From the NCBI RefSeq assembly GCF_000504285.1, contig NZ_KI632511.1, positions 3,469,372 through 3,533,371 of the forward strand: 64,000 bases of DNA, read 5' to 3'. Of the stretch, positions 1-64,000 are shown piece after piece (the first letter of the stretch is position 1; each line of letters begins with the position of its first letter). A program made the translations under genes and the position numbers. Under the pieces are notes generated by a model. The model searched no databases. It was not told the DNA's origin and saw only the letters and a program-made list of their open reading frames with translations. The stretch is from Actinospica robiniae DSM 44927 (GTDB lineage Bacteria > Actinomycetota > Actinomycetes > Streptomycetales > Catenulisporaceae).

Positions 1-1
1 C

Positions 2-106
2 GGCAGCGCCGGCGTCGTGATTCTGGCGTCCAAGTCGCCGCCCGAAGGCCTGAAGGAAGTGGCCTCCGAGCTGGCCGCCGAACTGCGTCGAGACCGGTCG
101 TCGTAG
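2..106 (+). CDS. C-terminal fragment of an unidentified protein
   Basis: The reading frame entering at the left edge is open and ends in TAG at 104-106. The last residues read GSAGVVILASKSPPEGLKEV followed by an Ala/Glu/Leu/Arg-rich helix. About 34 residues are visible and there is not enough to name a family. It converges on the FtsX-type permease on the other strand with only 26 bases between them. The frame choice rests on the natural-looking composition and the absence of any competing gene. Confidence 0.45.
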   Translation, partial: GSAGVVILASKSPPEGLKEVASELAAELRRDRSS

Positions 107-132
107 CCGACGTGGCTTCTGCTGAACGCGCG

Positions 133-1911
133 TCATGCGGGCTCCGCGTCGAGCACGCGGCCGGCGGGGCTGCGGGTGTGCAGCCACGTTGGCAGGGCGG
201 TCAGCGCGCCGACCGCCGCCAGGATGACGAGCCCGGCGGTCAGCAGCCATGCCGGCGGCGGGGTGACGGAGTCGCCGAAGAGCCGGTACAGCCCGAGCCC
301 GGCCGGGATGCCCGCCGTCACCGCCGGTATGGCCGGCAGGAGCTGGGCGACGCAGAGTGCTGAGACGGTCTGACCGGGGGTGGCGCCCAAGGTCCGGGCG
401 ATGGTCAGGGTACTCCTGGCCTGGATGGCGCTGCTCCAGCCGAGCAGCACGGTGTTGAGCGCGGAAAGCGCCACCAGCATGAGGGTGACGGCGAGCAGGA
501 CCCGGTCGGTCTGGTCGTTGCGCACTTGGATGGGGCCGAAACGCACTGCGGCGGGGGCGTTGTCCTGATCGGCGTGATAGGTGAGCAGCGCGGTCACCAT
601 GACGGTGGTGGCGGCCGTGCCGGCGCAGGTCAGGGCTGCGCGTCCGGGTCGGCCGGCGAGTAGCCGGATGCCGAGCAGCAGCGATGTCGGGAGGAACGCC
701 GTCACGGCGTTCAGGTGCGGGTGGAAGGTGGGTGCGTGGGCCGGGTCGGCCAGCGCGCGGACGGCCGCGGTACGGGCCGTGCGTAAGACCGGGCCGAGGG
801 TGCCGATCAGGGCAATCACAACGGCGACGAAGACGGCTGCCCAGACGGTGTTCGAGTCCGGCGGCCCTACGGTGTCGAGCAGCCCGGCGCTGGGATCGAC
901 GAGGCGCGGCGCAGCGAGCGTTCCAGCGGTCAGTCCGAGCGCGGTGGCCACGACGGTCAGCAACAGGTATTGCGTCAGCTGGACGGCGATCACGGTCTGC
1001 GGCCCGGCTCCGACCGCCTTGAGCAGCGCGGCACGCCGGTTGTCGCGGGCCGCGCGGGCGGTGGCCGATCCGGCGAGCGTGACGATCGCGGCGATGGCGA
1101 GCAGCCAGCCGCCGACGACCAGGGTGGGCCGGGTGAACTCGATGATGGCCGTGTCCGTCTTCAGGACATTCGGCCAATAGTGGAAGTCGAGCCAGGTGTC
1201 CGTCTTGATCGCCAGGACGGCCGCGGAACGGCCGAATCCCTGGGCTGCGGCCGGATCGGACAGCTTCAGGTCGATCAGGTAGAGGCTGGTCGCATCGCCC
1301 ACCGCCGCATGGGCGTCGGCGGTGGTGAGCCAGATGATGCCGCCGGCGTCGCCGGGTCCGATCTGCGCCGGATCGCTCCACGGATACACCGCGACGGCCG
1401 TGCTGATCGCGAGCCCGACGACCGGGTAGCTGCGCCCGCTCACGGTGATCCGATCACCGACGCGCACACCGAGCGCCTGCGCGAAGCCGCGCTCGACGAC
1501 CGCGCCGCCGGGACGCACCCAGCCGCCGGAGGTCACCAACGGCTGGTCGACGGCAGACGGCGCGGCATCGCGCCCCTCGACCGCGGAGTGCGCGGGACGA
1601 CCGTGCGCCACGATGGTGGTGTCGAAGGCGAAGAACGGGCCGCCGAGCGCGGCGACACCGGACACGCGGGCCAGGCGCGAGGCGATGCCGACGGGATCCG
1701 GGTCCGTGGTCGTGGCCATCACGTCGGGTCCTGCGGTGGCCGCGCGGGTCTTGACGTACCCGGTCGAGACCGCGTCGGTGGTCGCGGTGCCCAGGGCCAG
1801 GGTGGCGGTGGCGAGGGTGACGGCGAACACGAACATGACCGCCTCGCCGGGACCGCGGCGCAGATCGCTCCAGATCAGACGCCACATCAGCAGCAGACGT
1901 CCCACGATCAA
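133..1911 (-). CDS. ABC transporter permease, FtsX/MacB type
   Basis: A 592-residue integral membrane protein: one N-terminal membrane segment (about residues 20-45), a large extracytoplasmic domain, then hydrophobic clusters near 265-380 and 470-585, with a possible second FtsX-type repeat. This is the build of single-gene FtsX-like permeases that export peptides, lipids or drugs rather than import nutrients. Its TTG start at 1911 overlaps the stop of the ATPase gene (TTGA), so translation is probably coupled; a GTG two codons downstream is an alternative. With the ATPase and PadR regulator it forms one leftward operon. The substrate cannot be read from sequence. Confidence 0.85.
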   Translation of the reverse strand: MIVGRLLLMWRLIWSDLRRGPGEAVMFVFAVTLATATLALGTATTDAVSTGYVKTRAATAGPDVMATTTDPDPVGIASRLARVSGVAALGGPFFAFDTTIVAHGRPAHSAVEGRDAAPSAVDQPLVTSGGWVRPGGAVVERGFAQALGVRVGDRITVSGRSYPVVGLAISTAVAVYPWSDPAQIGPGDAGGIIWLTTADAHAAVGDATSLYLIDLKLSDPAAAQGFGRSAAVLAIKTDTWLDFHYWPNVLKTDTAIIEFTRPTLVVGGWLLAIAAIVTLAGSATARAARDNRRAALLKAVGAGPQTVIAVQLTQYLLLTVVATALGLTAGTLAAPRLVDPSAGLLDTVGPPDSNTVWAAVFVAVVIALIGTLGPVLRTARTAAVRALADPAHAPTFHPHLNAVTAFLPTSLLLGIRLLAGRPGRAALTCAGTAATTVMVTALLTYHADQDNAPAAVRFGPIQVRNDQTDRVLLAVTLMLVALSALNTVLLGWSSAIQARSTLTIARTLGATPGQTVSALCVAQLLPAIPAVTAGIPAGLGLYRLFGDSVTPPPAWLLTAGLVILAAVGALTALPTWLHTRSPAGRVLDAEPA

Positions 1912-2729
1912 CCGTCCCAGCCCAGCAGCACGCCGAATCCCGTACCGCCGCCGACGCCGTCCAGGCGCGGGTCGATGCGTATGTCGTCGGCCAGCATCCC
2001 GTCGCGCAAGGAGACGACGCGATCCGCTGTGGCGGCGACGCGCTCGTCATGAGTGACCATCACCAGCGTCTGGCCGGCGGCGCGCAACTCGTCGAAGAGC
2101 CGGAGGATCTCGAGGGTGGCCGCGCTGTCGAGGTTCCCGGTCGGTTCGTCGGCCAAGACCACCAACGGCTCGTTGACGAGGGCTCGGGCGATGGCGACGC
2201 GCTGGCGCTGGCCGCCGGAGAGCTCCGCGGGCTGATGCCGGGTCCGTTCGGCGAGGCCGACCCGGGCAAGCAGGTCCTCGGCACGTTCGCGGGCGCTGCG
2301 CGGCGAAGCGCCGGCGAGCAGGGCGGGCAGCTCGACGTTCTGCGCCGCGCTGAGTTCAGGCATCAGGTGGTAGGCCTGGAAGACGAAGCCGACCGCGCGG
2401 CGCCGCAACCTGGCCAGCGCCCGCTCACTGAGTCGGTCCACCCGCTGCCCGCCGAGCCACACTTCGCCCTCGGTGGGACGGTCGAGACCGCCGAGCAGCT
2501 GCAGCAGGGTCGACTTGCCGCAGCCGCTGGGCCCGGTCACCGCGAGGGTCTGTCCGGCGGGGATCTCGAGGTCGACCCCGTCGACGGCCCGCACCAGGGT
2601 CTCGTCCTGCCCGTACGTACGCATCAGCCCGACCGCGCGGAGCACCGGCCCGCCGGCCTCGCCCCGCCGGTGCGCGTGCGCGGTCCGGCGCCGCGGCCGG
2701 TCCGCGGTCCGTCGGCCGACTCCGCTCAT
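1908..2729 (-). CDS. ABC transporter ATP-binding protein (LolD/MacB-like)
   Basis: A 273-residue ATPase with all signatures of the class: Walker A GPSGCGKST, signature LSGGQRQRVAIARAL, Walker B VVLADEPTGNLDS and the H-loop in MVTHDERVAA. The TGNLD sequence after Walker B is typical of ATPases that partner FtsX-type permeases. About 30 N-terminal residues are Arg-rich and probably disordered, so a later start is possible. The ATG overlaps the PadR stop (ATGA) and the gene's own stop overlaps the permease start, so the three genes are translationally coupled. It should power the adjacent permease at the membrane. Confidence 0.92.
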   Translation of the reverse strand: MSGVGRRTADRPRRRTAHAHRRGEAGGPVLRAVGLMRTYGQDETLVRAVDGVDLEIPAGQTLAVTGPSGCGKSTLLQLLGGLDRPTEGEVWLGGQRVDRLSERALARLRRRAVGFVFQAYHLMPELSAAQNVELPALLAGASPRSARERAEDLLARVGLAERTRHQPAELSGGQRQRVAIARALVNEPLVVLADEPTGNLDSAATLEILRLFDELRAAGQTLVMVTHDERVAATADRVVSLRDGMLADDIRIDPRLDGVGGGTGFGVLLGWDG

Positions 2730-3274
2730 CCCTCATCTCCCCTGTCTCTGCCGCGCGCGGACCGGGCGGCGGACCAGGTCCGCTCGCATGCCTCCAGCCA
2801 GCGCAGATCGGCCTGCATCCGGAGCGCGATACCCTCCAGGAGCAGGCCGGCCTGTGTGTTCGTGTCCTGATGAATGGCGGCGCGCTGGGCTTCGGCGAGT
2901 GCGCGTATCAGCTCCCGCCGACGCCCGTCGATGAGCGTGAGCGGGTCGGCGAGGCCTGACACGGCGGCGGCCACCAGCTTCAGGTGGACCTCCGCCACCT
3001 CCGCCCTGAGTCCGACGCTCTCGGCCATCCACGCGACCGCCCGCTCCTGCCCGGCCGCGGTCAGCGCGTACACCTTGCGTTGCGGGCCGCGCACCGACTC
3101 GTCCCCGCGTTCCTGGACGACCAGCCCGGCCTTCTCCAGCCGGGCGAGCGTCACGTAGATCTGGCCCGCGTTCAGGCCCTCGCCCAACGGCCCGAGCGCC
3201 GCGGCCAGCCGCCGGCGCAGGTCATAACCGTGCGACGGCTCCTTGGCGAGCAGCGCCAACACCACATCCTGCAC
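2726..3274 (-). CDS. PadR family transcriptional regulator
   Basis: A 182-residue protein beginning MQDVVLALLAKEPSHGYDLR, the classic start of the PadR winged helix, followed by the wing region (GQIYVTLARLEKAGLV, then VYALTAAGQ) and a C-terminal helical dimerisation domain of the Vir/PadR-s2 type. PadR proteins are usually ligand-responsive repressors of the transporter operon they head. It is the first gene of the PadR-ATPase-permease operon, and a perfect 6-bp-arm palindrome lies 26 bases ahead of its start, which fits autoregulation. Confidence 0.9.
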   Translation of the reverse strand: MQDVVLALLAKEPSHGYDLRRRLAAALGPLGEGLNAGQIYVTLARLEKAGLVVQERGDESVRGPQRKVYALTAAGQERAVAWMAESVGLRAEVAEVHLKLVAAAVSGLADPLTLIDGRRRELIRALAEAQRAAIHQDTNTQAGLLLEGIALRMQADLRWLEACERTWSAARSARGRDRGDEG

Positions 3275-3299
3275 CGACCGCCTCCTCGACGACCCCTAA

Positions 3300-3316
3300 T
3301 AGATAGCGGTTATCTA
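3300..3316. promoter_or_regulatory. Likely PadR operator
   Basis: Perfect inverted repeat TAGATA-gcggt-TATCTA lies just upstream of the padR-like gene in an AT-rich island inside very GC-rich DNA. Its position and symmetry fit an autoregulatory operator; binding is inferred from context. Confidence 0.55.
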
Positions 3317-3368
3317 ATAGGTCGTCAACCCGTGGCCGTCGCCTCCGGTACCGCCCACGCTGAGGAAC

Positions 3369-4072
<704 letters not shown>

Positions 4073-4076
<4 letters not shown>

Positions 4077-6649
4077 CGGGTGACCTCCTCGGTCCGGGCC
4101 GGCAGCGTGAGCACCATGGTGAGCCCGCCGCCGGGTGTCTCCTCGGGCAGCAGGGTGCCGCCCATCGCTTCGGCCAGGCCGCGGGAGAGCGCGAGCCCGA
4201 GGCCGACGCCGACGGTGTTGTCGCGGTCGCCGAGGCGTTGGAAGGGCCGGAAGAGCAGGTCCCAGTCGGCCTCGGGAATGCCGGGGCCGCGGTCGATGAT
4301 GCGCACTTCCACGCGGTCGCCGAGGGCTGAGACGGTGATCGTGACCGGCGAGTCGGTATGGCGCACGGCGTTGCCGATCAGGTTCGCGATGACGCGTTCG
4401 AGCAGCGGCGCGTCCACGAGCACCTCGGGGATGCCGGGCTCGGGCGGCTCGAGCAGGACGCGGTGGGCGGCTTCGGGCACGTCGTCGATGGCACGCGGGA
4501 CGATGTCCTCCGCGGCGGCCGGTTCGAGCCGCGGTTTGAGGGCACCGGCTTGGAGCCGGGACATGTCCAGCAGGTTTTCGACCAGGCCGATGAGCTTGTC
4601 GAGGGATTCCTCCGCGGCCTCGAAGAGTTCGGCGCGGTCGTCCGCGGGCAGCTCGAGTTCGGGGTCGCGCAGGGTGCTGATCGAGGCCTTGGCCGCGGCC
4701 AGCGGGGTGCGCAGGTCGTGCGAGACCGCGGCGAGCAGCGCGGTGCGCATCTTGTCGGCAGCGGCCAGGGTCTGGGCGGAGGCGGCTTCGCGGGCGAGGC
4801 GGCGGCGCTCCATCGCAGCCGTGGCCTGTGCGGCGAACGCGGCGAGCACGCGCTGGTCGGCGGCGGGCAGAGTGCGTCCGCGCAGGGCGAGCACTGCGCC
4901 CGGGCCGGCGTCGATCACGGTGTCGGCGCCGCCCGGACTGAGCGCCGGGTCGCTGCCGGTGGAGGCGACCAAAGTCCAGCGCGTCGGGTCGTCGATCTCG
5001 TCGGGCAGACGCGGATTGCCCGGGTCCTTGCGTTGCAGCAGGCTGACGCTGGCCATGGTGAAGGTCTCACGGAAGCGTTCGAGCAGGGCGGCGATCGCCT
5101 CGTCGCCGCGCAGCACCGCGACGGCGAAGGCGTTGAGGGTCTCGGCCTCGGCCGAGGATCTGGCCGCACTGCGGGTCTGGCGGATCGCGAGGTTCACCAC
5201 GGACGCGACGGTCAGCCCGACGATGATGAACACGACCAGGGCGATCGCGTTGTTGGCTTCGGCGATGGTGATCGAGTGGACCGGCGGGATGAAGTAGTAG
5301 TTGAGCAGCAGCGAGCTCCAGATCGCCGCCACGCACGCGGAGAACATCCCGCCGAGCCGGGAGATCGCGACGGTGAGGGTGAGGAAGAGCAGGATGTCGG
5401 TGGTCAGGTTGAACCCGAGGTCCTCGCTCACGCTGGTCAGCAGCAGGGCGAGCAGCGGCGGCGCGACGAGCCCGGCCGCGATGCCGCGCCACCGCCCGCC
5501 AGAGCCCCAGGCCGCCTGCCGCAGCGGGTTCGGCGGCAGCCACCAGCGGCGGCGACGGTGTCCGGGCCGCGCGTCGTGGGTGACCATGTGCACGTCGATG
5601 TCGCCGGAGTACATGGTCGTCGTCTCGCCGATGCCGCGGCCGGTCAGGAAGCGGTTGACCCGGCTGCGCCGCGAGGTGCCGAGCACGAGCTGCGTGGCGT
5701 TCTTGGCCTGGGCGAACTCGCTCAACGCGCGTGGGACGTCGTCGCCGATGATCGAGTGGTAGCTGCCGCCGAGGGATTCGACCAGGTGGCGCTGCGCGGC
5801 CAGGGCCGTCGGGCTTGTGCCCCCGGCCAGCCCGTCCGAGCGGGCGATGTGCACGGCGATCAGTTCGCCGCCGGCCGCGCGAGCCGCGATCCGGGCGGCA
5901 CGGCGGATGAGCATGTCCCCGGATTCGTCTCCCGGCAGGGCGATCACGACGCGTTCGCGTGCTTCCCAGATCCGGTCGATGTTGTGCTCTTCGCGGTAGC
6001 GCTGCAGCACCTCGTCCACGCGGTCGGCGACCCAGAGCAGCGCCAGTTCGCGCAGCGCGGTGAGGTTCCCGACGCGGAAGTAGTTGCCGAGCGCCGCGTC
6101 GATCTTCTCGGCGGCGTAGACGTTTCCGTGCGCGAGTCGGCGCCGCAGCGACTCCGGCGACATGTCCACGAGCTCGATCTGATCGGCCGAACGGACGACC
6201 TCGTCCGGCACGGTCTCGCGCTGCGGCACGCCGGTGATGCGCTGGACCACGTCGTTGAGGGACTCGAGGTGCTGGACGTTGACGGTCGAGATCACCTCGA
6301 TGCCGGCGTCGAGCAGGTCCTGGATGTCCTGCCACCGCTTCTCGTGCCGCCCGCCCGGCACGTTGCTGTGCGGCAACTCGTCGACCAGCGCGACCTGGGG
6401 ACGGCGCGCGAGGACCGCATCGAGGTCCATCTCGGGGAAATCCACGCCCCGGTACTCGCGATGGGAGCGCGGGATCAGCTCGAGGCCGTCGGCCATCTTC
6501 GCCGTCGCGGCGCGCCCGTGGGTCTCGACGTAGGCGAGCACCACGTCCGCGCCGCGCTCGGCCCGCCGATGACCCTCTTCGAGCATCTTGTAGGTCTTGC
6601 CCACGCCCGGCGCCGCGCCGAGATAGACCCTGAGCTTGGCTCGTTGCAT
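4073..6649 (-). CDS. kdpD: KdpD osmosensitive K+ sensor histidine kinase
   Basis: An 858-residue protein with the complete KdpD layout. The N-terminal KdpD domain (about 1-210) has Walker A GAAPGVGKT and motif VDELPHSNVPG; a universal-stress-like domain covers about 230-365; four membrane segments lie near 385-500; a GAF-like region, the HisKA domain with phospho-accepting H644 in SHDLRTPLAAAK, and an HATPase domain (RIIDRGPGIPEAD, GVGLGLAL) follow. It overlaps kdpE by 4 bases. It is separated from kdpC by about 100 bases holding a strong hairpin, so sensor genes may be expressed at a different level from the pump genes. Confidence 0.95.
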
Positions 6650-6696
6650 CGTGCGATCAACCGTCCTTGCCGGCCGTGCTTGCCAAAGAAACGGGT

Positions 6697-6731
6697 CCTT
6701 CCCGGCCGCCGTAGCCGGGCGGCCGGGAAGG
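6697..6731 (-). terminator. Intra-locus hairpin between kdpC and kdpD
   Basis: A perfect 14-bp inverted repeat (6697-6710 with 6718-6731) around a 7-nt loop lies between the pump genes and the sensor genes. No U-tract is obvious on the leftward transcript, so it may act as a weak terminator, attenuator or mRNA-stability element that lowers kdpDE relative to kdpFABC. Confidence 0.6.
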
Positions 6732-6752
6732 GGGTGATGACGTCGTGCGACT

Positions 6753-7505
6753 TCAGGAAGTGACGCCCGTCGCGAACGCCGTCGTGCTGGTGTCGGTGCT
6801 CGGGTACTTCTGGTCGAGGGCGATGTTGAGGGTGGTGGTGTTCACGGCCGGCTCGCCGAGGATGCCGATGTCGCGGCCTGAGGTGTTCGCGGCGATCAGG
6901 GTCTTGACCTGGGCGACCGAGAGTCCTCGGGTGGCGGCGATGCGGGCGGCCTGCTGGTCGGCGTTCTGCGGGGTGATGTAGGGCTCGACGTCGGAGCCGG
7001 ACTCGGTGACCGCGTCCGTAGCGACCTGTGAAGCGGTGACGGTGGCGCCGCCGACGGAGTCGAACGCGGCCATGTTCGTGCGCATGGCGGTAATCAGCGT
7101 GGTCAGGGTGTCGCTGTTCGGGCCGAGGTTGTTGCTGCCGGATGCGGTGTAGGTGCAGCCGTCGGCGAGTTGGATGGTGAAGCCGCCGGCCGTCGAGTCG
7201 ACGGCGAAGGTGGGGCGGGGCTGGAAGTACTTGTTGATCGGGTCGGCGTAGCCGGTGACCCCGTCCTTCTTGTTCAGCGCGGTCTCGGCGGCGGACGGGC
7301 TGACGAACGTCTGGCACAGCAGCTTGGAGCCGATGACCTGGCTCTTGCTGTTCGTGATGAGCGAGCCGTTCGCCTGGTTGTGGAACGCCGCCTGCCCGAT
7401 CCCGGTCATCACGAGGGGGTAGATGATGCCGAGGATGACGGTGAGGACGATCATCGCGCGGATGGCTGCGAGGTGGCGCAGCACCGGTCCTGGAAGTCTG
7501 GACAT
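6753..7505 (-). CDS. kdpC: Potassium-transporting ATPase subunit KdpC
   Basis: A 250-residue protein with one N-terminal membrane helix (about residues 13-33; IRAMIVLTVILGIIYPLVMT) and an extracytoplasmic domain. Family landmarks: YPL after the helix, GSKLLCQTFVSPSA, YFQPRP, SGSNLGPNSDTL and DVEPYITPQNADQQAARIA. It is longer than the roughly 190-residue enterobacterial protein because of extra extracytoplasmic segments, common in actinobacteria. It stabilises the KdpA-KdpB complex. It lies 6 bases after kdpB. Confidence 0.95.
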   Translation of the reverse strand: MSRLPGPVLRHLAAIRAMIVLTVILGIIYPLVMTGIGQAAFHNQANGSLITNSKSQVIGSKLLCQTFVSPSAAETALNKKDGVTGYADPINKYFQPRPTFAVDSTAGGFTIQLADGCTYTASGSNNLGPNSDTLTTLITAMRTNMAAFDSVGGATVTASQVATDAVTESGSDVEPYITPQNADQQAARIAATRGLSVAQVKTLIAANTSGRDIGILGEPAVNTTTLNIALDQKYPSTDTSTTAFATGVTS

Positions 7506-7511
7506 GAGTGC

Positions 7512-9596
7512 TTACCGTCCCATTCCGGGGAGCAGGTGGATGACGAGGTCGAGCAGCTTGATCCCGGCGAACGGGATGATCAGGCCGCCGGCGCCGTAGA
7601 TCCACAGGTTGCGGCGGAGCAGCGCCGAGGCGGAGGACGGGGTGTAGCGCACTCCGCGCAGCGCCAGCGGGATCAGCGCGACGATGATCAGGGCGTTGAA
7701 CACGATCGCGGAGGTGATCGCGGAGGCGGGGCTGTAGAGGTGCAGGATGTTGAGCTTGGACAGGCCCGGGAAGACGCCCGCGAACATCGCCGGGAGCATC
7801 GCGAAGTACTTCGCGACGTCGTTGGCGATCGAGAACGTGGTGAGCGCCCCGCGGGTGATCAGCAGCTGCTTGCCGATCTCGACGATCTCGATGAGCTTGG
7901 TCGGGTTGGAGTCGAGGTCGACCATGTTCCCGGCCTCTTTGGCGGCCGAGGTGCCGGAGTTCATCGCGACGCCGACGTCGGCCTGGGCGAGGGCGGGGGC
8001 GTCGTTGGTGCCGTCGCCGGTCATCGCGACGAGCTTGCCGCCCTCCTGCTCCTTGCGGATCAGGGCGAGCTTGTCCTCCGGGGTGGCCTCGGCCAGGAAG
8101 TCGTCGACCCCGGCCTCCTCCGCGATGGCCTTGGCCGTCAGCGGGTTGTCCCCGGTGATCATGACGGTCTTGATGCCCATCTTGCGCAGTTCGGCGAAGC
8201 GCTCCTTTATCCCGTCCTTGACCACGTCCTTGAGGTGGATCACGCCGAGGACGCGGGCCTCGGAACCCTGCACCTGGGCGACCACCAGGGGTGTGCCGCC
8301 GGCCGCGGAGATCGCGTCGACGCTCTGGCCGACCTTCGGGTCGGAGTGCCCGCCGGCGTCGCGGACCCAGTCGCGCACCGCGTTGGCGGCGCCCTTGCGG
8401 ATCCGGGTGCCGTCGGGCAGGTCCACCCCGGACATGCGGGTCTGGGCGGTGAACTCAATGAAGGTCGCGTCGTGCACCTCGCGCCCGCGCAGCCCGTAGC
8501 GCTCCTTGGCGAGCACGACGATCGAGCGGCCCTCGGGGGTCTCGTCGGCGAGTGAGGAGAGCTGGGCGGCGTCGGCGAGCTCGTCGATCGAGACGCCGTC
8601 GGCGGGCACGAACTCGCTCGCCTGCCGGTTGCCGAGGGTGATGGTGCCGGTCTTGTCGAGCAGCAGGGTGTTGACGTCGCCGGCGGCTTCGACCGCGCGC
8701 CCGGACATCGCGAGCACGTTGCGCTGCACGAGCCGGTCCATGCCCGCGATGCCGATCGCCGAGAGGAGGGCGCCGATCGTGGTCGGGATGAGGGCGACCG
8801 TGAGCGCGACCAGGATGACCAGGGACTGCGGGGCGCCGGCGAAGAACGCGAACGGCTGCAGGGTGACCACGGCGAGCAGGAAGACGACCGTGAGCGAGGC
8901 GAGCAGGACGTTGAGGGCGAGCTCGTTCGGCGTCTTCTGCCGCGCCGCGCCCTCGACGAGTGCGATCATCCGGTCGATGAACGTCTCGCCCGGCTTCGTC
9001 GTGATCTTCACGACGATCTCGTCGGACAGGACCCGGGTGCCGCCGGTCACCGCAGACCGGTCGCCGCCGGACTCGCGGATCACGGGAGCGGACTCTCCGG
9101 TGATCGCCGACTCGTCCACCGAGGCGACGCCCTCGACGACGTCGCCGTCGCCGGGGATGATCTGGCCGGCGGTGACGACCACGTAGTCGCCGAGCTTGAG
9201 TTCGGTCGCCGAGATCTGCGTCTCCGCGCCCTTCACGCCCGGCTGCCACGAGGCGATGCGCCGCGCGGTGGTCGAGGTCTTGGTCTTGCGCAGCGTCGCG
9301 GCCTGGGCCTTACCCCGGCCCTCGGCCACGGCCTCGGCGAGGTTCGCGAACAGGACCGTGAGCCACAGCCACACGGTGATGGTCCAGGCGAAGATCGAGG
9401 GGTGCTCGATCGCGGAGAAGGTCGTGAGCATCGACCCGATCTCCACGACGAACATGACCGGGTTCTTCAGCTGCACCCGCGGGTCGAACTTGCGCAGCGC
9501 GTCCGGCAGCGACGTGTAGAGCATCTTCGGGTCGAGCAGGCCCCCGCCCATCCGGCTGGTGTCCTTGACCGCGTCAGAAGGAGTGATGGCAGACAT
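7512..9596 (-). CDS. kdpB: Potassium-transporting P-type ATPase subunit KdpB
   Basis: A 694-residue P-type ATPase. The phosphorylated aspartate is D314 in [11 protein letters not shown]; the actuator loop is [12 protein letters not shown]; the nucleotide-binding and hinge motifs are [11 protein letters not shown] and [14 protein letters not shown]. Membrane segments lie at about 35-80, 220-285 and 585-690. It couples ATP hydrolysis to high-affinity K+ import through KdpA. Its ATG directly abuts the kdpA stop. Confidence 0.97.
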
Positions 9597-11261
9597 TTAC
9601 TTCAGTCCCTCCGCCAGCGGGCCCAGGGCCAGCGCCGGGAAGTAGGTCAGACCGACGACGATGAAGATCACGCCGGTGAGCAGGCCCGCGAACAGCGGCG
9701 TGTGGGTCTTGAGCGTGCCGACCGAGGCCGGGGTGTGCTTCTGCTTGGCCAGCGAGCCGGCCAGGGCCAGCACGAAGATCATCGGCAGGAAGCGCCCGAG
9801 CAGCATCGCGAGACCGCCCATGGTGTTGTAGAAATCGGTGTTGCCGGTCAGGCCGGCGAAGGCCGATCCGTTGTTGTTCGACATCGAGGTGAAGGCGTAG
9901 AGCACCTCGGAGAAGCCGTGCGGCCCCGAGTTGTTCATCGAGTTGCGCGCCGTCGTCGTGGCCATGGCGATGCCGGTGAACGCGAGCGCGACCGACGGGG
10001 TGGCCAGGATGTAGAGGGCCGCGTACTTCATCTCGGCCGGGCGGATCTTCTTGCCCAGGTACTCGGGCGTGCGCCCGACCATCAGGCCCGCGACGAACAC
10101 CGTCACGATCGCCAGGATCAGCATGCCGTACAGACCCGAACCGGTTCCGCCGGGCGCGATCTCGCCGAGCATCATGTTGAATATCGCCGTGCCGCCGCCG
10201 AGCGCCGTGTACGAGTCGTGCATCGAGTTCACGGCGCCGGTCGAGGTCAGGGTGCTGGTCGTGGCGAACAGGGTGCTGCCCGGCACGCCGAGGCGCACCT
10301 CCTTGCCGTTCATCGACGACCCGGCCACCGCCAGCGCGCTGCCCCAGTGCCGCTCCTCGGCCCAGGTCATGAACCCGGCGGAGGCGACCCAGATGATCCC
10401 CATCACCGACAGGATCACGTAGCCCTGCTTGTGCGAGCCGACCATCTTGCCGAAGGTGCGCGGCAGCGAGAACGCGATCATCAGCATGAGGTAGACCTCG
10501 AGCCAGTTCGTGAACCCGTTGGGGTTCTCGAACGGGTGCGCCGAGTTCGCGTTGAAGATCCCGCCGCCGTTGGTACCGAGCAGCTTGATGACCTCCTGCG
10601 ACCCGGTAGCCCCCGTATACAGGCTCTGCGACCCGCCGGTGACGGTGTTCACCGTGGTCAGGTGGTTCGACAGCTCCTGCGGCAGGCCCGCGGCGATCAG
10701 CACGAGGCCGAGCACGACCGAGATCGGCAGCAGCAGGCGCAGGTTGAGCCGGGTCAGATCCACCCAGAAGTTGCCCAGACGGTCGGTCTTCGTGCGCACG
10801 AACCCGCGGATGAGGGCCGCCACGATGCAGATGCCGACAGCGGCGGAGACGAAGTTCTGCACCGCGAGGCCCAGGAACTGCGCGGTGTAGCCGAGGGTCG
10901 ACTCACCGACGTAGTTCTGCCAGTTGGTGTTGGCGACGAAGGAGGCCGCGGTGTTGTAGGCGAGGTCCGCCTGCATCGGCGGCATCCCCAGCGACATCAT
11001 CAGATGATCCTGGATGCGCAGGATCAGGTAGAGCAGCAGCATGCCGACCACGGAGATCGCCAGCACCGAGCGGATGTAGACCGGCCAGGTCTGATCCGCC
11101 TCGGGGTCGACGCCCATCAGTCGGTACAGGCCCTTCTCCACCCGCCAGTGCTTCGGCGAGGTGAGGATGTGGGCCATGTAGTCGCCCAGCGGACGGTAGG
11201 TCACCGCCAGGGCGAAAACGAGCAGGCCGGCTTGCAGCCAGCCGGATGTGGCCACGGACAC
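9597..11261 (-). CDS. kdpA: Potassium-transporting ATPase subunit KdpA
   Basis: A 554-residue channel-like subunit with about ten membrane helices and the four pore loops of the SKT family, for example TNWQNYVGE, GTNGGGIFNANSAHPFENP and SMNNNGSAFAGL. It selects and binds K+ and passes it to KdpB. The GTG start at 11261 lies one base after the kdpF stop, so the subunits are coupled; a second GTG two codons on is an alternative. Length matches the family (about 555). Confidence 0.97.
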   Translation of the reverse strand: MSVATSGWLQAGLLVFALAVTYRPLGDYMAHILTSPKHWRVEKGLYRLMGVDPEADQTWPVYIRSVLAISVVGMLLLYLILRIQDHLMMSLGMPPMQADLAYNTAASFVANTNWQNYVGESTLGYTAQFLGLAVQNFVSAAVGICIVAALIRGFVRTKTDRLGNFWVDLTRLNLRLLLPISVVLGLVLIAAGLPQELSNHLTTVNTVTGGSQSLYTGATGSQEVIKLLGTNGGGIFNANSAHPFENPNGFTNWLEVYLMLMIAFSLPRTFGKMVGSHKQGYVILSVMGIIWVASAGFMTWAEERHWGSALAVAGSSMNGKEVRLGVPGSTLFATTSTLTSTGAVNSMHDSYTALGGGTAIFNMMLGEIAPGGTGSGLYGMLILAIVTVFVAGLMVGRTPEYLGKKIRPAEMKYAALYILATPSVALAFTGIAMATTTARNSMNNSGPHGFSEVLYAFTSMSNNNGSAFAGLTGNTDFYNTMGGLAMLLGRFLPMIFVLALAGSLAKQKHTPASVGTLKTHTPLFAGLLTGVIFIVVGLTYFPALALGPLAEGLK

Positions 11262-11262
11262 T

Positions 11263-11352
11263 TCAGAACCTTTCCGGCTTGACCAGCGCGATGATCAGAT
11301 ACACGCTCAGCGCGATCGCGGCGACAAGGCCGATGATGTTGTCAGCGCTCAA
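11263..11352 (-). CDS. kdpF: Potassium-transporting ATPase small subunit KdpF
   Basis: A 29-residue protein that translates as MSADNIIGLVAAIALSVYLI followed by IALVKPERF. The single membrane helix and the terminal (N/K)PERF tail match KdpF, a stabiliser of the KdpFABC complex. TTG is the most plausible start, with an AAGGGGG Shine-Dalgarno sequence about ten bases upstream. The gene overlaps the preceding microprotein gene by 11 bases and ends one base before kdpA. Confidence 0.88.
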   Translation of the reverse strand: MSADNIIGLVAAIALSVYLIIALVKPERF

Positions 11353-11431
11353 GACGCTCGACCCCCTTGACGATCAAGGCGAACACGGCGAAGGTCGCGA
11401 CGGTCAGTACGACGAAGATGACGTCGCCCAT
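11342..11431 (-). CDS. Second membrane microprotein upstream of kdpF
   Basis: An ATG-started 29-codon frame that translates as MGDVIFVVLTVATFAVFALI followed by VKGVERLER: a single hydrophobic helix with a short basic/acidic tail, closely resembling KdpF in size and shape but with a different C-terminus. A GGAGCC element about 8 bases upstream may serve as ribosome binding site. Its last 11 bases overlap the kdpF start, so the two would be coupled. From memory, similar small frames precede kdpF in other actinobacteria; function there is undefined. It could be a further accessory of the Kdp complex. Confidence 0.7.
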   Translation of the reverse strand: MGDVIFVVLTVATFAVFALIVKGVERLER

Positions 11432-11766
11432 CTCGGGCTCCTAGGACTCGACGGTTTGGTTTGGCGGGCCGGGTTGTGCGCGGAGGCTTGCTGGTTCGCC
11501 GCGTACACCGGTCACCAGGAATGGAACAGCAGCGACGCGCCGAAACGGGGCCCGCATACGCGCCTCTAACAGCCGCCGTGCATATCTCCACACCCGGCTT
11601 ACGGGCCGAGACGCTTCCGTGATCTCCACGGCACGCCTCGTACCTTTTGTCAAGATCTGGCCCAGTATGTCGGTGGGTGTGGGAGGCCCGTCGAGAGCGC
11701 GCCGAAACGCGTTGAGTTCCCGTGAGCAAGCCGCCGATCTCCCCCGGGATGTGCTCTGCTGGGCGG
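11432..11766. other. Divergent intergenic region between kdp locus and usp gene
   Basis: About 335 bases must hold the kdp promoter (leftward) and the usp promoter (rightward). A TTGACA hexamer on the minus strand at 11648-11653 could be a -35 element, but no convincing -10 follows at 16-18 bases. No riboswitch fold or clear KdpE repeat was recognised. Confidence 0.35.
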
Positions 11767-12333
11767 ATGGCGTCGAAAATCATCGGACGCGTCATCGTCG
11801 GAGTCGACGGATCTCCCGGCAGCCTCGAGGCCCTGCGCTACGCGCTCGGCCAGGCCCGCCGCCTCGAGGCCGTCCTCATGCCCGTGCTCGCCTGGGATCC
11901 CCCCGGCGGCCAGGTCGCCGCCCGACGCGCGCCGTCCCCTCAGTACCACCGCATTCTGCGCGAATGCGCCGAGGCCGCCTTGCGGCAGGCCTTCGACCAG
12001 GGCCTCGGCGGGGTGCCGGACGACGTCGCGGCCGAGGGCTTGGTGATCATGGGCGCCGCCGGGGCGGCATTGGTGCAGACCGCGGACCGGGGCAACGACC
12101 TGCTCGTCATCGGCGCGGGCCGCCGGGGATCGCTGAGCCACCCCTTCCGCGCGAACACCGCCCGCTACTGCCTCGCTCACGCGGTCTGCCCGGTCATCGC
12201 CGTTCCGCCGCCGCGGCTGCAGGCGGCCCTGCCGGCGCGGATGCGCCGGCGTCGCGAGATCGGACACCTGCTCCACGAGCTGGCCAACGCCGATCCGGCC
12301 GCGCTGCCGCTGAGCTCTGGCAAGGACCTTTAG
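11767..12333 (+). CDS. Universal stress protein (UspA family)
   Basis: A 188-residue protein starting MASKIIGRVIVGVDGSPGSL, the usual first strand of the Usp fold, and containing LLVIGAGRRGSLSHPFRANT where the ATP-binding G-x2-G-x9-G(S/T) motif is expected; the final GS of that motif is absent, so nucleotide binding is doubtful. A C-terminal tail of about 35 residues (RMRRRREIGHLLHELANADP) is extra to the family. Upstream in-frame GTG/ATG codons exist (11722, 11749), but the chosen ATG gives the normal Usp N-terminus. It diverges from the kdp operon; KdpD itself carries a Usp-like domain. Confidence 0.85.
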   Translation: MASKIIGRVIVGVDGSPGSLEALRYALGQARRLEAVLMPVLAWDPPGGQVAARRAPSPQYHRILRECAEAALRQAFDQGLGGVPDDVAAEGLVIMGAAGAALVQTADRGNDLLVIGAGRRGSLSHPFRANTARYCLAHAVCPVIAVPPPRLQAALPARMRRRREIGHLLHELANADPAALPLSSGKDL

Positions 12334-12334
12334 T

Positions 12335-12376
12335 ACCGGGGTCGGATCCCAGCAGACACTGGGGTCTTTCCCCGGT
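12335..12376 (+). terminator. Nested hairpin after usp gene
   Basis: Two nested stems lie right after the stop codon: outer ACCGGGG/CCCCGGT (12335-12341 with 12370-12376) and inner GATCCCAG/CTGGGGTC (12345-12352 with 12359-12366, one G-T wobble) followed by TTT. This fits a factor-independent terminator. Confidence 0.6.
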
Positions 12377-12478
12377 TCGAAGGCGCGGGGGTCGGTGGTG
12401 TGCTGGCGGCGGCGACCCTTCTCGAAGGGTTGCGCCCCGCTCCCCCAACCTCCCCCCGCCCAGAAAGGCCGAACGGCC

Positions 12479-13288
12479 ATGACCGAGCCGACCCCCGTTC
12501 TGTTCATCCACGGCCTCTGGCTGCACAGCGCCTCCTGGCAGCCGTGGATCGACCTGTTCCGCCACGAGGGCTACGACCCGTCCGCGCCCGGCTGGCCCGG
12601 CGACCCGGAGAGCGTCGAGGAGGCGCGGCAGAACCCGGAGAGCATCGCCGACCACGGCATCGACGACGTCGTGGAGCACTACGCCGAGGTCATCCGCAAG
12701 ATGGAGGCGCGACCGATCCTGGTCGGCCACTCCTTCGGCGGGATGATCGCCCAGAAGCTGCTGGGCCAGGACCTGGCCGTGGCCGCCGTGGCCATCGACG
12801 CGGCGCAGATCAAGGGGGTTCTGCCGGTGCCGCTGTCCGCGCTGCGCTCGACCCTCCCGGTGTTCAAGAACCCGGCGAACCGGCACCGCGCGGTGTCGCT
12901 GACCGCCGAGCAGTTCCGCTTCGCCTTCGGCAACGCCCTGAGCGAGGAGGAGTCCGACGCGCTGTTCGAGCAGTGGACGATGCCCGCGCCGGGCAAGCCG
13001 CTGTTCGAGGCCGCCGCGGCGAACTTCAACCCGCATTCGCCGGCCAAGGTCGACACCGCGAACTCCGGGCGCGGGCCGCTGCTGCTGATCTCCGGCGGCA
13101 TGGACAACACCGTGCCCGAGACCGTCACCCGGGCCACGCTCAAGCAGTACCGGCACTCCGACGCCGTCACCGAGTTCATGACCTTCCCCAACCGCGGGCA
13201 CTCGCTGACCATCGACGGCGGCTGGCGCGAGGTCGCGGACCAGACGCTGGCCTGGCTGCGGCGGCAGGATCTGGACGCCGCCCGATGA
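12479..13288 (+). CDS. Alpha/beta hydrolase
   Basis: A 269-residue hydrolase of the alpha/beta fold. The oxyanion segment is FIHGLWLHSASW, the nucleophile elbow is VGHSFGGMIAQ, and the acid/base region is SGGMDNTVPETVT followed by FPNRGHSLTID carrying the catalytic histidine. No signal peptide is present, so it is cytoplasmic. The ATG has an AGAAAGG element upstream; the longer in-frame extension is Pro/Arg-rich and unlikely. Its stop overlaps the SDR start (ATGA), so the two enzymes probably act together. The substrate is not evident. Confidence 0.85.
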   Translation: MTEPTPVLFIHGLWLHSASWQPWIDLFRHEGYDPSAPGWPGDPESVEEARQNPESIADHGIDDVVEHYAEVIRKMEARPILVGHSFGGMIAQKLLGQDLAVAAVAIDAAQIKGVLPVPLSALRSTLPVFKNPANRHRAVSLTAEQFRFAFGNALSEEESDALFEQWTMPAPGKPLFEAAAANFNPHSPAKVDTANSGRGPLLLISGGMDNTVPETVTRATLKQYRHSDAVTEFMTFPNRGHSLTIDGGWREVADQTLAWLRRQDLDAAR

Positions 13289-14091
13289 CCGCACCCGCCT
13301 TCGACCTCGGCCTGACCGGTCAGCGCGCGGTGGTCACCGGCGCCGGCCGGGGCATCGGCCTGGCGATCACCGAGGGCCTGCTCGCGGCCGGCGCGCTCGT
13401 CGTGGCCGGGACGAAGAAGCGCACCGAAGCGCTCGACGACCTGATCGAGCAGGGCGCCGAGCTGAGCGTCCTAGAGCTCGACCTGGCCACTCCGGACGGC
13501 CCGGGCACCCTCGTGAACGCCGCGGCCGAACAGCTCGGCGGACTCGACGTCCTGGTGAACAACGTCGGCGCGGTGCGCCCGCGGGTCGACGGCTTCCTGG
13601 CCACCACCGACGCGGACTGGGATTGGACCTTCACGATCAACGTGATGGCCGCCGTCCGGGCCACCCGGAGCGCGCTGCCGCACCTGCTCGAAGCCGGGGA
13701 CGGCCGGATCGTCACAGTCTCGTCGGTCAACGCACGTCTGCCCGACCCGCTGGTGATCGACTACAGCGCGGCCAAGGGCGCCCTGTCGAACTTCTGCAAG
13801 GCACTGTCCAAGCAGGTGGGACCGCAGGGCGTGCGCGTCAACTGCGTCAGCCCCGGGCCGGTGGAGACGCCACTATGGCAGGGCTCTGACGGCGTGGCGG
13901 CGACGGTGGGCGCCCGTCTCGGCGTCGACCCGGGCACGGTCGCGGCCACCGCTGCTGCCGCGGCCGCCACCGGGCGCTTCACCTCGCCCGCCGAAGTGGC
14001 CGATCTGGTGCTGTTCCTGGCCAGCCGGCGTTCGGGCAACATCACCGGCGCCGACTACCTCATCGACGGCGGCATGACCGACGTCCTGTGA
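13285..14091 (+). CDS. Short-chain dehydrogenase/reductase (classical SDR)
   Basis: A 268-residue classical SDR: cofactor loop VTGAGRGIG, NNVGA motif, catalytic Ser in TVSSVNA, catalytic YSAAK and the SPGPVETPLWQG loop, ending ITGADYLIDGGMTDVL. A Thr/Lys-containing stretch (AGTKKRTEALD) after strand 2 suggests preference for NADP(H). Coupled to the alpha/beta hydrolase by an ATGA overlap. Its stop is 63 bases before repeat element 1, so the gene end faces the element and the convergent LuxR gene. Confidence 0.9.
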   Translation: MTAPAFDLGLTGQRAVVTGAGRGIGLAITEGLLAAGALVVAGTKKRTEALDDLIEQGAELSVLELDLATPDGPGTLVNAAAEQLGGLDVLVNNVGAVRPRVDGFLATTDADWDWTFTINVMAAVRATRSALPHLLEAGDGRIVTVSSVNARLPDPLVIDYSAAKGALSNFCKALSKQVGPQGVRVNCVSPGPVETPLWQGSDGVAATVGARLGVDPGTVAATAAAAAATGRFTSPAEVADLVLFLASRRSGNITGADYLIDGGMTDVL

Positions 14092-14413
14092 TTTCGGGGC
14101 ATGCCAGGACATGCTGGATCGTGCCTGGGCCCGGCCCTCGGCTATTGCCCAACACGAGCTGATGATCGGCTGGCTGCTGGTGAGGCTGTGGTGGCTTGCC
14201 AGGTTGAGGCGGCTGTCGGGGTGGGGGCGGCCGCTTCGCGTCGCCCCGTTTCGTCTGTCCGCCCGCCCACCCGTTGCGTAGCGGGGCGGGCTGGGGTTTC
14301 AAGCTATTCGCCTCCGGCGCGGGCCCTTCCCTCGGAGAGAGATGCCGGAGTCTGTGGGCTGCTGGGGTGGTCGGGCGGGCTGGGGTCCGGGATGGTGAGG
14401 TTGCGGGGGCGTG

Positions 14414-14562
14414 CTCTCTCCTCGGTCGGTCCCCGGAGGCAATCAGGAACCTGCCGGGCGGTCAAGCGGCGGTGGTTTCCGTTGGTGGCGGATCTTGCAT
14501 CGCGCCGCTTGACCGCCCGGCAGAACCCTGATCGGGCTTCGCCTGCCCGACCGAGGAGAGAG
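14414..14562 (+). repeat. 149-nt hairpin module A
   Basis: Left arm 14414-14471 and right arm 14503-14562 pair across about 31 bases. Pairing is strong at the base (CTCTCTCCTCGG with CCGAGGAGAGAG) and near the loop (GGGCGGTCAAGCGGCG with its complement), interrupted by an asymmetric internal segment. Three sister modules of identical length lie at 15281, 49044 and 49826. Copy A has GGCGGTC/GACCGCC where the others have GGAGGTC/GACCTCC, a compensated change. Confidence 0.85.
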
Positions 14563-14625
14563 CACACCCCCTGAGGTCCGGTGCGAGCTGCGCTCGGGCC
14601 GAGTCCCATCCCGTGGCCCGGCCGC

Positions 14626-14910
14626 GCTCGATCCGGAAGAATCCTGCATCACCTTGATCCGACCGTCCCGATGCTCGATCCGCGCGAAGGCTTCGGTGCT
14701 CGGTCGCACCTGAAGTGAAATCCTGCACGGCGCTGGTACGTCGACCCCGAACCCAGACCTCGCGGCAGAACCCTGCACGCCGGCCGTGCTCGATCCGGAA
14801 GGATTCTGCATCGCCGTGATCCGGCCATCCCGGCTCTCGATCCGCGCGCAGGCGTCGGTGCTCCGGTCGTGCCTGCCGTCGAATTCTGCATCGCCCCGGT
14901 CGGATCCGCC
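14626..14910 (+). repeat. Imperfect tandem repeat, 162-base period
   Basis: Two units begin with GCTCGATCCGGAAG at 14626 and 14788 and stay alignable for about 110 bases (ATYCTGCATC at 14641 and 14803, then GATCCGnCC and CTCGATCCGCGCG). Further CTGCAC/CTGCATC words recur near 14720, 14772 and 14885. Reverse-complement counterparts lie in element 2 between about 49560 and 49770. Confidence 0.6.
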
Positions 14911-15280
14911 CGGTGCTCACGCACTGCACGGGATCGCGCGGCCCGGTCGCACGCCGAGGGGAATTCCTGCACCGTTTTCAGCCGTACCCCTGACGCCATC
15001 TGACCAGCCACCCCGTCCACACTCCGTCACAAGCCCCGACAACCCCTGTACTCTTCCATGCTAGACGCCACCACCGACAAAAGCCGCGCATCCGGCTATT
15101 GCCGGAAAAGAAAAATATGGGAGATTTCCGGGCACTCGGGCGCGCTCCCCGGCGTTGAAAGAATAGCGAAGAAGAAGCGGCCCAGAACGGCGATGCAGGA
15201 TTCTTCCGCATCGAGCGCGACCGGGCCACGGGCCGGGACTCGGCCCGAGCGCAGCTCGCACCACTCCCCCAGGGGGTGGG

Positions 15281-15429
15281 CTCTCTCCTCGGTCGGGCAG
15301 GCGAAGCCCGATCAGGGTTCTGCCGGGAGGTCAAGCGGCGCGCTGCAGGATTCACCACCAACGGAAACCTCCGCCGCTTGACCTCCCGGCAGGTTCCTGA
15401 TTGCCTCCGGGGACCGACCGAGGAGAGAG
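15281..15429 (-). repeat. 149-nt hairpin module B
   Basis: Inverted copy of module A with the same length and the same asymmetric internal segment, facing module A across the element core. Stem base CTCTCTCCTCGG/CCGAGGAGAGAG and loop-proximal GGGAGGTCAAGCGGCG are preserved. The loop keeps the word TTTCCGTTGGTGG seen in A when read on the minus strand. Confidence 0.85.
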
Positions 15430-15633
15430 CACACCCCCGCAACCCCACCATCCCAAACAACAGCCCGCCCCACCAACCACACCACCCCACAAACCCCGGC
15501 ATCTCTCTCCGAGGGAAGGGCCCGCGCCGGAGGCGAGATCTTGAAACCGCAGCCAGCCGATCATCAACTCGCAGTAGTGCTCTGACCGCACTGGTTCGCC
15601 GATGCAACCCGGTGAACCTATGTGGTTGGCACG

Positions 15634-18432
15634 CTAGGCGGAGGGCGCCGGACCGTCTACGGCTTCCAGCGCGGCGGCGATCCGCCTTCGCGAGGTGATG
15701 CCCAGCTTGCGGAACACCTTGTTCAGGTGGAACTCGACGGTAGAGGTCGTGATGAACAGCCGTGAGGCGATCTCGGCGTTGGTGAGTCCTGATACCGCCA
15801 GCAGCGCCACCTGCCGTTCCTGCGGCGTGAGGTCGGATCCGGCGCCTGGGACGCGTCGGCGCGCGGTCTCGCCGGTCGCGAGCAGCTCGGTCCGAGCGCG
15901 TTCGGCGAACAGCGACGCACCCCAGGCGTCGAAGGACTCGTATGCGGACCGCAGTTGCGTCCTGGCCTCAACGCGCCGTCGGCGCCGGCGCAGCCATTCC
16001 CCGAACAGCAGACGTGACCGGGCCTGTTCCGCTGCCAGCGGAACCTTGGCGAAAAGATCAATCGACTCCTGATACCAGGCCTCTGCGTCATCCCCCTCGT
16101 CCATCAGCGCCCGGCATCGGGCCAGCATGCCCAATGCCCAAGGCGTTCCTGCCGATTGCGCGCGCTCCTCAAGCCGGGTGAGCGCGCGCGCCGCGGTATG
16201 CCGGTCGCCCGCACGCACAGCGGCTTCGACGAGAAGCGGCAGCATGAGGTTGCCCTGCGACGGCGCGTCCTCCTCGTAAGCGAGGAGCGCGTGGCGCTTC
16301 GCTTCGCCGTAACGCCCCAGGCCCAGATCGAGAATGCAGAGCGCTTGTAGCGCCAGCTGGCGAAGCATGCCCAAGCCGTAGGTGTCGGCGACGGCGTCCA
16401 TCGTGGCGACGGTGGCGCGCACCTCGGCTTCGCGGCCCATCCAGGCGTATAGCAGACCTTTGTTGAGATCTCCTTGAACCGTCAGGCCGATGGCCCTGGC
16501 GTAGTCGTCCGCCTCGGCGTACAGCGCTTCGGCCGCGTTCAGCCGGCCGTTCCAGATCTGCGTGTAGGCGAAGTCGGACACGCAGAGGCTGAGGTCGTAG
16601 AGGGCCCCCTGGCTGCGATTCACGGCTGCCAGACGGCTGATGATCTCGATGTTCGCGTCGATGTCCCACACGTCGGTCGCGGCGAGGCTCACCAGGACGC
16701 AGAACGGGGTGGCCCGATCGTGCAGTTCGGGCGAGGCTCGCAGTCCTGCCAGGGCCGCCTGGATGCTCGACACGCTGCGCTCGTACCCGTGAGCCGCGCG
16801 GACGGCCAGGGCTTCGATCAGCGGGTCCGGACTCCAGGCCGGAGCGTCCGGATCGCGCGGGGCGGCGGTCACGGCGTCGGCGACCTCTGCCAGGGTCGTG
16901 CGATACATCGGGTCCCGCGCGATGACGGCGGCGTGTACGGCTTCGTAGAGCAGCTCCCACGTCATCCGGATGTCGGCGTCGCCGAGCTCTGCCACGGCGT
17001 CGAGCATCATGGCGGCGACGCGGTCGCTGCGGGTGTTGAAGAGTTCTGCCGAAGCCCGGATCCGCAGCGCGCGGGCGCGGGCCGCCGGACGGTTCAGGGC
17101 GGGCGCGGCCAGATCGAGCAGGGGTTGCACCGCGGCGTGGTCGCCGGAGGCCAGATGAGCCTCGGCCGCGGCGAGGTAGCGTCCGGCGCGCTCGGTCGGC
17201 TCGGTGGTCAGCTCGGCCGCCTTGGACAGGAACAACGCCTGCGCCGAATATCCGCCCCTGGCCCGGGCCCAGTCCGAAGCCGCGTCCAGGTCCGCGGCCG
17301 CCGCGTCGTCGGCGCCGAGCGCCGCCGCGGCCCGATGCCAGGCCCGCCGGTCCGGCATCCGGGTCGGATCAGTGGCCGTCGCGAGCGCGGCGTGGATCCG
17401 GCGCCGCTCGTCGCCGGAAGCCGCCGCGTACACCGACGACCGGATGAGCGGGTGGCGGAACCCGGGGGCGGCCGCGCGGTCCAGCACCCCGGCCTCGACG
17501 GCCGCCGCGGCGGCCCGGGCCGACAGGCCAAGCACACCCGCGGCGTGCCAGATCACCGTGGGATCGTCGGTCGGTGCCGCGGCGATGAGCAGCAAAAGGG
17601 TCCGGGTGTCCGGCGGCAGCGCGGCGACCGCCTGTTGGAAGTGCGCCTCCAGCAGCCTGCTGACCGGCAACGGGTCGGGCATCGGCACGACGCCGGCCAA
17701 CTGCTCCGCGTTCAGCTGGGCGCCCAGTTCGATCAGCGCCAGCGGGTTGCCCCCGGTGCCGGCCACGATCCGGTCCGCGACCGCCGCGTCCAGGTGGCCG
17801 GGGGTGGCGAGGGCCAGCAGTTCCCTGGCGTCGGCGACGGGCAGGCCGTCGACACGTAGGGAGGTCATCGCGTCGAACAGGCCGCGGGCCTCGATGCCGG
17901 TTCTGGCAGCGAAGATCAGGCCCAGCGAGTCGGCCTGGAGCCGGCGGGCCACGAAGGCCAAGGTCTCGGCCGACTCCCGATCGAGCCAGTGCACGTCGTC
18001 GATGAGGCACAGCAACGGCAGCTCCAAGGCCACCCCGGACAGCAACGTCAAAGTCGCGAGACCGACGAGGTGCCGGTCCAGCGGCGCCGCGTCCGCGAGG
18101 CCGAACGCGGTGTTGAGCGCGTCGCGCTGCCGCGGGGGAAGCCGGTCGATCCGGTGCAGGTGCGGACGTAGCAGCCGGTGTAACGCGCCGTATCCCAAGG
18201 GCTGCTCGGCTTCGACCCCCACCAGCCTCGTCAGCTCGACTTGCGCGGCCCGGGCCTGTGCCGCCGCGTAATCGAGCAGCCGGGTCTTGCCGATCCCGGC
18301 CTCCCCGACGAAGACCAAGGCGCCGCCGAGCCCGTCCCGCATCGCTTCGAGCAGCCCTGCGATCGCCTCGCGTTCGGCGAAGCGGCCGAGCAGCGGATCC
18401 GCCGTTGCCTCCCGAGCCCCGCGCCACTCCAT
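15634..18432 (-). CDS. LuxR-family large ATP-binding regulator (LAL type)
   Basis: A 932-residue regulator: AAA-like ATPase at the N-terminus (Walker A VGEAGIGKTRLL about residue 45, Walker B-like LLCLIDDVHWLD), a long helical TPR-like middle, and a C-terminal LuxR helix-turn-helix (LTPQERQVALLAVSGLTNAE, then IASRLFITTSTVEFHLNKVF). LAL proteins are typically pathway-specific activators in actinobacteria. ATG at 18432 has AGGGG upstream. It lies 85 bases after a second LAL gene in the same direction, and its 3' end faces repeat element 1. The target genes are unknown. Confidence 0.9.
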   Translation of the reverse strand: MEWRGAREATADPLLGRFAEREAIAGLLEAMRDGLGGALVFVGEAGIGKTRLLDYAAAQARAAQVELTRLVGVEAEQPLGYGALHRLLRPHLHRIDRLPPRQRDALNTAFGLADAAPLDRHLVGLATLTLLSGVALELPLLCLIDDVHWLDRESAETLAFVARRLQADSLGLIFAARTGIEARGLFDAMTSLRVDGLPVADARELLALATPGHLDAAVADRIVAGTGGNPLALIELGAQLNAEQLAGVVPMPDPLPVSRLLEAHFQQAVAALPPDTRTLLLLIAAAPTDDPTVIWHAAGVLGLSARAAAAAVEAGVLDRAAAPGFRHPLIRSSVYAAASGDERRRIHAALATATDPTRMPDRRAWHRAAAALGADDAAAADLDAASDWARARGGYSAQALFLSKAAELTTEPTERAGRYLAAAEAHLASGDHAAVQPLLDLAAPALNRPAARARALRIRASAELFNTRSDRVAAMMLDAVAELGDADIRMTWELLYEAVHAAVIARDPMYRTTLAEVADAVTAAPRDPDAPAWSPDPLIEALAVRAAHGYERSVSSIQAALAGLRASPELHDRATPFCVLVSLAATDVWDIDANIEIISRLAAVNRSQGALYDLSLCVSDFAYTQIWNGRLNAAEALYAEADDYARAIGLTVQGDLNKGLLYAWMGREAEVRATVATMDAVADTYGLGMLRQLALQALCILDLGLGRYGEAKRHALLAYEEDAPSQGNLMLPLLVEAAVRAGDRHTAARALTRLEERAQSAGTPWALGMLARCRALMDEGDDAEAWYQESIDLFAKVPLAAEQARSRLLFGEWLRRRRRRVEARTQLRSAYESFDAWGASLFAERARTELLATGETARRRVPGAGSDLTPQERQVALLAVSGLTNAEIASRLFITTSTVEFHLNKVFRKLGITSRRRIAAALEAVDGPAPSA

Positions 18433-18517
18433 GGCATAACCCCTGTCATCGCCGCCCTGACCTGGTCAGAACGCTAGTGCGCGGGGCCGGTGCCTTCGAG
18501 CGTCAGATGACGGTGGG

Positions 18518-21232
18518 CTAACGCAATGCGCCGACCACCTTGTGCAGTTCGGCGCGGGAGACGACGCCGAGTTTCGGGAAGATCCGGTGCAGGTGCGAGC
18601 TGACGGTCCGGTGCGAGAGGTAGAGCCGCTGGCCGATCTCGCGGTTGGTCAGACCTTCGGCGGCCAGTTGGACGATCTGCAGTTCGTGCGCGGTCAGCTG
18701 GTCGCGGGCATCGGGATCGCGGCCGCGGCTGGTCTCGCCTGCGGCTCGCAGTTCCCTGCGAGCCTTCTCGCCCCAGGGGATCGCACCGAGCGCATCGAAC
18801 ATGTCGCGGGCGGCGCGCAGATGGTCCCGCGACTCGACGCTGCGACGGCGTCGGCGCAACCACTCCCCGAAGGCCAGGTGTGTACGAGCTCTGATGAGCG
18901 GCAGGGCGGTGAGGTCGGCGTTCAGTGCTTCCTGGAACAGCGGCTCCGCAGCGTCATCGGCCGCAACCAGGGCTCGGGCCAGGCGCAGGTCGGCGTGCAG
19001 CACCGGCGCCGGCGTCACCTCGGCAACCTCCTCGAGCTGCGCGATCACCGGCAGCACCGCCGCCGCGCGTCCGCAGTGCGTCGCGGCGTCGACCAGATCG
19101 CCGAGAGTCGTGAGCCGCAACGCGATCTGGAACGCCGGATCCGCCGGGTCGTGCAGCCGCCGGAAGTGGCCGTAGGCCTCCTCGAACCGGCCCTGGCCCA
19201 GCGCGGCCAGCCCGCGCGCCATCGCCGCCGTCGCCAATACCGGTCGTGCGCCGACGGGCAGGCCGATCTCCTCGGCCGCCTCGGCCAGCGCCAGGGCTTC
19301 GCCCTCCTGGCCGCGCAGCGCCGCGAGTTTCGCGGCGGTGGCCGTCATCAGGCCGTACATCATGATCTGACCGGTCTCCCGGGCCAGCCGCCGGGACTCC
19401 TCGGTCGCCGCGATCGCCGCGCCGAGGTCCCCCACGACCAAAGCGCTCCAGGCGTCCGCGCCGACGGTCCGGGCCAGCAGCCCCAGCCGCCCCTGGGCCC
19501 GCAGCCCCGCGCCGCCCGCCGCCGAAAAGGCCCGGGCCAGGCCGAAACCGCCGGCCAACAGGGCCGCCGTGCTCAGCATCCGGTAGGCGCGGCCGTCGTC
19601 GCCTTCGATCCGGGCGACGTCCCGGGCCCGGTCAAGGACGTACCCGCCGCGCTCGATCGGCGCGGCATAGGCGCAGACGGCCAGGCGCCACGGGTCGACC
19701 TCGTCCGGCACGATGCGCTCGACGGCTGCCAGGATCTGGCCGCGCGCCTGCGGACCGGGATCGGACCAGAAGCAGAGCTGGGCCGCGCTCCACAGGATCC
19801 GCAGCGCGAGCGCCGGATCCTCGAGGGCTATCTCCTCGGCGAGGGCGGTGAGCGAGAGAGCGCCGGAGGAATGGCTGTAGAGCCCTTCGTCGGCCCCGCC
19901 GCGCAGCCAGAAGACCCGGGCGTGCTGCTGGCGGGAGAGCCGCCCGGTCAGCGCCGTGTCCAGGAGACGGTTCACGGTCTCGGCCCGGCCGAGCTCGGCG
20001 GCGTACTCGGCGGCCAGCAGCAGGCGCTCGCCTCGCCGGCTTTCGTCCTCGCTGAGCGCGGCGGCCTGTTCCAGCGCCGTCAGCGCCGCCGCGACGCCAC
20101 CCCGTCGGGCCGCGCGTCGCGCCGCGTCCTGGAGCGCGGTGGCGACGGATTCGTCCGGATCGCCCGTCGCGGCCGCGCGGTGCCGGACCTGACGGTCGGG
20201 CTGGTCCTCGAGCGCCGAGGCGAGCGCCGCGTGCGCGGCGCGCCGGACCTGGGCCGACATCGACTGCTGAATCGCCGACCGCATCAGCGGGTGCCCGAAG
20301 CGCAGCTCGGTGCCGACGACCTCGACCAGGCGAGCCTGCACGGCCGGGTCCAGATCCGCCGAGCCGACGGCCGATCCGGTGAACGCGCGAGCCGCGCGGT
20401 AAAGCTCCGGCAGCGACAGACCGTCGTCGAGTGCTGCGATACGGAGCAGGCTGCGCGTGGCCTCCGGCAGGTGTCCGAGGCGGCCGGTGAAGGCACGTTC
20501 AAGCCGCTCGGTGAGCGGGATCTCGGCGAGATGGGGATCGGCCGAGGCACCGAGCGTGCGCGAAAGCTCGGTCAGCGCCAACGGATTCCCGGCCGCGGCG
20601 GCCAGCAGCCGTCGGTGCGCACTCGGGCGCAGATGCGGGACCCGGTCCGCGAGCAGAGCCGTCGCCTCGTCGTCGGACAGCGGCTCGAGCTGAAGCATGG
20701 TCAGCTCGTCGGGATTCAGGCGCGACCGGTACCCGTCGCGCGCGGCTCCCACGATGACCACCGGTTCGGTGGCCACACGCCTGGCGAGAAACGCGAGGAT
20801 GCCGACGGTCGCGTCGTCGAGCCACTGGAGGTCGTCCGCGATGACCAGCACCGGGGCTACGGCCGCGGCGTCCGCGATGAGGTCGAGAGCCGCCAGGCCG
20901 ACCAGGAAGAGGTCCGCGATATCGGCGTCGGCGCGTCCCAGCGCGGCGTCCAACGCCTGCCGGTGCGGCGCCGCCAGGTCGGCCATCCCGGCGGCCAACG
21001 GACGCAGCAGCATCTGCAGGCCGGCGTAGGGGATGTCGCTCTCGGCCTCGACGCCGCCGGTGCGCAACACCCGGTACCCGGAGACTTCGGCGAGGACGGC
21101 CGCTTCGGCCAGCAGAGCCGTCTTCCCGATCCCGGCCATCCCGCGGACCAGGACCGCGCTGCCCCGGCTCGGCGACTCGGACAGAAGACGGGCCAGAAGA
21201 TCCAGGTGCCCTTGCCGGCCGACGAGATCCAC
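18518..21232 (-). CDS. LuxR-family large ATP-binding regulator (LAL type)
   Basis: A 904-residue paralogue of the downstream regulator: Walker A VRGMAGIGKTALL near residue 35, Walker B PVLVIADDLQWLDD, a helical middle and a C-terminal LuxR domain (LTAHELQIVQLAAEGLTNRE, then IGQRLYLSHRTVSSHLHRIF). GTG start at 21232 has a strong AAGGAGG site upstream. Tandem LAL genes suggest duplication; residue differences throughout argue that they respond to different signals. They may be cotranscribed (85-base gap, no clear terminator). Confidence 0.9.
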   Translation of the reverse strand: MDLVGRQGHLDLLARLLSESPSRGSAVLVRGMAGIGKTALLAEAAVLAEVSGYRVLRTGGVEAESDIPYAGLQMLLRPLAAGMADLAAPHRQALDAALGRADADIADLFLVGLAALDLIADAAAVAPVLVIADDLQWLDDATVGILAFLARRVATEPVVIVGAARDGYRSRLNPDELTMLQLEPLSDDEATALLADRVPHLRPSAHRRLLAAAAGNPLALTELSRTLGASADPHLAEIPLTERLERAFTGRLGHLPEATRSLLRIAALDDGLSLPELYRAARAFTGSAVGSADLDPAVQARLVEVVGTELRFGHPLMRSAIQQSMSAQVRRAAHAALASALEDQPDRQVRHRAAATGDPDESVATALQDAARRAARRGGVAAALTALEQAAALSEDESRRGERLLLAAEYAAELGRAETVNRLLDTALTGRLSRQQHARVFWLRGGADEGLYSHSSGALSLTALAEEIALEDPALALRILWSAAQLCFWSDPGPQARGQILAAVERIVPDEVDPWRLAVCAYAAPIERGGYVLDRARDVARIEGDDGRAYRMLSTAALLAGGFGLARAFSAAGGAGLRAQGRLGLLARTVGADAWSALVVGDLGAAIAATEESRRLARETGQIMMYGLMTATAAKLAALRGQEGEALALAEAAEEIGLPVGARPVLATAAMARGLAALGQGRFEEAYGHFRRLHDPADPAFQIALRLTTLGDLVDAATHCGRAAAVLPVIAQLEEVAEVTPAPVLHADLRLARALVAADDAAEPLFQEALNADLTALPLIRARTHLAFGEWLRRRRRSVESRDHLRAARDMFDALGAIPWGEKARRELRAAGETSRGRDPDARDQLTAHELQIVQLAAEGLTNREIGQRLYLSHRTVSSHLHRIFPKLGVVSRAELHKVVGALR

Positions 21233-21467
21233 TGTCCTCCTTCAGCCGGGTCCTCGCCGGCGTGCGCCCACGGCTCAGCGTACTGTGCCGCGCAGAACGG
21301 CGGCGAAGGACGCGAGCAAACGCCCTCTGATAGCGTGGGGCTGCAGCCAAGCGGCCGGACCGCACGCCGCGCGCGTCGCCTGCGTCGCTTGGGAACGGAC
21401 GAGGACGAGGACACAAGCTCGTGAGGGCAGCGGCCGTGCCGATCACCATCACCATCAGTCCGAACGC

Positions 21468-22349
21468 ATGCGGGGACGCGGGCGGCGCGTCGTCCGGCGA
21501 CTCCCGGCACCGACGATGATCGGGCGAATAGCTTCGTGGTCGGTCGCGGGCCTGATGGCCGGCGGGCTCGCGAGCATGGTCGTCGGGTGCGTGTGGGCGT
21601 TCTCGGGAACCACCCCCGTCGACCGGGAGCCTGCCGCCGACTCCAGCTCCACTCCCCTCATCAGCGCCACCGCCACGATCCAGCCGCCGGCCGCGGCGAG
21701 CCCGCAGACGGGCTTCTCGGTGCAGGAGCTGGGTTCCGCCTCTCCGGGAACGGCTTCGCAGTCGCCGGCAACAGAATCGGAACTGCTCGCCGACTGGGCC
21801 GGCAGGGTCTCCGCAGCTACCGGGATCCCCGCGCGCGCCGTTCAGGGCTACGGATACGCGGAACTCGTGCTGCACAGCGAGAACCCGGACTGTCACCTCG
21901 ACTGGAACACCCTCGCCGGGATAGGCATGGTCGAATCGGACCACGGCAGATTCGGCGGCGCGGCGCTCGCCGCCGACGGCACCGAGACCAAGGCGGTGAT
22001 CGGCCCGGCCCTCGACGGCTCCGCCGGCCGCCAGGACCTGCCGGCCACGGACCACGGCCGGCTCACCGGCGACACCACCTACGACCACGCCGTCGGCCCC
22101 ATGCAGCTGCTCCCCGAAACCTGGTACCAGTTCGCCGATACCGGCACGAACCCGCAGAACATCGACGCCGCCGCGATCGCCGCCGGCCGTTACCTGTGTG
22201 CTGACAACCGCGACCTGGCCACCCCCTCCGGCTGGTGGAGCGCGATCCTCTCCTACAACCACTCGGACTCCTACGCGAACCTCGTCTTCCACTACGCCGA
22301 CACGTACGCGACCGGCCCCCGAACCACGCCGGCATCCAGCGGACCGTGA
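21468..22349 (+). CDS. Secreted or anchored lytic transglycosylase
   Basis: A 293-residue protein with a basic N-terminus and one membrane/signal helix (IASWSVAGLMAGGLASMVVG), a Ser/Thr/Ala/Pro-rich spacer, and an SLT-type lysozyme domain from about residue 110. Motifs: catalytic-glutamate segment AGIGMVESDHGRFGG, AVGPMQLLPETW, and SAILSYNHSDSYANLVFHYA at the end. Such enzymes cleave peptidoglycan glycan strands outside the membrane. An in-frame ATG at 21516 is an equally possible start. The downstream SUFU-like gene follows after 16 bases. Confidence 0.8.
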   Translation: MRGRGRRVVRRLPAPTMIGRIASWSVAGLMAGGLASMVVGCVWAFSGTTPVDREPAADSSSTPLISATATIQPPAAASPQTGFSVQELGSASPGTASQSPATESELLADWAGRVSAATGIPARAVQGYGYAELVLHSENPDCHLDWNTLAGIGMVESDHGRFGGAALAADGTETKAVIGPALDGSAGRQDLPATDHGRLTGDTTYDHAVGPMQLLPETWYQFADTGTNPQNIDAAAIAAGRYLCADNRDLATPSGWWSAILSYNHSDSYANLVFHYADTYATGPRTTPASSGP

Positions 22350-22365
22350 TCACCGCGGGAGAGAC

Positions 22366-22950
22366 GTGACGGCTGAGTCCGCGCCCGCAACTACGCCCGC
22401 GTTCGCCGGCTTCCTGCCGCAGGTCGCCGAATATCTCGGGCCCCTGAAGTGGGTCGAGGAACCCACCGCCCACGGCCCGAATCGCGGCTTCGCCGTGCTC
22501 TACCTCCGCGCGCAAGGCAGCGAAGTGGGCTCCGCCGTGAGCAGTGGCCTGCGATTCCAGAACGTCAACGCGATCTTCCCGCAGGAACTGTGCTGCAGCC
22601 TGCTCACGGAGTACGAGGAAGCAGCCGCCGAGATTATCGTCCGCACCGCGCACATGGTGCTCGAAGGCGGAGCCGGCCTACTCGTTGGCACTATCATTCC
22701 CGGGCAACAGCCCTTCGTACCCGGCACCGAGATGGTCGGCGTCATCTGCGCCGAGCATCCATACGTCGACGGGGAATTCAACGTCATACGCGATGTCGCC
22801 GGCAAAACCGAGATGCAGATCATTACCATGATCCCCGCCAGCGCGGTCGAGATCGCCCTAGCGACCGCGCGCGGCGCGGATGCCCTGTTCGACCTCTGGG
22901 AGGCCAGGGAAACCGACCTGGCAGACCTCGGAAGAAAATCTGTAATCTGA
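22366..22950 (+). CDS. SUFU-like (suppressor of fused domain) protein
   Basis: A 194-residue cytoplasmic protein starting at GTG with a GGGAGAG site. The C-terminal half (IITMIPASAVEIALATARGA, ending DLGRKSVI) resembles the SUFU domain, whose bacterial members often serve as immunity proteins in polymorphic toxin systems. No toxin gene is seen nearby. It is 16 bases after the lytic transglycosylase and probably cotranscribed. The family call is from pattern memory and moderate. Confidence 0.55.
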   Translation: MTAESAPATTPAFAGFLPQVAEYLGPLKWVEEPTAHGPNRGFAVLYLRAQGSEVGSAVSSGLRFQNVNAIFPQELCCSLLTEYEEAAAEIIVRTAHMVLEGGAGLLVGTIIPGQQPFVPGTEMVGVICAEHPYVDGEFNVIRDVAGKTEMQIITMIPASAVEIALATARGADALFDLWEARETDLADLGRKSVI

Positions 22951-23083
22951 CATACACCCGGATGGCCGACCTAGATATTGGGTCCTGCTATACCTGGGCC
23001 TCGCCGCCAAAGGCGGATCAGCTCTATACCCTCGGGTGGCGTGTGCATCGGTGGCTGGTCCATGTCCTCTCGGATACGCGCGA

Positions 23084-24103
23084 TCAGGCCGACTCACGCA
23101 CGACCAGCGTGCTTTCGACCGGATGGATGCCCGGAGTCGCCTCGGCGTCGATGGCGTTCAGGAGATGCAGGGCACTGAGTCGTCCAATCTCAGTGAGGTT
23201 CATGTCGACGGTCGTCAGTGGCGGTCTCGCGGCCAGCGCCATGACCTCCCAATTGTCGTAGCCCACCACGGCTATCTCCTCCGGCACGCGGCGGTCGATT
23301 TCGCGCAGTGCGTCCGTGACGCCGCGGGCGATTTCGTCGTTGCCGCAGAAGATGGCGTCGACCTCGGGCGCCGCGCGCAGCACGGCGGCGACGGCGCGCC
23401 GGCCCCATGCCTCGCTGAAATCGCCGAAGAATGCCCGACCGCCGGCGAGTTCGAGGCCGGCGGCGGCGAGGGCCGCGCGGGTGTGGTCGGAACGGTCGCG
23501 GGCGGCGGCGTGGCTTTTCGGACCGGTGACGTGCGCAATCCGCGTGCGGCCGGTGGCGACCAGGTGCTCGACGGCGAGGCGGGTACCGCCTTTGTCATCG
23601 CAGACCACTGACGTGTCATTCGGATCCGTGGACGGGGATATCGCATAGACCGTCGGGATGTCGCGGGTTCCGGCGAGCGGGGCGCGAGGAGCGGTGCGTG
23701 GATCGGTGACGATGATCCCGTCCACTCGGCGGGCCACCAGAGTTTCGACGTAGTAGCGCTCGCGGATGTGGTCACCACGGGTGTCGCAGAGCAGCACCGC
23801 GATCTTGCCCGCGCCGAGCGCGTCCTCGGCCCCGAGCAGCACCGGCGTGCTGAAGCGGCCCATGCCGTCGGTCGTGATCAGCCCGACCGTCCAGCTGCGG
23901 CCGGCCAGGAGGCTGCGCGCGTGCTCGTTGGGGCGAAACCCGAGCCTGGTAGCGGCTTCCAGGACGCGGTCGCGGGTGTCCGGGCGCATCCTGCCCTTGC
24001 CGCTGAGCGCCCGGGAAGCCGTTCCCACACTGACGCCCGCCATGCCCGCCACGTCGGCCAGAGTCGTCGGGAACTGCTTGCCCGAGTGAGCGGAATTAGC
24101 CAT
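23084..24103 (-). CDS. LacI family transcriptional regulator
   Basis: A 339-residue repressor: LacI helix-turn-helix at the N-terminus (TTLADVAGMAGVSVGTASRA, then hinge region RPNEHARSLL) and a periplasmic-binding-protein-like sugar sensor (VGLITTDGMGRFSTPVLLGA; IIVTDPRTAPRAP; DAIFCGNDEIARGVTDAL; VGYDNWEVMALAARPPLTTV). ATG at 24103 gives the normal N-terminus; the longer frame upstream is low-complexity. It diverges from the GH11 xylanase gene across DNA with CGAAA/TTTCG palindromes, so it probably represses that gene until a xylo-oligosaccharide binds. Confidence 0.88.
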   Translation of the reverse strand: MANSAHSGKQFPTTLADVAGMAGVSVGTASRALSGKGRMRPDTRDRVLEAATRLGFRPNEHARSLLAGRSWTVGLITTDGMGRFSTPVLLGAEDALGAGKIAVLLCDTRGDHIRERYYVETLVARRVDGIIVTDPRTAPRAPLAGTRDIPTVYAISPSTDPNDTSVVCDDKGGTRLAVEHLVATGRTRIAHVTGPKSHAAARDRSDHTRAALAAAGLELAGGRAFFGDFSEAWGRRAVAAVLRAAPEVDAIFCGNDEIARGVTDALREIDRRVPEEIAVVGYDNWEVMALAARPPLTTVDMNLTEIGRLSALHLLNAIDAEATPGIHPVESTLVVRESA

Positions 24104-24370
24104 TCGAACCCTTATTCTCCCTTGCTCATGCGGCCCGGAACCCCGTGAGACGTCTGGCCACCCACTCGGCTGCCGTCCACCATAGCCCGCACCGGCCTCG
24201 CGCTGACGACGGTGGTGGCTTGGACCGCTCAGGCGACTCGGGCGACTCGGGCGGCCGGAGCGGTCGCGAATCCGTCCCGGACCCGGCTCACCCAGCCTCA
24301 AGATCCAGTTTCGACGGCGGCCGCCGCCCTCCGCGCCCCCTCAGGAGCCCGATGCATTCGACTTGTGGCT

Positions 24371-24383
24371 CCGAAAATTTCGG
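24371..24383. promoter_or_regulatory. Likely xylanase operator palindrome
   Basis: CCGAAA-A-TTTCGG, a perfect 6-bp-arm inverted repeat. Motifs of the CGAAACTTTCG type are known upstream of Streptomyces xylanase genes and are bound by LacI-family repressors; here one sits between a LacI gene and a GH11 xylanase gene. Confidence 0.6.
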
Positions 24384-24509
24384 ACACCTGACAGAATCCT
24401 GCCGAAGTTTTACGACATTTGTCCGATCCTGCCCTACCTTTTTTCGCCAGTGTTCTTGACTCACATCACTCGCGTCCCATCAGTACCATTATTTGATCTT
24501 GCAGGATCT

Positions 24510-24535
24510 CGAAACTTTTCCGAAACTTATTGACA
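24510..24535 (+). promoter_or_regulatory. Tandem CGAAACTT half-sites overlapping a -35 element
   Basis: CGAAACTTTT at 24510-24519 and CGAAACTT at 24521-24528 are direct repeats running into TTGACA at 24530-24535. A repressor bound here would cover the putative -35 of the xylanase promoter. The -10 (near 24553) is weak. Confidence 0.45.
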
Positions 24536-24628
24536 GGCGTCTTTCGAGATCCAACACTTCCGTGTTAACCGTCCGGCCCCGACCGGACGGCACCGGAAAG
24601 ATCCACCACGACAGGAGGCGCGTTCCGC

Positions 24629-25669
24629 GTGCACACCCACCCCAGTCTTCCCCGAGGCGGCGGCCGGCTGCGGCTGCTGCTCGGCCTGGCCACGGCCACG
24701 GTCACGGCCGCGGCCATGACCCTGCTGCCAGTCTCGACCGCCAGTGCGGCCTCAAGCATCACGTCGAACTCCACCGGCACGAGCAACGGTTACTACTACT
24801 CGTTCTGGGAGCAGGCGAGCGGTGCCACGATGACGCTCGGATCCGGCAGCAACTACAGCCTGACCTGGAACACCGGCTCGCAGAACGTCGTGGCCGGCAC
24901 CGGCTGGAACCCGGGCACGAGCAACACCGTGACCTACTCCGGCTCGTGGAACTGCAACGGCAACTGCTACCTCTCGCTGTACGGCTGGACCACGAACCCG
25001 CTCGTCGAGTACTACATCGTCGACAACTACGGCAGCTACAACCCGAGCTCCGGCGCTACCAAGCTCGGCTCGGTCAACAGCGACGGCAGCACCTACGACC
25101 TGTACGAGACGACCCGCACCAACGAGCCGTCCATCCAGGGCACCGCGACGTTCCACCAGTACTGGGCTGTTCGTGAGTCGAAGCGGACCGGCGGCACCAT
25201 CACCGTGTCCAACATCTTCAACGCCTGGAAGAGCGTCGGCCTGAACCTCGGCACCCCGAACTACGAGATCCTGGCCACCGAGGGCTACCAGAGCAGCGGC
25301 AGCTCCAACATCACCGTCACCTCGGGCGGCAGCAGCTCGTCCGGCGGCGGTGGCAGCACCGGCACCGGTGGTGGCGGCACCACTGGCGGCGGCGGCACGA
25401 GCAGCGGCTGCACCGCGACGCTCTCGGCCGGATCGCAGGGCAGCAACTGGTACAGCCTCAACGTCGCCGTCAGCGGTTCGAACACCTGGACCGTGACGAT
25501 GAACATGGTCTCCCCGGCCGTCGTGTACTCGACCTCCGGGATCAACGCCACCTACCCGAGCCAGTACGTCATGAAGGCCACGCCGAACGGCAGCGGCAAC
25601 AACTTCAACGTCACCATCTCGCCCAACGGCACATGGACCTGGCCGTCGGTCAGCTGCAGCACCTCCTGA
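24629..25669 (+). CDS. Secreted endo-1,4-beta-xylanase, GH11, with C-terminal carbohydrate-binding module
   Basis: A 346-residue secreted enzyme. The signal peptide ends near STASA-AS at about residue 40. The GH11 jelly roll spans about 42-230 with nucleophile E127 in [13 protein letters not shown] and acid/base E218 in [26 protein letters not shown] is also diagnostic. A Gly/Ser/Thr linker (about 233-262) leads to a module of about 85 residues flanked by cysteines (CTATLSAG...SVSCS) that resembles a small CBM2-like domain. It hydrolyses xylan outside the cell. Start: GTG with AGGAGG. Controlled, by context, by the divergent LacI protein. Confidence 0.9.
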
Positions 25670-25679
25670 CCTGAGCCAG

Positions 25680-25716
25680 GGTCCGGCCGGCCCCCGCTGT
25701 CGGGGCCGGCCGGACC
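25680..25716. terminator. Strong bidirectional terminator hairpin
   Basis: A perfect 15-bp stem (25680-25694 with 25702-25716) around a 7-nt loop lies between the convergent xylanase and kinase genes, followed by CTTTATT on the plus strand. Confidence 0.8.
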
Positions 25717-25722
25717 GCCGCT

Positions 25723-28700
25723 TTATTCAGTCCCCTGATTCTCGACGGCCAGATCCCAGTCCAGGTCCCAGAGTCGGAGCGCATCGTCGCCCGAAGACAG
25801 TACGTGGTGCAGGTCGTCGGTCAGCTCGAAATGGCGTACGGCGCCTTCGTGGCCCTCGAGGACGTGCACGCAGCTTCCGGTCGCGATGTCCCAGAGCCGC
25901 AGGGTCCTGTCGTGGCCCGCGGAGAAGGCGAACCGGCCGTCCGGAGTGAAGCGCACCGTGGAGATCCAGCCGTCGCCGTGGCCCGCGAACTCGCGCACGC
26001 ACGTCTCGGACGAGGCGTCCCACAGTCGGATCACCGGGTCGTCCATGGCGGTGGAAAGGGCCAGGCGACCGTCGCGGCTCAACGACACGGACAGAACCGG
26101 CCGGACGTGCGCCTTCCAGGATGTCAGCATCCTGCCTTGCTCGAGATCCCACAGACGGACGGCGCCTGTGCTGTCGCCGACCGCGGCTAGCCGTTCGTCC
26201 GCGCTCAAGGCGATCTCGTTGGTCCCTGGGGAAGGCGCCGGCATCGTCGCCAGGCAGCGATTCGCCGCCAGATCCCACCTGCGGATCACCCCGTCGCCCC
26301 CGCCGGACAGCGCCTGCCGACCATCGTCGAGGAAACACACGGCCCGGGTCATCTCGCGCTCCACCGGGATCACGCTGCGTTCGCCGCTTTCCAGGTCCCA
26401 CGAGTTGATCGAGCTCAGGCTGTGGCACTGCGCGCGCCCGCCGTCGCCGCTCAGCGCGACCACGGACGGCCAGCCTCGGTCGTCCTCGAGCACCAGCTTT
26501 CGCGTGCTGCTTGTCAGGTCCCACACACGCACGACGGACTTATAGTGCGCGGTCACCGCGAGCCGCGCGTCGGCGGACAGGCCGATCGAGACGACGTCGC
26601 CGAGCGCCGCCCGGCCGTCCGCCAGTTTCCTCGACCAGGCTGCCCGCAACCCCGTCCGGATGGCCGAACGCCCGAGTTCCCGCCAGGCCGCGAGTATCCG
26701 CGGAGCCCGCTCGTATCCGGGCACCGCCCGAGCGCGAGTGAGCAGGTCGAAGGCGGCCTGGGGCCGGGAATCGGCGAGCTCCCGGTTCGCCTCTCCGAGC
26801 AGCGCGTCCACCTCGCCGCCGAGTCTGCTGACCTCCGCGTACTGGCGAGGCCGGATCAGGAACGGCTCGGCGGTGTATCCCTCGGGCAGCCGCCATGTGT
26901 ACACAGGCTGCGGCGCAGGCCTGCTGTTTTCCGAGGACAGCCCGATCCGCGAGTCGTCGGCGGGCAGGCCGACCCATACCGTTCCGTAGCGGTCGTGGTC
27001 CGCGAAGGTGCGCAGACAGCGGCCGGTCTTCAGCTCCCAGTACCGGACCGTCTTGTCCCCGACCGATCCGGAGAACAGGTATCGCATGTCGCTGCTGAGC
27101 GCCATCGTGCGGGCCGGCGTGGTGTGCCCGGTCAGCGTGCGCACGCAGCGCCCGTCCGCCACGTCCCACAGCCGGATGGCGCGATCGACCGTCGCGACCG
27201 CCGCGAACCGGCCGTCGGAGCTGAAGCACAGGTCACTCGGCTTCGACAGGGTCTCGGTCCTCAGCGCCAGGGACCGGCCGTGGACCGGGTCCCAGACCCG
27301 CGCCCCAGTTCCGTCGGCGATGAGCACAAGGCTTCCGTCGCAGTTCACTGAAAACGTCGAATCCTCGATCGGGCTGTTCTCCAAGGGGAATCCGAGAGCC
27401 CGATGGAGAACGCCGGCCGTCAGATCCCAGACCTCGATGCGCCCGCTCTCGCCGACCCATACGCCGACCCGCCCGTCCGCGCTGAGCCGGACCGGGCTGA
27501 ACCTCGTTGCGCGGCCGGCCGTGAATACGCGCAAGCACCGGCCGGTCCCCAGATCCCAGAACCGCACCGTACCGTCGTAACCGGTGGACAACGCGTGCCG
27601 CGCGGCAGCGTCGAAGTCGATGTTCATGACCTGGCCGCGATGCCCTTCGAGCGTGCACAGCAGCCTGTCGGCCGCGACGTCCCAGAGCCGGACCGTGCCG
27701 TCCCAGTGCCCGGTGAGCGTCAACCGTCCATCCGCGCTGAACCGTTGCGCTTGATAGCCGTTGACCTCGTGGCGCGCCAGCAGCTTGATGGGCGGACTCG
27801 GTATCTCCGCGAGGCTCGTGACCGTCTTGGTGCCGACGCATTGTGCATCGACGACGCGCCCGGAGCGCAACGCCGCACGGATCTGGTTCGCGAGCTCGTC
27901 GCCCGGGCCAGGCGGTTGGTGCGCGAGTTCGTCGAGCAATGCGCGGACGGCAGCGAAGTCGCCGCGTTCGAGGTGGACCTGCGCCAGCAGATACCTTGCC
28001 TGCCACGAGGAATCGTCGCGGTGCTGGACAACCTCAGAAAGCTGGGCGACGAGCTCCACATCGGTGATCACGCCGCTGCGCCAGCGCAACAGCCCTCCGT
28101 TGTACACAGCGCCGAGATGGTGCGGATCGACGGCCAGCGCCTGAGCAAACGCGGCCTCTGCCTCGTTGGCGCGCCCGAGGTCGAGCAACGAGAGACCTCG
28201 GTTGCTCAGTTCGTCGGCCCGCAATGCGGCCTCTGGCGAAGCAGGGCGCGGATAAGGGAGCCCCGTCGCCAGCTCGTAGATCTCGACGAGCTCGGCGGCT
28301 ATTTCAGCCATCGATGACGGCCGCTCGGCCGGATCCAGCTGCAGGCAGCGCCCCAGCAACTCACCCAGCCGCGGCGGTGCGACGACCGGATTGCCCGGGT
28401 CGGACAGGTAGTGGCCGAGCCCTGCCCCCGCAACCGATCCAGCCTTCCAGCGGACCTCACCGGTCAAGAGCTCGAGCACTGACACGGCGAAGCTGTACAC
28501 GTCGCTGCGCCGCCCAAGCTGTTTCCCGGCAGACTGTTCCGGCGAGGCGTACGCCGGCGTCATGCCGCTGTTTGCGACAAGAATGCTGACATCAGATCCC
28601 GGTGACGCGCCGTTTGGCGCGGCCGCGACGGCAGCAACGGCGGCCTTCGAGCGGGCGAGCCCGAAGTCGGTGATCTTCGCGGTGCCGGACTCGTCAAGCA

Positions 28701-29178
28701 ACACGTTGGCCGGCTTCACATCCAGATGCACGAGCCCTCGGGAATGCGCGTGCTCAAGACCCCGCGCGACCTGCACCGCCACATCCAGGATGCGCCCCGA
28801 AACCGCCGCTCCCCCGCCCTCGTACAGCCGCCCGTCGCGCACCCAGTCCTGCAGGCTGCCCCCGGAAACGTACTCGGCGAAAACCCTGGGCACGCCGCCC
28901 AGCACGCGCACGTAGTAGCAGGCGCACACGTGTGGATGCAGCCCCAGCGATACCCAGGCCTCCGCCTCCCTGACGAACAACCCCTGCCCGACCGGCGACC
29001 GGAAGACGTCCTCGAGCGTGCTCTTCACGGCCATATCGATGTCCCAGCCGAGGTGCCGCACCCGATGAACCACGCCCATCCCGCCCCGCCCGAGCTCGCC
29101 CACCACCCGGTACCGCCCGTCGACCACCGCCCCGACCCGCCAGTCCCCCGGCTTGCTCGACCCGCTCGACAGGCTCAC
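25723..29178 (-). CDS. Serine/threonine protein kinase with TPR-like and WD40 repeats
   Basis: A 1151-residue cytoplasmic protein. The kinase domain (about 20-305) has the Gly loop LGRGGMGVVH, ATP lysine K52, catalytic D153 in HLDVKPANVLL and DFGLARS. A TPR-like helical stretch follows (about 315-430). From about residue 470 to the end come WD40 blades in two clusters (about 480-770 and 880-1150), each with GHxxxV...ALSxDGRxAxS...VRLWD patterns. No membrane helix is present, unlike PknB. WD40 propellers probably recruit substrates. GTG start has GGAGG. It converges with the xylanase across a strong terminator. Confidence 0.92.
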   Translation of the reverse strand: MSLSSGSSKPGDWRVGAVVDGRYRVVGELGRGGMGVVHRVRHLGWDIDMAVKSTLEDVFRSPVGQGLFVREAEAWVSLGLHPHVCACYYVRVLGGVPRVFAEYVSGGSLQDWVRDGRLYEGGGAAVSGRILDVAVQVARGLEHAHSRGLVHLDVKPANVLLDESGTAKITDFGLARSKAAVAAVAAAPNGASPGSDVSILVANSGMTPAYASPEQSAGKQLGRRSDVYSFAVSVLELLTGEVRWKAGSVAGAGLGHYLSDPGNPVVAPPRLGELLGRCLQLDPAERPSSMAEIAAELVEIYELATGLPYPRPASPEAALRADELSNRGLSLLDLGRANEAEAAFAQALAVDPHHLGAVYNGGLLRWRSGVITDVELVAQLSEVVQHRDDSSWQARYLLAQVHLERGDFAAVRALLDELAHQPPGPGDELANQIRAALRSGRVVDAQCVGTKTVTSLAEIPSPPIKLLARHEVNGYQAQRFSADGRLTLTGHWDGTVRLWDVAADRLLCTLEGHRGQVMNIDFDAAARHALSTGYDGTVRFWDLGTGRCLRVFTAGRATRFSPVRLSADGRVGVWVGESGRIEVWDLTAGVLHRALGFPLENSPIEDSTFSVNCDGSLVLIADGTGARVWDPVHGRSLALRTETLSKPSDLCFSSDGRFAAVATVDRAIRLWDVADGRCVRTLTGHTTPARTMALSSDMRYLFSGSVGDKTVRYWELKTGRCLRTFADHDRYGTVWVGLPADDSRIGLSSENSRPAPQPVYTWRLPEGYTAEPFLIRPRQYAEVSRLGGEVDALLGEANRELADSRPQAAFDLLTRARAVPGYERAPRILAAWRELGRSAIRTGLRAAWSRKLADGRAALGDVVSIGLSADARLAVTAHYKSVVRVWDLTSSTRKLVLEDDRGWPSVVALSGDGGRAQCHSLSSINSWDLESGERSVIPVEREMTRAVCFLDDGRQALSGGGDGVIRRWDLAANRCLATMPAPSPGTNEIALSADERLAAVGDSTGAVRLWDLEQGRMLTSWKAHVRPVLSVSLSRDGRLALSTAMDDPVIRLWDASSETCVREFAGHGDGWISTVRFTPDGRFAFSAGHDRTLRLWDIATGSCVHVLEGHEGAVRHFELTDDLHHVLSSGDDALRLWDLDWDLAVENQGTE

Positions 29179-29378
29179 GCTGATCCTCCAGTGCTCTGGC
29201 TTTTCGAGCTACAGCAAAACAGATTCCAGCAGGGACCGGTCCCTGCCCGCCAGGTCGGCAGCGTGGCAGGACACTGAGAATTCGCGTCGTGGGAGGTATC
29301 GTCGGGTCAGCGGCAGTGCCACCTCAGAGCCCGAAAAGCCGGGCCAGTCCATCCAACCCGGCACATGGGATCTCTGCG

Positions 29379-30215
29379 ATGCTCATGATTCTGCTGGCGA
29401 TCGCCAGCGCCTGCGCCTACGGTGTCGCCGACTTCCTCGGCGGTGCGGCAACGCGGAAGGCCAAGGTCTTCCGGGTGGTCGCGATCAGCGCGCCGGCCAG
29501 CTTGGCGATCGAGGGCTTGCTGCTGCCCGTGCTCGGCGCGCGGTGGGAGGCGGGTTCGCTCGGCTGGGGCGCGGCTTCGGGGGCCGCATCGGCGTTCGCG
29601 TTCGCGTTGCTCTATCAGGCTTTGTCGATCGGGCCGATGGCGGTGATGGCCCCGATCACCGCGCTCGTCTCGGCGGCGCTGCCGGTGGTGGTCGGGCTCG
29701 CGGAGGGCGATCGCCTGTCCGCGACCGAGATCGCCGGGATTCCGGTGGCGGCGTGCGCGATCTTACTGGTGACGGTCAAGCGCTCGGCCGGCGTCGGGCG
29801 GGTTCGGCCGAAGGCCGTGGCGGTGGCCGTCTTGGCGGGTGCGGCGATCGCCACTCAGCTGATCATGCTGAATCAGGCTCCGCATGACAGCGGCGTCGCC
29901 CCGCTGATCGTCGGACGAGCTGTCAGTAGCCTGATCGTGCTCAACGCCGCGATTGCGGTGCGCCGACGGATCGACCCGGGGCGGCCGAACCTGGGCCTGG
30001 CTGCGGGTGCCGGCTGCTTGGATTCGCTGGCCAATCTGTGCTTCCTGCTCTCTGCGCGGCACGGACTACTCAGCGTCAGTGCCGTGATCGTGGCGCTGTA
30101 CCCGGCGGCGACCATCGTGCTGGCCCGGGCGGTGCTGAAGGAACGGATCAGTCGTGCCCAGTGGCTCGGTCTGGGCATGGCCGCCCTCGGCGTGACGTTG
30201 CTGGCGCTGGGCTGA
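29379..30215 (+). CDS. EamA/DMT family transporter
   Basis: A 278-residue membrane protein with about ten helices in two EamA repeats (ILLAIASACAYGVADFLGG starts the first; LGLAAGAGCLDSLANLCFLL lies in the second) ending VVALYPAATIVLARAVLKER and QWLGLGMAALGVTLLALG, typical of the drug/metabolite exporter superfamily. The ATG at 29379 was chosen because the frame before it is not membrane-like; ATG at 29385 is an alternative. Monocistronic; the substrate is unknown. Confidence 0.85.
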   Translation: MLMILLAIASACAYGVADFLGGAATRKAKVFRVVAISAPASLAIEGLLLPVLGARWEAGSLGWGAASGAASAFAFALLYQALSIGPMAVMAPITALVSAALPVVVGLAEGDRLSATEIAGIPVAACAILLVTVKRSAGVGRVRPKAVAVAVLAGAAIATQLIMLNQAPHDSGVAPLIVGRAVSSLIVLNAAIAVRRRIDPGRPNLGLAAGAGCLDSLANLCFLLSARHGLLSVSAVIVALYPAATIVLARAVLKERISRAQWLGLGMAALGVTLLALG

Positions 30216-30250
30216 ACGGCGGCGGCGGCGGCGGCGGACAAGGTTGAGCG

Positions 30251-30847
30251 TCATCCGCGTGACGAGGGAGCCCGTCGGACGGTGTTGCGGCCCGCTTCCT
30301 TTGCCCGATACAGCGCCGCGTCCGCGGCGGTGAGCAGTTCTTCGGCCCCCGCGTTACCCGCTCGCGCTCGCGCGACGGCGACGCCGATGGACACCGTCAC
30401 CGGGTGCGGCCAGGATGCCAGCGACCTGCGTTCGACGGCCGAGCGGAGGTCTTCGGCGCGTTGACCTGCGGCCGGCATGCCGCAGCCGGGTAGTACCAGC
30501 GCGAACTCCTCTCCGCCGATGCGGGCTGCGAAGTCGTCGGACCGCACGTGCGAGGCGATCAGGTGGCCGAGCAGTTCGAGCGTATGATCACCGGCCACAT
30601 GGCCGTAGCGGTCGTTGATGAGCTTGAAGTGGTCGACGTCGACGACAAGCACGGCGAGGTCTTCGTCCTTGCCGGCGCCGCGCGCGGTGACGTGGTCGAA
30701 GTAATCCTGCATGGCTCGGCGGTTCGCCAGGCCGGTGAGCGCGTCCGTCTGCGCCTGGCGGCGTAGCGCGGCCGCGAACAGTTCCGCTCGTCGGCGAAGC
30801 GCGATGCCGACGAGTGTCGTGCCGAACAGATGAGCCAGTTGTCGAGC
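30251..30847 (-). pseudogene. Decayed diguanylate cyclase (GGDEF domain)
   Basis: The frame encodes most of a GGDEF domain: TDALTGLANRRAM, VVDVDHFKLINDRYGHVAGD, the active loop as ARIGGEEFALVLP, and ALYRAKEAGRNTV. The only ATG (30712) lies inside the domain, after the conserved TDALTGLANRR. Upstream the frame stays open only to a TGA at 30848-30850, with just CTG as a possible start and a short hydrophobic piece (HLFGTTLVGIAL) that looks like the end of a lost sensor/membrane region. It is best read as a truncated remnant, although the GGEEF loop is intact and a short active protein is not excluded. Confidence 0.65.
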
Positions 30848-30999
30848 TCAGCCCCGAGCCGGCGCACCGCGGAGGCAGGACGAGGCGAGATCATGCATCA
30901 AGAAAACCACCCATGCGGCGCGCCCTTGCGGCAACAGACCGAGTGGGGGCGAGTCAGGCGCGGGCCATGGCCGAGACATGGTCAGGCCTGGTCATATTG

Positions 31000-31770
31000 T
31001 CAGGTCGGCATCAAGTGCCGGCCCGCGTGCGCCTGCGGCTTCGTGATGTGGGCGACGAACGAGTATCGGTCGCCGCGGTACCAGGTCTGCACCCACTCGA
31101 CCGGCTCGCCCTGCGCGGTGTGGCCGTGCTGGGTGACCAGCAGCATCGGCGTGCCGATCTCCGTGCCGAGCAACGCTGCCTGGCTCGGGGCGGCCGGCAC
31201 TGTCTCGATCGTCTCCACGGCGCGGGCGACGCGGTCGCTGATCCTTTTGCGCAACACTTCGTACACGAACTCACTCGCGGCGATCTCGGCCTCAAGCCCG
31301 CAGTAGCGCCGGCCGACCACGTGCACGCACTCCAGCGCCATCGGGGCGTCGTTGACGGAACGCAGCAGCTGCATGGACAGGATCTCAGCGCCCGGCCGCA
31401 TGCCGAGGCGGTCGGCGAGTTCTTCGCCGGCCGCGATTCGCTCGGTCCCGAGCAGGATCGTGCAGGTGCGCAGACCCTCGGTCTCGGCCTCGGCGTGGCC
31501 GTTGAAATCCGAGACCGACAGCGGCCAGGCCAGCTTCGGCTCGGCCACGTACGTGCCCGACCCCTGGCGTCGCACCAGTCGGCCCTCGGTGACGAGTTCG
31601 GCGACCGCCTTGCGAACGGTTGTACGCGAGGTCTCGTACGCCACCGCGAGATCGCGCTCCGGGGGGATCAGCACACCGGGCCGCAGCTGCTCGATCCTCT
31701 CCACGATCTGGCCTTTCACCTTGAGATACAGGCGCTCGCGTACGCCCTCGAGCGTGGCCTCCATGGTCAT
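31000..31770 (-). CDS. GntR family regulator (HutC subfamily)
   Basis: A 256-residue regulator: winged helix with PPERDLAVAYETSRTTVRKA and RLVRRQGSGTYVAEPK, then a UTRA ligand-binding domain (AAGEELADRLGMRPGAEILS; VEWVQTWYRGDRYSFVAHI). ATG ACC ATG start has GGGGGAAG upstream. It lies 86 bases downstream of the CBM3-GH16 gene in the same direction, behind a hairpin, and so probably controls sugar-responsive secreted enzymes. It is more distant from the two other GntR proteins in the window than those are from each other. Confidence 0.88.
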   Translation of the reverse strand: MTMEATLEGVRERLYLKVKGQIVERIEQLRPGVLIPPERDLAVAYETSRTTVRKAVAELVTEGRLVRRQGSGTYVAEPKLAWPLSVSDFNGHAEAETEGLRTCTILLGTERIAAGEELADRLGMRPGAEILSMQLLRSVNDAPMALECVHVVGRRYCGLEAEIAASEFVYEVLRKRISDRVARAVETIETVPAAPSQAALLGTEIGTPMLLVTQHGHTAQGEPVEWVQTWYRGDRYSFVAHITKPQAHAGRHLMPT

Positions 31771-31803
31771 CTTCTTCCCCCTGACATGCCGGGCACGGGC
31801 GGT

Positions 31804-31835
31804 GCCCCGCCGAGCTGTCTCCAGCCCGGCGGGGC
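31804..31835 (-). terminator. Hairpin between GH16 and gntR-like genes
   Basis: Perfect 9-bp stem GCCCCGCCG/CGGCGGGGC (31804-31812 with 31827-31835) with a 14-nt loop, just past the stop of the CBM3-GH16 gene. There is no U-tract; partial termination is plausible. Confidence 0.5.
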
Positions 31836-31856
31836 CCACCTGTCAGCCGTGTCCGC

Positions 31857-33296
31857 TCAGGATGAGGGCACGGTGTCGGTGAAGCTGGTCCCGGCCGACT
31901 GCAGGGCACTGACGTTGGTCTGCACCTGCGTCGGGCTCAGGGCCTGGCCGTTCGCGTAGTAGACCCAGCCGACCTGCTCGTTCCAGGTGCGCGGGGTGGA
32001 GCTGCCGGCGAGTTCGCCGTCGATGAACCACTCGTTGAAGTCGATGGTCATGTCCTCGCGCGGGTAGTACTTGCCCGAGCTGGAGAAGACCTGGGTGCCG
32101 TCGATGTAGTAGGTGACGGTGCCGTTGAGCACGGTCTCGACGAGGGTGTGCCAGCCCTGCAGGCTGGTCTGGTCGTCATTGGTGACGCGGTCCAGCGCGT
32201 CGGCGCTGTACCAGCTGGTGGTGTACATCGAGTGCGGCGGGCCGCCCCAGCCGCCGTTGGGCAGGTACTCGAAGTCGTCCTCGCTGTAGAGGCTGTCGTC
32301 CGGGCTGATCGAGTAGAAGGTCTCGTTGACGCAGTCGCCGTTGGGGCCGGTGGACGGCGCGTCGTTGAAGAAGACCCGGGCGGCGTAGGTGCCCGCGAGG
32401 AACTTCCGGTTGGTGGTGTCGATCTCGGCCTGGACCGTGTTGCCGGGGGTGCCGTCGGTGCTGGCGGCGAGGTTCATCACGTGCGTGCCGCCGGCCGCGG
32501 TCGAGGCCGGGAAGGTGACCGCGTTCGCGGACCAGGTGGCACCGGACACGCCGGGGCCGCCGGAGGAGGTGCGCACGGTCCAGTCGTGGGCGGTCAGGTT
32601 CGGGTCGCTCGAGCTGGAGTAGTTGAAGTCGTCGAACATGACGCCGCTGGGCGGCGGGTTCGTGCCGCCGCCACCGGTCGGGCTCGCCGACGCGCTGGCG
32701 CTGGCGCTCGCGCTGGCCGAGGGGTTGGGCGTGCTGCCGTTGGGGGTGGAGCCCCAGACCAGGGAGCCGTTCTGGAACGCGGTGATCTTGCTCGACGCCG
32801 TGTACGAGGTGTCCGCGCCGTTGTACGAGTAGTCGTTCGCCTGGTTGATGTTCGCCCAGTCGGCGCGCCACATGCGCAGCTGCATGTCGCCGCTGTTGGC
32901 GCCGGCGGCGAGGTTGCCGGCCGAGCCGCTGAAGCTGATCTGCAGGTAGTGGTCGGCGTTGGCGGTGGGGTTGGCCAGCGTGTGCACGGTGCCGGTCAGG
33001 TTGGCGCAGCCGGCCACGGCCCACGCGCAGCCGAAGTTGTAGGTCTCGTTGGTCGGGTCGGAGAAGTAGTAGTCGATCGTGATGGTGCTGTAGGCGATGG
33101 CCGAGCCGGTGTTGTTGACCACCTCGAACCAGGGGTCCACCTCGTAGTTCACGGTGGACGTGCTGGTCTTGTACAGCACCGTCAGGGACGGGGTGGCGGC
33201 GTTGGCCGACAAGGCGGTCGGGACGAGCGCGCCCGCAGCCAGCGCGAGCGCTGCTCCGGTCGGCACAAGGGCCCGGCGGGCTTGTTTCTGACGCAT
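31857..33296 (-). CDS. Secreted CBM3 plus GH16-like beta-glucanase
   Basis: A 479-residue secreted protein. Signal peptide ends near LSANAA (about residue 34). The N-terminal module (about 36-190) is a CBM3 cellulose-binding domain (YEVDPWFEVVNNTGSAI; YYFSDPTNETYNFGCAWAVA; MQLRMWRADWANINQANDYS). After a low-complexity Ser/Ala linker comes a GH16/laminarinase-like jelly roll with the catalytic pattern ExDxE at E339-D341-E343 in YSEDDFEYLPNGGWG. It should bind crystalline polysaccharide and cut a beta-glucan. ATG has GAGGTG upstream. A close paralogue lies at 57422. Palindromic sites precede it. Confidence 0.85.
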   Translation of the reverse strand: MRQKQARRALVPTGAALALAAGALVPTALSANAATPSLTVLYKTSTSTVNYEVDPWFEVVNNTGSAIAYSTITIDYYFSDPTNETYNFGCAWAVAGCANLTGTVHTLANPTANADHYLQISFSGSAGNLAAGANSGDMQLRMWRADWANINQANDYSYNGADTSYTASSKITAFQNGSLVWGSTPNGSTPNPSASASASASASASPTGGGGTNPPPSGVMFDDFNYSSSSDPNLTAHDWTVRTSSGGPGVSGATWSANAVTFPASTAAGGTHVMNLAASTDGTPGNTVQAEIDTTNRKFLAGTYAARVFFNDAPSTGPNGDCVNETFYSISPDDSLYSEDDFEYLPNGGWGGPPHSMYTTSWYSADALDRVTNDDQTSLQGWHTLVETVLNGTVTYYIDGTQVFSSSGKYYPREDMTIDFNEWFIDGELAGSSTPRTWNEQVGWVYYANGQALSPTQVQTNVSALQSAGTSFTDTVPSS

Positions 33297-33373
33297 AGTG
33301 GCACCTCTGGCGAGAGGGGGTGAAAGGGGTGGGTGACGCGCTTGCTCGTGTTCTGGGTAGCGCATGGCACTTT

Positions 33374-33402
33374 CCAAGAACTGACCACAGGTAAGTTCTT
33401 GG
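33374..33402. promoter_or_regulatory. Inverted repeat enclosing a GntR-type site, upstream of GH16
   Basis: Perfect arms CCAAGAACT (33374-33382) and AGTTCTTGG (33394-33402) flank GACCACAGGTA. With the last arm base this reads TGACC-ACA-GGTAA (33382-33394), the same TGACC-N3-GGT pattern as at 34179 and 57351. Confidence 0.5.
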
Positions 33403-33482
33403 TGAGTGTCGCAGAGCATCCTGCTCCCCTGGCGTCGTGTCAAGCCCTCCGGCCGCGACCTCGTACATCGGCCGATCGTCAG

Positions 33483-33505
33483 AGATCTGACCAAAGGACA
33501 GATCT
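33483..33505. promoter_or_regulatory. Second inverted repeat, GntR-type
   Basis: Perfect arms AGATCTG (33483-33489) and CAGATCT (33499-33505) enclose a core that reads TGACC-AAA-GGACA at 33488-33500. It is about 190 bases upstream of the CBM3-GH16 start and just past the mbtH-like stop. Confidence 0.45.
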
Positions 33506-33594
33506 AAGCCATCGAGCTCCGCGGGCGTCGAAGGGCCCTGCGAAGGCCTTCGCGGGCGGTCGGATCCCGCCGTCGGCGGAGGTCGGCGCAGCGG

Positions 33595-33792
33595 TCATCG
33601 GCTCGTCCGTTCGCGCAGACTGCGGGGCCTGATGTCAGCCCATACCGACTCGATGCGGGCGAGGCACGCCTCCTTGCTGCCCGACATTCCCTCCGGCCGC
33701 CACCCGGACGGGATCTCCCGGCCGTCGTCGGGCCAGATCGAGTACTGCTCCTCGTCATTGACCACGACTATGAACGTGTTCTCGCTGGTCAT
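33595..33792 (-). CDS. MbtH-like NRPS accessory protein
   Basis: A 65-residue protein of the MbtH family with its invariant residues: [24 protein letters not shown], and [20 protein letters not shown]. MbtH proteins bind and activate or solubilise adenylation domains. It follows the free carrier protein gene after 32 bases and is transcribed away from the main NRPS genes across the shared promoter. It probably serves one or more of the three A domains here. Confidence 0.95.
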
Positions 33793-33824
33793 CCGCTACT
33801 CCTTTGTGGTCGCTCGGCGAGCCG

Positions 33825-34112
33825 TCACGGTCTCGCCTCCGGCGCGCGGCGCGTGCTGAGGCGCAGCACCCTCTGCACGATCGAGTCGAGGCCGACCCCT
33901 TGGCCGGCGACGTCGTCGAGTTCGAGGACGACGTCGTATTCGGCTTCGAGCATGTCGAGCAGACGGAGCCGGGCCAGCGAGGTGACGCCGAGCACTCGCA
34001 GCTCCTGTCCGCCGAACAGGTCCCGCGCCCCGATCTCGCCGTCACAGGCCTCGATGATCAGTTCGGCGAGCCGATGCGCGACCTCCTCCCGCTCGTCGCC
34101 GACCTCAGCCAT
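33825..34112 (-). CDS. Free-standing acyl/peptidyl carrier protein
   Basis: A 95-residue carrier protein. The phosphopantetheine serine is S45 in VLGVTSLARLRLLDMLE, with acidic helices around it. A GGGAGGG site precedes the ATG. It heads the short leftward transcript with mbtH and diverges from the AMP-ligase gene. The motif GVTSL instead of GGHSL is more ACP-like than PCP-like, suggesting that it carries an acyl or aryl starter loaded by the adjacent ligase. Confidence 0.85.
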   Translation of the reverse strand: MAEVGDEREEVAHRLAELIIEACDGEIGARDLFGGQELRVLGVTSLARLRLLDMLEAEYDVVLELDDVAGQGVGLDSIVQRVLRLSTRRAPEARP

Positions 34113-34177
34113 CTCGAAGCCCTCCCGCTCGATCGCCGCTCGCCCCACCGGCTCCGCAGATCGCAAACACCGTACAC

Positions 34178-34197
34178 TTGACCAGTGGTATGGTCTA
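34178..34197. promoter_or_regulatory. Candidate operator in the divergent NRPS promoter
   Basis: TTGACCA (34178-34184) and TGGTCTA (34191-34197) form an inverted repeat (GACCA/TGGTC exact). The left half reads TGACC-AGT-GGTAT, matching the TGACC-N3-GGT words before both GH16 genes. It sits between the divergent carrier-protein and ligase starts, 47 bases before the ligase ATG/GTG. Confidence 0.5.
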
Positions 34198-34243
34198 GGC
34201 CCATAGTCTTCGTGCATACGGACGCGAAGGCTGGAGGTCGACG

Positions 34244-35746
34244 GTGCACGCGATGACGATGCCCACCACGGTGCCGGCGCTGCTCGCCGCCCGGGCCGCG
34301 GCCGATCCCGACCGCGTCGCCCTGATGGGCGACGACGGCAGAGGCCTGACATATCAGGACTGGCATTCGCGCTCCTCGGCGGCGGCTCGGGCGCTGACCG
34401 CCGAGGGGCTCGGCCGGGCCGGCGTGGTCTGCCTCGTCTTCGACACCGACCGCTGGACGGACTTCGCGATCGCTTACTGCGCAGTCCAAAGCGCTGGAGG
34501 CGTCGCCGTCCCGATCTCGGCCCGCTTGCCGCCACGGGAGATCTCGGACCTGGCGCGGCGCTGCGGCGCGTGGAAGACAATCCGCGCGGACGGAATGACG
34601 GCTCTCGATCCGCCGGGCGCAGTACTCGATTTCGACGCACTCCTGGCCGAACCGCCGGGCGGGCCGATCGGCGCGCAGTTGCCGCCGGAGCCGGACGACG
34701 TCGCCCAGATCCTGTTCACCTCCGGCACCACGGGTGAGCCGAAGGGCGTGGCAGCCACGCATCAGAACCTCACCTTTGGTCAGGTTCTGGATCCACGCCG
34801 CCGGGCCTTCGCCCACTCCCGGATCCTGCTGCACGCCTTCCCGATCGGCACGAACGCCGCCCAGATGATGCTCCTGCACGCGCTCACCGCGGCCCCGGCC
34901 GTCGCCTGTATGGCACGCTTCACGCCGAGACGCTTCGCGCGCTTCGTGGAGAAGCACCGGGTCGGCACGGTGTTCCTCGTGCCGGCCATGGCCACGGAAC
35001 TGCTCGCATCGCCGGCCGCGCTGGCGCACGACCTCTCCAGCCTCCGGCTCATCGGATCCTCGGCGGCGCCGCTGCCCGCGCCGATCGCCGCGCGCCTGGC
35101 CGAGGCGTTCCCCGAGGCCGCGATCGTCAACTACTACACGTCCACCGAGGCCGCGCCCGCGCACACCGCGATGGTCTTCGACCCGGAGCGTCCCGACTCG
35201 ATCGGCATACCCGGCGCCGGATGCGCTTTGAAGATCGCCGACGCCGCGGGCCATCGGCTCGCCCCGGGCGAGATCGGCGAGGTCTGGCTGCGCGCGTCGG
35301 ACGCCGCTCGGCGCTATCTCGAGGGCGATCCGGCCGAGACCACGTTCCGCGACGGCTGGGTTCGGATGGGCGATCTGGGCCGCATCGACGACGAAGGCCA
35401 TCTCTACCTGGTCGACCGCATCTCGGACGTCGTCAAATGCGGGGCTTTCAAGGTCTCGACCCTCCGTGTGGAGGCGGCAGTGCTCGAACACGACGACGTC
35501 CTCGAGGCGACCGCGTTCGCGCTGCCGCATCCCGTGCTCGGATCGAGTGTCGCCGTCGCGGCCGTGACGCGGGCGCCGCTGTCGTTGTCGGCGCTGCGCA
35601 GCTTCCTCGGCGAACGGCTCGCCGAGCACGAGCAGCCGACCCGGCTGCTGACGATGGACGCTCTCCCGCGCAACGACGCCGGGAAGGTCCTCAAGAACGT
35701 TCTGCGGGAAAGCGCCACGACGCGAAAGGCGATGGCAGATGCCTGA
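34244..35746 (+). CDS. Stand-alone acyl/aryl-AMP ligase (class I adenylate-forming)
   Basis: A 500-residue adenylating enzyme: P-loop ILFTSGTTGEPKG, YYTSTEA at the A5 position, GDLGRIDDEGHLYLVDRISD at A7-A8 and catalytic lysine in NDAGKVLKN. Its pocket lacks the FDxSxxE signature of amino-acid A domains, so a carboxylic acid (fatty, aryl or short-chain) is more likely than an amino acid. It probably loads the free carrier protein. It is the first gene of the rightward NRPS operon; its stop overlaps the next start by 8 bases. The acid is not predictable by eye. Confidence 0.85.
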   Translation: MHAMTMPTTVPALLAARAAADPDRVALMGDDGRGLTYQDWHSRSSAAARALTAEGLGRAGVVCLVFDTDRWTDFAIAYCAVQSAGGVAVPISARLPPREISDLARRCGAWKTIRADGMTALDPPGAVLDFDALLAEPPGGPIGAQLPPEPDDVAQILFTSGTTGEPKGVAATHQNLTFGQVLDPRRRAFAHSRILLHAFPIGTNAAQMMLLHALTAAPAVACMARFTPRRFARFVEKHRVGTVFLVPAMATELLASPAALAHDLSSLRLIGSSAAPLPAPIAARLAEAFPEAAIVNYYTSTEAAPAHTAMVFDPERPDSIGIPGAGCALKIADAAGHRLAPGEIGEVWLRASDAARRYLEGDPAETTFRDGWVRMGDLGRIDDEGHLYLVDRISDVVKCGAFKVSTLRVEAAVLEHDDVLEATAFALPHPVLGSSVAVAAVTRAPLSLSALRSFLGERLAEHEQPTRLLTMDALPRNDAGKVLKNVLRESATTRKAMADA

Positions 35747-37232
35747 CGACTCCCCCATGACCCCAGCCACAGACGCGCAACGCGGCATCTGGCTGACCGA
35801 GCGCCTCGGCGGCGCCGGCAGCGCCTTTCACCTGCCGCTGTCCGTGCGCTTCGACGGGCCGCTCGACGTCGATGCACTGGCCCGGGCCTGCGACGCGGTA
35901 GTCGAACGCCACCCGGCGCTGCGGACCTGCTTCGTCGAGCACGAGGGCGCCGTGGTCCAGCTACCTTCGACCCGACGCCCGACACTCACCGCCTCCAGCG
36001 GCGACCTGGCCGCCGACATCGCAGAGCCCTTCGATCTCGAGCAAGGGCCGCCAGCTCGATTCAGGCTCCTGACGCACTTGGGGTCGGATAGCAGCACCCT
36101 GCTCTTCGTCGCGCACCACGTCGTCTTCGACGGCATGTCCAAGGACGTGCTGCTCGCGGACCTGTCGTCGTTCTACCGATCTGCCAACGCTGTGGGCGCA
36201 GTTGTCGACGCGAACGGACGTCCGTCGGCGGACGTGACCGTGGAGCGCGCGGCCGCACGGCTCTGGTCGACGCGACGCGGCGCGCTCGACGAGGTGGCCC
36301 TGCCGGGCGGATCGTTCGCGCTGCCCCTGCGCCCGGCTCCAGCCAGGTCGCTGGCGTTCGCACCCTACCTCGCGTTCGCCGACGCCATTGGAGTCTCAAG
36401 GTTCGAAGTCTTACTCGCCGCGCTGCACGCGCTCCTGCTCGGCTACGGAAACCCGGACGCCGCGATCGCGGTGGACATGTCCACCCGGGCACCCGGCGAC
36501 GACCAGGCGATCGGCTGCCACGTCAACGAGATTCCGGTCCCGGCCGACCGCGCCGAGCGGTTCCGCGATCTCGCACTCGGCTTGCGCGCAACGCTGCGCG
36601 AGCTCAGACCGGTCCGGAGTGTGCCGTACGCGCGCGCCGTCGGGGGCTTGCGACCGCGGGCGGCATTGGCCCCGGTCTCGCTCAGCTACCGGCGCCGAGG
36701 GCCGAACCCGGTGTTCGAAGGCATGCGCTGCGAGGTGGAGTGGGCGATGTCCAATGCCATGGTGCGCGGGATCATGCACGCCCACGTCGTCGACGGGCCC
36801 GACGGCTTCGATGCCCGGCTCGACTTCAACGCGCACCTGATCGATGAGGCCGCCGCTGCCGAGATCGCGGCTGACTTGGCAGAGATTTTGGCGAAGGCGG
36901 CGGCCGACCCCGACGCGCCCGTGCGCGAACTCGTCCGGCACGCCGGGAGCGGGCCGTATGCAGCCGAGTCTGCCGACGACGCATTCGGTGCGCCGTCGTG
37001 CGAAGCCGATTCCGGTCTTACCGCTCAGGTTCTGGCCATCTGGTGCGACGTGCTGCGCGTCGAGGAGATTGCGCTCGACGACGACCTCTACGACCTCGGC
37101 GGGCATTCGCTGACGATCACCCAGATCGCCGGCCGGATCCGCAAGGAGATCGGCATCGAGGTCCCGTTCGAGGTCTTCGCGGACGACCCCACGGTCATCG
37201 GCGTGGTCGAGGCGATCGGCAGGGCGCGGTGA
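35739..37232 (+). CDS. NRPS condensation-carrier didomain protein (C-PCP)
   Basis: A 497-residue protein with a condensation domain (about 5-400; active motif H126-H127-V-V-F-D131-G) and a C-terminal PCP with S457 in YDLGGHSLT. There is no A domain of its own, so its PCP must be loaded in trans or used as a relay. It could condense the acyl starter from the free carrier protein onto the first building block. It overlaps both neighbours (8 bases with the ligase, GTGA with the next NRPS), so translation is coupled. Confidence 0.88.
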   Translation: MPDDSPMTPATDAQRGIWLTERLGGAGSAFHLPLSVRFDGPLDVDALARACDAVVERHPALRTCFVEHEGAVVQLPSTRRPTLTASSGDLAADIAEPFDLEQGPPARFRLLTHLGSDSSTLLFVAHHVVFDGMSKDVLLADLSSFYRSANAVGAVVDANGRPSADVTVERAAARLWSTRRGALDEVALPGGSFALPLRPAPARSLAFAPYLAFADAIGVSRFEVLLAALHALLLGYGNPDAAIAVDMSTRAPGDDQAIGCHVNEIPVPADRAERFRDLALGLRATLRELRPVRSVPYARAVGGLRPRAALAPVSLSYRRRGPNPVFEGMRCEVEWAMSNAMVRGIMHAHVVDGPDGFDARLDFNAHLIDEAAAAEIAADLAEILAKAAADPDAPVRELVRHAGSGPYAAESADDAFGAPSCEADSGLTAQVLAIWCDVLRVEEIALDDDLYDLGGHSLTITQIAGRIRKEIGIEVPFEVFADDPTVIGVVEAIGRAR

Positions 37233-40200
37233 GCCGTCACCCGTTCTCCCACGCCCAACGCCGCCTGTGGTTCCTCCACCACTTCGATCCCGAGGACACC
37301 GCCCACAACCTGTACGTGAGCAAGCGCCTGTCCGGTGAGTTGGACACGGCGTCGCTGGCCGCGGCGTTCACCGACGTTCAACAGCGGCACGCGTCGTTGC
37401 GCACCCGGTTCATCGAGGCGGACGGTGTCCCGCTGTGCGAGGTCGAGGCGGTCGCGGCGGCCGGGCTCGAACTCGTCGACCTCTCCGGCTTGCCCGAACA
37501 GGCGCGCGAAGCCGAAGCACAGCGGCAGGTCAACGACTGCACCGCGACCGCATTCGACATCGCCAAGCAGCCACCGATCCGCGCGCTGCTGCTCCGGCTG
37601 GGCGAGCGGGAGCACGTGCTCTGCATCGCCATGCACCATCTCCTCGCCGACGTGTGGTCGCTCAATATCCTGATGTCCGAGTTGAGCCGCTGTTACCTGG
37701 CCCGGTGCGCCGGCGAGATCGCGCAACTGCCGGAACTCGCAGCGACCTACGGCGACCATTGCGTCCTCGAGGACGAGCGCGAACTCGACCCCGCCAAGCT
37801 CGACCACGCGGTCCACGCGCTTGACGGCATCCAGCCGCTGAGCCTGCCCACCGACCGTCCCCGCCCGCCGATTCGCGGAACCGCCGGGGACGAGCAACTT
37901 GTCTGGATCGAGCCGGACACCGTCGAGAGCGTTCATCAACTCGCGCGCGCTTCTAGGTGCACGCCCTTCGTCGTTCTCCTGTCGGCATACCAGGTCCTGC
38001 TCTCGCGGTGGTCCGGACAAAGCGACCTGGTCGTGGGCACGGCCACCGCCGGACGGCTGCACCCGGACTTCGAACCGGTGGTCGGGCTCTTCGCCGGCAC
38101 GCTCGCGCTCCGGGCCGATCTGGCCGATGACCCGACCTTCTCCGCCCTGCTCGCGCGCACGCGGCGCAGCGTTCTACTAGCCCTCTCCCACCAGGACGTG
38201 CCGTTCGAGCGGATCGTCGCGGCGCTGCCGACCGCCCCCGACCCGAGCAGGACCCCGGTCTTCCAGGCGTCGCTCACCCTGCATTCGCATGCGGTGGGCT
38301 ACGGCGAGCCGACCGGCTTCGCCGACCTGGCCGCCTCGCTCTTCCCGCCGGGCCGCCGGCACGCGACGACTGACCTGAGCCTGGACGTGTGGTCCGGGCC
38401 GGAGGGCATGGAGGCGGTATTCGCTTACACCACCGATCTCTTCAACGCGGACACGATCGCCCGCCTGGCCCGGTCGTTCCAGACGCTTCTCGCCGGACTC
38501 GTCGAGGACCCGTCCATACGGATCTCGCGGGCGCCGCTGCTCGATCCGGACGAGGCGCGCGAAACCGTCCTCGCCTGGAACGACACCACCAGGTCGGTCC
38601 CGGCCGCGACGGTCGTGGACATGATCGCGGCGCAGGCGAGGGTCCGGCCCGACGATCTCGCCGTCGGATGCGGCCCCGATCAGCTGACGTACGCACGGCT
38701 GGCTGCGTCGGCGGGCGCCCTGGCGGCACGGCTCGAGAAACTGGGAGCAGGGCCCGGATCGATCGTCGCGGTGTGTCTCGATCGCTCACCGGCGTTGGCC
38801 ACGGCGCTCCTCGGCGTGCTCGGTTCGGGGGCGGCCTACCTGCCGATCGACCCCGACTATCCGGCTGCCCGCACCGCTTACGTCCTCGAAGACTCACAGG
38901 CACAGCTGGTGATCACCAGCAGCGAGCTCAGACATCTGCTTCCGGAATGGACGACCCCTGTCATCCTGGACGCCGCCGAAGAACCTACTTTCGACGTGCC
39001 TCACGCCATGCGCGTGCCGGAGCCGGGGGATCCGGCGTACGTCATCTACACGTCCGGCTCGACCGGGTCGCCGAAGGGCGTGGTCGTACCGCACGACTCG
39101 CTGGCGAACTTCCTCGCGGGAATGTCAGACCTAATCGACACCGGGCCCGGCGACGTCTGGCTTGCGCTGACCTCGCTCTCCTTCGACATATCAGGCCTCG
39201 AGCTCTACCTGCCCCTCGTCGCGGGCGCGCGAGTCGAGATCGCGGACCGCGCGACGGCCCGGGACGGCCTGGCGCTCGCCAGGCTGGTCGAGTCCGCGGG
39301 CGTCACGCACCTCCAGGCCACACCCTCGGGCTGGCGGATGCTGCTGGCCGGCGACGTCGACGCGCGCGCGATCACCGCTCTGGTCGGCGGTGAGGCGCTG
39401 CCCCCACGCCTGGCCGCCGAGCTGCGCGCACAGACCCGCCGCCTGGTGAACATGTACGGCCCGACCGAGACGACGATCTGGTCGACCGCGTGGGAGGTTC
39501 CACTCGATCCGCGGGAGACGCTGATCGGCTCTCCGATCGCGAACACGTCCGTCTACGTCCTCGACCCGCAGGGACGCCTCCTCCCGATCGGCGTCGTCGG
39601 GGAGCTGGTGATCGGCGGTGCGGGCCTGGCACTCGGCTACTTGGGCCGCCCCGGCCTGACCGCCGACCGCTTCGTCCCCGACCCGTACGGGCCGGCGGGC
39701 GCTCGCGCGTACCGGACGGGCGACCAGGTGCGGTGGCGTCCCGACGGACGGCTGGAGTACGTGGGCCGCACGGACGACCAGATCAAACTTCGCGGCCATC
39801 GCATCGAGCTCGGCGAGGTGGAGGCGGTCCTCGGCGCCTTCCCCGGCGCGACGCAGACGGCCGTCGCGGTGCACAACGAAGTACTCGTCGCCTACGTGGT
39901 CGGATCCGTGGACGGACTACGCGAGCACGCAGCGGCATCACTGCCCTCTTATATGGTGCCCACGCGCTACGTACAGCTGCCCGCGCTTCCGTTGACTCCC
40001 AACGGCAAAGTAAATCGCAAGGCACTGCCAGCCCCGACGCCGCGCAGATCCGTCGCGGGCGCCGGCACCCCAAGCGCGCCGGGGGCGCCTAGGCCACCCA
40101 TGACCGCTGAGCAGGCGATCGTGGCCGCGTCGTTCCGCGACGTCCTCGGCTGCGGCGAGGTGGAAATCGATGACGACTTCTTCGCTCTCGGCGGACACTC

Positions 40201-43200
40201 GCTGGCGGCTGTGCAGGCCGTAGCCCGGATCTGCTCGGCGGTGGGCGGCGCGATACCGGTCAAGGAGTTGTTCCTCGCCCCGACCATCGAGGCCTTCGCG
40301 CGCGTCGTCTCGGAACGCCGGGCGAGCGCGCCCGGCCTGGCACCGGTGCGGCCTCGACCGGCCGGGGCTTTCGTGCCCGTCTCGGCGGCACAACAACGGC
40401 TGTGGTTCCTCCAGCGCCTTGATCCGCAGGACGCGTCCTACACCATGTACCTGGTCAAGCGGCTCTCCGGTCCGCTGGATCCAGCCGCTTTCGAAGACGC
40501 GTGGTCCGACGTCGTCCACCGCCACGAAAGCCTGCGCAGCAGCTTTCCCGAGAAAGACGCAGAGCCCGTACTCGAGGTCGCCGAACCCGGGCACAGCCGG
40601 ATCGACTTCCTCGATCTGTCGGGACTGGGCGGCACGGCCGAATGCGAAGCCCTGTCTGCGGTGGCCGCTGAGACCAACCGGGCCTTCGACCTGACTGCGG
40701 AACCGCCGGTGCGATGCCGGCTGCTGAGGCTGGCCGAGGACGATCACGTCGTGTGCGTCACGATGCACCACGCGATCGCGGACGGCGCCTCTCTCAATAT
40801 CCTGCTTTCCGAACTGGCCGGCTGCTATACCGCCCGGCGCTGTGGCACGCTCCCGCCGCCGGCGCCCGCGATCAGCCATCCGGACGTCCTGTGGTGGCGC
40901 GCGCAGCAGGCGGACGACGGCGAACGCGCGTACTGGTCGGAAAAACTCGCCGATCCGCCGATCCTCGAACTGCCGACGGATCGGCCGCGCCCGGCGGCGA
41001 GCGCTCATCGGGGCGCGTTCCACGGGCTCGACATCTCGCCGGAGCCGCTGGCCCGGCTGCTGGAGGTGGCCCGCAGCCGAGGCGCCACCCTCTACATGCT
41101 CCTGTTGGCCGCGTACCAGGTGCTGCTGGCAAGGCACACCGGGCAGGACGACCTCATCGTGGCGTCCCCGATCGCGGGACGGGAGCGCGTCGAGTTCGAG
41201 TCGGTCATCGGCTACTTCGCCAACACCCTGGTTCTACGCGGCGATCTGTCCGGCGACCCGCGCTTCACCGAACTGCTTGAGCGCACGCGTCTGACGGTGC
41301 TCGAAGCGTTCGAGCACCAGGACATTCCCTTCGAGCACCTCGTGGCGGATTCGCGGCGCGCACCACTGTTTCGCAGCATGATGATCCTGCACACGCAGGA
41401 CACGCCCCAGCGCGACGATCTCTTCGCCGATCTGCACATGTCCCCCTTCGACGGCGGGTACCGGCAGGCGAAGCTCGACCTCACACTCGAAGCCTGGCAG
41501 AGCGGAACAGGACTCTCACTTCTCTTCGGCTATGACACAGAGCTCTTCGACGAAGCAACGATCGCGGCTCTGGCCGGGCACTTCCGACTCCTGCTGGACT
41601 CGATCATCGAGGATCCGAGCCAGCGGATCCACACCTTGCCGATGAGTCCCGAGCCTGAGATCGCGCAGTTGCTCACCTGGGCTGACGGTCCTGCGGACGA
41701 GGACACGGAGCTCGTCCCGGACATGCTGGCCGCAGTGCCGGGATCGTCGGTCGCGCTGGTCTGCGGTGCGGCGACCATGACCCGATCAGTGCTCGACGAT
41801 CGGGTCGCGCAGCTCGCCACTCTGTTGCGGCGTCACGGAGTCGGGGCGAAGGGCGTCGTCGGCCTGTGCTTGGAACGGTCCGTCGACAGCGTGGCCGCCA
41901 TCCTGGCCGTGTGGGCCGTCGGCTGCGCGTATCTGCCCCTTGACAGTGGCTACCCGGCCGAACGCCTCGCCAGCCTTCTCGAGGACAGCGGCGCCGAGAT
42001 CGTGTTGACTGACAACGGATCGCGCGGCGCTCTGCCGCCCGGCGCGTTCACCGTCCTGTGCTGTGACGACGCCGACGAACACGATGCGACCGGGCCTCAT
42101 ATCACCGGCCCCGACGACGACGCGTACCTCATCTACACATCCGGCTCGACCGGCCAGCCCAAGGGCGTAGTCGTCAGCCACGCCAACTTGGCTGCGCGCG
42201 TCCGCTGGATGCGCCGCGGTTACGAACTTGGCCCCGGCGACGTCGTCGTGCAGTTCGCGTCGTCCAGCTTCGACACCCACGCCGAGGAGATCTTCCCAGC
42301 GCTGGCGTCCGGCGCCACGGTCGCACTGCTGCCGGGCGGGCCGCACAGCCTGGCCGAGTTCCTCGCCACCGATGAGGGACGACGCGTCAGCGTGCTCGAC
42401 CTGCCGACCGCCTACTGGCACGCGTTGGTCGACGATCTCGACCAGATCAGGTGGCCGGTCGCGCTACGCCTGGTGATCCTCGGCGGCGAGCAGGTCCACG
42501 GAGCGGCTGTCGCCCGCTGGCGTGCCCGCTTCGGCGACCGGATCCGGCTGGTCAACACCTACGGCCCGACCGAGACCACGATCATCGCGACCGCGGACGA
42601 CATCCGGGATGAAGACAACCCGCCGATCGGGCACCCGATCAGCGCCACCGCCGTGTACGTGCTCGACCAGGCCGGCTCGCTCGCGCCCCTCGGCGCACCC
42701 GGCGAGCTCGTCGTCGCAGGGGCCGGAGTCGCCCGCGGCTATCTCGGCGACCCGGACGCCACCGCCGCGCGCTTCATCGCAGACCCCTTCGGCCCTCCCG
42801 GCTCGCGTGCGTACCGCACCGGCGATCGCGTCCGGTGGCGTCGCGATGGGCGTCTCGAGTTCCTTGGCCGGATCGATGACCAGGTCAAGGTCTGGGGATT
42901 CCGGGTCGAACCCGGCGAGGTCGAAGCCTGTTTGCTGACTCATCCCGAGGTGAGCGGAGCTGTGGTGGTGGCCACGGGCGAGACGCTCACGGCCTACGTC
43001 GTCTCCCGGACCGCCCCGGACGCGCTGCGTCAGCACGCGGCTCGGATCCTGCCCCCGCATCTCGTGCCGGACCGGTGGATCGGGATCGAAGAAATCCCGT
43101 TGACCGTGAACGGCAAGGTCGATCGCAAAGCCCTGCCACAGCCCGGAAGCCAGCCGGCCACGGGGTTCACCGAGCCGAGGACTCCGGCCGAGGAGCTGGT

Positions 43201-43465
43201 CGCCGAGGTGTGGGCGGAGCTGCTGGAGCGCCGGGTGGGCGCGCACGACGATTTCTTCACCCTGGGCGGACACTCGCTGCTGGCGACCAGAGCCACCGCG
43301 CGCATACGCGCCACCACCGAGATCGACATCCCGCTGCGCACGCTCTTCGAGCGGCGAACCGTGGCGGAATACGCCGAAGCGCTCGACGAACTGCTCGACG
43401 CCGAGATCGCAGCACTCGATGACGAGGACGTCATGCGGCTGCTCGACCCCAGGGAAGCCTCATGA
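37229..43465 (+). CDS. Two-module NRPS, C-A(Gly)-PCP-C-A-PCP
   Basis: A 2078-residue megasynthase. Module 1: C with H136-H137xxxD141-VW; A1 with YTSGSTGSPKG, D653 in SFDISGLEL and NMYGPTETTIW; PCP S991. Module 2: C with H1180-HAIADG; A2 with D1682 in SFDTHAEEI and NTYGPTETTII; PCP S2016. Manual pocket alignment gives DILQLGMIW(K) for A1, a recognised glycine code, and DTELIGTII(K) for A2, which I cannot assign. No epimerase or methyltransferase is present. The GTG start overlaps the previous stop (GTGA) and the stop overlaps the third NRPS start (ATGA). Confidence 0.93.
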   Translation: MSRHPFSHAQRRLWFLHHFDPEDTAHNLYVSKRLSGELDTASLAAAFTDVQQRHASLRTRFIEADGVPLCEVEAVAAAGLELVDLSGLPEQAREAEAQRQVNDCTATAFDIAKQPPIRALLLRLGEREHVLCIAMHHLLADVWSLNILMSELSRCYLARCAGEIAQLPELAATYGDHCVLEDERELDPAKLDHAVHALDGIQPLSLPTDRPRPPIRGTAGDEQLVWIEPDTVESVHQLARASRCTPFVVLLSAYQVLLSRWSGQSDLVVGTATAGRLHPDFEPVVGLFAGTLALRADLADDPTFSALLARTRRSVLLALSHQDVPFERIVAALPTAPDPSRTPVFQASLTLHSHAVGYGEPTGFADLAASLFPPGRRHATTDLSLDVWSGPEGMEAVFAYTTDLFNADTIARLARSFQTLLAGLVEDPSIRISRAPLLDPDEARETVLAWNDTTRSVPAATVVDMIAAQARVRPDDLAVGCGPDQLTYARLAASAGALAARLEKLGAGPGSIVAVCLDRSPALATALLGVLGSGAAYLPIDPDYPAARTAYVLEDSQAQLVITSSELRHLLPEWTTPVILDAAEEPTFDVPHAMRVPEPGDPAYVIYTSGSTGSPKGVVVPHDSLANFLAGMSDLIDTGPGDVWLALTSLSFDISGLELYLPLVAGARVEIADRATARDGLALARLVESAGVTHLQATPSGWRMLLAGDVDARAITALVGGEALPPRLAAELRAQTRRLVNMYGPTETTIWSTAWEVPLDPRETLIGSPIANTSVYVLDPQGRLLPIGVVGELVIGGAGLALGYLGRPGLTADRFVPDPYGPAGARAYRTGDQVRWRPDGRLEYVGRTDDQIKLRGHRIELGEVEAVLGAFPGATQTAVAVHNEVLVAYVVGSVDGLREHAAASLPSYMVPTRYVQLPALPLTPNGKVNRKALPAPTPRRSVAGAGTPSAPGAPRPPMTAEQAIVAASFRDVLGCGEVEIDDDFFALGGHSLAAVQAVARICSAVGGAIPVKELFLAPTIEAFARVVSERRASAPGLAPVRPRPAGAFVPVSAAQQRLWFLQRLDPQDASYTMYLVKRLSGPLDPAAFEDAWSDVVHRHESLRSSFPEKDAEPVLEVAEPGHSRIDFLDLSGLGGTAECEALSAVAAETNRAFDLTAEPPVRCRLLRLAEDDHVVCVTMHHAIADGASLNILLSELAGCYTARRCGTLPPPAPAISHPDVLWWRAQQADDGERAYWSEKLADPPILELPTDRPRPAASAHRGAFHGLDISPEPLARLLEVARSRGATLYMLLLAAYQVLLARHTGQDDLIVASPIAGRERVEFESVIGYFANTLVLRGDLSGDPRFTELLERTRLTVLEAFEHQDIPFEHLVADSRRAPLFRSMMILHTQDTPQRDDLFADLHMSPFDGGYRQAKLDLTLEAWQSGTGLSLLFGYDTELFDEATIAALAGHFRLLLDSIIEDPSQRIHTLPMSPEPEIAQLLTWADGPADEDTELVPDMLAAVPGSSVALVCGAATMTRSVLDDRVAQLATLLRRHGVGAKGVVGLCLERSVDSVAAILAVWAVGCAYLPLDSGYPAERLASLLEDSGAEIVLTDNGSRGALPPGAFTVLCCDDADEHDATGPHITGPDDDAYLIYTSGSTGQPKGVVVSHANLAARVRWMRRGYELGPGDVVVQFASSSFDTHAEEIFPALASGATVALLPGGPHSLAEFLATDEGRRVSVLDLPTAYWHALVDDLDQIRWPVALRLVILGGEQVHGAAVARWRARFGDRIRLVNTYGPTETTIIATADDIRDEDNPPIGHPISATAVYVLDQAGSLAPLGAPGELVVAGAGVARGYLGDPDATAARFIADPFGPPGSRAYRTGDRVRWRRDGRLEFLGRIDDQVKVWGFRVEPGEVEACLLTHPEVSGAVVVATGETLTAYVVSRTAPDALRQHAARILPPHLVPDRWIGIEEIPLTVNGKVDRKALPQPGSQPATGFTEPRTPAEELVAEVWAELLERRVGAHDDFFTLGGHSLLATRATARIRATTEIDIPLRTLFERRTVAEYAEALDELLDAEIAALDDEDVMRLLDPREAS

Positions 43466-46400
43466 CCGAGATATCGCCCGGCACGCCCGCGACACAGGCG
43501 CGCAAGGCGCTCGCTGCTCAACGCCTCGCCCGTCGCGCGGCGAAGCGCACGATCGGCACGCGTTCGCCTGACGGTCCGGTGCCGGTGTCGTTCGCCCAGG
43601 AGCGGCTGTGGTTCCTCGACCGCCACACGGCGGCAGGCACGGCGTACACGATTCCGTTCGTGCGCCGAATCCGTGGCGCCGTCGATGCGGAAGCGCTGGC
43701 GGCAGCTCTGACCGCGGCCGCGGCCCGGCACGTGCCGCTACGCACCCGGTTCACCGAGGACGACGAGGGCCGTCCGCTCGCCACGATCGACGAGGACGCC
43801 CGGTTCCCGCTGGAAACCGCGACGGCCGCCGGGCCGGACGACGCGCGTCAACAGGTGGACGAGTTCCTGGGCCGCGGATTCGACCTCGCCGCCGGTCCGG
43901 TCGCCCACGCGCTGCTCATCCGGCTCGACGAGGACGACCACGTCCTGGCTCTCGCCGTCCACCACATCGCCGCCGACGGCTGGTCCATGAGCATCCTGTG
44001 GCGCGACATCGTGGCCAGCCATGCCGGACGCACGCCACCCGATCCGCCCGTCCGCTATGACGACTTCGCCGCGTGGCAGCGAGGGCTAGAGCCCGGCTCC
44101 GACCTGCCGTACTGGCGGTCGCAGCTCGCCGGGGTCAGCCCGCTCGAGCTGCCTACGGACCGGCCGCGGCCGCCCGAGCAGACGCACCGCGGTGCCGCCT
44201 TCGACTTCACCGTCGATCCCGTCACGACGGTCGGGCTCTCGGGCGTGAGCCGGGACCACGGCGCAACGCTCTACATGACGCTGCTCGCCGCGTTCGCCCT
44301 CGTCCTCGGCCGGGCCTCGGGCCGCGACGACGTCACCGTCGGCTCGCCGGTGGCCGGGCGAGCCCTGCCGGAACTCGACGGCCTCATCGGATGCTTCGTC
44401 AATGTGTTGGCAATGCGTGCGGACCTCGGCGGCGACCCCACATTCGCCGAACTGCTGCTGCGGGTACGTGACACCGCCCTCGACGCCTACACCCATCAAG
44501 ATCTGCCCTTCGAACGCTTAGTCGCCGAGCTCAAAGTGCCGCGCGACCTTTCCCGCTCGCCGATATTCCAGGCCTTGTTCTCCATGGCCAACTACGCCGA
44601 TCCGTCGGCGGACGACGCGGCCGGGGACACGCTGCGGGTCGAGGGGTTCGCGCCCGGATCCTGGGCCACCCGCTACGACCTCGAGTTGTACGCCGCCGCA
44701 GACGACGCCGACGGGCTCATCGCCTCGTTCGTCTACAACACCGATCTGTTCGACGCGCAGACCATCGAGCGCATCGCCCGCCGTTTCGCTGACGTCTTAC
44801 GCGCCGTAGCCGCCGACCCGACCTCCGCGCTGTCCTCGCTTGGGCTTCCCGGCGAGGAGGAGCGTCGGCTGACGGTGGAGGGCTGGAACCAGACGGCAAC
44901 GCCGTTCCCCGACACCACCACCGCCACCGTGCACGGACTCTTCGAAGCCCAAGCCACGCGCACTCCCGAAGCCGCGGCGGTCACCTTCGCCGGCCAGAGC
45001 CTGACCTACGCCGAACTCGACGCCCGCGCGGAAGCGGTCGCCGGAATGCTGCGCGGTCGGGGCATCAGACACGGCGACGTCGTCGCCGTGTGCGCACACC
45101 GGTCTTTCGAACTCGTCGTCGCGCTCCTCGGCGTACTCAAATCAGGAGCCGCATACCTTCCGCTGGATCCGGACTACCCCGCGCAGCGACTCGCGTCGAT
45201 GGCCGAGGACTGCGCCGCGCGCGTACTGCTGGCCCAGCGCTCTCTCGAGTCGATACCCGATGTAGCGGGGGCCCAGATCGTCACCCTCGAAGACCTCCCG
45301 CACCGCGTCGAATCCGCCGAGACCGCCGACCCCGTCACCCCGCCCTCGGCCCAGGACATCGCGTACGTCATCTTCACCTCCGGCTCCACCGGCAAGCCCA
45401 AGGGCGTGGCCAACACCCATCGCGGCGTCGTCAACCGGCTGCGCTGGATGCAGGCCGAGTTCGGGCTGGACCACAGCGACGCCGTGCTGCAGAAGACGCC
45501 GGCCGGGTTCGACGTATCGGTCTGGGAGTTCTTCTGGCCGCTGATCGTCGGCGCACGCCTCGTCCTGGCCGAGCCGGGCGGCCACAAGGACGCCGAGTAC
45601 ATGCGTACCCTGATCAACTCGGAACGCATCACGACCGCACACTTCGTGCCGACCATGCTCGGGATGTTCCTGGCCGACGAGCAGGCACCCCCGTGCCCGA
45701 CGCTCAGCCGGATCATCTGCTCCGGCGAGGAGCTCCCCGTGGATCTGGCGACGCGGTGTCTCCGGCTACAGCCGGGCAGTTCCCTCGCCAACCTCTACGG
45801 CCCCACGGAGGCCGCGATCGACGTCTCCGCTTGGCACTGCCGCGCGCAGGACCTGGCGGGTGCGGCGCGGGTACCCATCGGCGCGCCGATCGCCAACACC
45901 CGGCTCTACGTGCTCGACGACGCGATGCGCTCCGCGGGCATCGCAGTGCCCGGAGAGCTGTACATCGGCGGTGCGCAGGTGGCGCTCGGCTACCTCGGCC
46001 GCCCGAGGTTGACCGCCGAGCGGTTCGTGCCGGACCCGTTCGGGCCGCCGGGTGCCCGCCTGTACCGAACCGGGGACCGCGCGCGCTGGCGGCCGGACGG
46101 GACGATCGAGTTCCTGGGCCGGCTCGATCACCAGATCAAGCTGCGCGGCATGCGGATCGAGCTCGGCGAGATCGAGACGGCACTCCGCGCGCAACCCGGC
46201 ATCACCGATGCGGTCGTGGTCGTGCGCGAGGATCAGCCCGGTGATCAGCGCCTGGTCGGCTACGTCGTGGGCGCGGAGCCGGATCGCGCGGCACTGCGCC
46301 GGACCCTGCCCGACTACATGGTGCCGACGGCATGTGTCGTACTCGACGCCCTTCCACTGTCGACGAACGGGAAACTCGACCGCGCAACGCTGCCCGCACC

Positions 46401-48885
46401 AGCGCTCACGCTCGCCCGCGACGCCGCGGCACCGGTGATCGCTCCGTCCACCGCGACGGAAGTGCTGGTGGCCGAGATATGGCGGGAAGTGCTCGGCATC
46501 GCAGAGCTCGGCGTCGACGACGACTTCTTCGATCTCGGCGGCCACTCGCTCACCGCGACCCGCGTCATCGCCAAGCTCCGCAAGTCTGGCGGCGCCGGCG
46601 TGAGCGTGATGGATCTGTTCAAGCACCCGACCGTGCGAGGCATCGCAGGGCTCATTGACACGCCCGCCGCCGACCGCGCGCCACGAGGACTTCTGCACCA
46701 GCTCACACCACCGCGTTCGACCACGCCGGAACTGACGCTGGTATGCGTGCCCTACGGCGGCGGCAGCGCGGTGGTCTACCAGCCGCTGGCCGACGCGCTT
46801 CCCACAACGCATGCGCTGTGGGCGCTCGCCATCCCGGGGCACGACGTCGGCCTCGACGAGCAGCGACTGCCGTTCGACGAGCTCGCGGGCCGCTGCGTCG
46901 CCGAGATCCGGGAGAAGGTGTCCGGGCCGATCGCGGTATACGGGCACTGCGGTGTGGGTTCGGCGCTGGCCGTCGAAGTGGCCAGGCGGCTCGAGGCCGA
47001 GGGCCGCACCCTCGAGGCGGTCTACATCGGGGCGATCTTCCCGTTCGCCAAGCCCCGGCGCGGACCGTTGGCCGCTCTGGCCGGCGCCGCCCGGATGGAA
47101 CGCCTGCGCAGCGATCGCGGGTACATCAACTGGCTGACCTCTATGGGTGTCAGCATGGGCGACCTCGACCCCGAGCAGGCCATCCGGATCGTGCGCACCA
47201 TGCGCCAGGACTCCGAAGCCGCCGAGCAGTACTTCACCGACCTGTTCGACTCCGGCGACGCCCGGCTCAAGGCCCGGATCGTCACCGTGGCCGGAGAGCA
47301 GGACCCTTCGACCGAGTACTACCAGGAGCGGTACCGCGAGTGGCATCAGCTCACTGATTGCTCGTCGGTCGTGGTGCTGCGCGAGGCAGGGCACTTCTTC
47401 CTCAAGTACCGCGCAACGGAACTCGCGCGGATCGTGACGACCGTGCACCGCGACGAGATGGAAGCGGAGCTCCCCCGCGACGACGAACAGGACCGGCCGA
47501 CCTGGTGGTGGCACGCGACGTCGCGCAGCCCGGTCCCCGTCTCGCCGCCCGGTCCGCAGCCGAGCATGCGCAGGTTCCTGGCCGTGGCCGCTGGCCAGCT
47601 GGTCTCGATGACGGGATCGGCGCTGACCGAGTTCGCGGTGCCGCTCTGGATCTACCTGACCAGCCACTCCCTCGCGCACTTCGCTCTGTTCTCGGTCGTC
47701 GCCCTGGTCCCGGGCATGGTGGTCGCACCGCTGGCCGGAGCCGTGGTGGACCGATTCGACCGGCGCCGCGTCATGCTCGCCGGCGACGCCGCGGCAGCCG
47801 CGACCCAGCTGCTGTTCGGACTGCTGCTATGGACCGGGCATCTGCAGGTGTGGCAGATCTATCCGCTCCTCGCCGTGCTCTCACTCGCACTCACCTTCCA
47901 GCGCCTGGCCTACGGCTCGGCCGTCGCGCAGCTGGTGCCCAAGCGCTATCTGGGGCACGCCAACGGAATCGTCCAACTGACTCAGGGCACTGCGAGTTTG
48001 CTCGTCCCCCTCGTCGCCGTCGGCGTCATGGCGGCGATCGGCCTGTCCGGAATCCTGGCTCTGGACATCGCCAGCTACGCCATCGCAATCGTCAGTGTCC
48101 TGCTGGTCCGGTTCCCAAAGACGATGGCGTGGCGCAGGCACGAGTCGCTGGCGGCCGAGATCGCCGGCGGGTTCCGGTACTCCTGGGGCAACCGGGACTT
48201 CCGCCGCATGCTCGGATTCTTCGCCGTGCTCAACGTCTTCCTCTCCCCCCTGTTCCTGCTGATCTCGCCGCTGGTCCTCTCCTTCGCACGCCTCGGCGAC
48301 GTGGCCCGGGTCTCCTTCGCCGGCGGCCTCGGAGTATTCCTCGGCGGCCTCGCGATGACGGCCTGGGGCGGCCCGAGCCACCAGCGGATGCGCGCGGTCC
48401 TGATCGCGACGCTGGCCCTTGCAGGCTTCTGTCTACTCACCGGACTCCGCCCGAACCTCTTCGTCATCGCCGTCGGCGCGTTCGGCATGTCGATGTGCCT
48501 GACGCTGCTCAACGGCGTGTACTTCGCGCTCATCCAAGTCAAGGTGCCACAGCGGTTCCACGGCCGTGTCTTCGCCCTCAATACCCTGATCGCTTGGTCC
48601 ACTCTCCCACTGGGCTTCGGCGTAGTCGCGCCGCTGGGCTCGCGCCTCGCCGCACCGCTGCTCGCGCCCGGCGGAGCGCTGGCCTCCACCGTGGGAGCGG
48701 TGATCGGGACCGGCCCGGGCCGCGGCATCGGGCTGCTGTACGTCACGTTCGCAATCATCATCGCGGCCTGGACCGCCACCGCCCTACGCAGTCCGCTCGC
48801 CACCTTCGACGACCGCGTCCCGGACGCCGAGCCCGACGACTTGATCGGTCTCGCCCTACTACGAACTGATGATCAGCCGAGTTGA
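43462..48885 (+). CDS. NRPS terminal module fused to MFS exporter, C-A(Ser)-PCP-TE-MFS
   Basis: An 1807-residue fusion. C domain with H167-HIAADG; A domain with D684 in GFDVSVWEF and pocket DVWHISLID(K), a serine code; PCP S1029; a thioesterase (about 1090-1335) whose nucleophile elbow is GHCGVG, with Cys1163 in place of Ser, acid in AGEQDPSTEYY and His in REAGHFFLKY; then a 12-helix-like major facilitator domain (about 1370-1780; VDRFDRRRVMLAGD between helices 2 and 3). The exporter fused to the release domain suggests that product release and export are coupled at the membrane. The last codons (TDDQPS and the stop) lie inside repeat element 2. Confidence 0.93.
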   Translation: MTEISPGTPATQARKALAAQRLARRAAKRTIGTRSPDGPVPVSFAQERLWFLDRHTAAGTAYTIPFVRRIRGAVDAEALAAALTAAAARHVPLRTRFTEDDEGRPLATIDEDARFPLETATAAGPDDARQQVDEFLGRGFDLAAGPVAHALLIRLDEDDHVLALAVHHIAADGWSMSILWRDIVASHAGRTPPDPPVRYDDFAAWQRGLEPGSDLPYWRSQLAGVSPLELPTDRPRPPEQTHRGAAFDFTVDPVTTVGLSGVSRDHGATLYMTLLAAFALVLGRASGRDDVTVGSPVAGRALPELDGLIGCFVNVLAMRADLGGDPTFAELLLRVRDTALDAYTHQDLPFERLVAELKVPRDLSRSPIFQALFSMANYADPSADDAAGDTLRVEGFAPGSWATRYDLELYAAADDADGLIASFVYNTDLFDAQTIERIARRFADVLRAVAADPTSALSSLGLPGEEERRLTVEGWNQTATPFPDTTTATVHGLFEAQATRTPEAAAVTFAGQSLTYAELDARAEAVAGMLRGRGIRHGDVVAVCAHRSFELVVALLGVLKSGAAYLPLDPDYPAQRLASMAEDCAARVLLAQRSLESIPDVAGAQIVTLEDLPHRVESAETADPVTPPSAQDIAYVIFTSGSTGKPKGVANTHRGVVNRLRWMQAEFGLDHSDAVLQKTPAGFDVSVWEFFWPLIVGARLVLAEPGGHKDAEYMRTLINSERITTAHFVPTMLGMFLADEQAPPCPTLSRIICSGEELPVDLATRCLRLQPGSSLANLYGPTEAAIDVSAWHCRAQDLAGAARVPIGAPIANTRLYVLDDAMRSAGIAVPGELYIGGAQVALGYLGRPRLTAERFVPDPFGPPGARLYRTGDRARWRPDGTIEFLGRLDHQIKLRGMRIELGEIETALRAQPGITDAVVVVREDQPGDQRLVGYVVGAEPDRAALRRTLPDYMVPTACVVLDALPLSTNGKLDRATLPAPALTLARDAAAPVIAPSTATEVLVAEIWREVLGIAELGVDDDFFDLGGHSLTATRVIAKLRKSGGAGVSVMDLFKHPTVRGIAGLIDTPAADRAPRGLLHQLTPPRSTTPELTLVCVPYGGGSAVVYQPLADALPTTHALWALAIPGHDVGLDEQRLPFDELAGRCVAEIREKVSGPIAVYGHCGVGSALAVEVARRLEAEGRTLEAVYIGAIFPFAKPRRGPLAALAGAARMERLRSDRGYINWLTSMGVSMGDLDPEQAIRIVRTMRQDSEAAEQYFTDLFDSGDARLKARIVTVAGEQDPSTEYYQERYREWHQLTDCSSVVVLREAGHFFLKYRATELARIVTTVHRDEMEAELPRDDEQDRPTWWWHATSRSPVPVSPPGPQPSMRRFLAVAAGQLVSMTGSALTEFAVPLWIYLTSHSLAHFALFSVVALVPGMVVAPLAGAVVDRFDRRRVMLAGDAAAAATQLLFGLLLWTGHLQVWQIYPLLAVLSLALTFQRLAYGSAVAQLVPKRYLGHANGIVQLTQGTASLLVPLVAVGVMAAIGLSGILALDIASYAIAIVSVLLVRFPKTMAWRRHESLAAEIAGGFRYSWGNRDFRRMLGFFAVLNVFLSPLFLLISPLVLSFARLGDVARVSFAGGLGVFLGGLAMTAWGGPSHQRMRAVLIATLALAGFCLLTGLRPNLFVIAVGAFGMSMCLTLLNGVYFALIQVKVPQRFHGRVFALNTLIAWSTLPLGFGVVAPLGSRLAAPLLAPGGALASTVGAVIGTGPGRGIGLLYVTFAIIIAAWTATALRSPLATFDDRVPDAEPDDLIGLALLRTDDQPS

Positions 48886-49043
48886 TAGGGCGGCGTAGTG
48901 GCCTTCGGTTGGGCGGGGCGGGCTGCGGTTTCAAGATCTCGCCTCCGGCGCGGGCCCTTCCCTCAGAGAGAGTGCCGGGGCTGCGTTGGTGCCGGCGTGG
49001 CGGGGCGGGCTGGGGTTCGGGGTGGTCAGGTGCCGGGGGCGTG

Positions 49044-49192
49044 CTCTCTCCTCGGCCGGTCCCCGGAGGCAATCAGGAACCTGCCGGGAGGTCAAGCGGC
49101 GGTGGCTTCCGCTCATGCTCGATCTTGCATCGCGCCGCTTGACCTCCCGGCAGAACCCTGATCGGGCTTCGCCTGCCCGACCGAGGAGAGAG
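49044..49192 (+). repeat. 149-nt hairpin module C
   Basis: Same length and orientation as module A: outer strand with TCCCCGGAGGCAATCAGG, inner strand with CCTGATCGGGCTTCGCC, and stem ends CTCTCTCCTCGG/CCGAGGAGAGAG. One T-to-C change in the left stem (CTCGGCCGG) is not compensated. The loop differs from A (CTTCCGCTCATGCTCGATC), so loops drift while stems are kept. Confidence 0.85.
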
Positions 49193-49825
49193 CCCACCCC
49201 CTGAGGGTCCAGTGCGAGCTGCGCTCGGGCCGGATCCCGTTCCGGGCCCAGCCGCGCTCGACGCGGAAGGATCCTGCAACGCCGTTCCAGACCGCCGTCT
49301 TCTTCTCTACTACTTCAACGCCGGGGAACGCGCCCGAGTGCCCGGAAATCTCCATAAATTTTACCTATCCAGCAAAGGCCGGATAAACGGTTTTTGTCGG
49401 TGGTGGCATCTAGCATGGAAGAGTACGAGGGTCGGGGCTTGTGACGTGAGGGTGGTGGACGGGGTGGCTGGGCAGGTGGGGCCGAAAGCGGTGCAGGATT
49501 TCCCCTTGGCGTTCGACCGAGTCCCGCGATCCTGCGCATTGGGTGAGCATCGGATGGATCGCACCGGGGGCGATGCAGAATTCATCCCGATCAGGCGCGG
49601 GCCAGCCTGCGGGATTCTGCCGCGAGATCTGGGATCGGGGTCGATCGCAACAGGGCGATGCCGGATTTCACATCACGCGCGACCGAGCCGCCAACCTCTT
49701 CGCGCGGATCGAGGACCGGGCTGCTCGGATCAGGGCGATGCAGAATCCTTCCGCACCGAGCGCGGCCGGGCCCCGGGACGGGACTAGGCCTGAGTGCAGC
49801 TCGCACCAGACCCTCAGGGGGTGGG

Positions 49826-49974
49826 CTCTCTCCTCGGTCGGGCAGGCGAAGCCCGATCAGGGTTCTGCCGGGAGGTCAAGCGGCGCGATGCACAATCGAC
49901 CACCAGCACAAACCACCGCCGCTTGACCTCCCGGCAGGTTCCTGATTGCCTCCGGGGACCGACCGAGGAGAGAG
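49826..49974 (-). repeat. 149-nt hairpin module D
   Basis: Inverted like module B, same 149-nt length and the same asymmetric internal segments. Loop sequence diverges (GTTTGTGCTGGTGGTCG on the minus strand) while both stem blocks are intact. Confidence 0.85.
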
Positions 49975-50202
49975 CACACCCCCGCAACCCCACCATCCCG
50001 AACCCCAGCCCGCCCGACCACCCCAGCACCCCACAGACTCCGGCATCTCTCTCCGAGGGAAGGGCCCGCCAGCGGCAGCTTTTGATCTTGAAACCCCAGC
50101 CCACCCTGCCAACGCAACGGGTGGGCGGGTGGTCAGATAAAACGGGCGACGCGAAGCGGTCACCCCCACCACAACGCTCACCCAGCCGATCATCAATCCG
50201 CT

Positions 50203-51564
50203 CTAGTGAAGGCCGAGGCTGAGCGCGGCGGAAACGATGGTGGCCTCCAGGCGGTAGAGCATGCGGGACATGGTGGCGGCGGGTACGACGCGAGTGTCGG
50301 CGATCATAGAGAGGCGAAGGTCGCCGACGGTGTCGAGGACGTCGAGCGCCAGAGTCAGATTCAACCGGCGGTCGTACGCCGCGGGCCAGGTCAATCGGGT
50401 ACGGCTCGCATCGGCCGCGAGTGAGCGGGCGGTCGGGGCCGTGGATGGGCTCACGGGGCGCGGCCGACGGCGGTCGTTGTACCAGACGGTGCGGTCGATC
50501 TGCGTCCCGCGCGCGGCTTCGGCCTCTGCGACGGCGCGGTCCATTTCGCGCTTGTCGTAGTGACCGTTCCGGTAGGCGCGCAGCGAAGCTTGTGCCACTG
50601 CGGGCAGGAGCCGGGAGAAGTCGGGATCGCCGCAGTCGATACCGAGCAGGGTCTCGCGGGCCATCGCGCATACGGCGTCCTGGGTGCCGGGGAGCGTGCG
50701 GTTGCCGGCCGTGGCCATGATCAGCAGCTGCGACGTCCCCGATTCGGCGGCGAGCGCCTCGGCGAATCCGGCCAACAACACCACTGCCGAGCCCACCCCG
50801 GTTTCCGCGCCCAGGTGAGTTGCCGCGCGTCCGAGTGCGCGTGAGCGCAGCACCGCCTCACGAAATGCTGGACCGTCCACAGGCCGTGGCTCGTCGCGAA
50901 AGACGCGCTCCGGGGCATCGGCCAGCACAGAACTGGCGTGGGCGCATGCCTGTCGGCTTCGGCGAAGGGCCTGCTCGGACTGCTCGTACGCGGCGACTTC
51001 GCGCGGCTGGAGGGTGCCGGGCCGCTCGACCCGTTCGTGCCCCGCGAGCAGGTTGGCGAACGCCTCACTCACCAGGCCCGCGGCCCATCCGTCGACCGCG
51101 GTGTGCGCGAGCGTGAACACGACGCGGGCCACGTCCTCGCCGACCATGACCCATCCGATCCGGATCGGCCATTGCGTGGCGCAATCGAAGGCGTGGCCGC
51201 GCATCTCCGCTTGTAAGGCCTCTACGTGATTCGCCACGTCGTCCGTCGTGCATCGCGAGATCGAGGTGTGAATACAGCCAGTCGCGTCCAGGACTTGATC
51301 GAGCCCTGCACCGCTCGGAATCAGGCGCGTGCGCAGGCTTTCGCAGGCCACGACGAGGCTCGCTCCTGCACGTTCGGCCGCCGCACGGCTGGTTCCGGGC
51401 GGGACGGCCTGCGACCAGGCGATGTTGAACAGGTGGTGGTCCGGTGCCAGCTCCTGGAACGCCTGCCACATCGCGTACTGCGCCCAGGTCGCCGCCACTG
51501 CCGTCCCGCCGCCCCGGCCGCCGCCGGCATCCACCAGGATCCCGGCGACCTCGACCTCGTGCAT
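50203..51564 (-). CDS. Stand-alone condensation-domain-like acyltransferase
   Basis: A 453-residue protein with the fold signature of NRPS condensation domains: FTLAHTAVDGWAAG holds H154 and D158 of HHxxxDG, but the first His is replaced by Ala. The latch/floor region (SGTSQLLIMATAGNRTL, then a Cys/Gly-rich stretch) also resembles the family. No carrier or A domain is attached. ATG has GGAG upstream. It is the last gene of the sugar-uptake operon (13 bases after gntR) and its stop lies 6 bases from repeat element 2. It may acylate a small molecule or act on the NRPS product. Confidence 0.65.
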   Translation of the reverse strand: MHEVEVAGILVDAGGGRGGGTAVAATWAQYAMWQAFQELAPDHHLFNIAWSQAVPPGTSRAAAERAGASLVVACESLRTRLIPSGAGLDQVLDATGCIHTSISRCTTDDVANHVEALQAEMRGHAFDCATQWPIRIGWVMVGEDVARVVFTLAHTAVDGWAAGLVSEAFANLLAGHERVERPGTLQPREVAAYEQSEQALRRSRQACAHASSVLADAPERVFRDEPRPVDGPAFREAVLRSRALGRAATHLGAETGVGSAVVLLAGFAEALAAESGTSQLLIMATAGNRTLPGTQDAVCAMARETLLGIDCGDPDFSRLLPAVAQASLRAYRNGHYDKREMDRAVAEAEAARGTQIDRTVWYNDRRRPRPVSPSTAPTARSLAADASRTRLTWPAAYDRRLNLTLALDVLDTVGDLRLSMIADTRVVPAATMSRMLYRLEATIVSAALSLGLH

Positions 51565-51577
51565 CGGATCGGACTCC

Positions 51578-52333
51578 TCAGCCCGACGTCTGGTCGAAGC
51601 GGAGCCGCGAGGTGATCCGGTACCGGTCGCCGCGGTAGACGGATTCGACGAACTCGACGATCCGGCCCGCGGCGTCCTGCGTGGTGCGCTGCACCTGGAG
51701 CAGCGGGAAGAACGCCGGGACCTCGAGCAGTTCGGCCTGCTCGGGGTTCGCCACCGTCGGCTCCATGGTCTGCAGCGCCTCGGCGACCACGATGCCGAAG
51801 CGCTCGCGCAGCAGCTGGTAGAAGTTGCCGGATTCCATGTCCTGCGGACGCAGCCCGGTCACCAGTGCCGCCGGCAGTTCGAGGCGCTCGATCGCGATCG
51901 GCTCGTCCTCCACCAGCCGGACCCGCACGATCCGGGTGATCTGCTCGCCCGGCGCGAGGGCGAGGCGCAGTGCCCGGGCCGGGCCGGCCGCCGCGGTGGC
52001 GAAGCTGACGGTGCGGCTGGTCCATGAGCCTTCGGCCGGCGGGACGCCGCGGCCCTCCGAGGTGGTCGACAGCTCCTGGGTCACCTTGTGCGGACTGGTG
52101 AACGTGCCCCGCCCGGGCTGACGCACGAGCAGGCCCGACTGGGTCAGATCCTGGATCGCGGCCCGGACCGTGGGGCGCGAGACCCCGAGTTGCTCAGCCA
52201 GTTCGCGCTCGGGCGGCAGGCCCCGGCCGGGCCCGTAGTCCGCGATGACCGCGAGGATGTGGTCGCGCACCAGGTCGCGCTTCGCCGAGGTGGCCCGGCG
52301 GGTGGTGCCGTTGGTCTTGGCCTCGCCGCTCAC
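51578..52333 (-). CDS. GntR family regulator (HutC subfamily) of the GH20/ABC operon
   Basis: A 251-residue regulator: winged helix PPERELAEQLGVSRPTVRAA with RQPGRGTFTSP, then a UTRA effector domain (ESGNFYQLLRERFGIVVAEA; SVYRGDRYRITSRLRFDQTS at the end). The GTG start overlaps the GH20 stop (GTGA). It is very close in sequence to the regulator at 58967, with long identical runs in the UTRA domain. By analogy with DasR-type regulators it probably senses an amino-sugar phosphate or similar ligand and controls this operon. Confidence 0.9.
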   Translation of the reverse strand: MSGEAKTNGTTRRATSAKRDLVRDHILAVIADYGPGRGLPPERELAEQLGVSRPTVRAAIQDLTQSGLLVRQPGRGTFTSPHKVTQELSTTSEGRGVPPAEGSWTSRTVSFATAAAGPARALRLALAPGEQITRIVRVRLVEDEPIAIERLELPAALVTGLRPQDMESGNFYQLLRERFGIVVAEALQTMEPTVANPEQAELLEVPAFFPLLQVQRTTQDAAGRIVEFVESVYRGDRYRITSRLRFDQTSG

Positions 52334-53886
52334 GCCGCCGCCGTCCCGCCGTGCCCGGCGGCGATCGGCGTCCGCGCGGTCATTCCGGCGTCCTGAAGAC
52401 GGGACAGGTGCGACCCGAGCCTGCGCTCGAAGTCCGCCGAATCCCGCACCTCGCTGCTCCACGCCGCCTCCGCGAACGCGCATAGTCGGGGCAGCAGCAG
52501 GTACCTCGCGTGTTCGACCGACTGCACGTGCTCGGTCCACAGCGCCGCCTGCGCGCCGAGCACGCCGGCGTCCGAGTCCCGCAGGTCGACCGCGGACAGC
52601 GCGCCCTCGAGCGGATCGAAGCCGTACACGTCGGCGAGGGTCACCACCTCCTCCGGATTGCCTTGCGGCTCGGCCGGATCGTCGCTCTGCGGGTAGTCGA
52701 AATACGTGGTCTTATGCGGCGACATCAGCACCTGGTGACCCCGCCCGACGGCGCGCGCGCCGTGCGCCGGATCGAGCCAGGCCATCAGGACCAGCCCCGG
52801 ATCGAGGTCGCCGTGCAGCTCGGCCTCGGCCCAGCTGATGGCGCGCCGGCCGCGCTCGGCCAGGATCTTCTGGACCCGGCTGAGGAACCAGCCGTAGAGC
52901 AGCGCCGGGGAGGCCAGCCCGAGCTCGCGCGCCTTCGCCCGCCCCTGCGGGCTCGCCTCCCACTCGACGGTGGGGCACTCGTCCCCGCCGATGTGCACGA
53001 ACGGCGAGGGGAACACCTCGAGCACCTGGTCGAGAATCGTCTCGAGCACCTCGAAGACCTCGTCGTGCACGCCCAGAATGTGCTCTGATATGCCCCACTC
53101 GGTCCACACCGGCAGCCGGCGATCCGGATCGTTGCCCAGTTCCGGATACGCCGCGAGCAGCGCCTGGACGTGGCCGGGCACGCCGATCTCGGGCACGATC
53201 GTCACGCCCCGGTCCGCGGCGTGGGCGACCAGCGACCGCAGTTCGTCCTGGGTGTAGAAGCCGCCGTGCGGGGTGCCGTCGAAGCGGCCGCAGCCGGCCG
53301 GGCCGAGCATCGACTCGGTCCGCATCGCGCCGACCTCGGTCAGCTCCGGCAGCCCGTCGATCTCGATCCGCCAGCCCTGGTCGTCCGTCAGATGCAGCTG
53401 CATCACGTTGAGCTTGTGCAGCGCCAGCAGGTCGACGAACTCGAACAGGTACTCCAGCGGCAGGAACCGCCGGGCGACGTCCAACAGGACGCCGCGCCAC
53501 TGCACTGACGGCTCGTCCCGGACGGTCAGGCAAGGCAGGCGCCAGTTGTCGTCGGGCGCGCCCGGCTCGGCCTCGGCCGCCGGCCGCAGCAGTTGGCGCA
53601 GGCTCTGCACCCCGTTGAACAGTCCCGCCTCGTCCGGTGCCGTCAGGCGGACGCCGTCGGGCCGGATCACGAGTTCGTAGCTCTGCGGCGGACGGGCGGA
53701 CGCCACCTCGATCTCCAGGCGGACGGCGCCGCAGCCGGCTTCGGTGCGCGAGCGGGCTGGACCTAAGGTCCGAGCGAGCACGGCGGCGGCCCGCTCGGTG
53801 CCCGGCCCGGCGGCCAGGGGGACCTGCGGTCCGATGACGAACTCACCGGCCTCGGCGACGAGGTGCGCGGGGCGGGGAAGGATCAC
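52330..53886 (-). CDS. Beta-N-acetylhexosaminidase (GH20)
   Basis: A 518-residue GH20 enzyme without an obvious signal peptide. An N-terminal GH20b domain precedes the TIM barrel; the catalytic pair is D302-E303 in HIGGDECPTVEWE, and the WRGVLLDVARRFLPLEYLFE, HLTDDQGWRIEID and SWAEAELHGDLDPGLVLMAW segments are characteristic. It releases terminal GlcNAc/GalNAc, here probably from imported chito-oligosaccharides in the cytoplasm. It lies in one operon between the permeases and gntR. Confidence 0.92.
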   Translation of the reverse strand: MILPRPAHLVAEAGEFVIGPQVPLAAGPGTERAAAVLARTLGPARSRTEAGCGAVRLEIEVASARPPQSYELVIRPDGVRLTAPDEAGLFNGVQSLRQLLRPAAEAEPGAPDDNWRLPCLTVRDEPSVQWRGVLLDVARRFLPLEYLFEFVDLLALHKLNVMQLHLTDDQGWRIEIDGLPELTEVGAMRTESMLGPAGCGRFDGTPHGGFYTQDELRSLVAHAADRGVTIVPEIGVPGHVQALLAAYPELGNDPDRRLPVWTEWGISEHILGVHDEVFEVLETILDQVLEVFPSPFVHIGGDECPTVEWEASPQGRAKARELGLASPALLYGWFLSRVQKILAERGRRAISWAEAELHGDLDPGLVLMAWLDPAHGARAVGRGHQVLMSPHKTTYFDYPQSDDPAEPQGNPEEVVTLADVYGFDPLEGALSAVDLRDSDAGVLGAQAALWTEHVQSVEHARYLLLPRLCAFAEAAWSSEVRDSADFERRLGSHLSRLQDAGMTARTPIAAGHGGTAAA

Positions 53887-53973
53887 GGTGGCCTCTCGAT
53901 TTGCGGTGGCGCGGCGAGGTCGCCGCAGGGCTGACCGCCGCCGGCGGCGGGCCGGCGGGCGGGTGCGGTCGGC

Positions 53974-54804
53974 TCAGCCCTTGACGGCGCCGGAGGTCAT
54001 GCCGGCGACCAGACGCGTCTGAATGATCATGAAGAAGACGACGGCCGGCAGTGCGAACAGGGTCGACCCGGCGATCAGGCCGCCGTAGTCGGTGCTGGTG
54101 TTGGTGGAGAAGGTCGCCAGCCAGAGCGGCAGCGTGTAGTGCGAGTTGTCCTTCATCAGCACGTACGCGTAGATGTAGTCGTTCCACGCGGTGATGAACG
54201 CGAAGACGCTGGTGGCGATGATGCCGGGGAGCACCAGCGGCAGCAGGATCAGCCGGATCGTCTGGGCCCGGCTGGCGCCGTCGACCATCGCCGCCTCCTC
54301 GAGCTCGACCGGGATGCCGTGCACGAAGCCGCGCAGGGTCCAGATCGTGAGCGGCAGCACGAACGCGGTGTAGGTCAGGCCGAGACCGAACAGGCTGTTG
54401 AGCATGTTCAGGCTCTGCAGGCCCAGGAACATCGGGATGACCAGGGCCGGCGAGGGGATCATCATGATGACCATCACGGCGATCAGGAAGGTGTGCCGGC
54501 CGCGGAAGCGGAAGCGGGTCAGCGCGACGGCCGCCAGGAAGCCCACCACGATCGCCACCGCGACCACCGAGAAGGTCACGATCAGGCTGTTGAGAAGGTA
54601 GTCGATGAAGTCCGGCTGGTGGATCGCGTCGGAGAAGTTGGCCAGGGTGAGCGGGAACGGGAGGAACCGCGGGGTGGGGGTCAGGCTGTCGGTCTGCGGC
54701 TTGAAGGCCGTGTTCACCATCCAGTAGACCGGGAAGATCCACACGACGCAGAACACCGACATGACGACGTTGAGCGCGAGCTTCGGCCGGCGGCGCGTTC
54801 TCAC
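53974..54804 (-). CDS. Carbohydrate ABC transporter permease (MalG/DasC-like)
   Basis: A 276-residue inner-membrane permease with six helices and the EAA loop as ELEEAAMVDGASRAQTIRLI. The C-terminus QTRLVAGMTSGAVKG is typical of MalG-type subunits. The GTG start overlaps the stop of the partner permease (GTGA). No ATPase gene is in the operon, as is usual for actinobacterial sugar importers that share a common MsiK-type ATPase. Confidence 0.92.
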   Translation of the reverse strand: MRTRRRPKLALNVVMSVFCVVWIFPVYWMVNTAFKPQTDSLTPTPRFLPFPLTLANFSDAIHQPDFIDYLLNSLIVTFSVVAVAIVVGFLAAVALTRFRFRGRHTFLIAVMVIMMIPSPALVIPMFLGLQSLNMLNSLFGLGLTYTAFVLPLTIWTLRGFVHGIPVELEEAAMVDGASRAQTIRLILLPLVLPGIIATSVFAFITAWNDYIYAYVLMKDNSHYTLPLWLATFSTNTSTDYGGLIAGSTLFALPAVVFFMIIQTRLVAGMTSGAVKG

Positions 54805-55772
54805 AGTTCCTCCCCGCTCTTGACCAGGCGGCGCACCCAGAAACCGGTCATCGCGGCGAGCAGGATGACCGAGACGACCGCGATCGCGGCGCCCTGTCCG
54901 TACTGCTGGGACGCGAAGGCCTTGGTGAACGACCAGATTCCGATGGTGGTGGTGCCCCCGTCCGGGCCGCCCTGGGTCAGCAGCCAGATCTGGTTGAAGA
55001 CGTTGAAGTCCCAGATCACGGACAGGACGGTGACCAGCAGCAGGATCGGGCGCACGAAGGGCACGGTGATCACCCGGAAGGTGCGCCAGAAGCCGGCCCC
55101 GTCGAGCTCGGCCGCCTCGTAGTACTCGGCCGGGATCTGGGAGAGCCCGGCGTAGAGGGTCAGCGCCACGAACGGCACCGAGGTCCAGACCACGAGCAGC
55201 CAGATGATCACGAACGCGGACACCGGCTGGGCCAGCCAGTCGGACTGCCGCTGGTCGCCGAACACGTGCACGGCCGAGACCAGCCAGTTGACCACGCCGT
55301 AGGTGGGCTGGAACAGCCACTGCCACACGAGCGCGGCCGGGACCGTGGGCATCGCCCACGCACAGATCAGGCAGAGCGTGGAGACGGTGCGCAGCCTGCG
55401 GCCGAGCCGGACCATGGCCAGGGCCACGCCGAGGCCGATCGCGAGGGTGCCGGCCACGAGGGTCGCGGCGAACACCACAGTGCGCACGAGCACCGCGGTG
55501 AACTGGGAGTCGTCCCAGATCGAGGTGTAGTTGGCGAATCCGATGTACGGGGTGGTTCCGGTGAACAGCGCCCTCAGGCCGAAGTCCTGAGTGGAGATGA
55601 TCACGAGGCGTACCAACGGGTACCCGACCACCAGGCCGAGGATGAGCGCGGCCGGCGCGAGCAGGCCGTAGGGCAGGGCACTGACTCGCCGGCGGCGCGG
55701 CGTCCCCTTCTCGGGGGCGCCGCGCCGCACGGTCGAGCGGCCCGGGGACGCTTGGGTTTGCAAGGCGTTCAC
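54801..55772 (-). CDS. Carbohydrate ABC transporter permease (MalF/DasB-like)
   Basis: A 323-residue permease: basic Pro/Arg-rich cytoplasmic tail, then six helices (first ALPYGLLAPAALILGLVVGY) and the EAA loop EYYEAAELDGAGFWRTFRVI. Start: GTG at 55772 with AAGGA eight bases upstream is preferred over the ATG seven codons earlier, which has no ribosome site. It pairs with the following permease to form the channel for a sugar brought by the lipoprotein encoded upstream. Confidence 0.9.
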   Translation of the reverse strand: MNALQTQASPGRSTVRRGAPEKGTPRRRRVSALPYGLLAPAALILGLVVGYPLVRLVIISTQDFGLRALFTGTTPYIGFANYTSIWDDSQFTAVLVRTVVFAATLVAGTLAIGLGVALAMVRLGRRLRTVSTLCLICAWAMPTVPAALVWQWLFQPTYGVVNWLVSAVHVFGDQRQSDWLAQPVSAFVIIWLLVVWTSVPFVALTLYAGLSQIPAEYYEAAELDGAGFWRTFRVITVPFVRPILLLVTVLSVIWDFNVFNQIWLLTQGGPDGGTTTIGIWSFTKAFASQQYGQGAAIAVVSVILLAAMTGFWVRRLVKSGEEL

Positions 55773-55812
55773 ACCGGTTCCTTCACTTCTCATCCGACGT
55801 CGGACAGGGCCC

Positions 55813-57144
55813 TTATTCCGACGGCGCGGCGTTGAGCGCCTGGTCGAGATGCTGGTCGAACGCCTGCGCGGCGGCCTGCACGGATTTGCGCCCGGTGGCG
55901 ACGTCGGCGAAGAAGGACTGCAGGGAGTTGTCGGCCTCGATGGTGGCCCAGCCGGGGGTGGCCGGGGTCGCCACGCTGTCCTTGGCCGCCTCGGAGAAGG
56001 CCTGGAGCACGGGGGTGCGGGCGGCCGAGGTGGAGTCGATCAGCTGGGTCGAGACCGGCGTCCAGCCGTCCACCCCGGCGATGTCGGCGGTCTGCACCTG
56101 GGTGCTGGTGGCCGTCTTCAGGTAGGCCAGGGCGAGCGCCTGGTTGGGGCTCTTCTTGGCGATGGCGAGGTCGGAGCCGCCGAGGAAGACCGGCTGGTTC
56201 TTGCCCGCCGTGCTCGAGGGGAACGGGAAGCTGCCGATCTGGTCCTTCATGCCCGGCTTGATCTTCAGGATCCCGTTGACGTTCGTGTTCAGGATCGCCG
56301 CGGTCTTGCCCTGGGCGAAGATGTTGTTGTAGTCCGGGACGGTGTTGGTCACGTTCTGCGACGCCGGCGTGGAGTAGGTGTCCAGGAAGCTCTTGTAGGC
56401 CTGCAGGCCGGCGATCGCCTGCGGGGACTCGAGCGCGCCGGTCCACTTGCCGCCGGACTCGGTGGCGATCTGGCCGCCCGCGTCCCAGACGAACTGCATT
56501 CCGCCGAACCAGTACTGGCCCGGGACGTAGAAGGCGGAGAAGTCGGGGGCGGTGTTCTTCGCCTTGATCTTGTCCAGGTCCGCGGTGAGCTCGGTGAAGC
56601 TGGTCGGGGTGCTGGTGATGCCGGCCGCGGCCCAGATCGCCTTGTTGTAGACCACCGCGCGCTCGCCGGCGAACAGCGGCGCGGCGTAGCTGTGGCCGGA
56701 GACGGTGGCCGGACCCTCGAGGCCGGTCAGCCAGGTCTGGCCGGCCGAGAGCTGGGGCAGCGCGGAGGTGATGTCGGTCAGACCGCCGCTGGCGGCGAAC
56801 ATCGGGACGTCGGTGTTGCCGATCTCGATCACGTCCGGCGGGTCGTTCTGCGCGAGGGCGGTGATCAGCTTGGTGTTGATGTTCGCCCACTGCTGGATCT
56901 GGACCTTCACCTTCGCGCCGGTCGCGGCGGTGAAGGCGGAGTCGATCGCGTCGACCGTGGTCGAGGTCAGGTCGTCCTGCATGTACCAGACGGTCAGGGT
57001 CTTGCCGGTGCCCGACCCCGCGCCGGCTATCGCCACCCCGGGAGCGGACCCCGCGCCGGCCGGCGCCGAGGAACTGCTGCATCCCGCGGCGCCGAGCGCC
57101 AACGCCACGGCGACGCCCAGCGCCGGCGCAATACGTGTTCGCAT
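55813..57144 (-). CDS. Extracellular solute-binding lipoprotein (sugar ABC importer)
   Basis: A 443-residue protein with a lipoprotein signal (LALGAAGC, lipidated Cys about residue 22) and a type-1 sugar-binding fold (TLTVWYMQDDLTSTTVDAID; NDPPDVIEIGNTDVPMFAAS; a C-terminal domain with WATIEADNSLQSFF). It captures an oligosaccharide at the membrane and passes it to the two permeases. ATG has GGGAAGG. The adjacent cytoplasmic GH20 enzyme suggests chitobiose or another GlcNAc oligomer as cargo. First gene of the operon. Confidence 0.92.
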   Translation of the reverse strand: MRTRIAPALGVAVALALGAAGCSSSSAPAGAGSAPGVAIAGAGSGTGKTLTVWYMQDDLTSTTVDAIDSAFTAATGAKVKVQIQQWANINTKLITALAQNDPPDVIEIGNTDVPMFAASGGLTDITSALPQLSAGQTWLTGLEGPATVSGHSYAAPLFAGERAVVYNKAIWAAAGITSTPTSFTELTADLDKIKAKNTAPDFSAFYVPGQYWFGGMQFVWDAGGQIATESGGKWTGALESPQAIAGLQAYKSFLDTYSTPASQNVTNTVPDYNNIFAQGKTAAILNTNVNGILKIKPGMKDQIGSFPFPSSTAGKNQPVFLGGSDLAIAKKSPNQALALAYLKTATSTQVQTADIAGVDGWTPVSTQLIDSTSAARTPVLQAFSEAAKDSVATPATPGWATIEADNSLQSFFADVATGRKSVQAAAQAFDQHLDQALNAAPSE

Positions 57145-57210
57145 GAAGAACCTTCCCTGAGGGTGAGGTAGAGCCCGCACACTGCGTGCCGGAGATGCTG
57201 ACATCGAACC

Positions 57211-57225
57211 ATTGGTCATGTCAAT
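57211..57225. promoter_or_regulatory. Possible operator upstream of the sugar-binding protein gene
   Basis: ATTG-GTCATGT-CAAT (ATTG/CAAT arms) in an AT-richer patch 67 bases before the lipoprotein start. GntR/HutC operators often carry GGTCA/TGACC cores; this site has GGTCATGTCA, a different spacing from the other candidate sites. Confidence 0.35.
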
Positions 57226-57350
57226 AGCCCTCGGCGCACGGCCGGTTCTCGCCCGGATCCTCCCTGTCCATCCAGGTCTGGGCGCGAAATTGGGGTGTTG
57301 ACAAACGAAGCCGCACCGTTCATGTTGTAGCCACATCGCCCGGAGGAAAG

Positions 57351-57363
57351 TGACCTCTGGTCA
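57351..57363. promoter_or_regulatory. Candidate GntR operator upstream of second GH16
   Basis: TGACC-TCT-GGTCA is a perfect palindrome with a 3-base centre, 59 bases before the CBM3-GH16 start and 47 bases after a possible -35 TTGACA (57299-57304). It is the most symmetric instance of the TGACC-N3-GGT word seen at 33382, 33488 and 34179. Confidence 0.55.
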
Positions 57364-57421
57364 GCTCCTGCTCCTCCCTGCAAGGACGCCCACCCTTAGC
57401 GAAACAGGAGAGAACCCACCG

Positions 57422-58843
57422 ATGCACCCCGCTCGACGCCGCAGCGCCGCCGTCCTCGCCGCGCTCGGCCTGGCCGGCGCCGCAACCGTCACCGGAACCG
57501 CGCTCGCCGGCAGCGCCCAGGCCGACGGCTCGCTCCAGCTGCAGTACAAGACCACGGACACCGGCACCGACATGATCGAACCCTGGCTCACCGTCGTGAA
57601 CAACGGCAGCTCTGCCGTCTCGCTCTCCACCGTCGCGATCCGGTACTACTTCACCGAGGACGGCCACCCGTACTCGTTCGCCTGCGAGTGGGCGCAGATC
57701 GGCTGTGCCAACCTGACCGGCTCGATCGTCGCCATGGCCACCCCGACGGCGACCGCGGACCACTACCTCGAGATCGACTTCACCGGCGGCTCGCTCGCCG
57801 CCGGCGCGTCCACCGGCGACCTGCAGCTGCGGCTGACCCGGACCGACTGGGGCGCGGTGAACCAGGCCGACGACTACTCGTTCGCGAACCAGAGCTCTTA
57901 CGCTGCGAACGGGGACATCACGCTGTCCGTCGGAGGCTCCGTCGTGTCCGGGACCGCGCCGGGCGGCAACCCGACCGGGGCGCCGAGCGCGAGCCCGAGC
58001 ACCTCCGCGAGCTCGAACCCCACCGGCTCGCCGACGTCCTCGCCCACCTCGCCGGCCGCGCCCAGCGGCGTGATGTTCGACGACTTCCACTACACCGGCG
58101 CGAGCGACCCGAACCTGACCGCCCACGACTGGACCGTGCGCACCGGCGCGGGAGGCCCCGGCGTGGCCAACACCTGGTCGGCCAACGCCGTCACCTTCCC
58201 CGCCGACCCGACCGCGCAGGGCGGGCAGGTGATGAACCTGGCCGCGAGCACGGACGGCACGTCCGCGAACACGACCCAGGCGGAGATCGACACCACCTTG
58301 CAGAAGTTCCTCGACGGCACCTACGCCGCGCGGGTCTACTTCAACGACGCGCCGACGACCGGCCCGAACGGCGACCACGTCAACGAGACGTTCTACGCGA
58401 TCAGCCCCGACAACAGCCTCTACAGCGAGGACGACTTCGAGTACCTGCCGAACGGCGGCTGGGGCGGCCCGGCGTACTCGATGTACACGACGAGCTGGTA
58501 CAGCGCCGACGCCATGGACCGGGTGACCACGGACACGCAGGGCAGCCTCCAGGGCTGGCACACCCTGGTCGCCACCGTACTCAACGGCACGGTCACCTAC
58601 TACATCGACGGCACCCAGGTCTTCTCCAGCACGGGCAAGTACTACCCGCGCGAGGACATGACCATCGACTTCAACGAATGGTTCATCGACCTGCCGATCA
58701 CCGGCGCCCGGACCTGGAACGAGAAGGTCAACTGGGTCTACTTCGCCGGCGGGGTCGCGCAGTCCACGGCCCAGGTGCAGAGCGCGGTGAACGCGTACTA
58801 CGGCGCGGGCACCAACTTCACCGACACCGTCCCGGCGAGCTGA
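57422..58843 (+). CDS. Secreted CBM3 plus GH16-like beta-glucanase (paralogue)
   Basis: A 473-residue paralogue of the protein at 31857: signal peptide ending near GSAQA (about 36), CBM3 domain with DMIEPWLTVVNNGSSAV and LQLRLTRTDWGAVNQADDYS, a Pro/Ser/Thr linker, and the GH16-like domain with E336-D338-E340 in YSEDDFEYLPNGGWGG. The catalytic halves of the two proteins are nearly identical over long stretches. ATG has AGGAGA. A strong terminator and a GntR gene follow; a candidate operator lies upstream. Confidence 0.86.
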   Translation: MHPARRRSAAVLAALGLAGAATVTGTALAGSAQADGSLQLQYKTTDTGTDMIEPWLTVVNNGSSAVSLSTVAIRYYFTEDGHPYSFACEWAQIGCANLTGSIVAMATPTATADHYLEIDFTGGSLAAGASTGDLQLRLTRTDWGAVNQADDYSFANQSSYAANGDITLSVGGSVVSGTAPGGNPTGAPSASPSTSASSNPTGSPTSSPTSPAAPSGVMFDDFHYTGASDPNLTAHDWTVRTGAGGPGVANTWSANAVTFPADPTAQGGQVMNLAASTDGTSANTTQAEIDTTLQKFLDGTYAARVYFNDAPTTGPNGDHVNETFYAISPDNSLYSEDDFEYLPNGGWGGPAYSMYTTSWYSADAMDRVTTDTQGSLQGWHTLVATVLNGTVTYYIDGTQVFSSTGKYYPREDMTIDFNEWFIDLPITGARTWNEKVNWVYFAGGVAQSTAQVQSAVNAYYGAGTNFTDTVPAS

Positions 58844-58875
58844 CGCCCGGCACCAGACGGTCCATCTCCGCGAAT

Positions 58876-58901
58876 GCCCTCGCCCGACCGGCGGCGAGGG
58901 C
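58876..58901 (+). terminator. Terminator after second GH16 gene
   Basis: Perfect 9-bp stem GCCCTCGCC/GGCGAGGGC (58876-58884 with 58893-58901), 8-nt loop, followed by TTTCG. Confidence 0.65.
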
Positions 58902-58966
58902 TTTCGCCCGTGCGCGAGCCGCGCCCGTTGTTGCATCCACCCGCCCCGGTGTGCGATGACTTGTAG

Positions 58967-59719
58967 GTGAGCAGCACGATTCAGCGGGCACCCCGCAACG
59001 TCCCGACCGCGAAACGCGACCGGGTCCGCGGGCACATCCTCGACGTGATCAAGAACGCCGCGCCCGGCTCCAGCCTGGCGTCGGAACGCGACCTCGCCGA
59101 CACCCTCGGCGTGTCCCGGCCGACCGTGCGCGCCGCGATCGAGGAGCTGACCCGCGAGGGGCTGCTGGTGCGCCACCAGGGGCGCGGCACGTTCACCAGC
59201 CCGCACGTGATAACCCAGGAACTCGCCGGCGCGACCAGCAGCGCGCTGGCCGTCCCGCCCGCCGAGGGCACCTGGACCAGCCGCGTCGTCGCGTTCAAGA
59301 CCCTGCCGGCCGGCTCGTCCCGGGCGACCCGCTTCGGCATCTCCGCCGAGGCGAGCCTGCGCAGGGTGACCAGAGTCCGCATCGTCGAGGACGAGCCGAT
59401 CGCCATCGAGACTCTGGAGCTGCCCGCGCTGCTCGTGCCCCGGCTCGCGGCCGCCGACCTGGAGTCCGGCAACTTCTACCAGCTGCTGCGCCAGCGTTAC
59501 GGCATCATCGTGGCCGAGGCGCTGCAGACCATGGAGCCGACGGTCGCCAACCCCGAGCAGGCCGAACTGCTCGAGGTGCCCGTCTACGCCCCGCTCCTGC
59601 GGATCGAGCGCACCACGCGGGACACCGAAGGCCGCGTCGTCGAGCACGCCCAATCCGTCTACCGGGGCGACCGCTACCGCATCACCTCGAAGCTGCGCTT
59701 CGACCAGACCTCGGGCTGA
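58967..59719 (+). CDS. GntR family regulator (HutC subfamily), paralogue
   Basis: A 250-residue regulator closely related to that at 51578: same RPTVRAAIEELTREGLLVRH helix-turn-helix environment, same GRGTFTSPH wing, same UTRA core (AEALQTMEPTVANPEQAELL) and the same C-terminus RFDQTSG. GTG start, weak ribosome site. It is separated from GH16 by a terminator, so probably has its own promoter. The two GntR proteins bracket the uptake operon and second GH16 gene and may bind the same operator. Confidence 0.9.
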   Translation: MSSTIQRAPRNVPTAKRDRVRGHILDVIKNAAPGSSLASERDLADTLGVSRPTVRAAIEELTREGLLVRHQGRGTFTSPHVITQELAGATSSALAVPPAEGTWTSRVVAFKTLPAGSSRATRFGISAEASLRRVTRVRIVEDEPIAIETLELPALLVPRLAAADLESGNFYQLLRQRYGIIVAEALQTMEPTVANPEQAELLEVPVYAPLLRIERTTRDTEGRVVEHAQSVYRGDRYRITSKLRFDQTSG

Positions 59720-59941
59720 CACGGCGCGATCACCCGCGCCTTAGTGGTCGGCGCTGGAAGTCCTTCGGGGGTTGACTTGAATCACTCGTCTCATGGAGTC
59801 CGGGTAGCGGACCGGACGTGCCATCGGTGTCGTGGCGCATGACGCGGGTGTGGCCCATCTGTAGCCAGCTGGGAGATCCGGATCTGGACTCGGCCTGTTA
59901 ACGGATGTGCTCAGTTTCCGGGCTGGTTGGCTGCGGCGTGG
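59720..59941. other. Intergenic gap between convergent gntR and tetR genes
   Basis: About 220 bases with no recognised gene, repeat or strong terminator hairpin. Composition is slightly less GC-rich than the neighbours. Confidence 0.4.
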
Positions 59942-60550
59942 TCAGCCGCGTACCGCAGCAAGGCACTCGTCGTATAGGTCCATGATTTCGTCCTTGCCGT
60001 CGTTGGCGACCCACGTGATCGATGCGGCATCCAGGCACGCGAACGCCGTCGCGATCACCGCGCGGGCCTTCGCGCCCGCGTTGCCGGTAGCAGCGTCCAT
60101 ACGGGTCTCGATGAGCGGCAGCACGTCCTCCTGGAATCGCAGTCGCTTCTCGAGCCAACCGGCACGCAGCGAGGCGTTGTCGTGTAGGAGACGGAACCGC
60201 TCCAGGGCCCCCTCGCGGCTGTCATGCAGGGCCAGTACGGCAGCAACCCCTGTGCGCAGGGCCTCCCAGACGCCGACGTCGGCCGGCAGTTCGCTGATCG
60301 TGTCTGTCAGGACCTGCCCGAAGCGGTTCTGGTCGCCGCCGAGAAGGTCCTCCTTGGTGCCGAAATAGCGGAAGAGAGTGCGCTGGGAAACGCCGGCCTC
60401 TCGGGCGATCTGGGCGATGGTCGTCTCGTCGTAGCCCTGCTCGATGAACAGCCGCAGGGCCGTCTCGAGGATCTCTCGGGAGGCCATCTGTCGTGTCCGG
60501 TCCCACAGCGTGGTCGGAGTCCTCGTCGCTGCCTTGGCGTCCTGCTGCAC
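59942..60550 (-). CDS. TetR family transcriptional regulator
   Basis: A 202-residue repressor with the TetR helix-turn-helix at about 25-70 (ILETALRLFIEQGYDETTIA, then GVSQRTLFRYFGTKEDLL) and a helical ligand-binding half. It diverges from the SDR gene at 60713 with a perfect TGGCAGT-C-ACTGCCA palindrome between them, so it probably represses the SDR gene and itself. GTG start; a weak ribosome site leaves the exact start uncertain. Confidence 0.9.
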   Translation of the reverse strand: MQQDAKAATRTPTTLWDRTRQMASREILETALRLFIEQGYDETTIAQIAREAGVSQRTLFRYFGTKEDLLGGDQNRFGQVLTDTISELPADVGVWEALRTGVAAVLALHDSREGALERFRLLHDNASLRAGWLEKRLRFQEDVLPLIETRMDAATGNAGAKARAVIATAFACLDAASITWVANDGKDEIMDLYDECLAAVRG

Positions 60551-60596
60551 ACCACCAGATTACCCAGCGCTGCCAAGACAGCACGCGCATTCCGCA

Positions 60597-60611
60597 TGGC
60601 AGTCACTGCCA
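60597..60611. promoter_or_regulatory. TetR operator palindrome
   Basis: TGGCAGT-C-ACTGCCA is perfect apart from its central base. Further half-sites GCTGCCAAGACAGC (about 60569) and TTTGGCATAAGCTGCCA (about 60614) flank it, all between the divergent tetR and SDR genes. Confidence 0.6.
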
Positions 60612-60712
60612 ATTTGGCATAAGCTGCCAGAGGTGACGGCGCGGGCACCGCCCACTGCCCCCACGGACAGAGCTGCTCACCCCCCGCCCAGTAGTACGCG
60701 AAGGAGCGCACC

Positions 60713-61426
60713 ATGCCTGCACGCACAGCTCTGATCACCGGTGGAACCAGCGGCATCGGCAAGGCGACCGCCGAACTACTCCACTCCCGCGGCTACCGCG
60801 TCATGGTCACCGGCCTCGGCAACGTCGCCAGCACCGGACTTCCCGAAGACGTCACGGCTCTCCGGGCCGACGCGCGGTCTCTGCCGGACATCGACCAGGC
60901 GATCGAGCAAGCGCGCCGACAACTCGGCTGCATCGACCTGCTCTTCCTCAACGCGGGCATCTCCCGGCCCGGCCCGATCGAATCAACCGATGAAGACGCC
61001 TTCGACGCCCTGTTCGACATCAACGTCAAGGGAAACTTCTTCACCCTGCAAAAGGCGCTGCCGCTCCTCAACGAGGGCGCCTCGGTCGTGTTCACCGTGG
61101 GCGCCGCCGAAGGGCTCGGGGCCGCGATGACAGCCGCCAAGGGCGCTCTGCTGCCCCTCATGCGCTCCCTCGCGCTCGAACTCGCCCCCCGCCGCATCCG
61201 CGTCAACGCCGTCAGCCCGGGAATGATCAACACCCCTGTCTACAGCAAGATGGGCGTCTCCCAGGAGAAGTTCGACTCCTGGGCCCTGGACGTCCCGCTC
61301 GGCCGCATCGGCGCTCCCGCCGACATCGCCGAAGCCGTCGCCTTCCTCGCCTCGGACGCCGCCGGCTACATCACCGGCGAGAACCTCGCCGTCTCCGGCG
61401 GCATGGGTGTCCACACCAACGCCTGA
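60713..61426 (+). CDS. SDR family protein lacking the catalytic Tyr
   Basis: A 237-residue SDR fold with cofactor loop ITGGTSGIGKA, LNAGISRPG and C-terminal SPGMINTPVYSKMG and YITGENLAVSGGMGVHTNA. The usual YxxxK reads MTAAK (Tyr replaced by Met) and the usual Ser position in FTVGAAEG is not Ser, so the classical catalytic Ser-Tyr pair is absent while Lys remains. It may bind NAD(P) as a sensor or use other chemistry. AAGGAG precedes the ATG. It diverges from the TetR gene that probably controls it. Confidence 0.85.
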   Translation: MPARTALITGGTSGIGKATAELLHSRGYRVMVTGLGNVASTGLPEDVTALRADARSLPDIDQAIEQARRQLGCIDLLFLNAGISRPGPIESTDEDAFDALFDINVKGNFFTLQKALPLLNEGASVVFTVGAAEGLGAAMTAAKGALLPLMRSLALELAPRRIRVNAVSPGMINTPVYSKMGVSQEKFDSWALDVPLGRIGAPADIAEAVAFLASDAAGYITGENLAVSGGMGVHTNA

Positions 61427-61434
61427 CGAGAAAT

Positions 61435-61617
61435 TTGGCTCCGACCTGGAAGGTTCACCGGGTCCAATGCCTGACAGCACAAGGCCGCAGCAACGCACGG
61501 ATCGCCGCTGAAACCCACCTGCACGTGGACACCGTGCGCCGCCGGCGCGGCCGATTCGCGGCCGGCCGGGTGCCCGCCCTGGCCGACCGCAAGCGGTCGG
61601 GCGCGCCGACCACTTAG
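61435..61617 (+). pseudogene. Fragment of an IS630-type transposase (N-terminal helix-turn-helix)
   Basis: About 60 residues (LTAQGRSNARIAAETHLHVD, then TVRRRRGRFAAGRVPALADR) match the N-terminal DNA-binding segment of IS630-family transposases and stop at TAG. No catalytic DDE region follows. It is a remnant left between the SDR and the convergent methyltransferase gene. Confidence 0.6.
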
Positions 61618-63212
61618 GGCCTGTCCGGCAGCTCCTCCACCACGACAACGGCGACGGGACCGAGGCGAGACGGCAGGTTCTCGCGCAGATGGGTGCGCAG
61701 TGCCCGGGTGAGCTGGCCCGCGCGGCGGACGCCACCCGGGTCGTTGGTCAGCGGGCGCGCGGCCGCAGCCGCAGTGCCAGCCGTGCTAGCCGCGCCGGCC
61801 GAGGAGAGATAGACACCGCTGAGCGCTTCTTCGCCCTCGGCTGCGGACGGGACGAGGTCTTCGGTCTGCGGCAGGAAGACGACGTCGAGGCTGCCGTCCT
61901 CGGCGTCGCCGGACCAGGTGACCGCGGTCCGGTACCCGAACGCGGCGCCGAGTTCGTAAAGAGCCTCCGGGTCGACGCCGATCTCCTCGTCGAGCCGCTC
62001 GAGCTCCCGGCGCGCCTGCGCCAACGGCTCTCCCACCGCGAGCAGTCGCGCGGCCTCGGCCTCGTGCGCCATCCTCCCGTTCGGCACGCCCGTGACGCGC
62101 GCGCCGTCCGGCCAGGCTTCAATCAGCAGGGACTGCAGGGCATTCAGGTCGCGCACATCCTGCGCCCAGTCGCGCCGCGGGATACCGGCCGCATCGCGGG
62201 GCCGGGCGGTGTGCAGAGTGACGTCGTAGCGGTAGCGGTTGAGCTCGTTGCTGTAGCGGCCACGCTTGATCCGCACGTCCACCCCGGTGACGCGGTAGAA
62301 GCCGTCCCGCCCCACGAGCCCGTCGAAGAACTCCGGGTCGACCAGGAGTTCGGTCTCCTGCCGGGCGCGCTGGTCTACCGCCGCCAGAACGTCAGCCCGC
62401 TCCTGGCCTGGCTTCGCCCTGGTCGCCTGGACCGCGGTCTCGAACGTGCGCTGCAGTCGCAGGTTGCGCACGTCCCCGACGAACACCGCGCCGTCGGGCG
62501 CGAGCAGTGTCAGGGCACTGCGCAACACCGTGCTCAGGTAGTCGGCATCGGGGAAGTACTGCGCGACCGAATTGAGGACGACCACATCGAAGAACCCTGT
62601 CGGCAGGCCGTCGAACACGTGCGCAGGCTGCGCGCGCAGCTCCACTCGGCCCGCGAGCTCCGGCCATGCGTCCAGCTGATGACGCAGGGTGCTGACGGCG
62701 GCCGGCGAGATGTCCGTCGCCCAGTAGGTCTCCACGTCGCCGATGAGCGGGGCGAGCAGCAGTCCCTTGCCGACGCCGATCTCCAGGATCCGCTTCTGGC
62801 GCGACGAGGCGATGCGTTCCACGGTCGCGTCCCGCCACTGCGCCATCTGCTCGCGCGGCAGCGGCCGTCCGTCGTAGGCGCTGTTCCACCCGCCGAAGTC
62901 GTCTCCGAGCGGCGCCGTGGCCGGGACGTCGGTGCCGCCGCGCCCGTACATCTGCTCGAACAGCCGCCCCCAGTCGTCGACCTGCGCCTGTTGCGACGCT
63001 CCCGTGTCGACGGATGCCGAGGAGGCGGGTACGACGAGGGCGACCAGCTCCTGGCCGCCCTTCGCGGCGGTCCGCTCGATCACCGCGACGTCGGCCACCG
63101 CCGGATGGCGGCGGATGACGGAGGCGATCTCGTCCCGGTCGGCCGACGCCTGGTCCGCGCCGTCGCCTGGGACGAGCTGCTGGTCTGCCGTTGCCGGCCG
63201 GGTTTCGGGCAT
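61614..63212 (-). CDS. SAM-dependent methyltransferase embedded in an adenylation-domain tail
   Basis: A 532-residue protein. Residues about 30-65 (DEIASVIRRHPAVADVAVIE, then GQELVALVVPA) look like the start of the C-terminal subdomain of an NRPS A domain. A class I methyltransferase follows (RILEIGVGKGLLLAPL motif I; FFDVVVLNSVAQYFPDADYL). The protein ends with ALRTHLRENLPSRLGPVAVV and EELPDRP, where an A domain resumes. This is the layout of A domains interrupted by a methyltransferase, but here without the A core. It probably N- or C-methylates a carrier-bound substrate in trans. ATG has GAAGGA; it lies 11 bases after the MATE gene. Confidence 0.8.
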   Translation of the reverse strand: MPETRPATADQQLVPGDGADQASADRDEIASVIRRHPAVADVAVIERTAAKGGQELVALVVPASSASVDTGASQQAQVDDWGRLFEQMYGRGGTDVPATAPLGDDFGGWNSAYDGRPLPREQMAQWRDATVERIASSRQKRILEIGVGKGLLLAPLIGDVETYWATDISPAAVSTLRHQLDAWPELAGRVELRAQPAHVFDGLPTGFFDVVVLNSVAQYFPDADYLSTVLRSALTLLAPDGAVFVGDVRNLRLQRTFETAVQATRAKPGQERADVLAAVDQRARQETELLVDPEFFDGLVGRDGFYRVTGVDVRIKRGRYSNELNRYRYDVTLHTARPRDAAGIPRRDWAQDVRDLNALQSLLIEAWPDGARVTGVPNGRMAHEAEAARLLAVGEPLAQARRELERLDEEIGVDPEALYELGAAFGYRTAVTWSGDAEDGSLDVVFLPQTEDLVPSAAEGEEALSGVYLSSAGAASTAGTAAAAARPLTNDPGGVRRAGQLTRALRTHLRENLPSRLGPVAVVVVEELPDRP

Positions 63213-63223
63213 GGCGCGTTCCT

Positions 63224-64000
63224 TCACGTGGTCGGATCGGGGAGATTTGATGCGGCGCGGGTCAGACGGCGGATCCGGTGGCGGATCACCGGCACGATCG
63301 CGAGCAACGCCGCGACGTTCGCCACCGCGAGGGTGGCGAAGAACGGCGTGGGTTCGTCCGCGCCGGCCGCGACCCAGGCGGCACAGCCGACGCTCAGCGC
63401 GAAATACACGGCGTTGAACGTCATCGCAGTGAACCCCGCGCCGATCTGTTCCAGGACGGTGAGCAGGACGAGCATGAGCCCCACACAGGCCAGCGTCGGG
63501 CCGACGTAGCGCAGGTAGGAGGACGCGGCGGCGGCCACCGGCGCGGTGCCGGCGGCGAAACGGGCGATGGTCCCGGATCCGAGCCACAGCAGCAGGCCGA
63601 TCGGCACGTAGACGCTCGCACCGATGACCAGGCCGCGACGGATCACGCCGCGAACGTCGGCCGCGGCCACACCGCCGCCCTGGTTGACCGTGATGGCGAT
63701 CGCCGTGCCGAGGCCGACCGCCGGCACGATGACCATGGTCTGCGTCGCGTTGCCGATACCGAACCCTGACACGGTCGCGTCGCCGAAGCGTTTCAGCAGC
63801 CGTAGTTGCGCGCTGTTGAGCAGGGACAACAGCAGGAACGTGCCGCCGATGGGCACTCCGATCGAGCGGAGCACGCCGAAGCCGGAGCGCAGCGCGCCGG
63901 TGAAGCGCTCGGGCCCCTCGGTCTCGCGGCCGGTCAGGAGGACGCCGAGACCGTTGCGGCGCACCAGGATCGCGGTCAGCGCGAGGCCCAGCACCGCGGC
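63224..64000 (-). CDS. MATE family efflux transporter (C-terminal part)
   Basis: The frame runs off the right edge; the visible 258 residues hold about seven hydrophobic helices and the second half of a MATE exporter (GVPIGGTFLLLSLLNSAQLR; GFGIGNATQTMVIVPAVGLG; a loop with VNQGGG). MATE proteins export drugs or natural products by H+/Na+ antiport. It is followed at once by the methyltransferase gene, so the two are an operon and may belong to a second biosynthetic cluster beyond the window. Confidence 0.85.
   Translation of the reverse strand, partial: AAVLGLALTAILVRRNGLGVLLTGRETEGPERFTGALRSGFGVLRSIGVPIGGTFLLLSLLNSAQLRLLKRFGDATVSGFGIGNATQTMVIVPAVGLGTAIAITVNQGGGVAAADVRGVIRRGLVIGASVYVPIGLLLWLGSGTIARFAAGTAPVAAAASSYLRYVGPTLACVGLMLVLLTVLEQIGAGFTAMTFNAVYFALSVGCAAWVAAGADEPTPFFATLAVANVAALLAIVPVIRHRIRRLTRAASNLPDPTT

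Follow-up and report, generated by a model that had tools for sequence, protein, structure and literature searches.

Described cysteine-type thioesterases and the Actinospica locus

Closure of four-membered rings by thioesterases (TEs) of nonribosomal peptide synthetases (NRPSs) with a Cys nucleophile is discussed for ObiF and SulM in the available text of PMC6668435 and PMC11298585. As PMC11298585 puts it in its account of the two enzymes, the Cys nucleophile is joined in both with a triad Asp at position II, and this combination is linked to ring closure. The same account describes AB3403 as a solved Cys-TE in which position I holds the Asp and for which no product is known, and it mentions that type II TEs likewise carry the Asp-II triad. 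According to the available part of PMC6668435, the C1146S variant of ObiF1 yields hydroxy acid only, the loss of Arg1190 costs ObiF1 about tenfold, RifR is an acyl-PCP hydrolase, and EntF is contrasted with ObiF1 as an enzyme of iterative trimerisation and macrolactonisation of DHB-Ser. For a TE joined to an MFS transporter, the available part of PMC9495618 gives Verticillium PKSs annotated KS-AT-ACP-ACP-TE-MFS on one predicted protein. These are fungal PKS gene models, whereas the protein studied here is a bacterial NRPS. Searches of the openly licensed PMC literature brought up no earlier account of TE-MFS fusions in NRPSs.

The window, that is, the whole stretch of 64,000 nucleotides of Actinospica robiniae DSM 44927 that was analysed, carries the following features, whose domain order, fusion and Ser-type A code are read from the sequence.

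33595..33792, minus strand: MbtH-like protein (PF03621, 1.6e-18)
34244..35746, plus strand: stand-alone AMP ligase, the probable activator of the starter acid (PF00501, 1.2e-63)
35739..37232, plus strand: C-PCP didomain protein, the probable carrier of the starter (PF00668, PF00550)
37229..43465, plus strand: NRPS C-A-PCP-C-A-PCP (A codes DILQLGMIWK and DTELVLTIIK)
43462..48885, plus strand: terminal NRPS module C-A-PCP-TE fused to an MFS transporter, 1807 aa (ORF reading, Pfam)
44941..46374, plus strand: terminal A domain, code DVWHISLIDK, Ser predicted (motif alignment, EntF control)
46735..47436, plus strand: thioesterase domain (PF00975; ObiF1 nearest by sequence and fold)
47575..48648, plus strand: MFS transporter domain, Mef/EntS-like (PF07690, 2e-17; TIGR00900; helices in the AlphaFold2 model)
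50203..51564, minus strand: free-standing condensation-domain protein, probably of the same cluster (PF00668, 3.6e-14)

The start of the first NRPS is taken to be a GTG overlapping the preceding stop codon, while the listed ORF runs from 36998. The ORF at 43462-48885 on the plus strand is an open frame of 1807 aa and contains ...IAVYGHCGVGSALAVE.... Among the best 25 of 99 NCBIfam matches of the AMP ligase, most are acyl-CoA or fatty-acid ligase models, none reaching its cut-off. The cluster of this ligase has members in 30 loci, the window counted, and its top matches in other loci show 52-55% identity; for the C-PCP protein the corresponding values are 39-45%. The free-standing C-domain protein has top matches of only about 30% identity elsewhere and is a distant match to a family that recurs in 25 loci in the layout comparison. 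Among the annotated genes of the window, which are part of its ORFs, neither a self-resistance gene nor a sulfotransferase gene was recognised. A preliminary description of this DNA, centred on the TE, was silent on the fused MFS exporter, on the upstream acyl ligase and C-PCP protein and on the extra residue of the nucleophile elbow.

The thioesterase triad and its nucleophile elbow

The TE domain of the terminal protein matches Pfam Thioesterase PF00975 at residues 1092-1325 (whole-protein E-value 3.4e-15) and reads YGHCGVGSALAVE, with Cys1163 inside. The residues that matter for catalysis were located as follows.

46948..46950, plus strand: Cys1163, the predicted nucleophile (sequence, alignment)
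47032..47034, plus strand: Ala1191, triad position I, Asp in EntF and Gly1173 in ObiF1 (alignment)
47107..47109, plus strand: Arg1216, aligned with ObiF1 Arg1190 (gappy lid alignment)
47302..47304, plus strand: Asp1281, the triad Asp at position II, in GEQDP (alignment)
47392..47394, plus strand: His1311, the triad His, in EAGHFF (alignment)

The Cys that the preliminary description had reported in the release motif GHCGVG is read directly as Cys1163, and a Cys is kept at this place in 137 of 151 related TE rows. The motif had been placed at 46941-46956; it is indeed there, with a start given one base early, since the in-frame codons are Gly 46942-46944, His 46945-46947 and Cys TGC 46948-46950. 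The His and Asp, likewise reported to be in place, are present as His1311 and Asp1281, both invariant in 151/151 rows. By comparison with related sequences, it is close to certain that Cys1163 is the catalytic nucleophile. The nucleophile elbow is one residue longer than that of ObiF1 (G-H-C-G-V-G versus G-H-C-A-G), and thus the GxCxG motif of the ObiF type is not matched. Of the 134 fused rows, 118 have the longer elbow; all 17 non-fused rows lack it.

That Cys1163 is non-catalytic or the gene decaying is highly improbable: the elbow, one residue longer than GxCxG, is the one point found in favour, while the frame is open over 1807 aa, Asp and His are kept in 151/151 rows with Cys or Ser in all of them, and the predicted models have a hydrolase fold.

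Comparison with solved thioesterases

Among solved chains, ObiF1 is the nearest by sequence (1.3e-28), followed by the type II TE BorB (5e-20), and SulM is the eighth (6.1e-7). An AlphaFold2 model of the TE, built from 11 alignment rows with a mean pLDDT of 75.7, was compared with these structures. In VIA-align, ObiF1 (Z 25.2, 3.1 A over 243) and SulM (Z 24.9, 3.0 A over 238) lead, with BorB at 21.0, RifR at 20.6 and NocB at 19.9. By Foldseek E-value, ObiF1 is again first; SulM comes after 7dxo, BorB and 7crn, yet its TM-score is above those of these three. The likeness to the Cys-TE of obafluorin biosynthesis, which had been pointed out earlier, is thus borne out by sequence and fold as well as by the Asp-II and the small residue at position I.

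The TE of ObiF1 (PDB 6n8e) shares with the window TE the Cys (Cys1146 corresponding to Cys1163), the Asp-II, the small position I and the equivalent of Arg1190, but the two are 31% identical and differ in the elbow. The substrate of ObiF1 is DHB plus one amino acid, whereas the line in the window probably handles an acyl group plus three. As PMC6668435 describes ObiF1 in its available part, an MbtH-like domain follows the TE, whereas an MFS transporter follows it in the window protein. The TE of SulM (sulfazecin, PDB 8w2c) is alike in Cys, Asp-II and fold but is about 20% identical; it has a Gln-Cys-Asn motif and a 2,3-diaminopropionate substrate, as told in the available text of PMC11298585, whereas the window TE has His-Cys-Gly and a Ser code. 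A terminal A code of the SulM type for diaminopropionate is not matched in the window, where the code is Ser-type and near that of EntF, the sole control. The window TE would work like those of ObiF and SulM but is assigned to neither type, the GxCxG motif, the Gln-Cys-Asn motif and the SulM terminal residue all being absent from it. The AB3403 TE of Acinetobacter shares the Cys and is set apart by the Asp at position I in the description given by PMC11298585. EntF (enterobactin) has the same terminal Ser module C-A-PCP-TE, but in its TE the nucleophile is Ser and position I is Asp, whereas the window TE has Cys and Ala at these places. The type II TEs RifR and BorB have a related fold and the Asp-II; they are stand-alone proteins (GHSMG in RifR), whereas the window TE is embedded between PCP and MFS.

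Distribution of TE-MFS proteins in actinobacteria

A TE-MFS query was run against 60 relatives at E<=1e-30 and matched 13 genomes, some of the matches lying in one domain only. When ten TE-MFS proteins of relatives were aligned with the window TE, a Cys was found in 11/11 rows. A scan limited to one genome for each species yielded 432 candidates; in each of the best 80 of the 432, the TE is joined to an MFS domain. Of 394 genomes sampled evenly across the class, at least 23 had a match at E<=1e-60, which in one or more cases was confined to the MFS part; the number is a lower bound because two candidates were scored per genome. The same TE-MFS arrangement is found in many other actinobacteria.

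With identical rows removed and the window included, there are 134 distinct fused TEs, of which 127 have Cys and 7 have Ser. The full set of 151 rows comprises these, 16 non-fused relatives and ObiF1, with 137 Cys and 14 Ser. L242 was counted as non-fused; its contig ends just after the TE, and an MFS domain may be cut off. In all 151 rows the triad Asp and His are kept and the nucleophile is either Cys or Ser; triad position I is Ala in 94, Gly in 53 and Ser in 4, and it is never Asp. Left out of the tree of these rows were identical TE sequences, hits of fewer than 150 query residues, hmmsearch hits below 40 bits, non-fused TEs whose A code could not be read (including the Cys row L227), the second TE of L095, RifR and four short outgroup fragments, whose places are represented by L205, L206, L207 and L209. 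The tree comes from a quick search and has several long branches.

Terminal residues and the identity of the nucleophile

The A-code positions were placed on the motifs by visual inspection, and the Ser code alone was checked against a control. At the same positions E. coli EntF reads DVWHFSLVDK, which agrees with the earlier assignment of Ser to the terminal A domain of the window (DVWHISLIDK). I take the code of the first A domain, DILQLGMIWK, to be a Gly code, and the class names Gly, Cys, Asp, Asn and Orn used for the 151-row set are likewise my assumption. For residue X (DTELVLTIIK), the openly licensed PMC literature gave no match to DTELVLTI or to codes like DTEDVGTVVK, and the nearest solved A domains gave no name. 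In many related lines the codes on the TE strand are Gly, X and then Ser or Cys; in the Micromonospora-type lines an Asn-like code precedes the Ser.

A Ser terminal code goes with a Cys nucleophile in 73/73 rows (67 fused, 6 not), and a Cys terminal code does so in 15/15. The remaining Cys nucleophiles go with Asp-like (32), Asn-like (8) and Orn-like (2) codes, with DIWELTADDK (1), with ObiF1 (1) and with other or unread codes (5). L095, a distant Cys TE outside the tree, has the terminal code DIWQRTADDK. Because terminal codes of the Cys-, Asp-, Asn- and Orn-like kinds all go with a Cys nucleophile, Cys by itself is no predictor of a beta-lactone. A strict rule under which a Cys TE occurs only with a beta-hydroxy or beta-thiol residue was considered and rejected, the Asp-, Asn- and Orn-like rows being exceptions to it. 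One tblastn query for a TauD-type hydroxylase matched 25 loci longer than 9 kb, namely 19 among L078-L115 together with L162-L165, L207 and L208, the last two being loci where the hydroxylase adjoins a Ser-type TE. None of the 24 DFT-coded loci longer than 9 kb matched this query, and these are therefore regarded as having no evident beta-hydroxyl.

The Ser nucleophiles fall into two groups: 7 fused rows, each of which has a terminal code of the DTEDT type, and 7 non-fused rows with DIWQSTADDK. A Ser-type TE occurs in a branch of Planobispora and Planomonospora, and a Cys-terminal module in Nonomuraea. Two Cys/Ser changes are required on the tree, one of them inside the fused set and the other outside, and on both Ser branches the terminal code lies outside the Ser, Cys, Asp-like and Asn-like classes. 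The link between nucleophile and terminal residue is thus seen in two independent pairs, for which a sign test is not significant. The preliminary description had proposed a comparison of Cys and Ser among orthologues. Ser orthologues do exist (7 of the 134 fused TEs), but all seven have a different terminal A code; Ser orthologues making the same product, which would speak against its proposal, were looked for and not found in the rows examined, where the terminal code of the Ser rows differs.

In the gappy lid alignment, the equivalent of ObiF1 Arg1190 is Arg in 93 of 151 rows, among them 53 of the 67 fused Ser-coded rows and all 15 Cys-coded rows. In the fused Ser-nucleophile rows this place is Ala (6) or Ser (1). 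Among non-fused rows, it is Arg in 1 of 6 Ser-coded Cys rows and in 4 of 7 Ser-nucleophile rows. The Arg1190 place is, as far as these alignments go, an unclean marker.

Possible modes of release

As the most likely single mechanism, though short of even odds, it is proposed here that a Cys-TE like those of ObiF and SulM frees acyl-Gly-X-Ser as a small beta-lactone, which is exported by the fused MFS domain. The ligase would activate a carboxylic acid to be loaded on the C-PCP protein, and the assembly line, in the presumed order of modules across the proteins, would add Gly, residue X and Ser. The last PCP would then hand the acyl-Gly-X-Ser chain to Cys1163, where it would be bound as a thioester; attack of the Ser beta-hydroxyl on this thioester would give the beta-lactone (4-exo-trig), and the MFS domain on the same polypeptide would export it. 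That the Cys is conserved in 127 of the 134 fused TEs suggests a need for activation at the thioester level, because ObiF1 C1146S gave hydroxy acid only. Counted in favour are also the rank of ObiF1 as nearest relative by sequence and VIA-align, the Cys/Asp-II/His triad with Ala at position I, the Cys in every Ser-coded row (73/73), and the fused Ser-nucleophile rows, which differ in code and are without the Arg. Counted against it are the occurrence of Cys with Asp-like, Asn-like and Orn-like codes, the mere two Cys/Ser changes, the low rank of SulM by sequence and its place behind 7dxo and BorB by Foldseek E-value, the Cys-TE AB3403 without Asp-II, the elbow that departs from GxCxG by one residue, the DFT-coded loci over 9 kb without a match to the TauD-type query, set against the Ser-type TEs L207 and L208 beside a hydroxylase, the unclean Arg1190 marker and the lack of a recognised self-resistance gene among the annotated genes.

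The main rival to beta-lactone release is hydrolysis. The Cys-TE would be a plain hydrolase in which an ancestral Cys persisted, and a linear acyl-Gly-X-Ser acid would be exported by the MFS domain. The persistence of Cys across diverse terminal codes, Asp-like and Orn-like among them, is consistent with this, as is the Asp-II triad that type II TEs also have (available text of PMC11298585), RifR being an acyl-PCP hydrolase in the account of PMC6668435. However, ObiF1 and SulM, the top two by VIA-align, close rings, and in both of the only two Cys/Ser changes that the tree needs, the Ser side has another terminal code. Simple hydrolysis is somewhat unlikely.

Another nucleophile might attack the Cys1163 thioester, either a second chain, giving an oligomer or macrolactone as with EntF, or an acceptor that the free-standing C domain would deliver. 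The trimerisation and macrolactonisation by EntF, in the contrast drawn by PMC6668435, offers a precedent for the former, and the family of free C-domain proteins in 25 loci would fit the latter, the window's own protein being a distant match of about 30%. Since EntF combines Ser with Asp at position I, unlike the window TE, and no model of a catechol-acid ligase is among the best 25 of 99 NCBIfam matches of the ligase, this course of events is improbable.

The fused exporter domain and the wider family

The MFS domain lies on the same polypeptide at residues 1376-1712 (PF07690, 2e-17). It scores with TIGR00900 and with the Mef(B), Mef(A) and EntS models, all below their curated cut-offs; Mef-type macrolide efflux and EntS proteins have a similar domain, which in the window is instead fused to an NRPS. 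In an AlphaFold2 model of the TE-MFS part (39 rows, pLDDT 85.9), a bundle of long helices comes after a domain that resembles a hydrolase. Such a fusion would be one way to link the release of a reactive product to its export.

Beta-lactone release may be extended from the window to its relatives as a rather unlikely generalisation: a large undescribed actinobacterial NRPS family would make acyl-peptidyl Ser beta-lactones (beta-thiolactones with Cys) by a Cys-TE with the longer elbow and hand them directly to an exporter on the same polypeptide, and one branch would have switched to a Ser nucleophile, probably with hydrolytic release, together with the terminal amino acid. With more than 100 distinct homologues, varied terminal residues and a natural Cys-to-Ser change, the need for Cys in strained-ring release becomes testable by comparison.

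Genes for 2-oxoacid dehydrogenase E1 and E2 recur beside Cys-terminal and Asp-like loci, the family names being taken from one representative each. The genome of A. robiniae itself has a second TE-MFS NRPS near C1:325544-327793, whose terminal code is Asp-like.

Ser-type thioesterases in related synthetases

It was found that several NRPSs orthologous to that of the window, in which the release thioesterase (TE) is likewise fused to an MFS transporter, read GHSSVG, with Ser in place of Cys (loci L068, L070, L076, L077, L083, L091, and L154 of other genomes). The last A domain before the TE has the code DTEDT in all of these proteins. These Ser-type TE-MFS orthologues amount to a Cys-to-Ser experiment done by nature.

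A second group of Ser-type TEs, not fused to a transporter, was found at L207, L208, L231, and L234-L237. Their reading frames of 1039-1244 aa have a size fitting C-A-PCP-TE, and they share the nucleophile motif GHS[SA]G and the terminal code DIWQSTADDK. A TauD gene lies near the TE at L207 and at L208.

Neighboring 2-oxoacid dehydrogenase genes

TE-MFS NRPSs are repeatedly adjoined by genes of the 2-oxoacid dehydrogenase E1 and/or E2 families (L038-L043, L080, L081, L092, L097, and L143-L149). At several loci with an Asp-like terminal code, no other amino-acid A code was found on the TE strand of the fetched stretch. This may point to a product made of an acyl group and one amino acid.

A dispersed element and other genes in the window

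48988-50030, about 1.04 kb: repeat element with inverted and nested repeats, between the NRPS gene and the free-standing condensation-domain gene

This is a high-copy palindromic dispersed element, whose inverted repeats (262 nt, 89%) have nested repeats inside. In the A. robiniae genome, it occupies at least 40 distinct places including the window copy, a lower bound with 40 of the 278 candidates scored, and the other copies have 81-90% identity. A search of 13 relatives gave only short pieces in two congeners (less than 200 nt, at 73-87% identity) and a 64-nt match in one other genome.

4073-9596, minus strand: KdpD sensor kinase gene and P-type ATPase gene
25723-29178, minus strand: single ORF in which a protein kinase domain precedes WD40-type repeats

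The P-type ATPase is probably KdpB.
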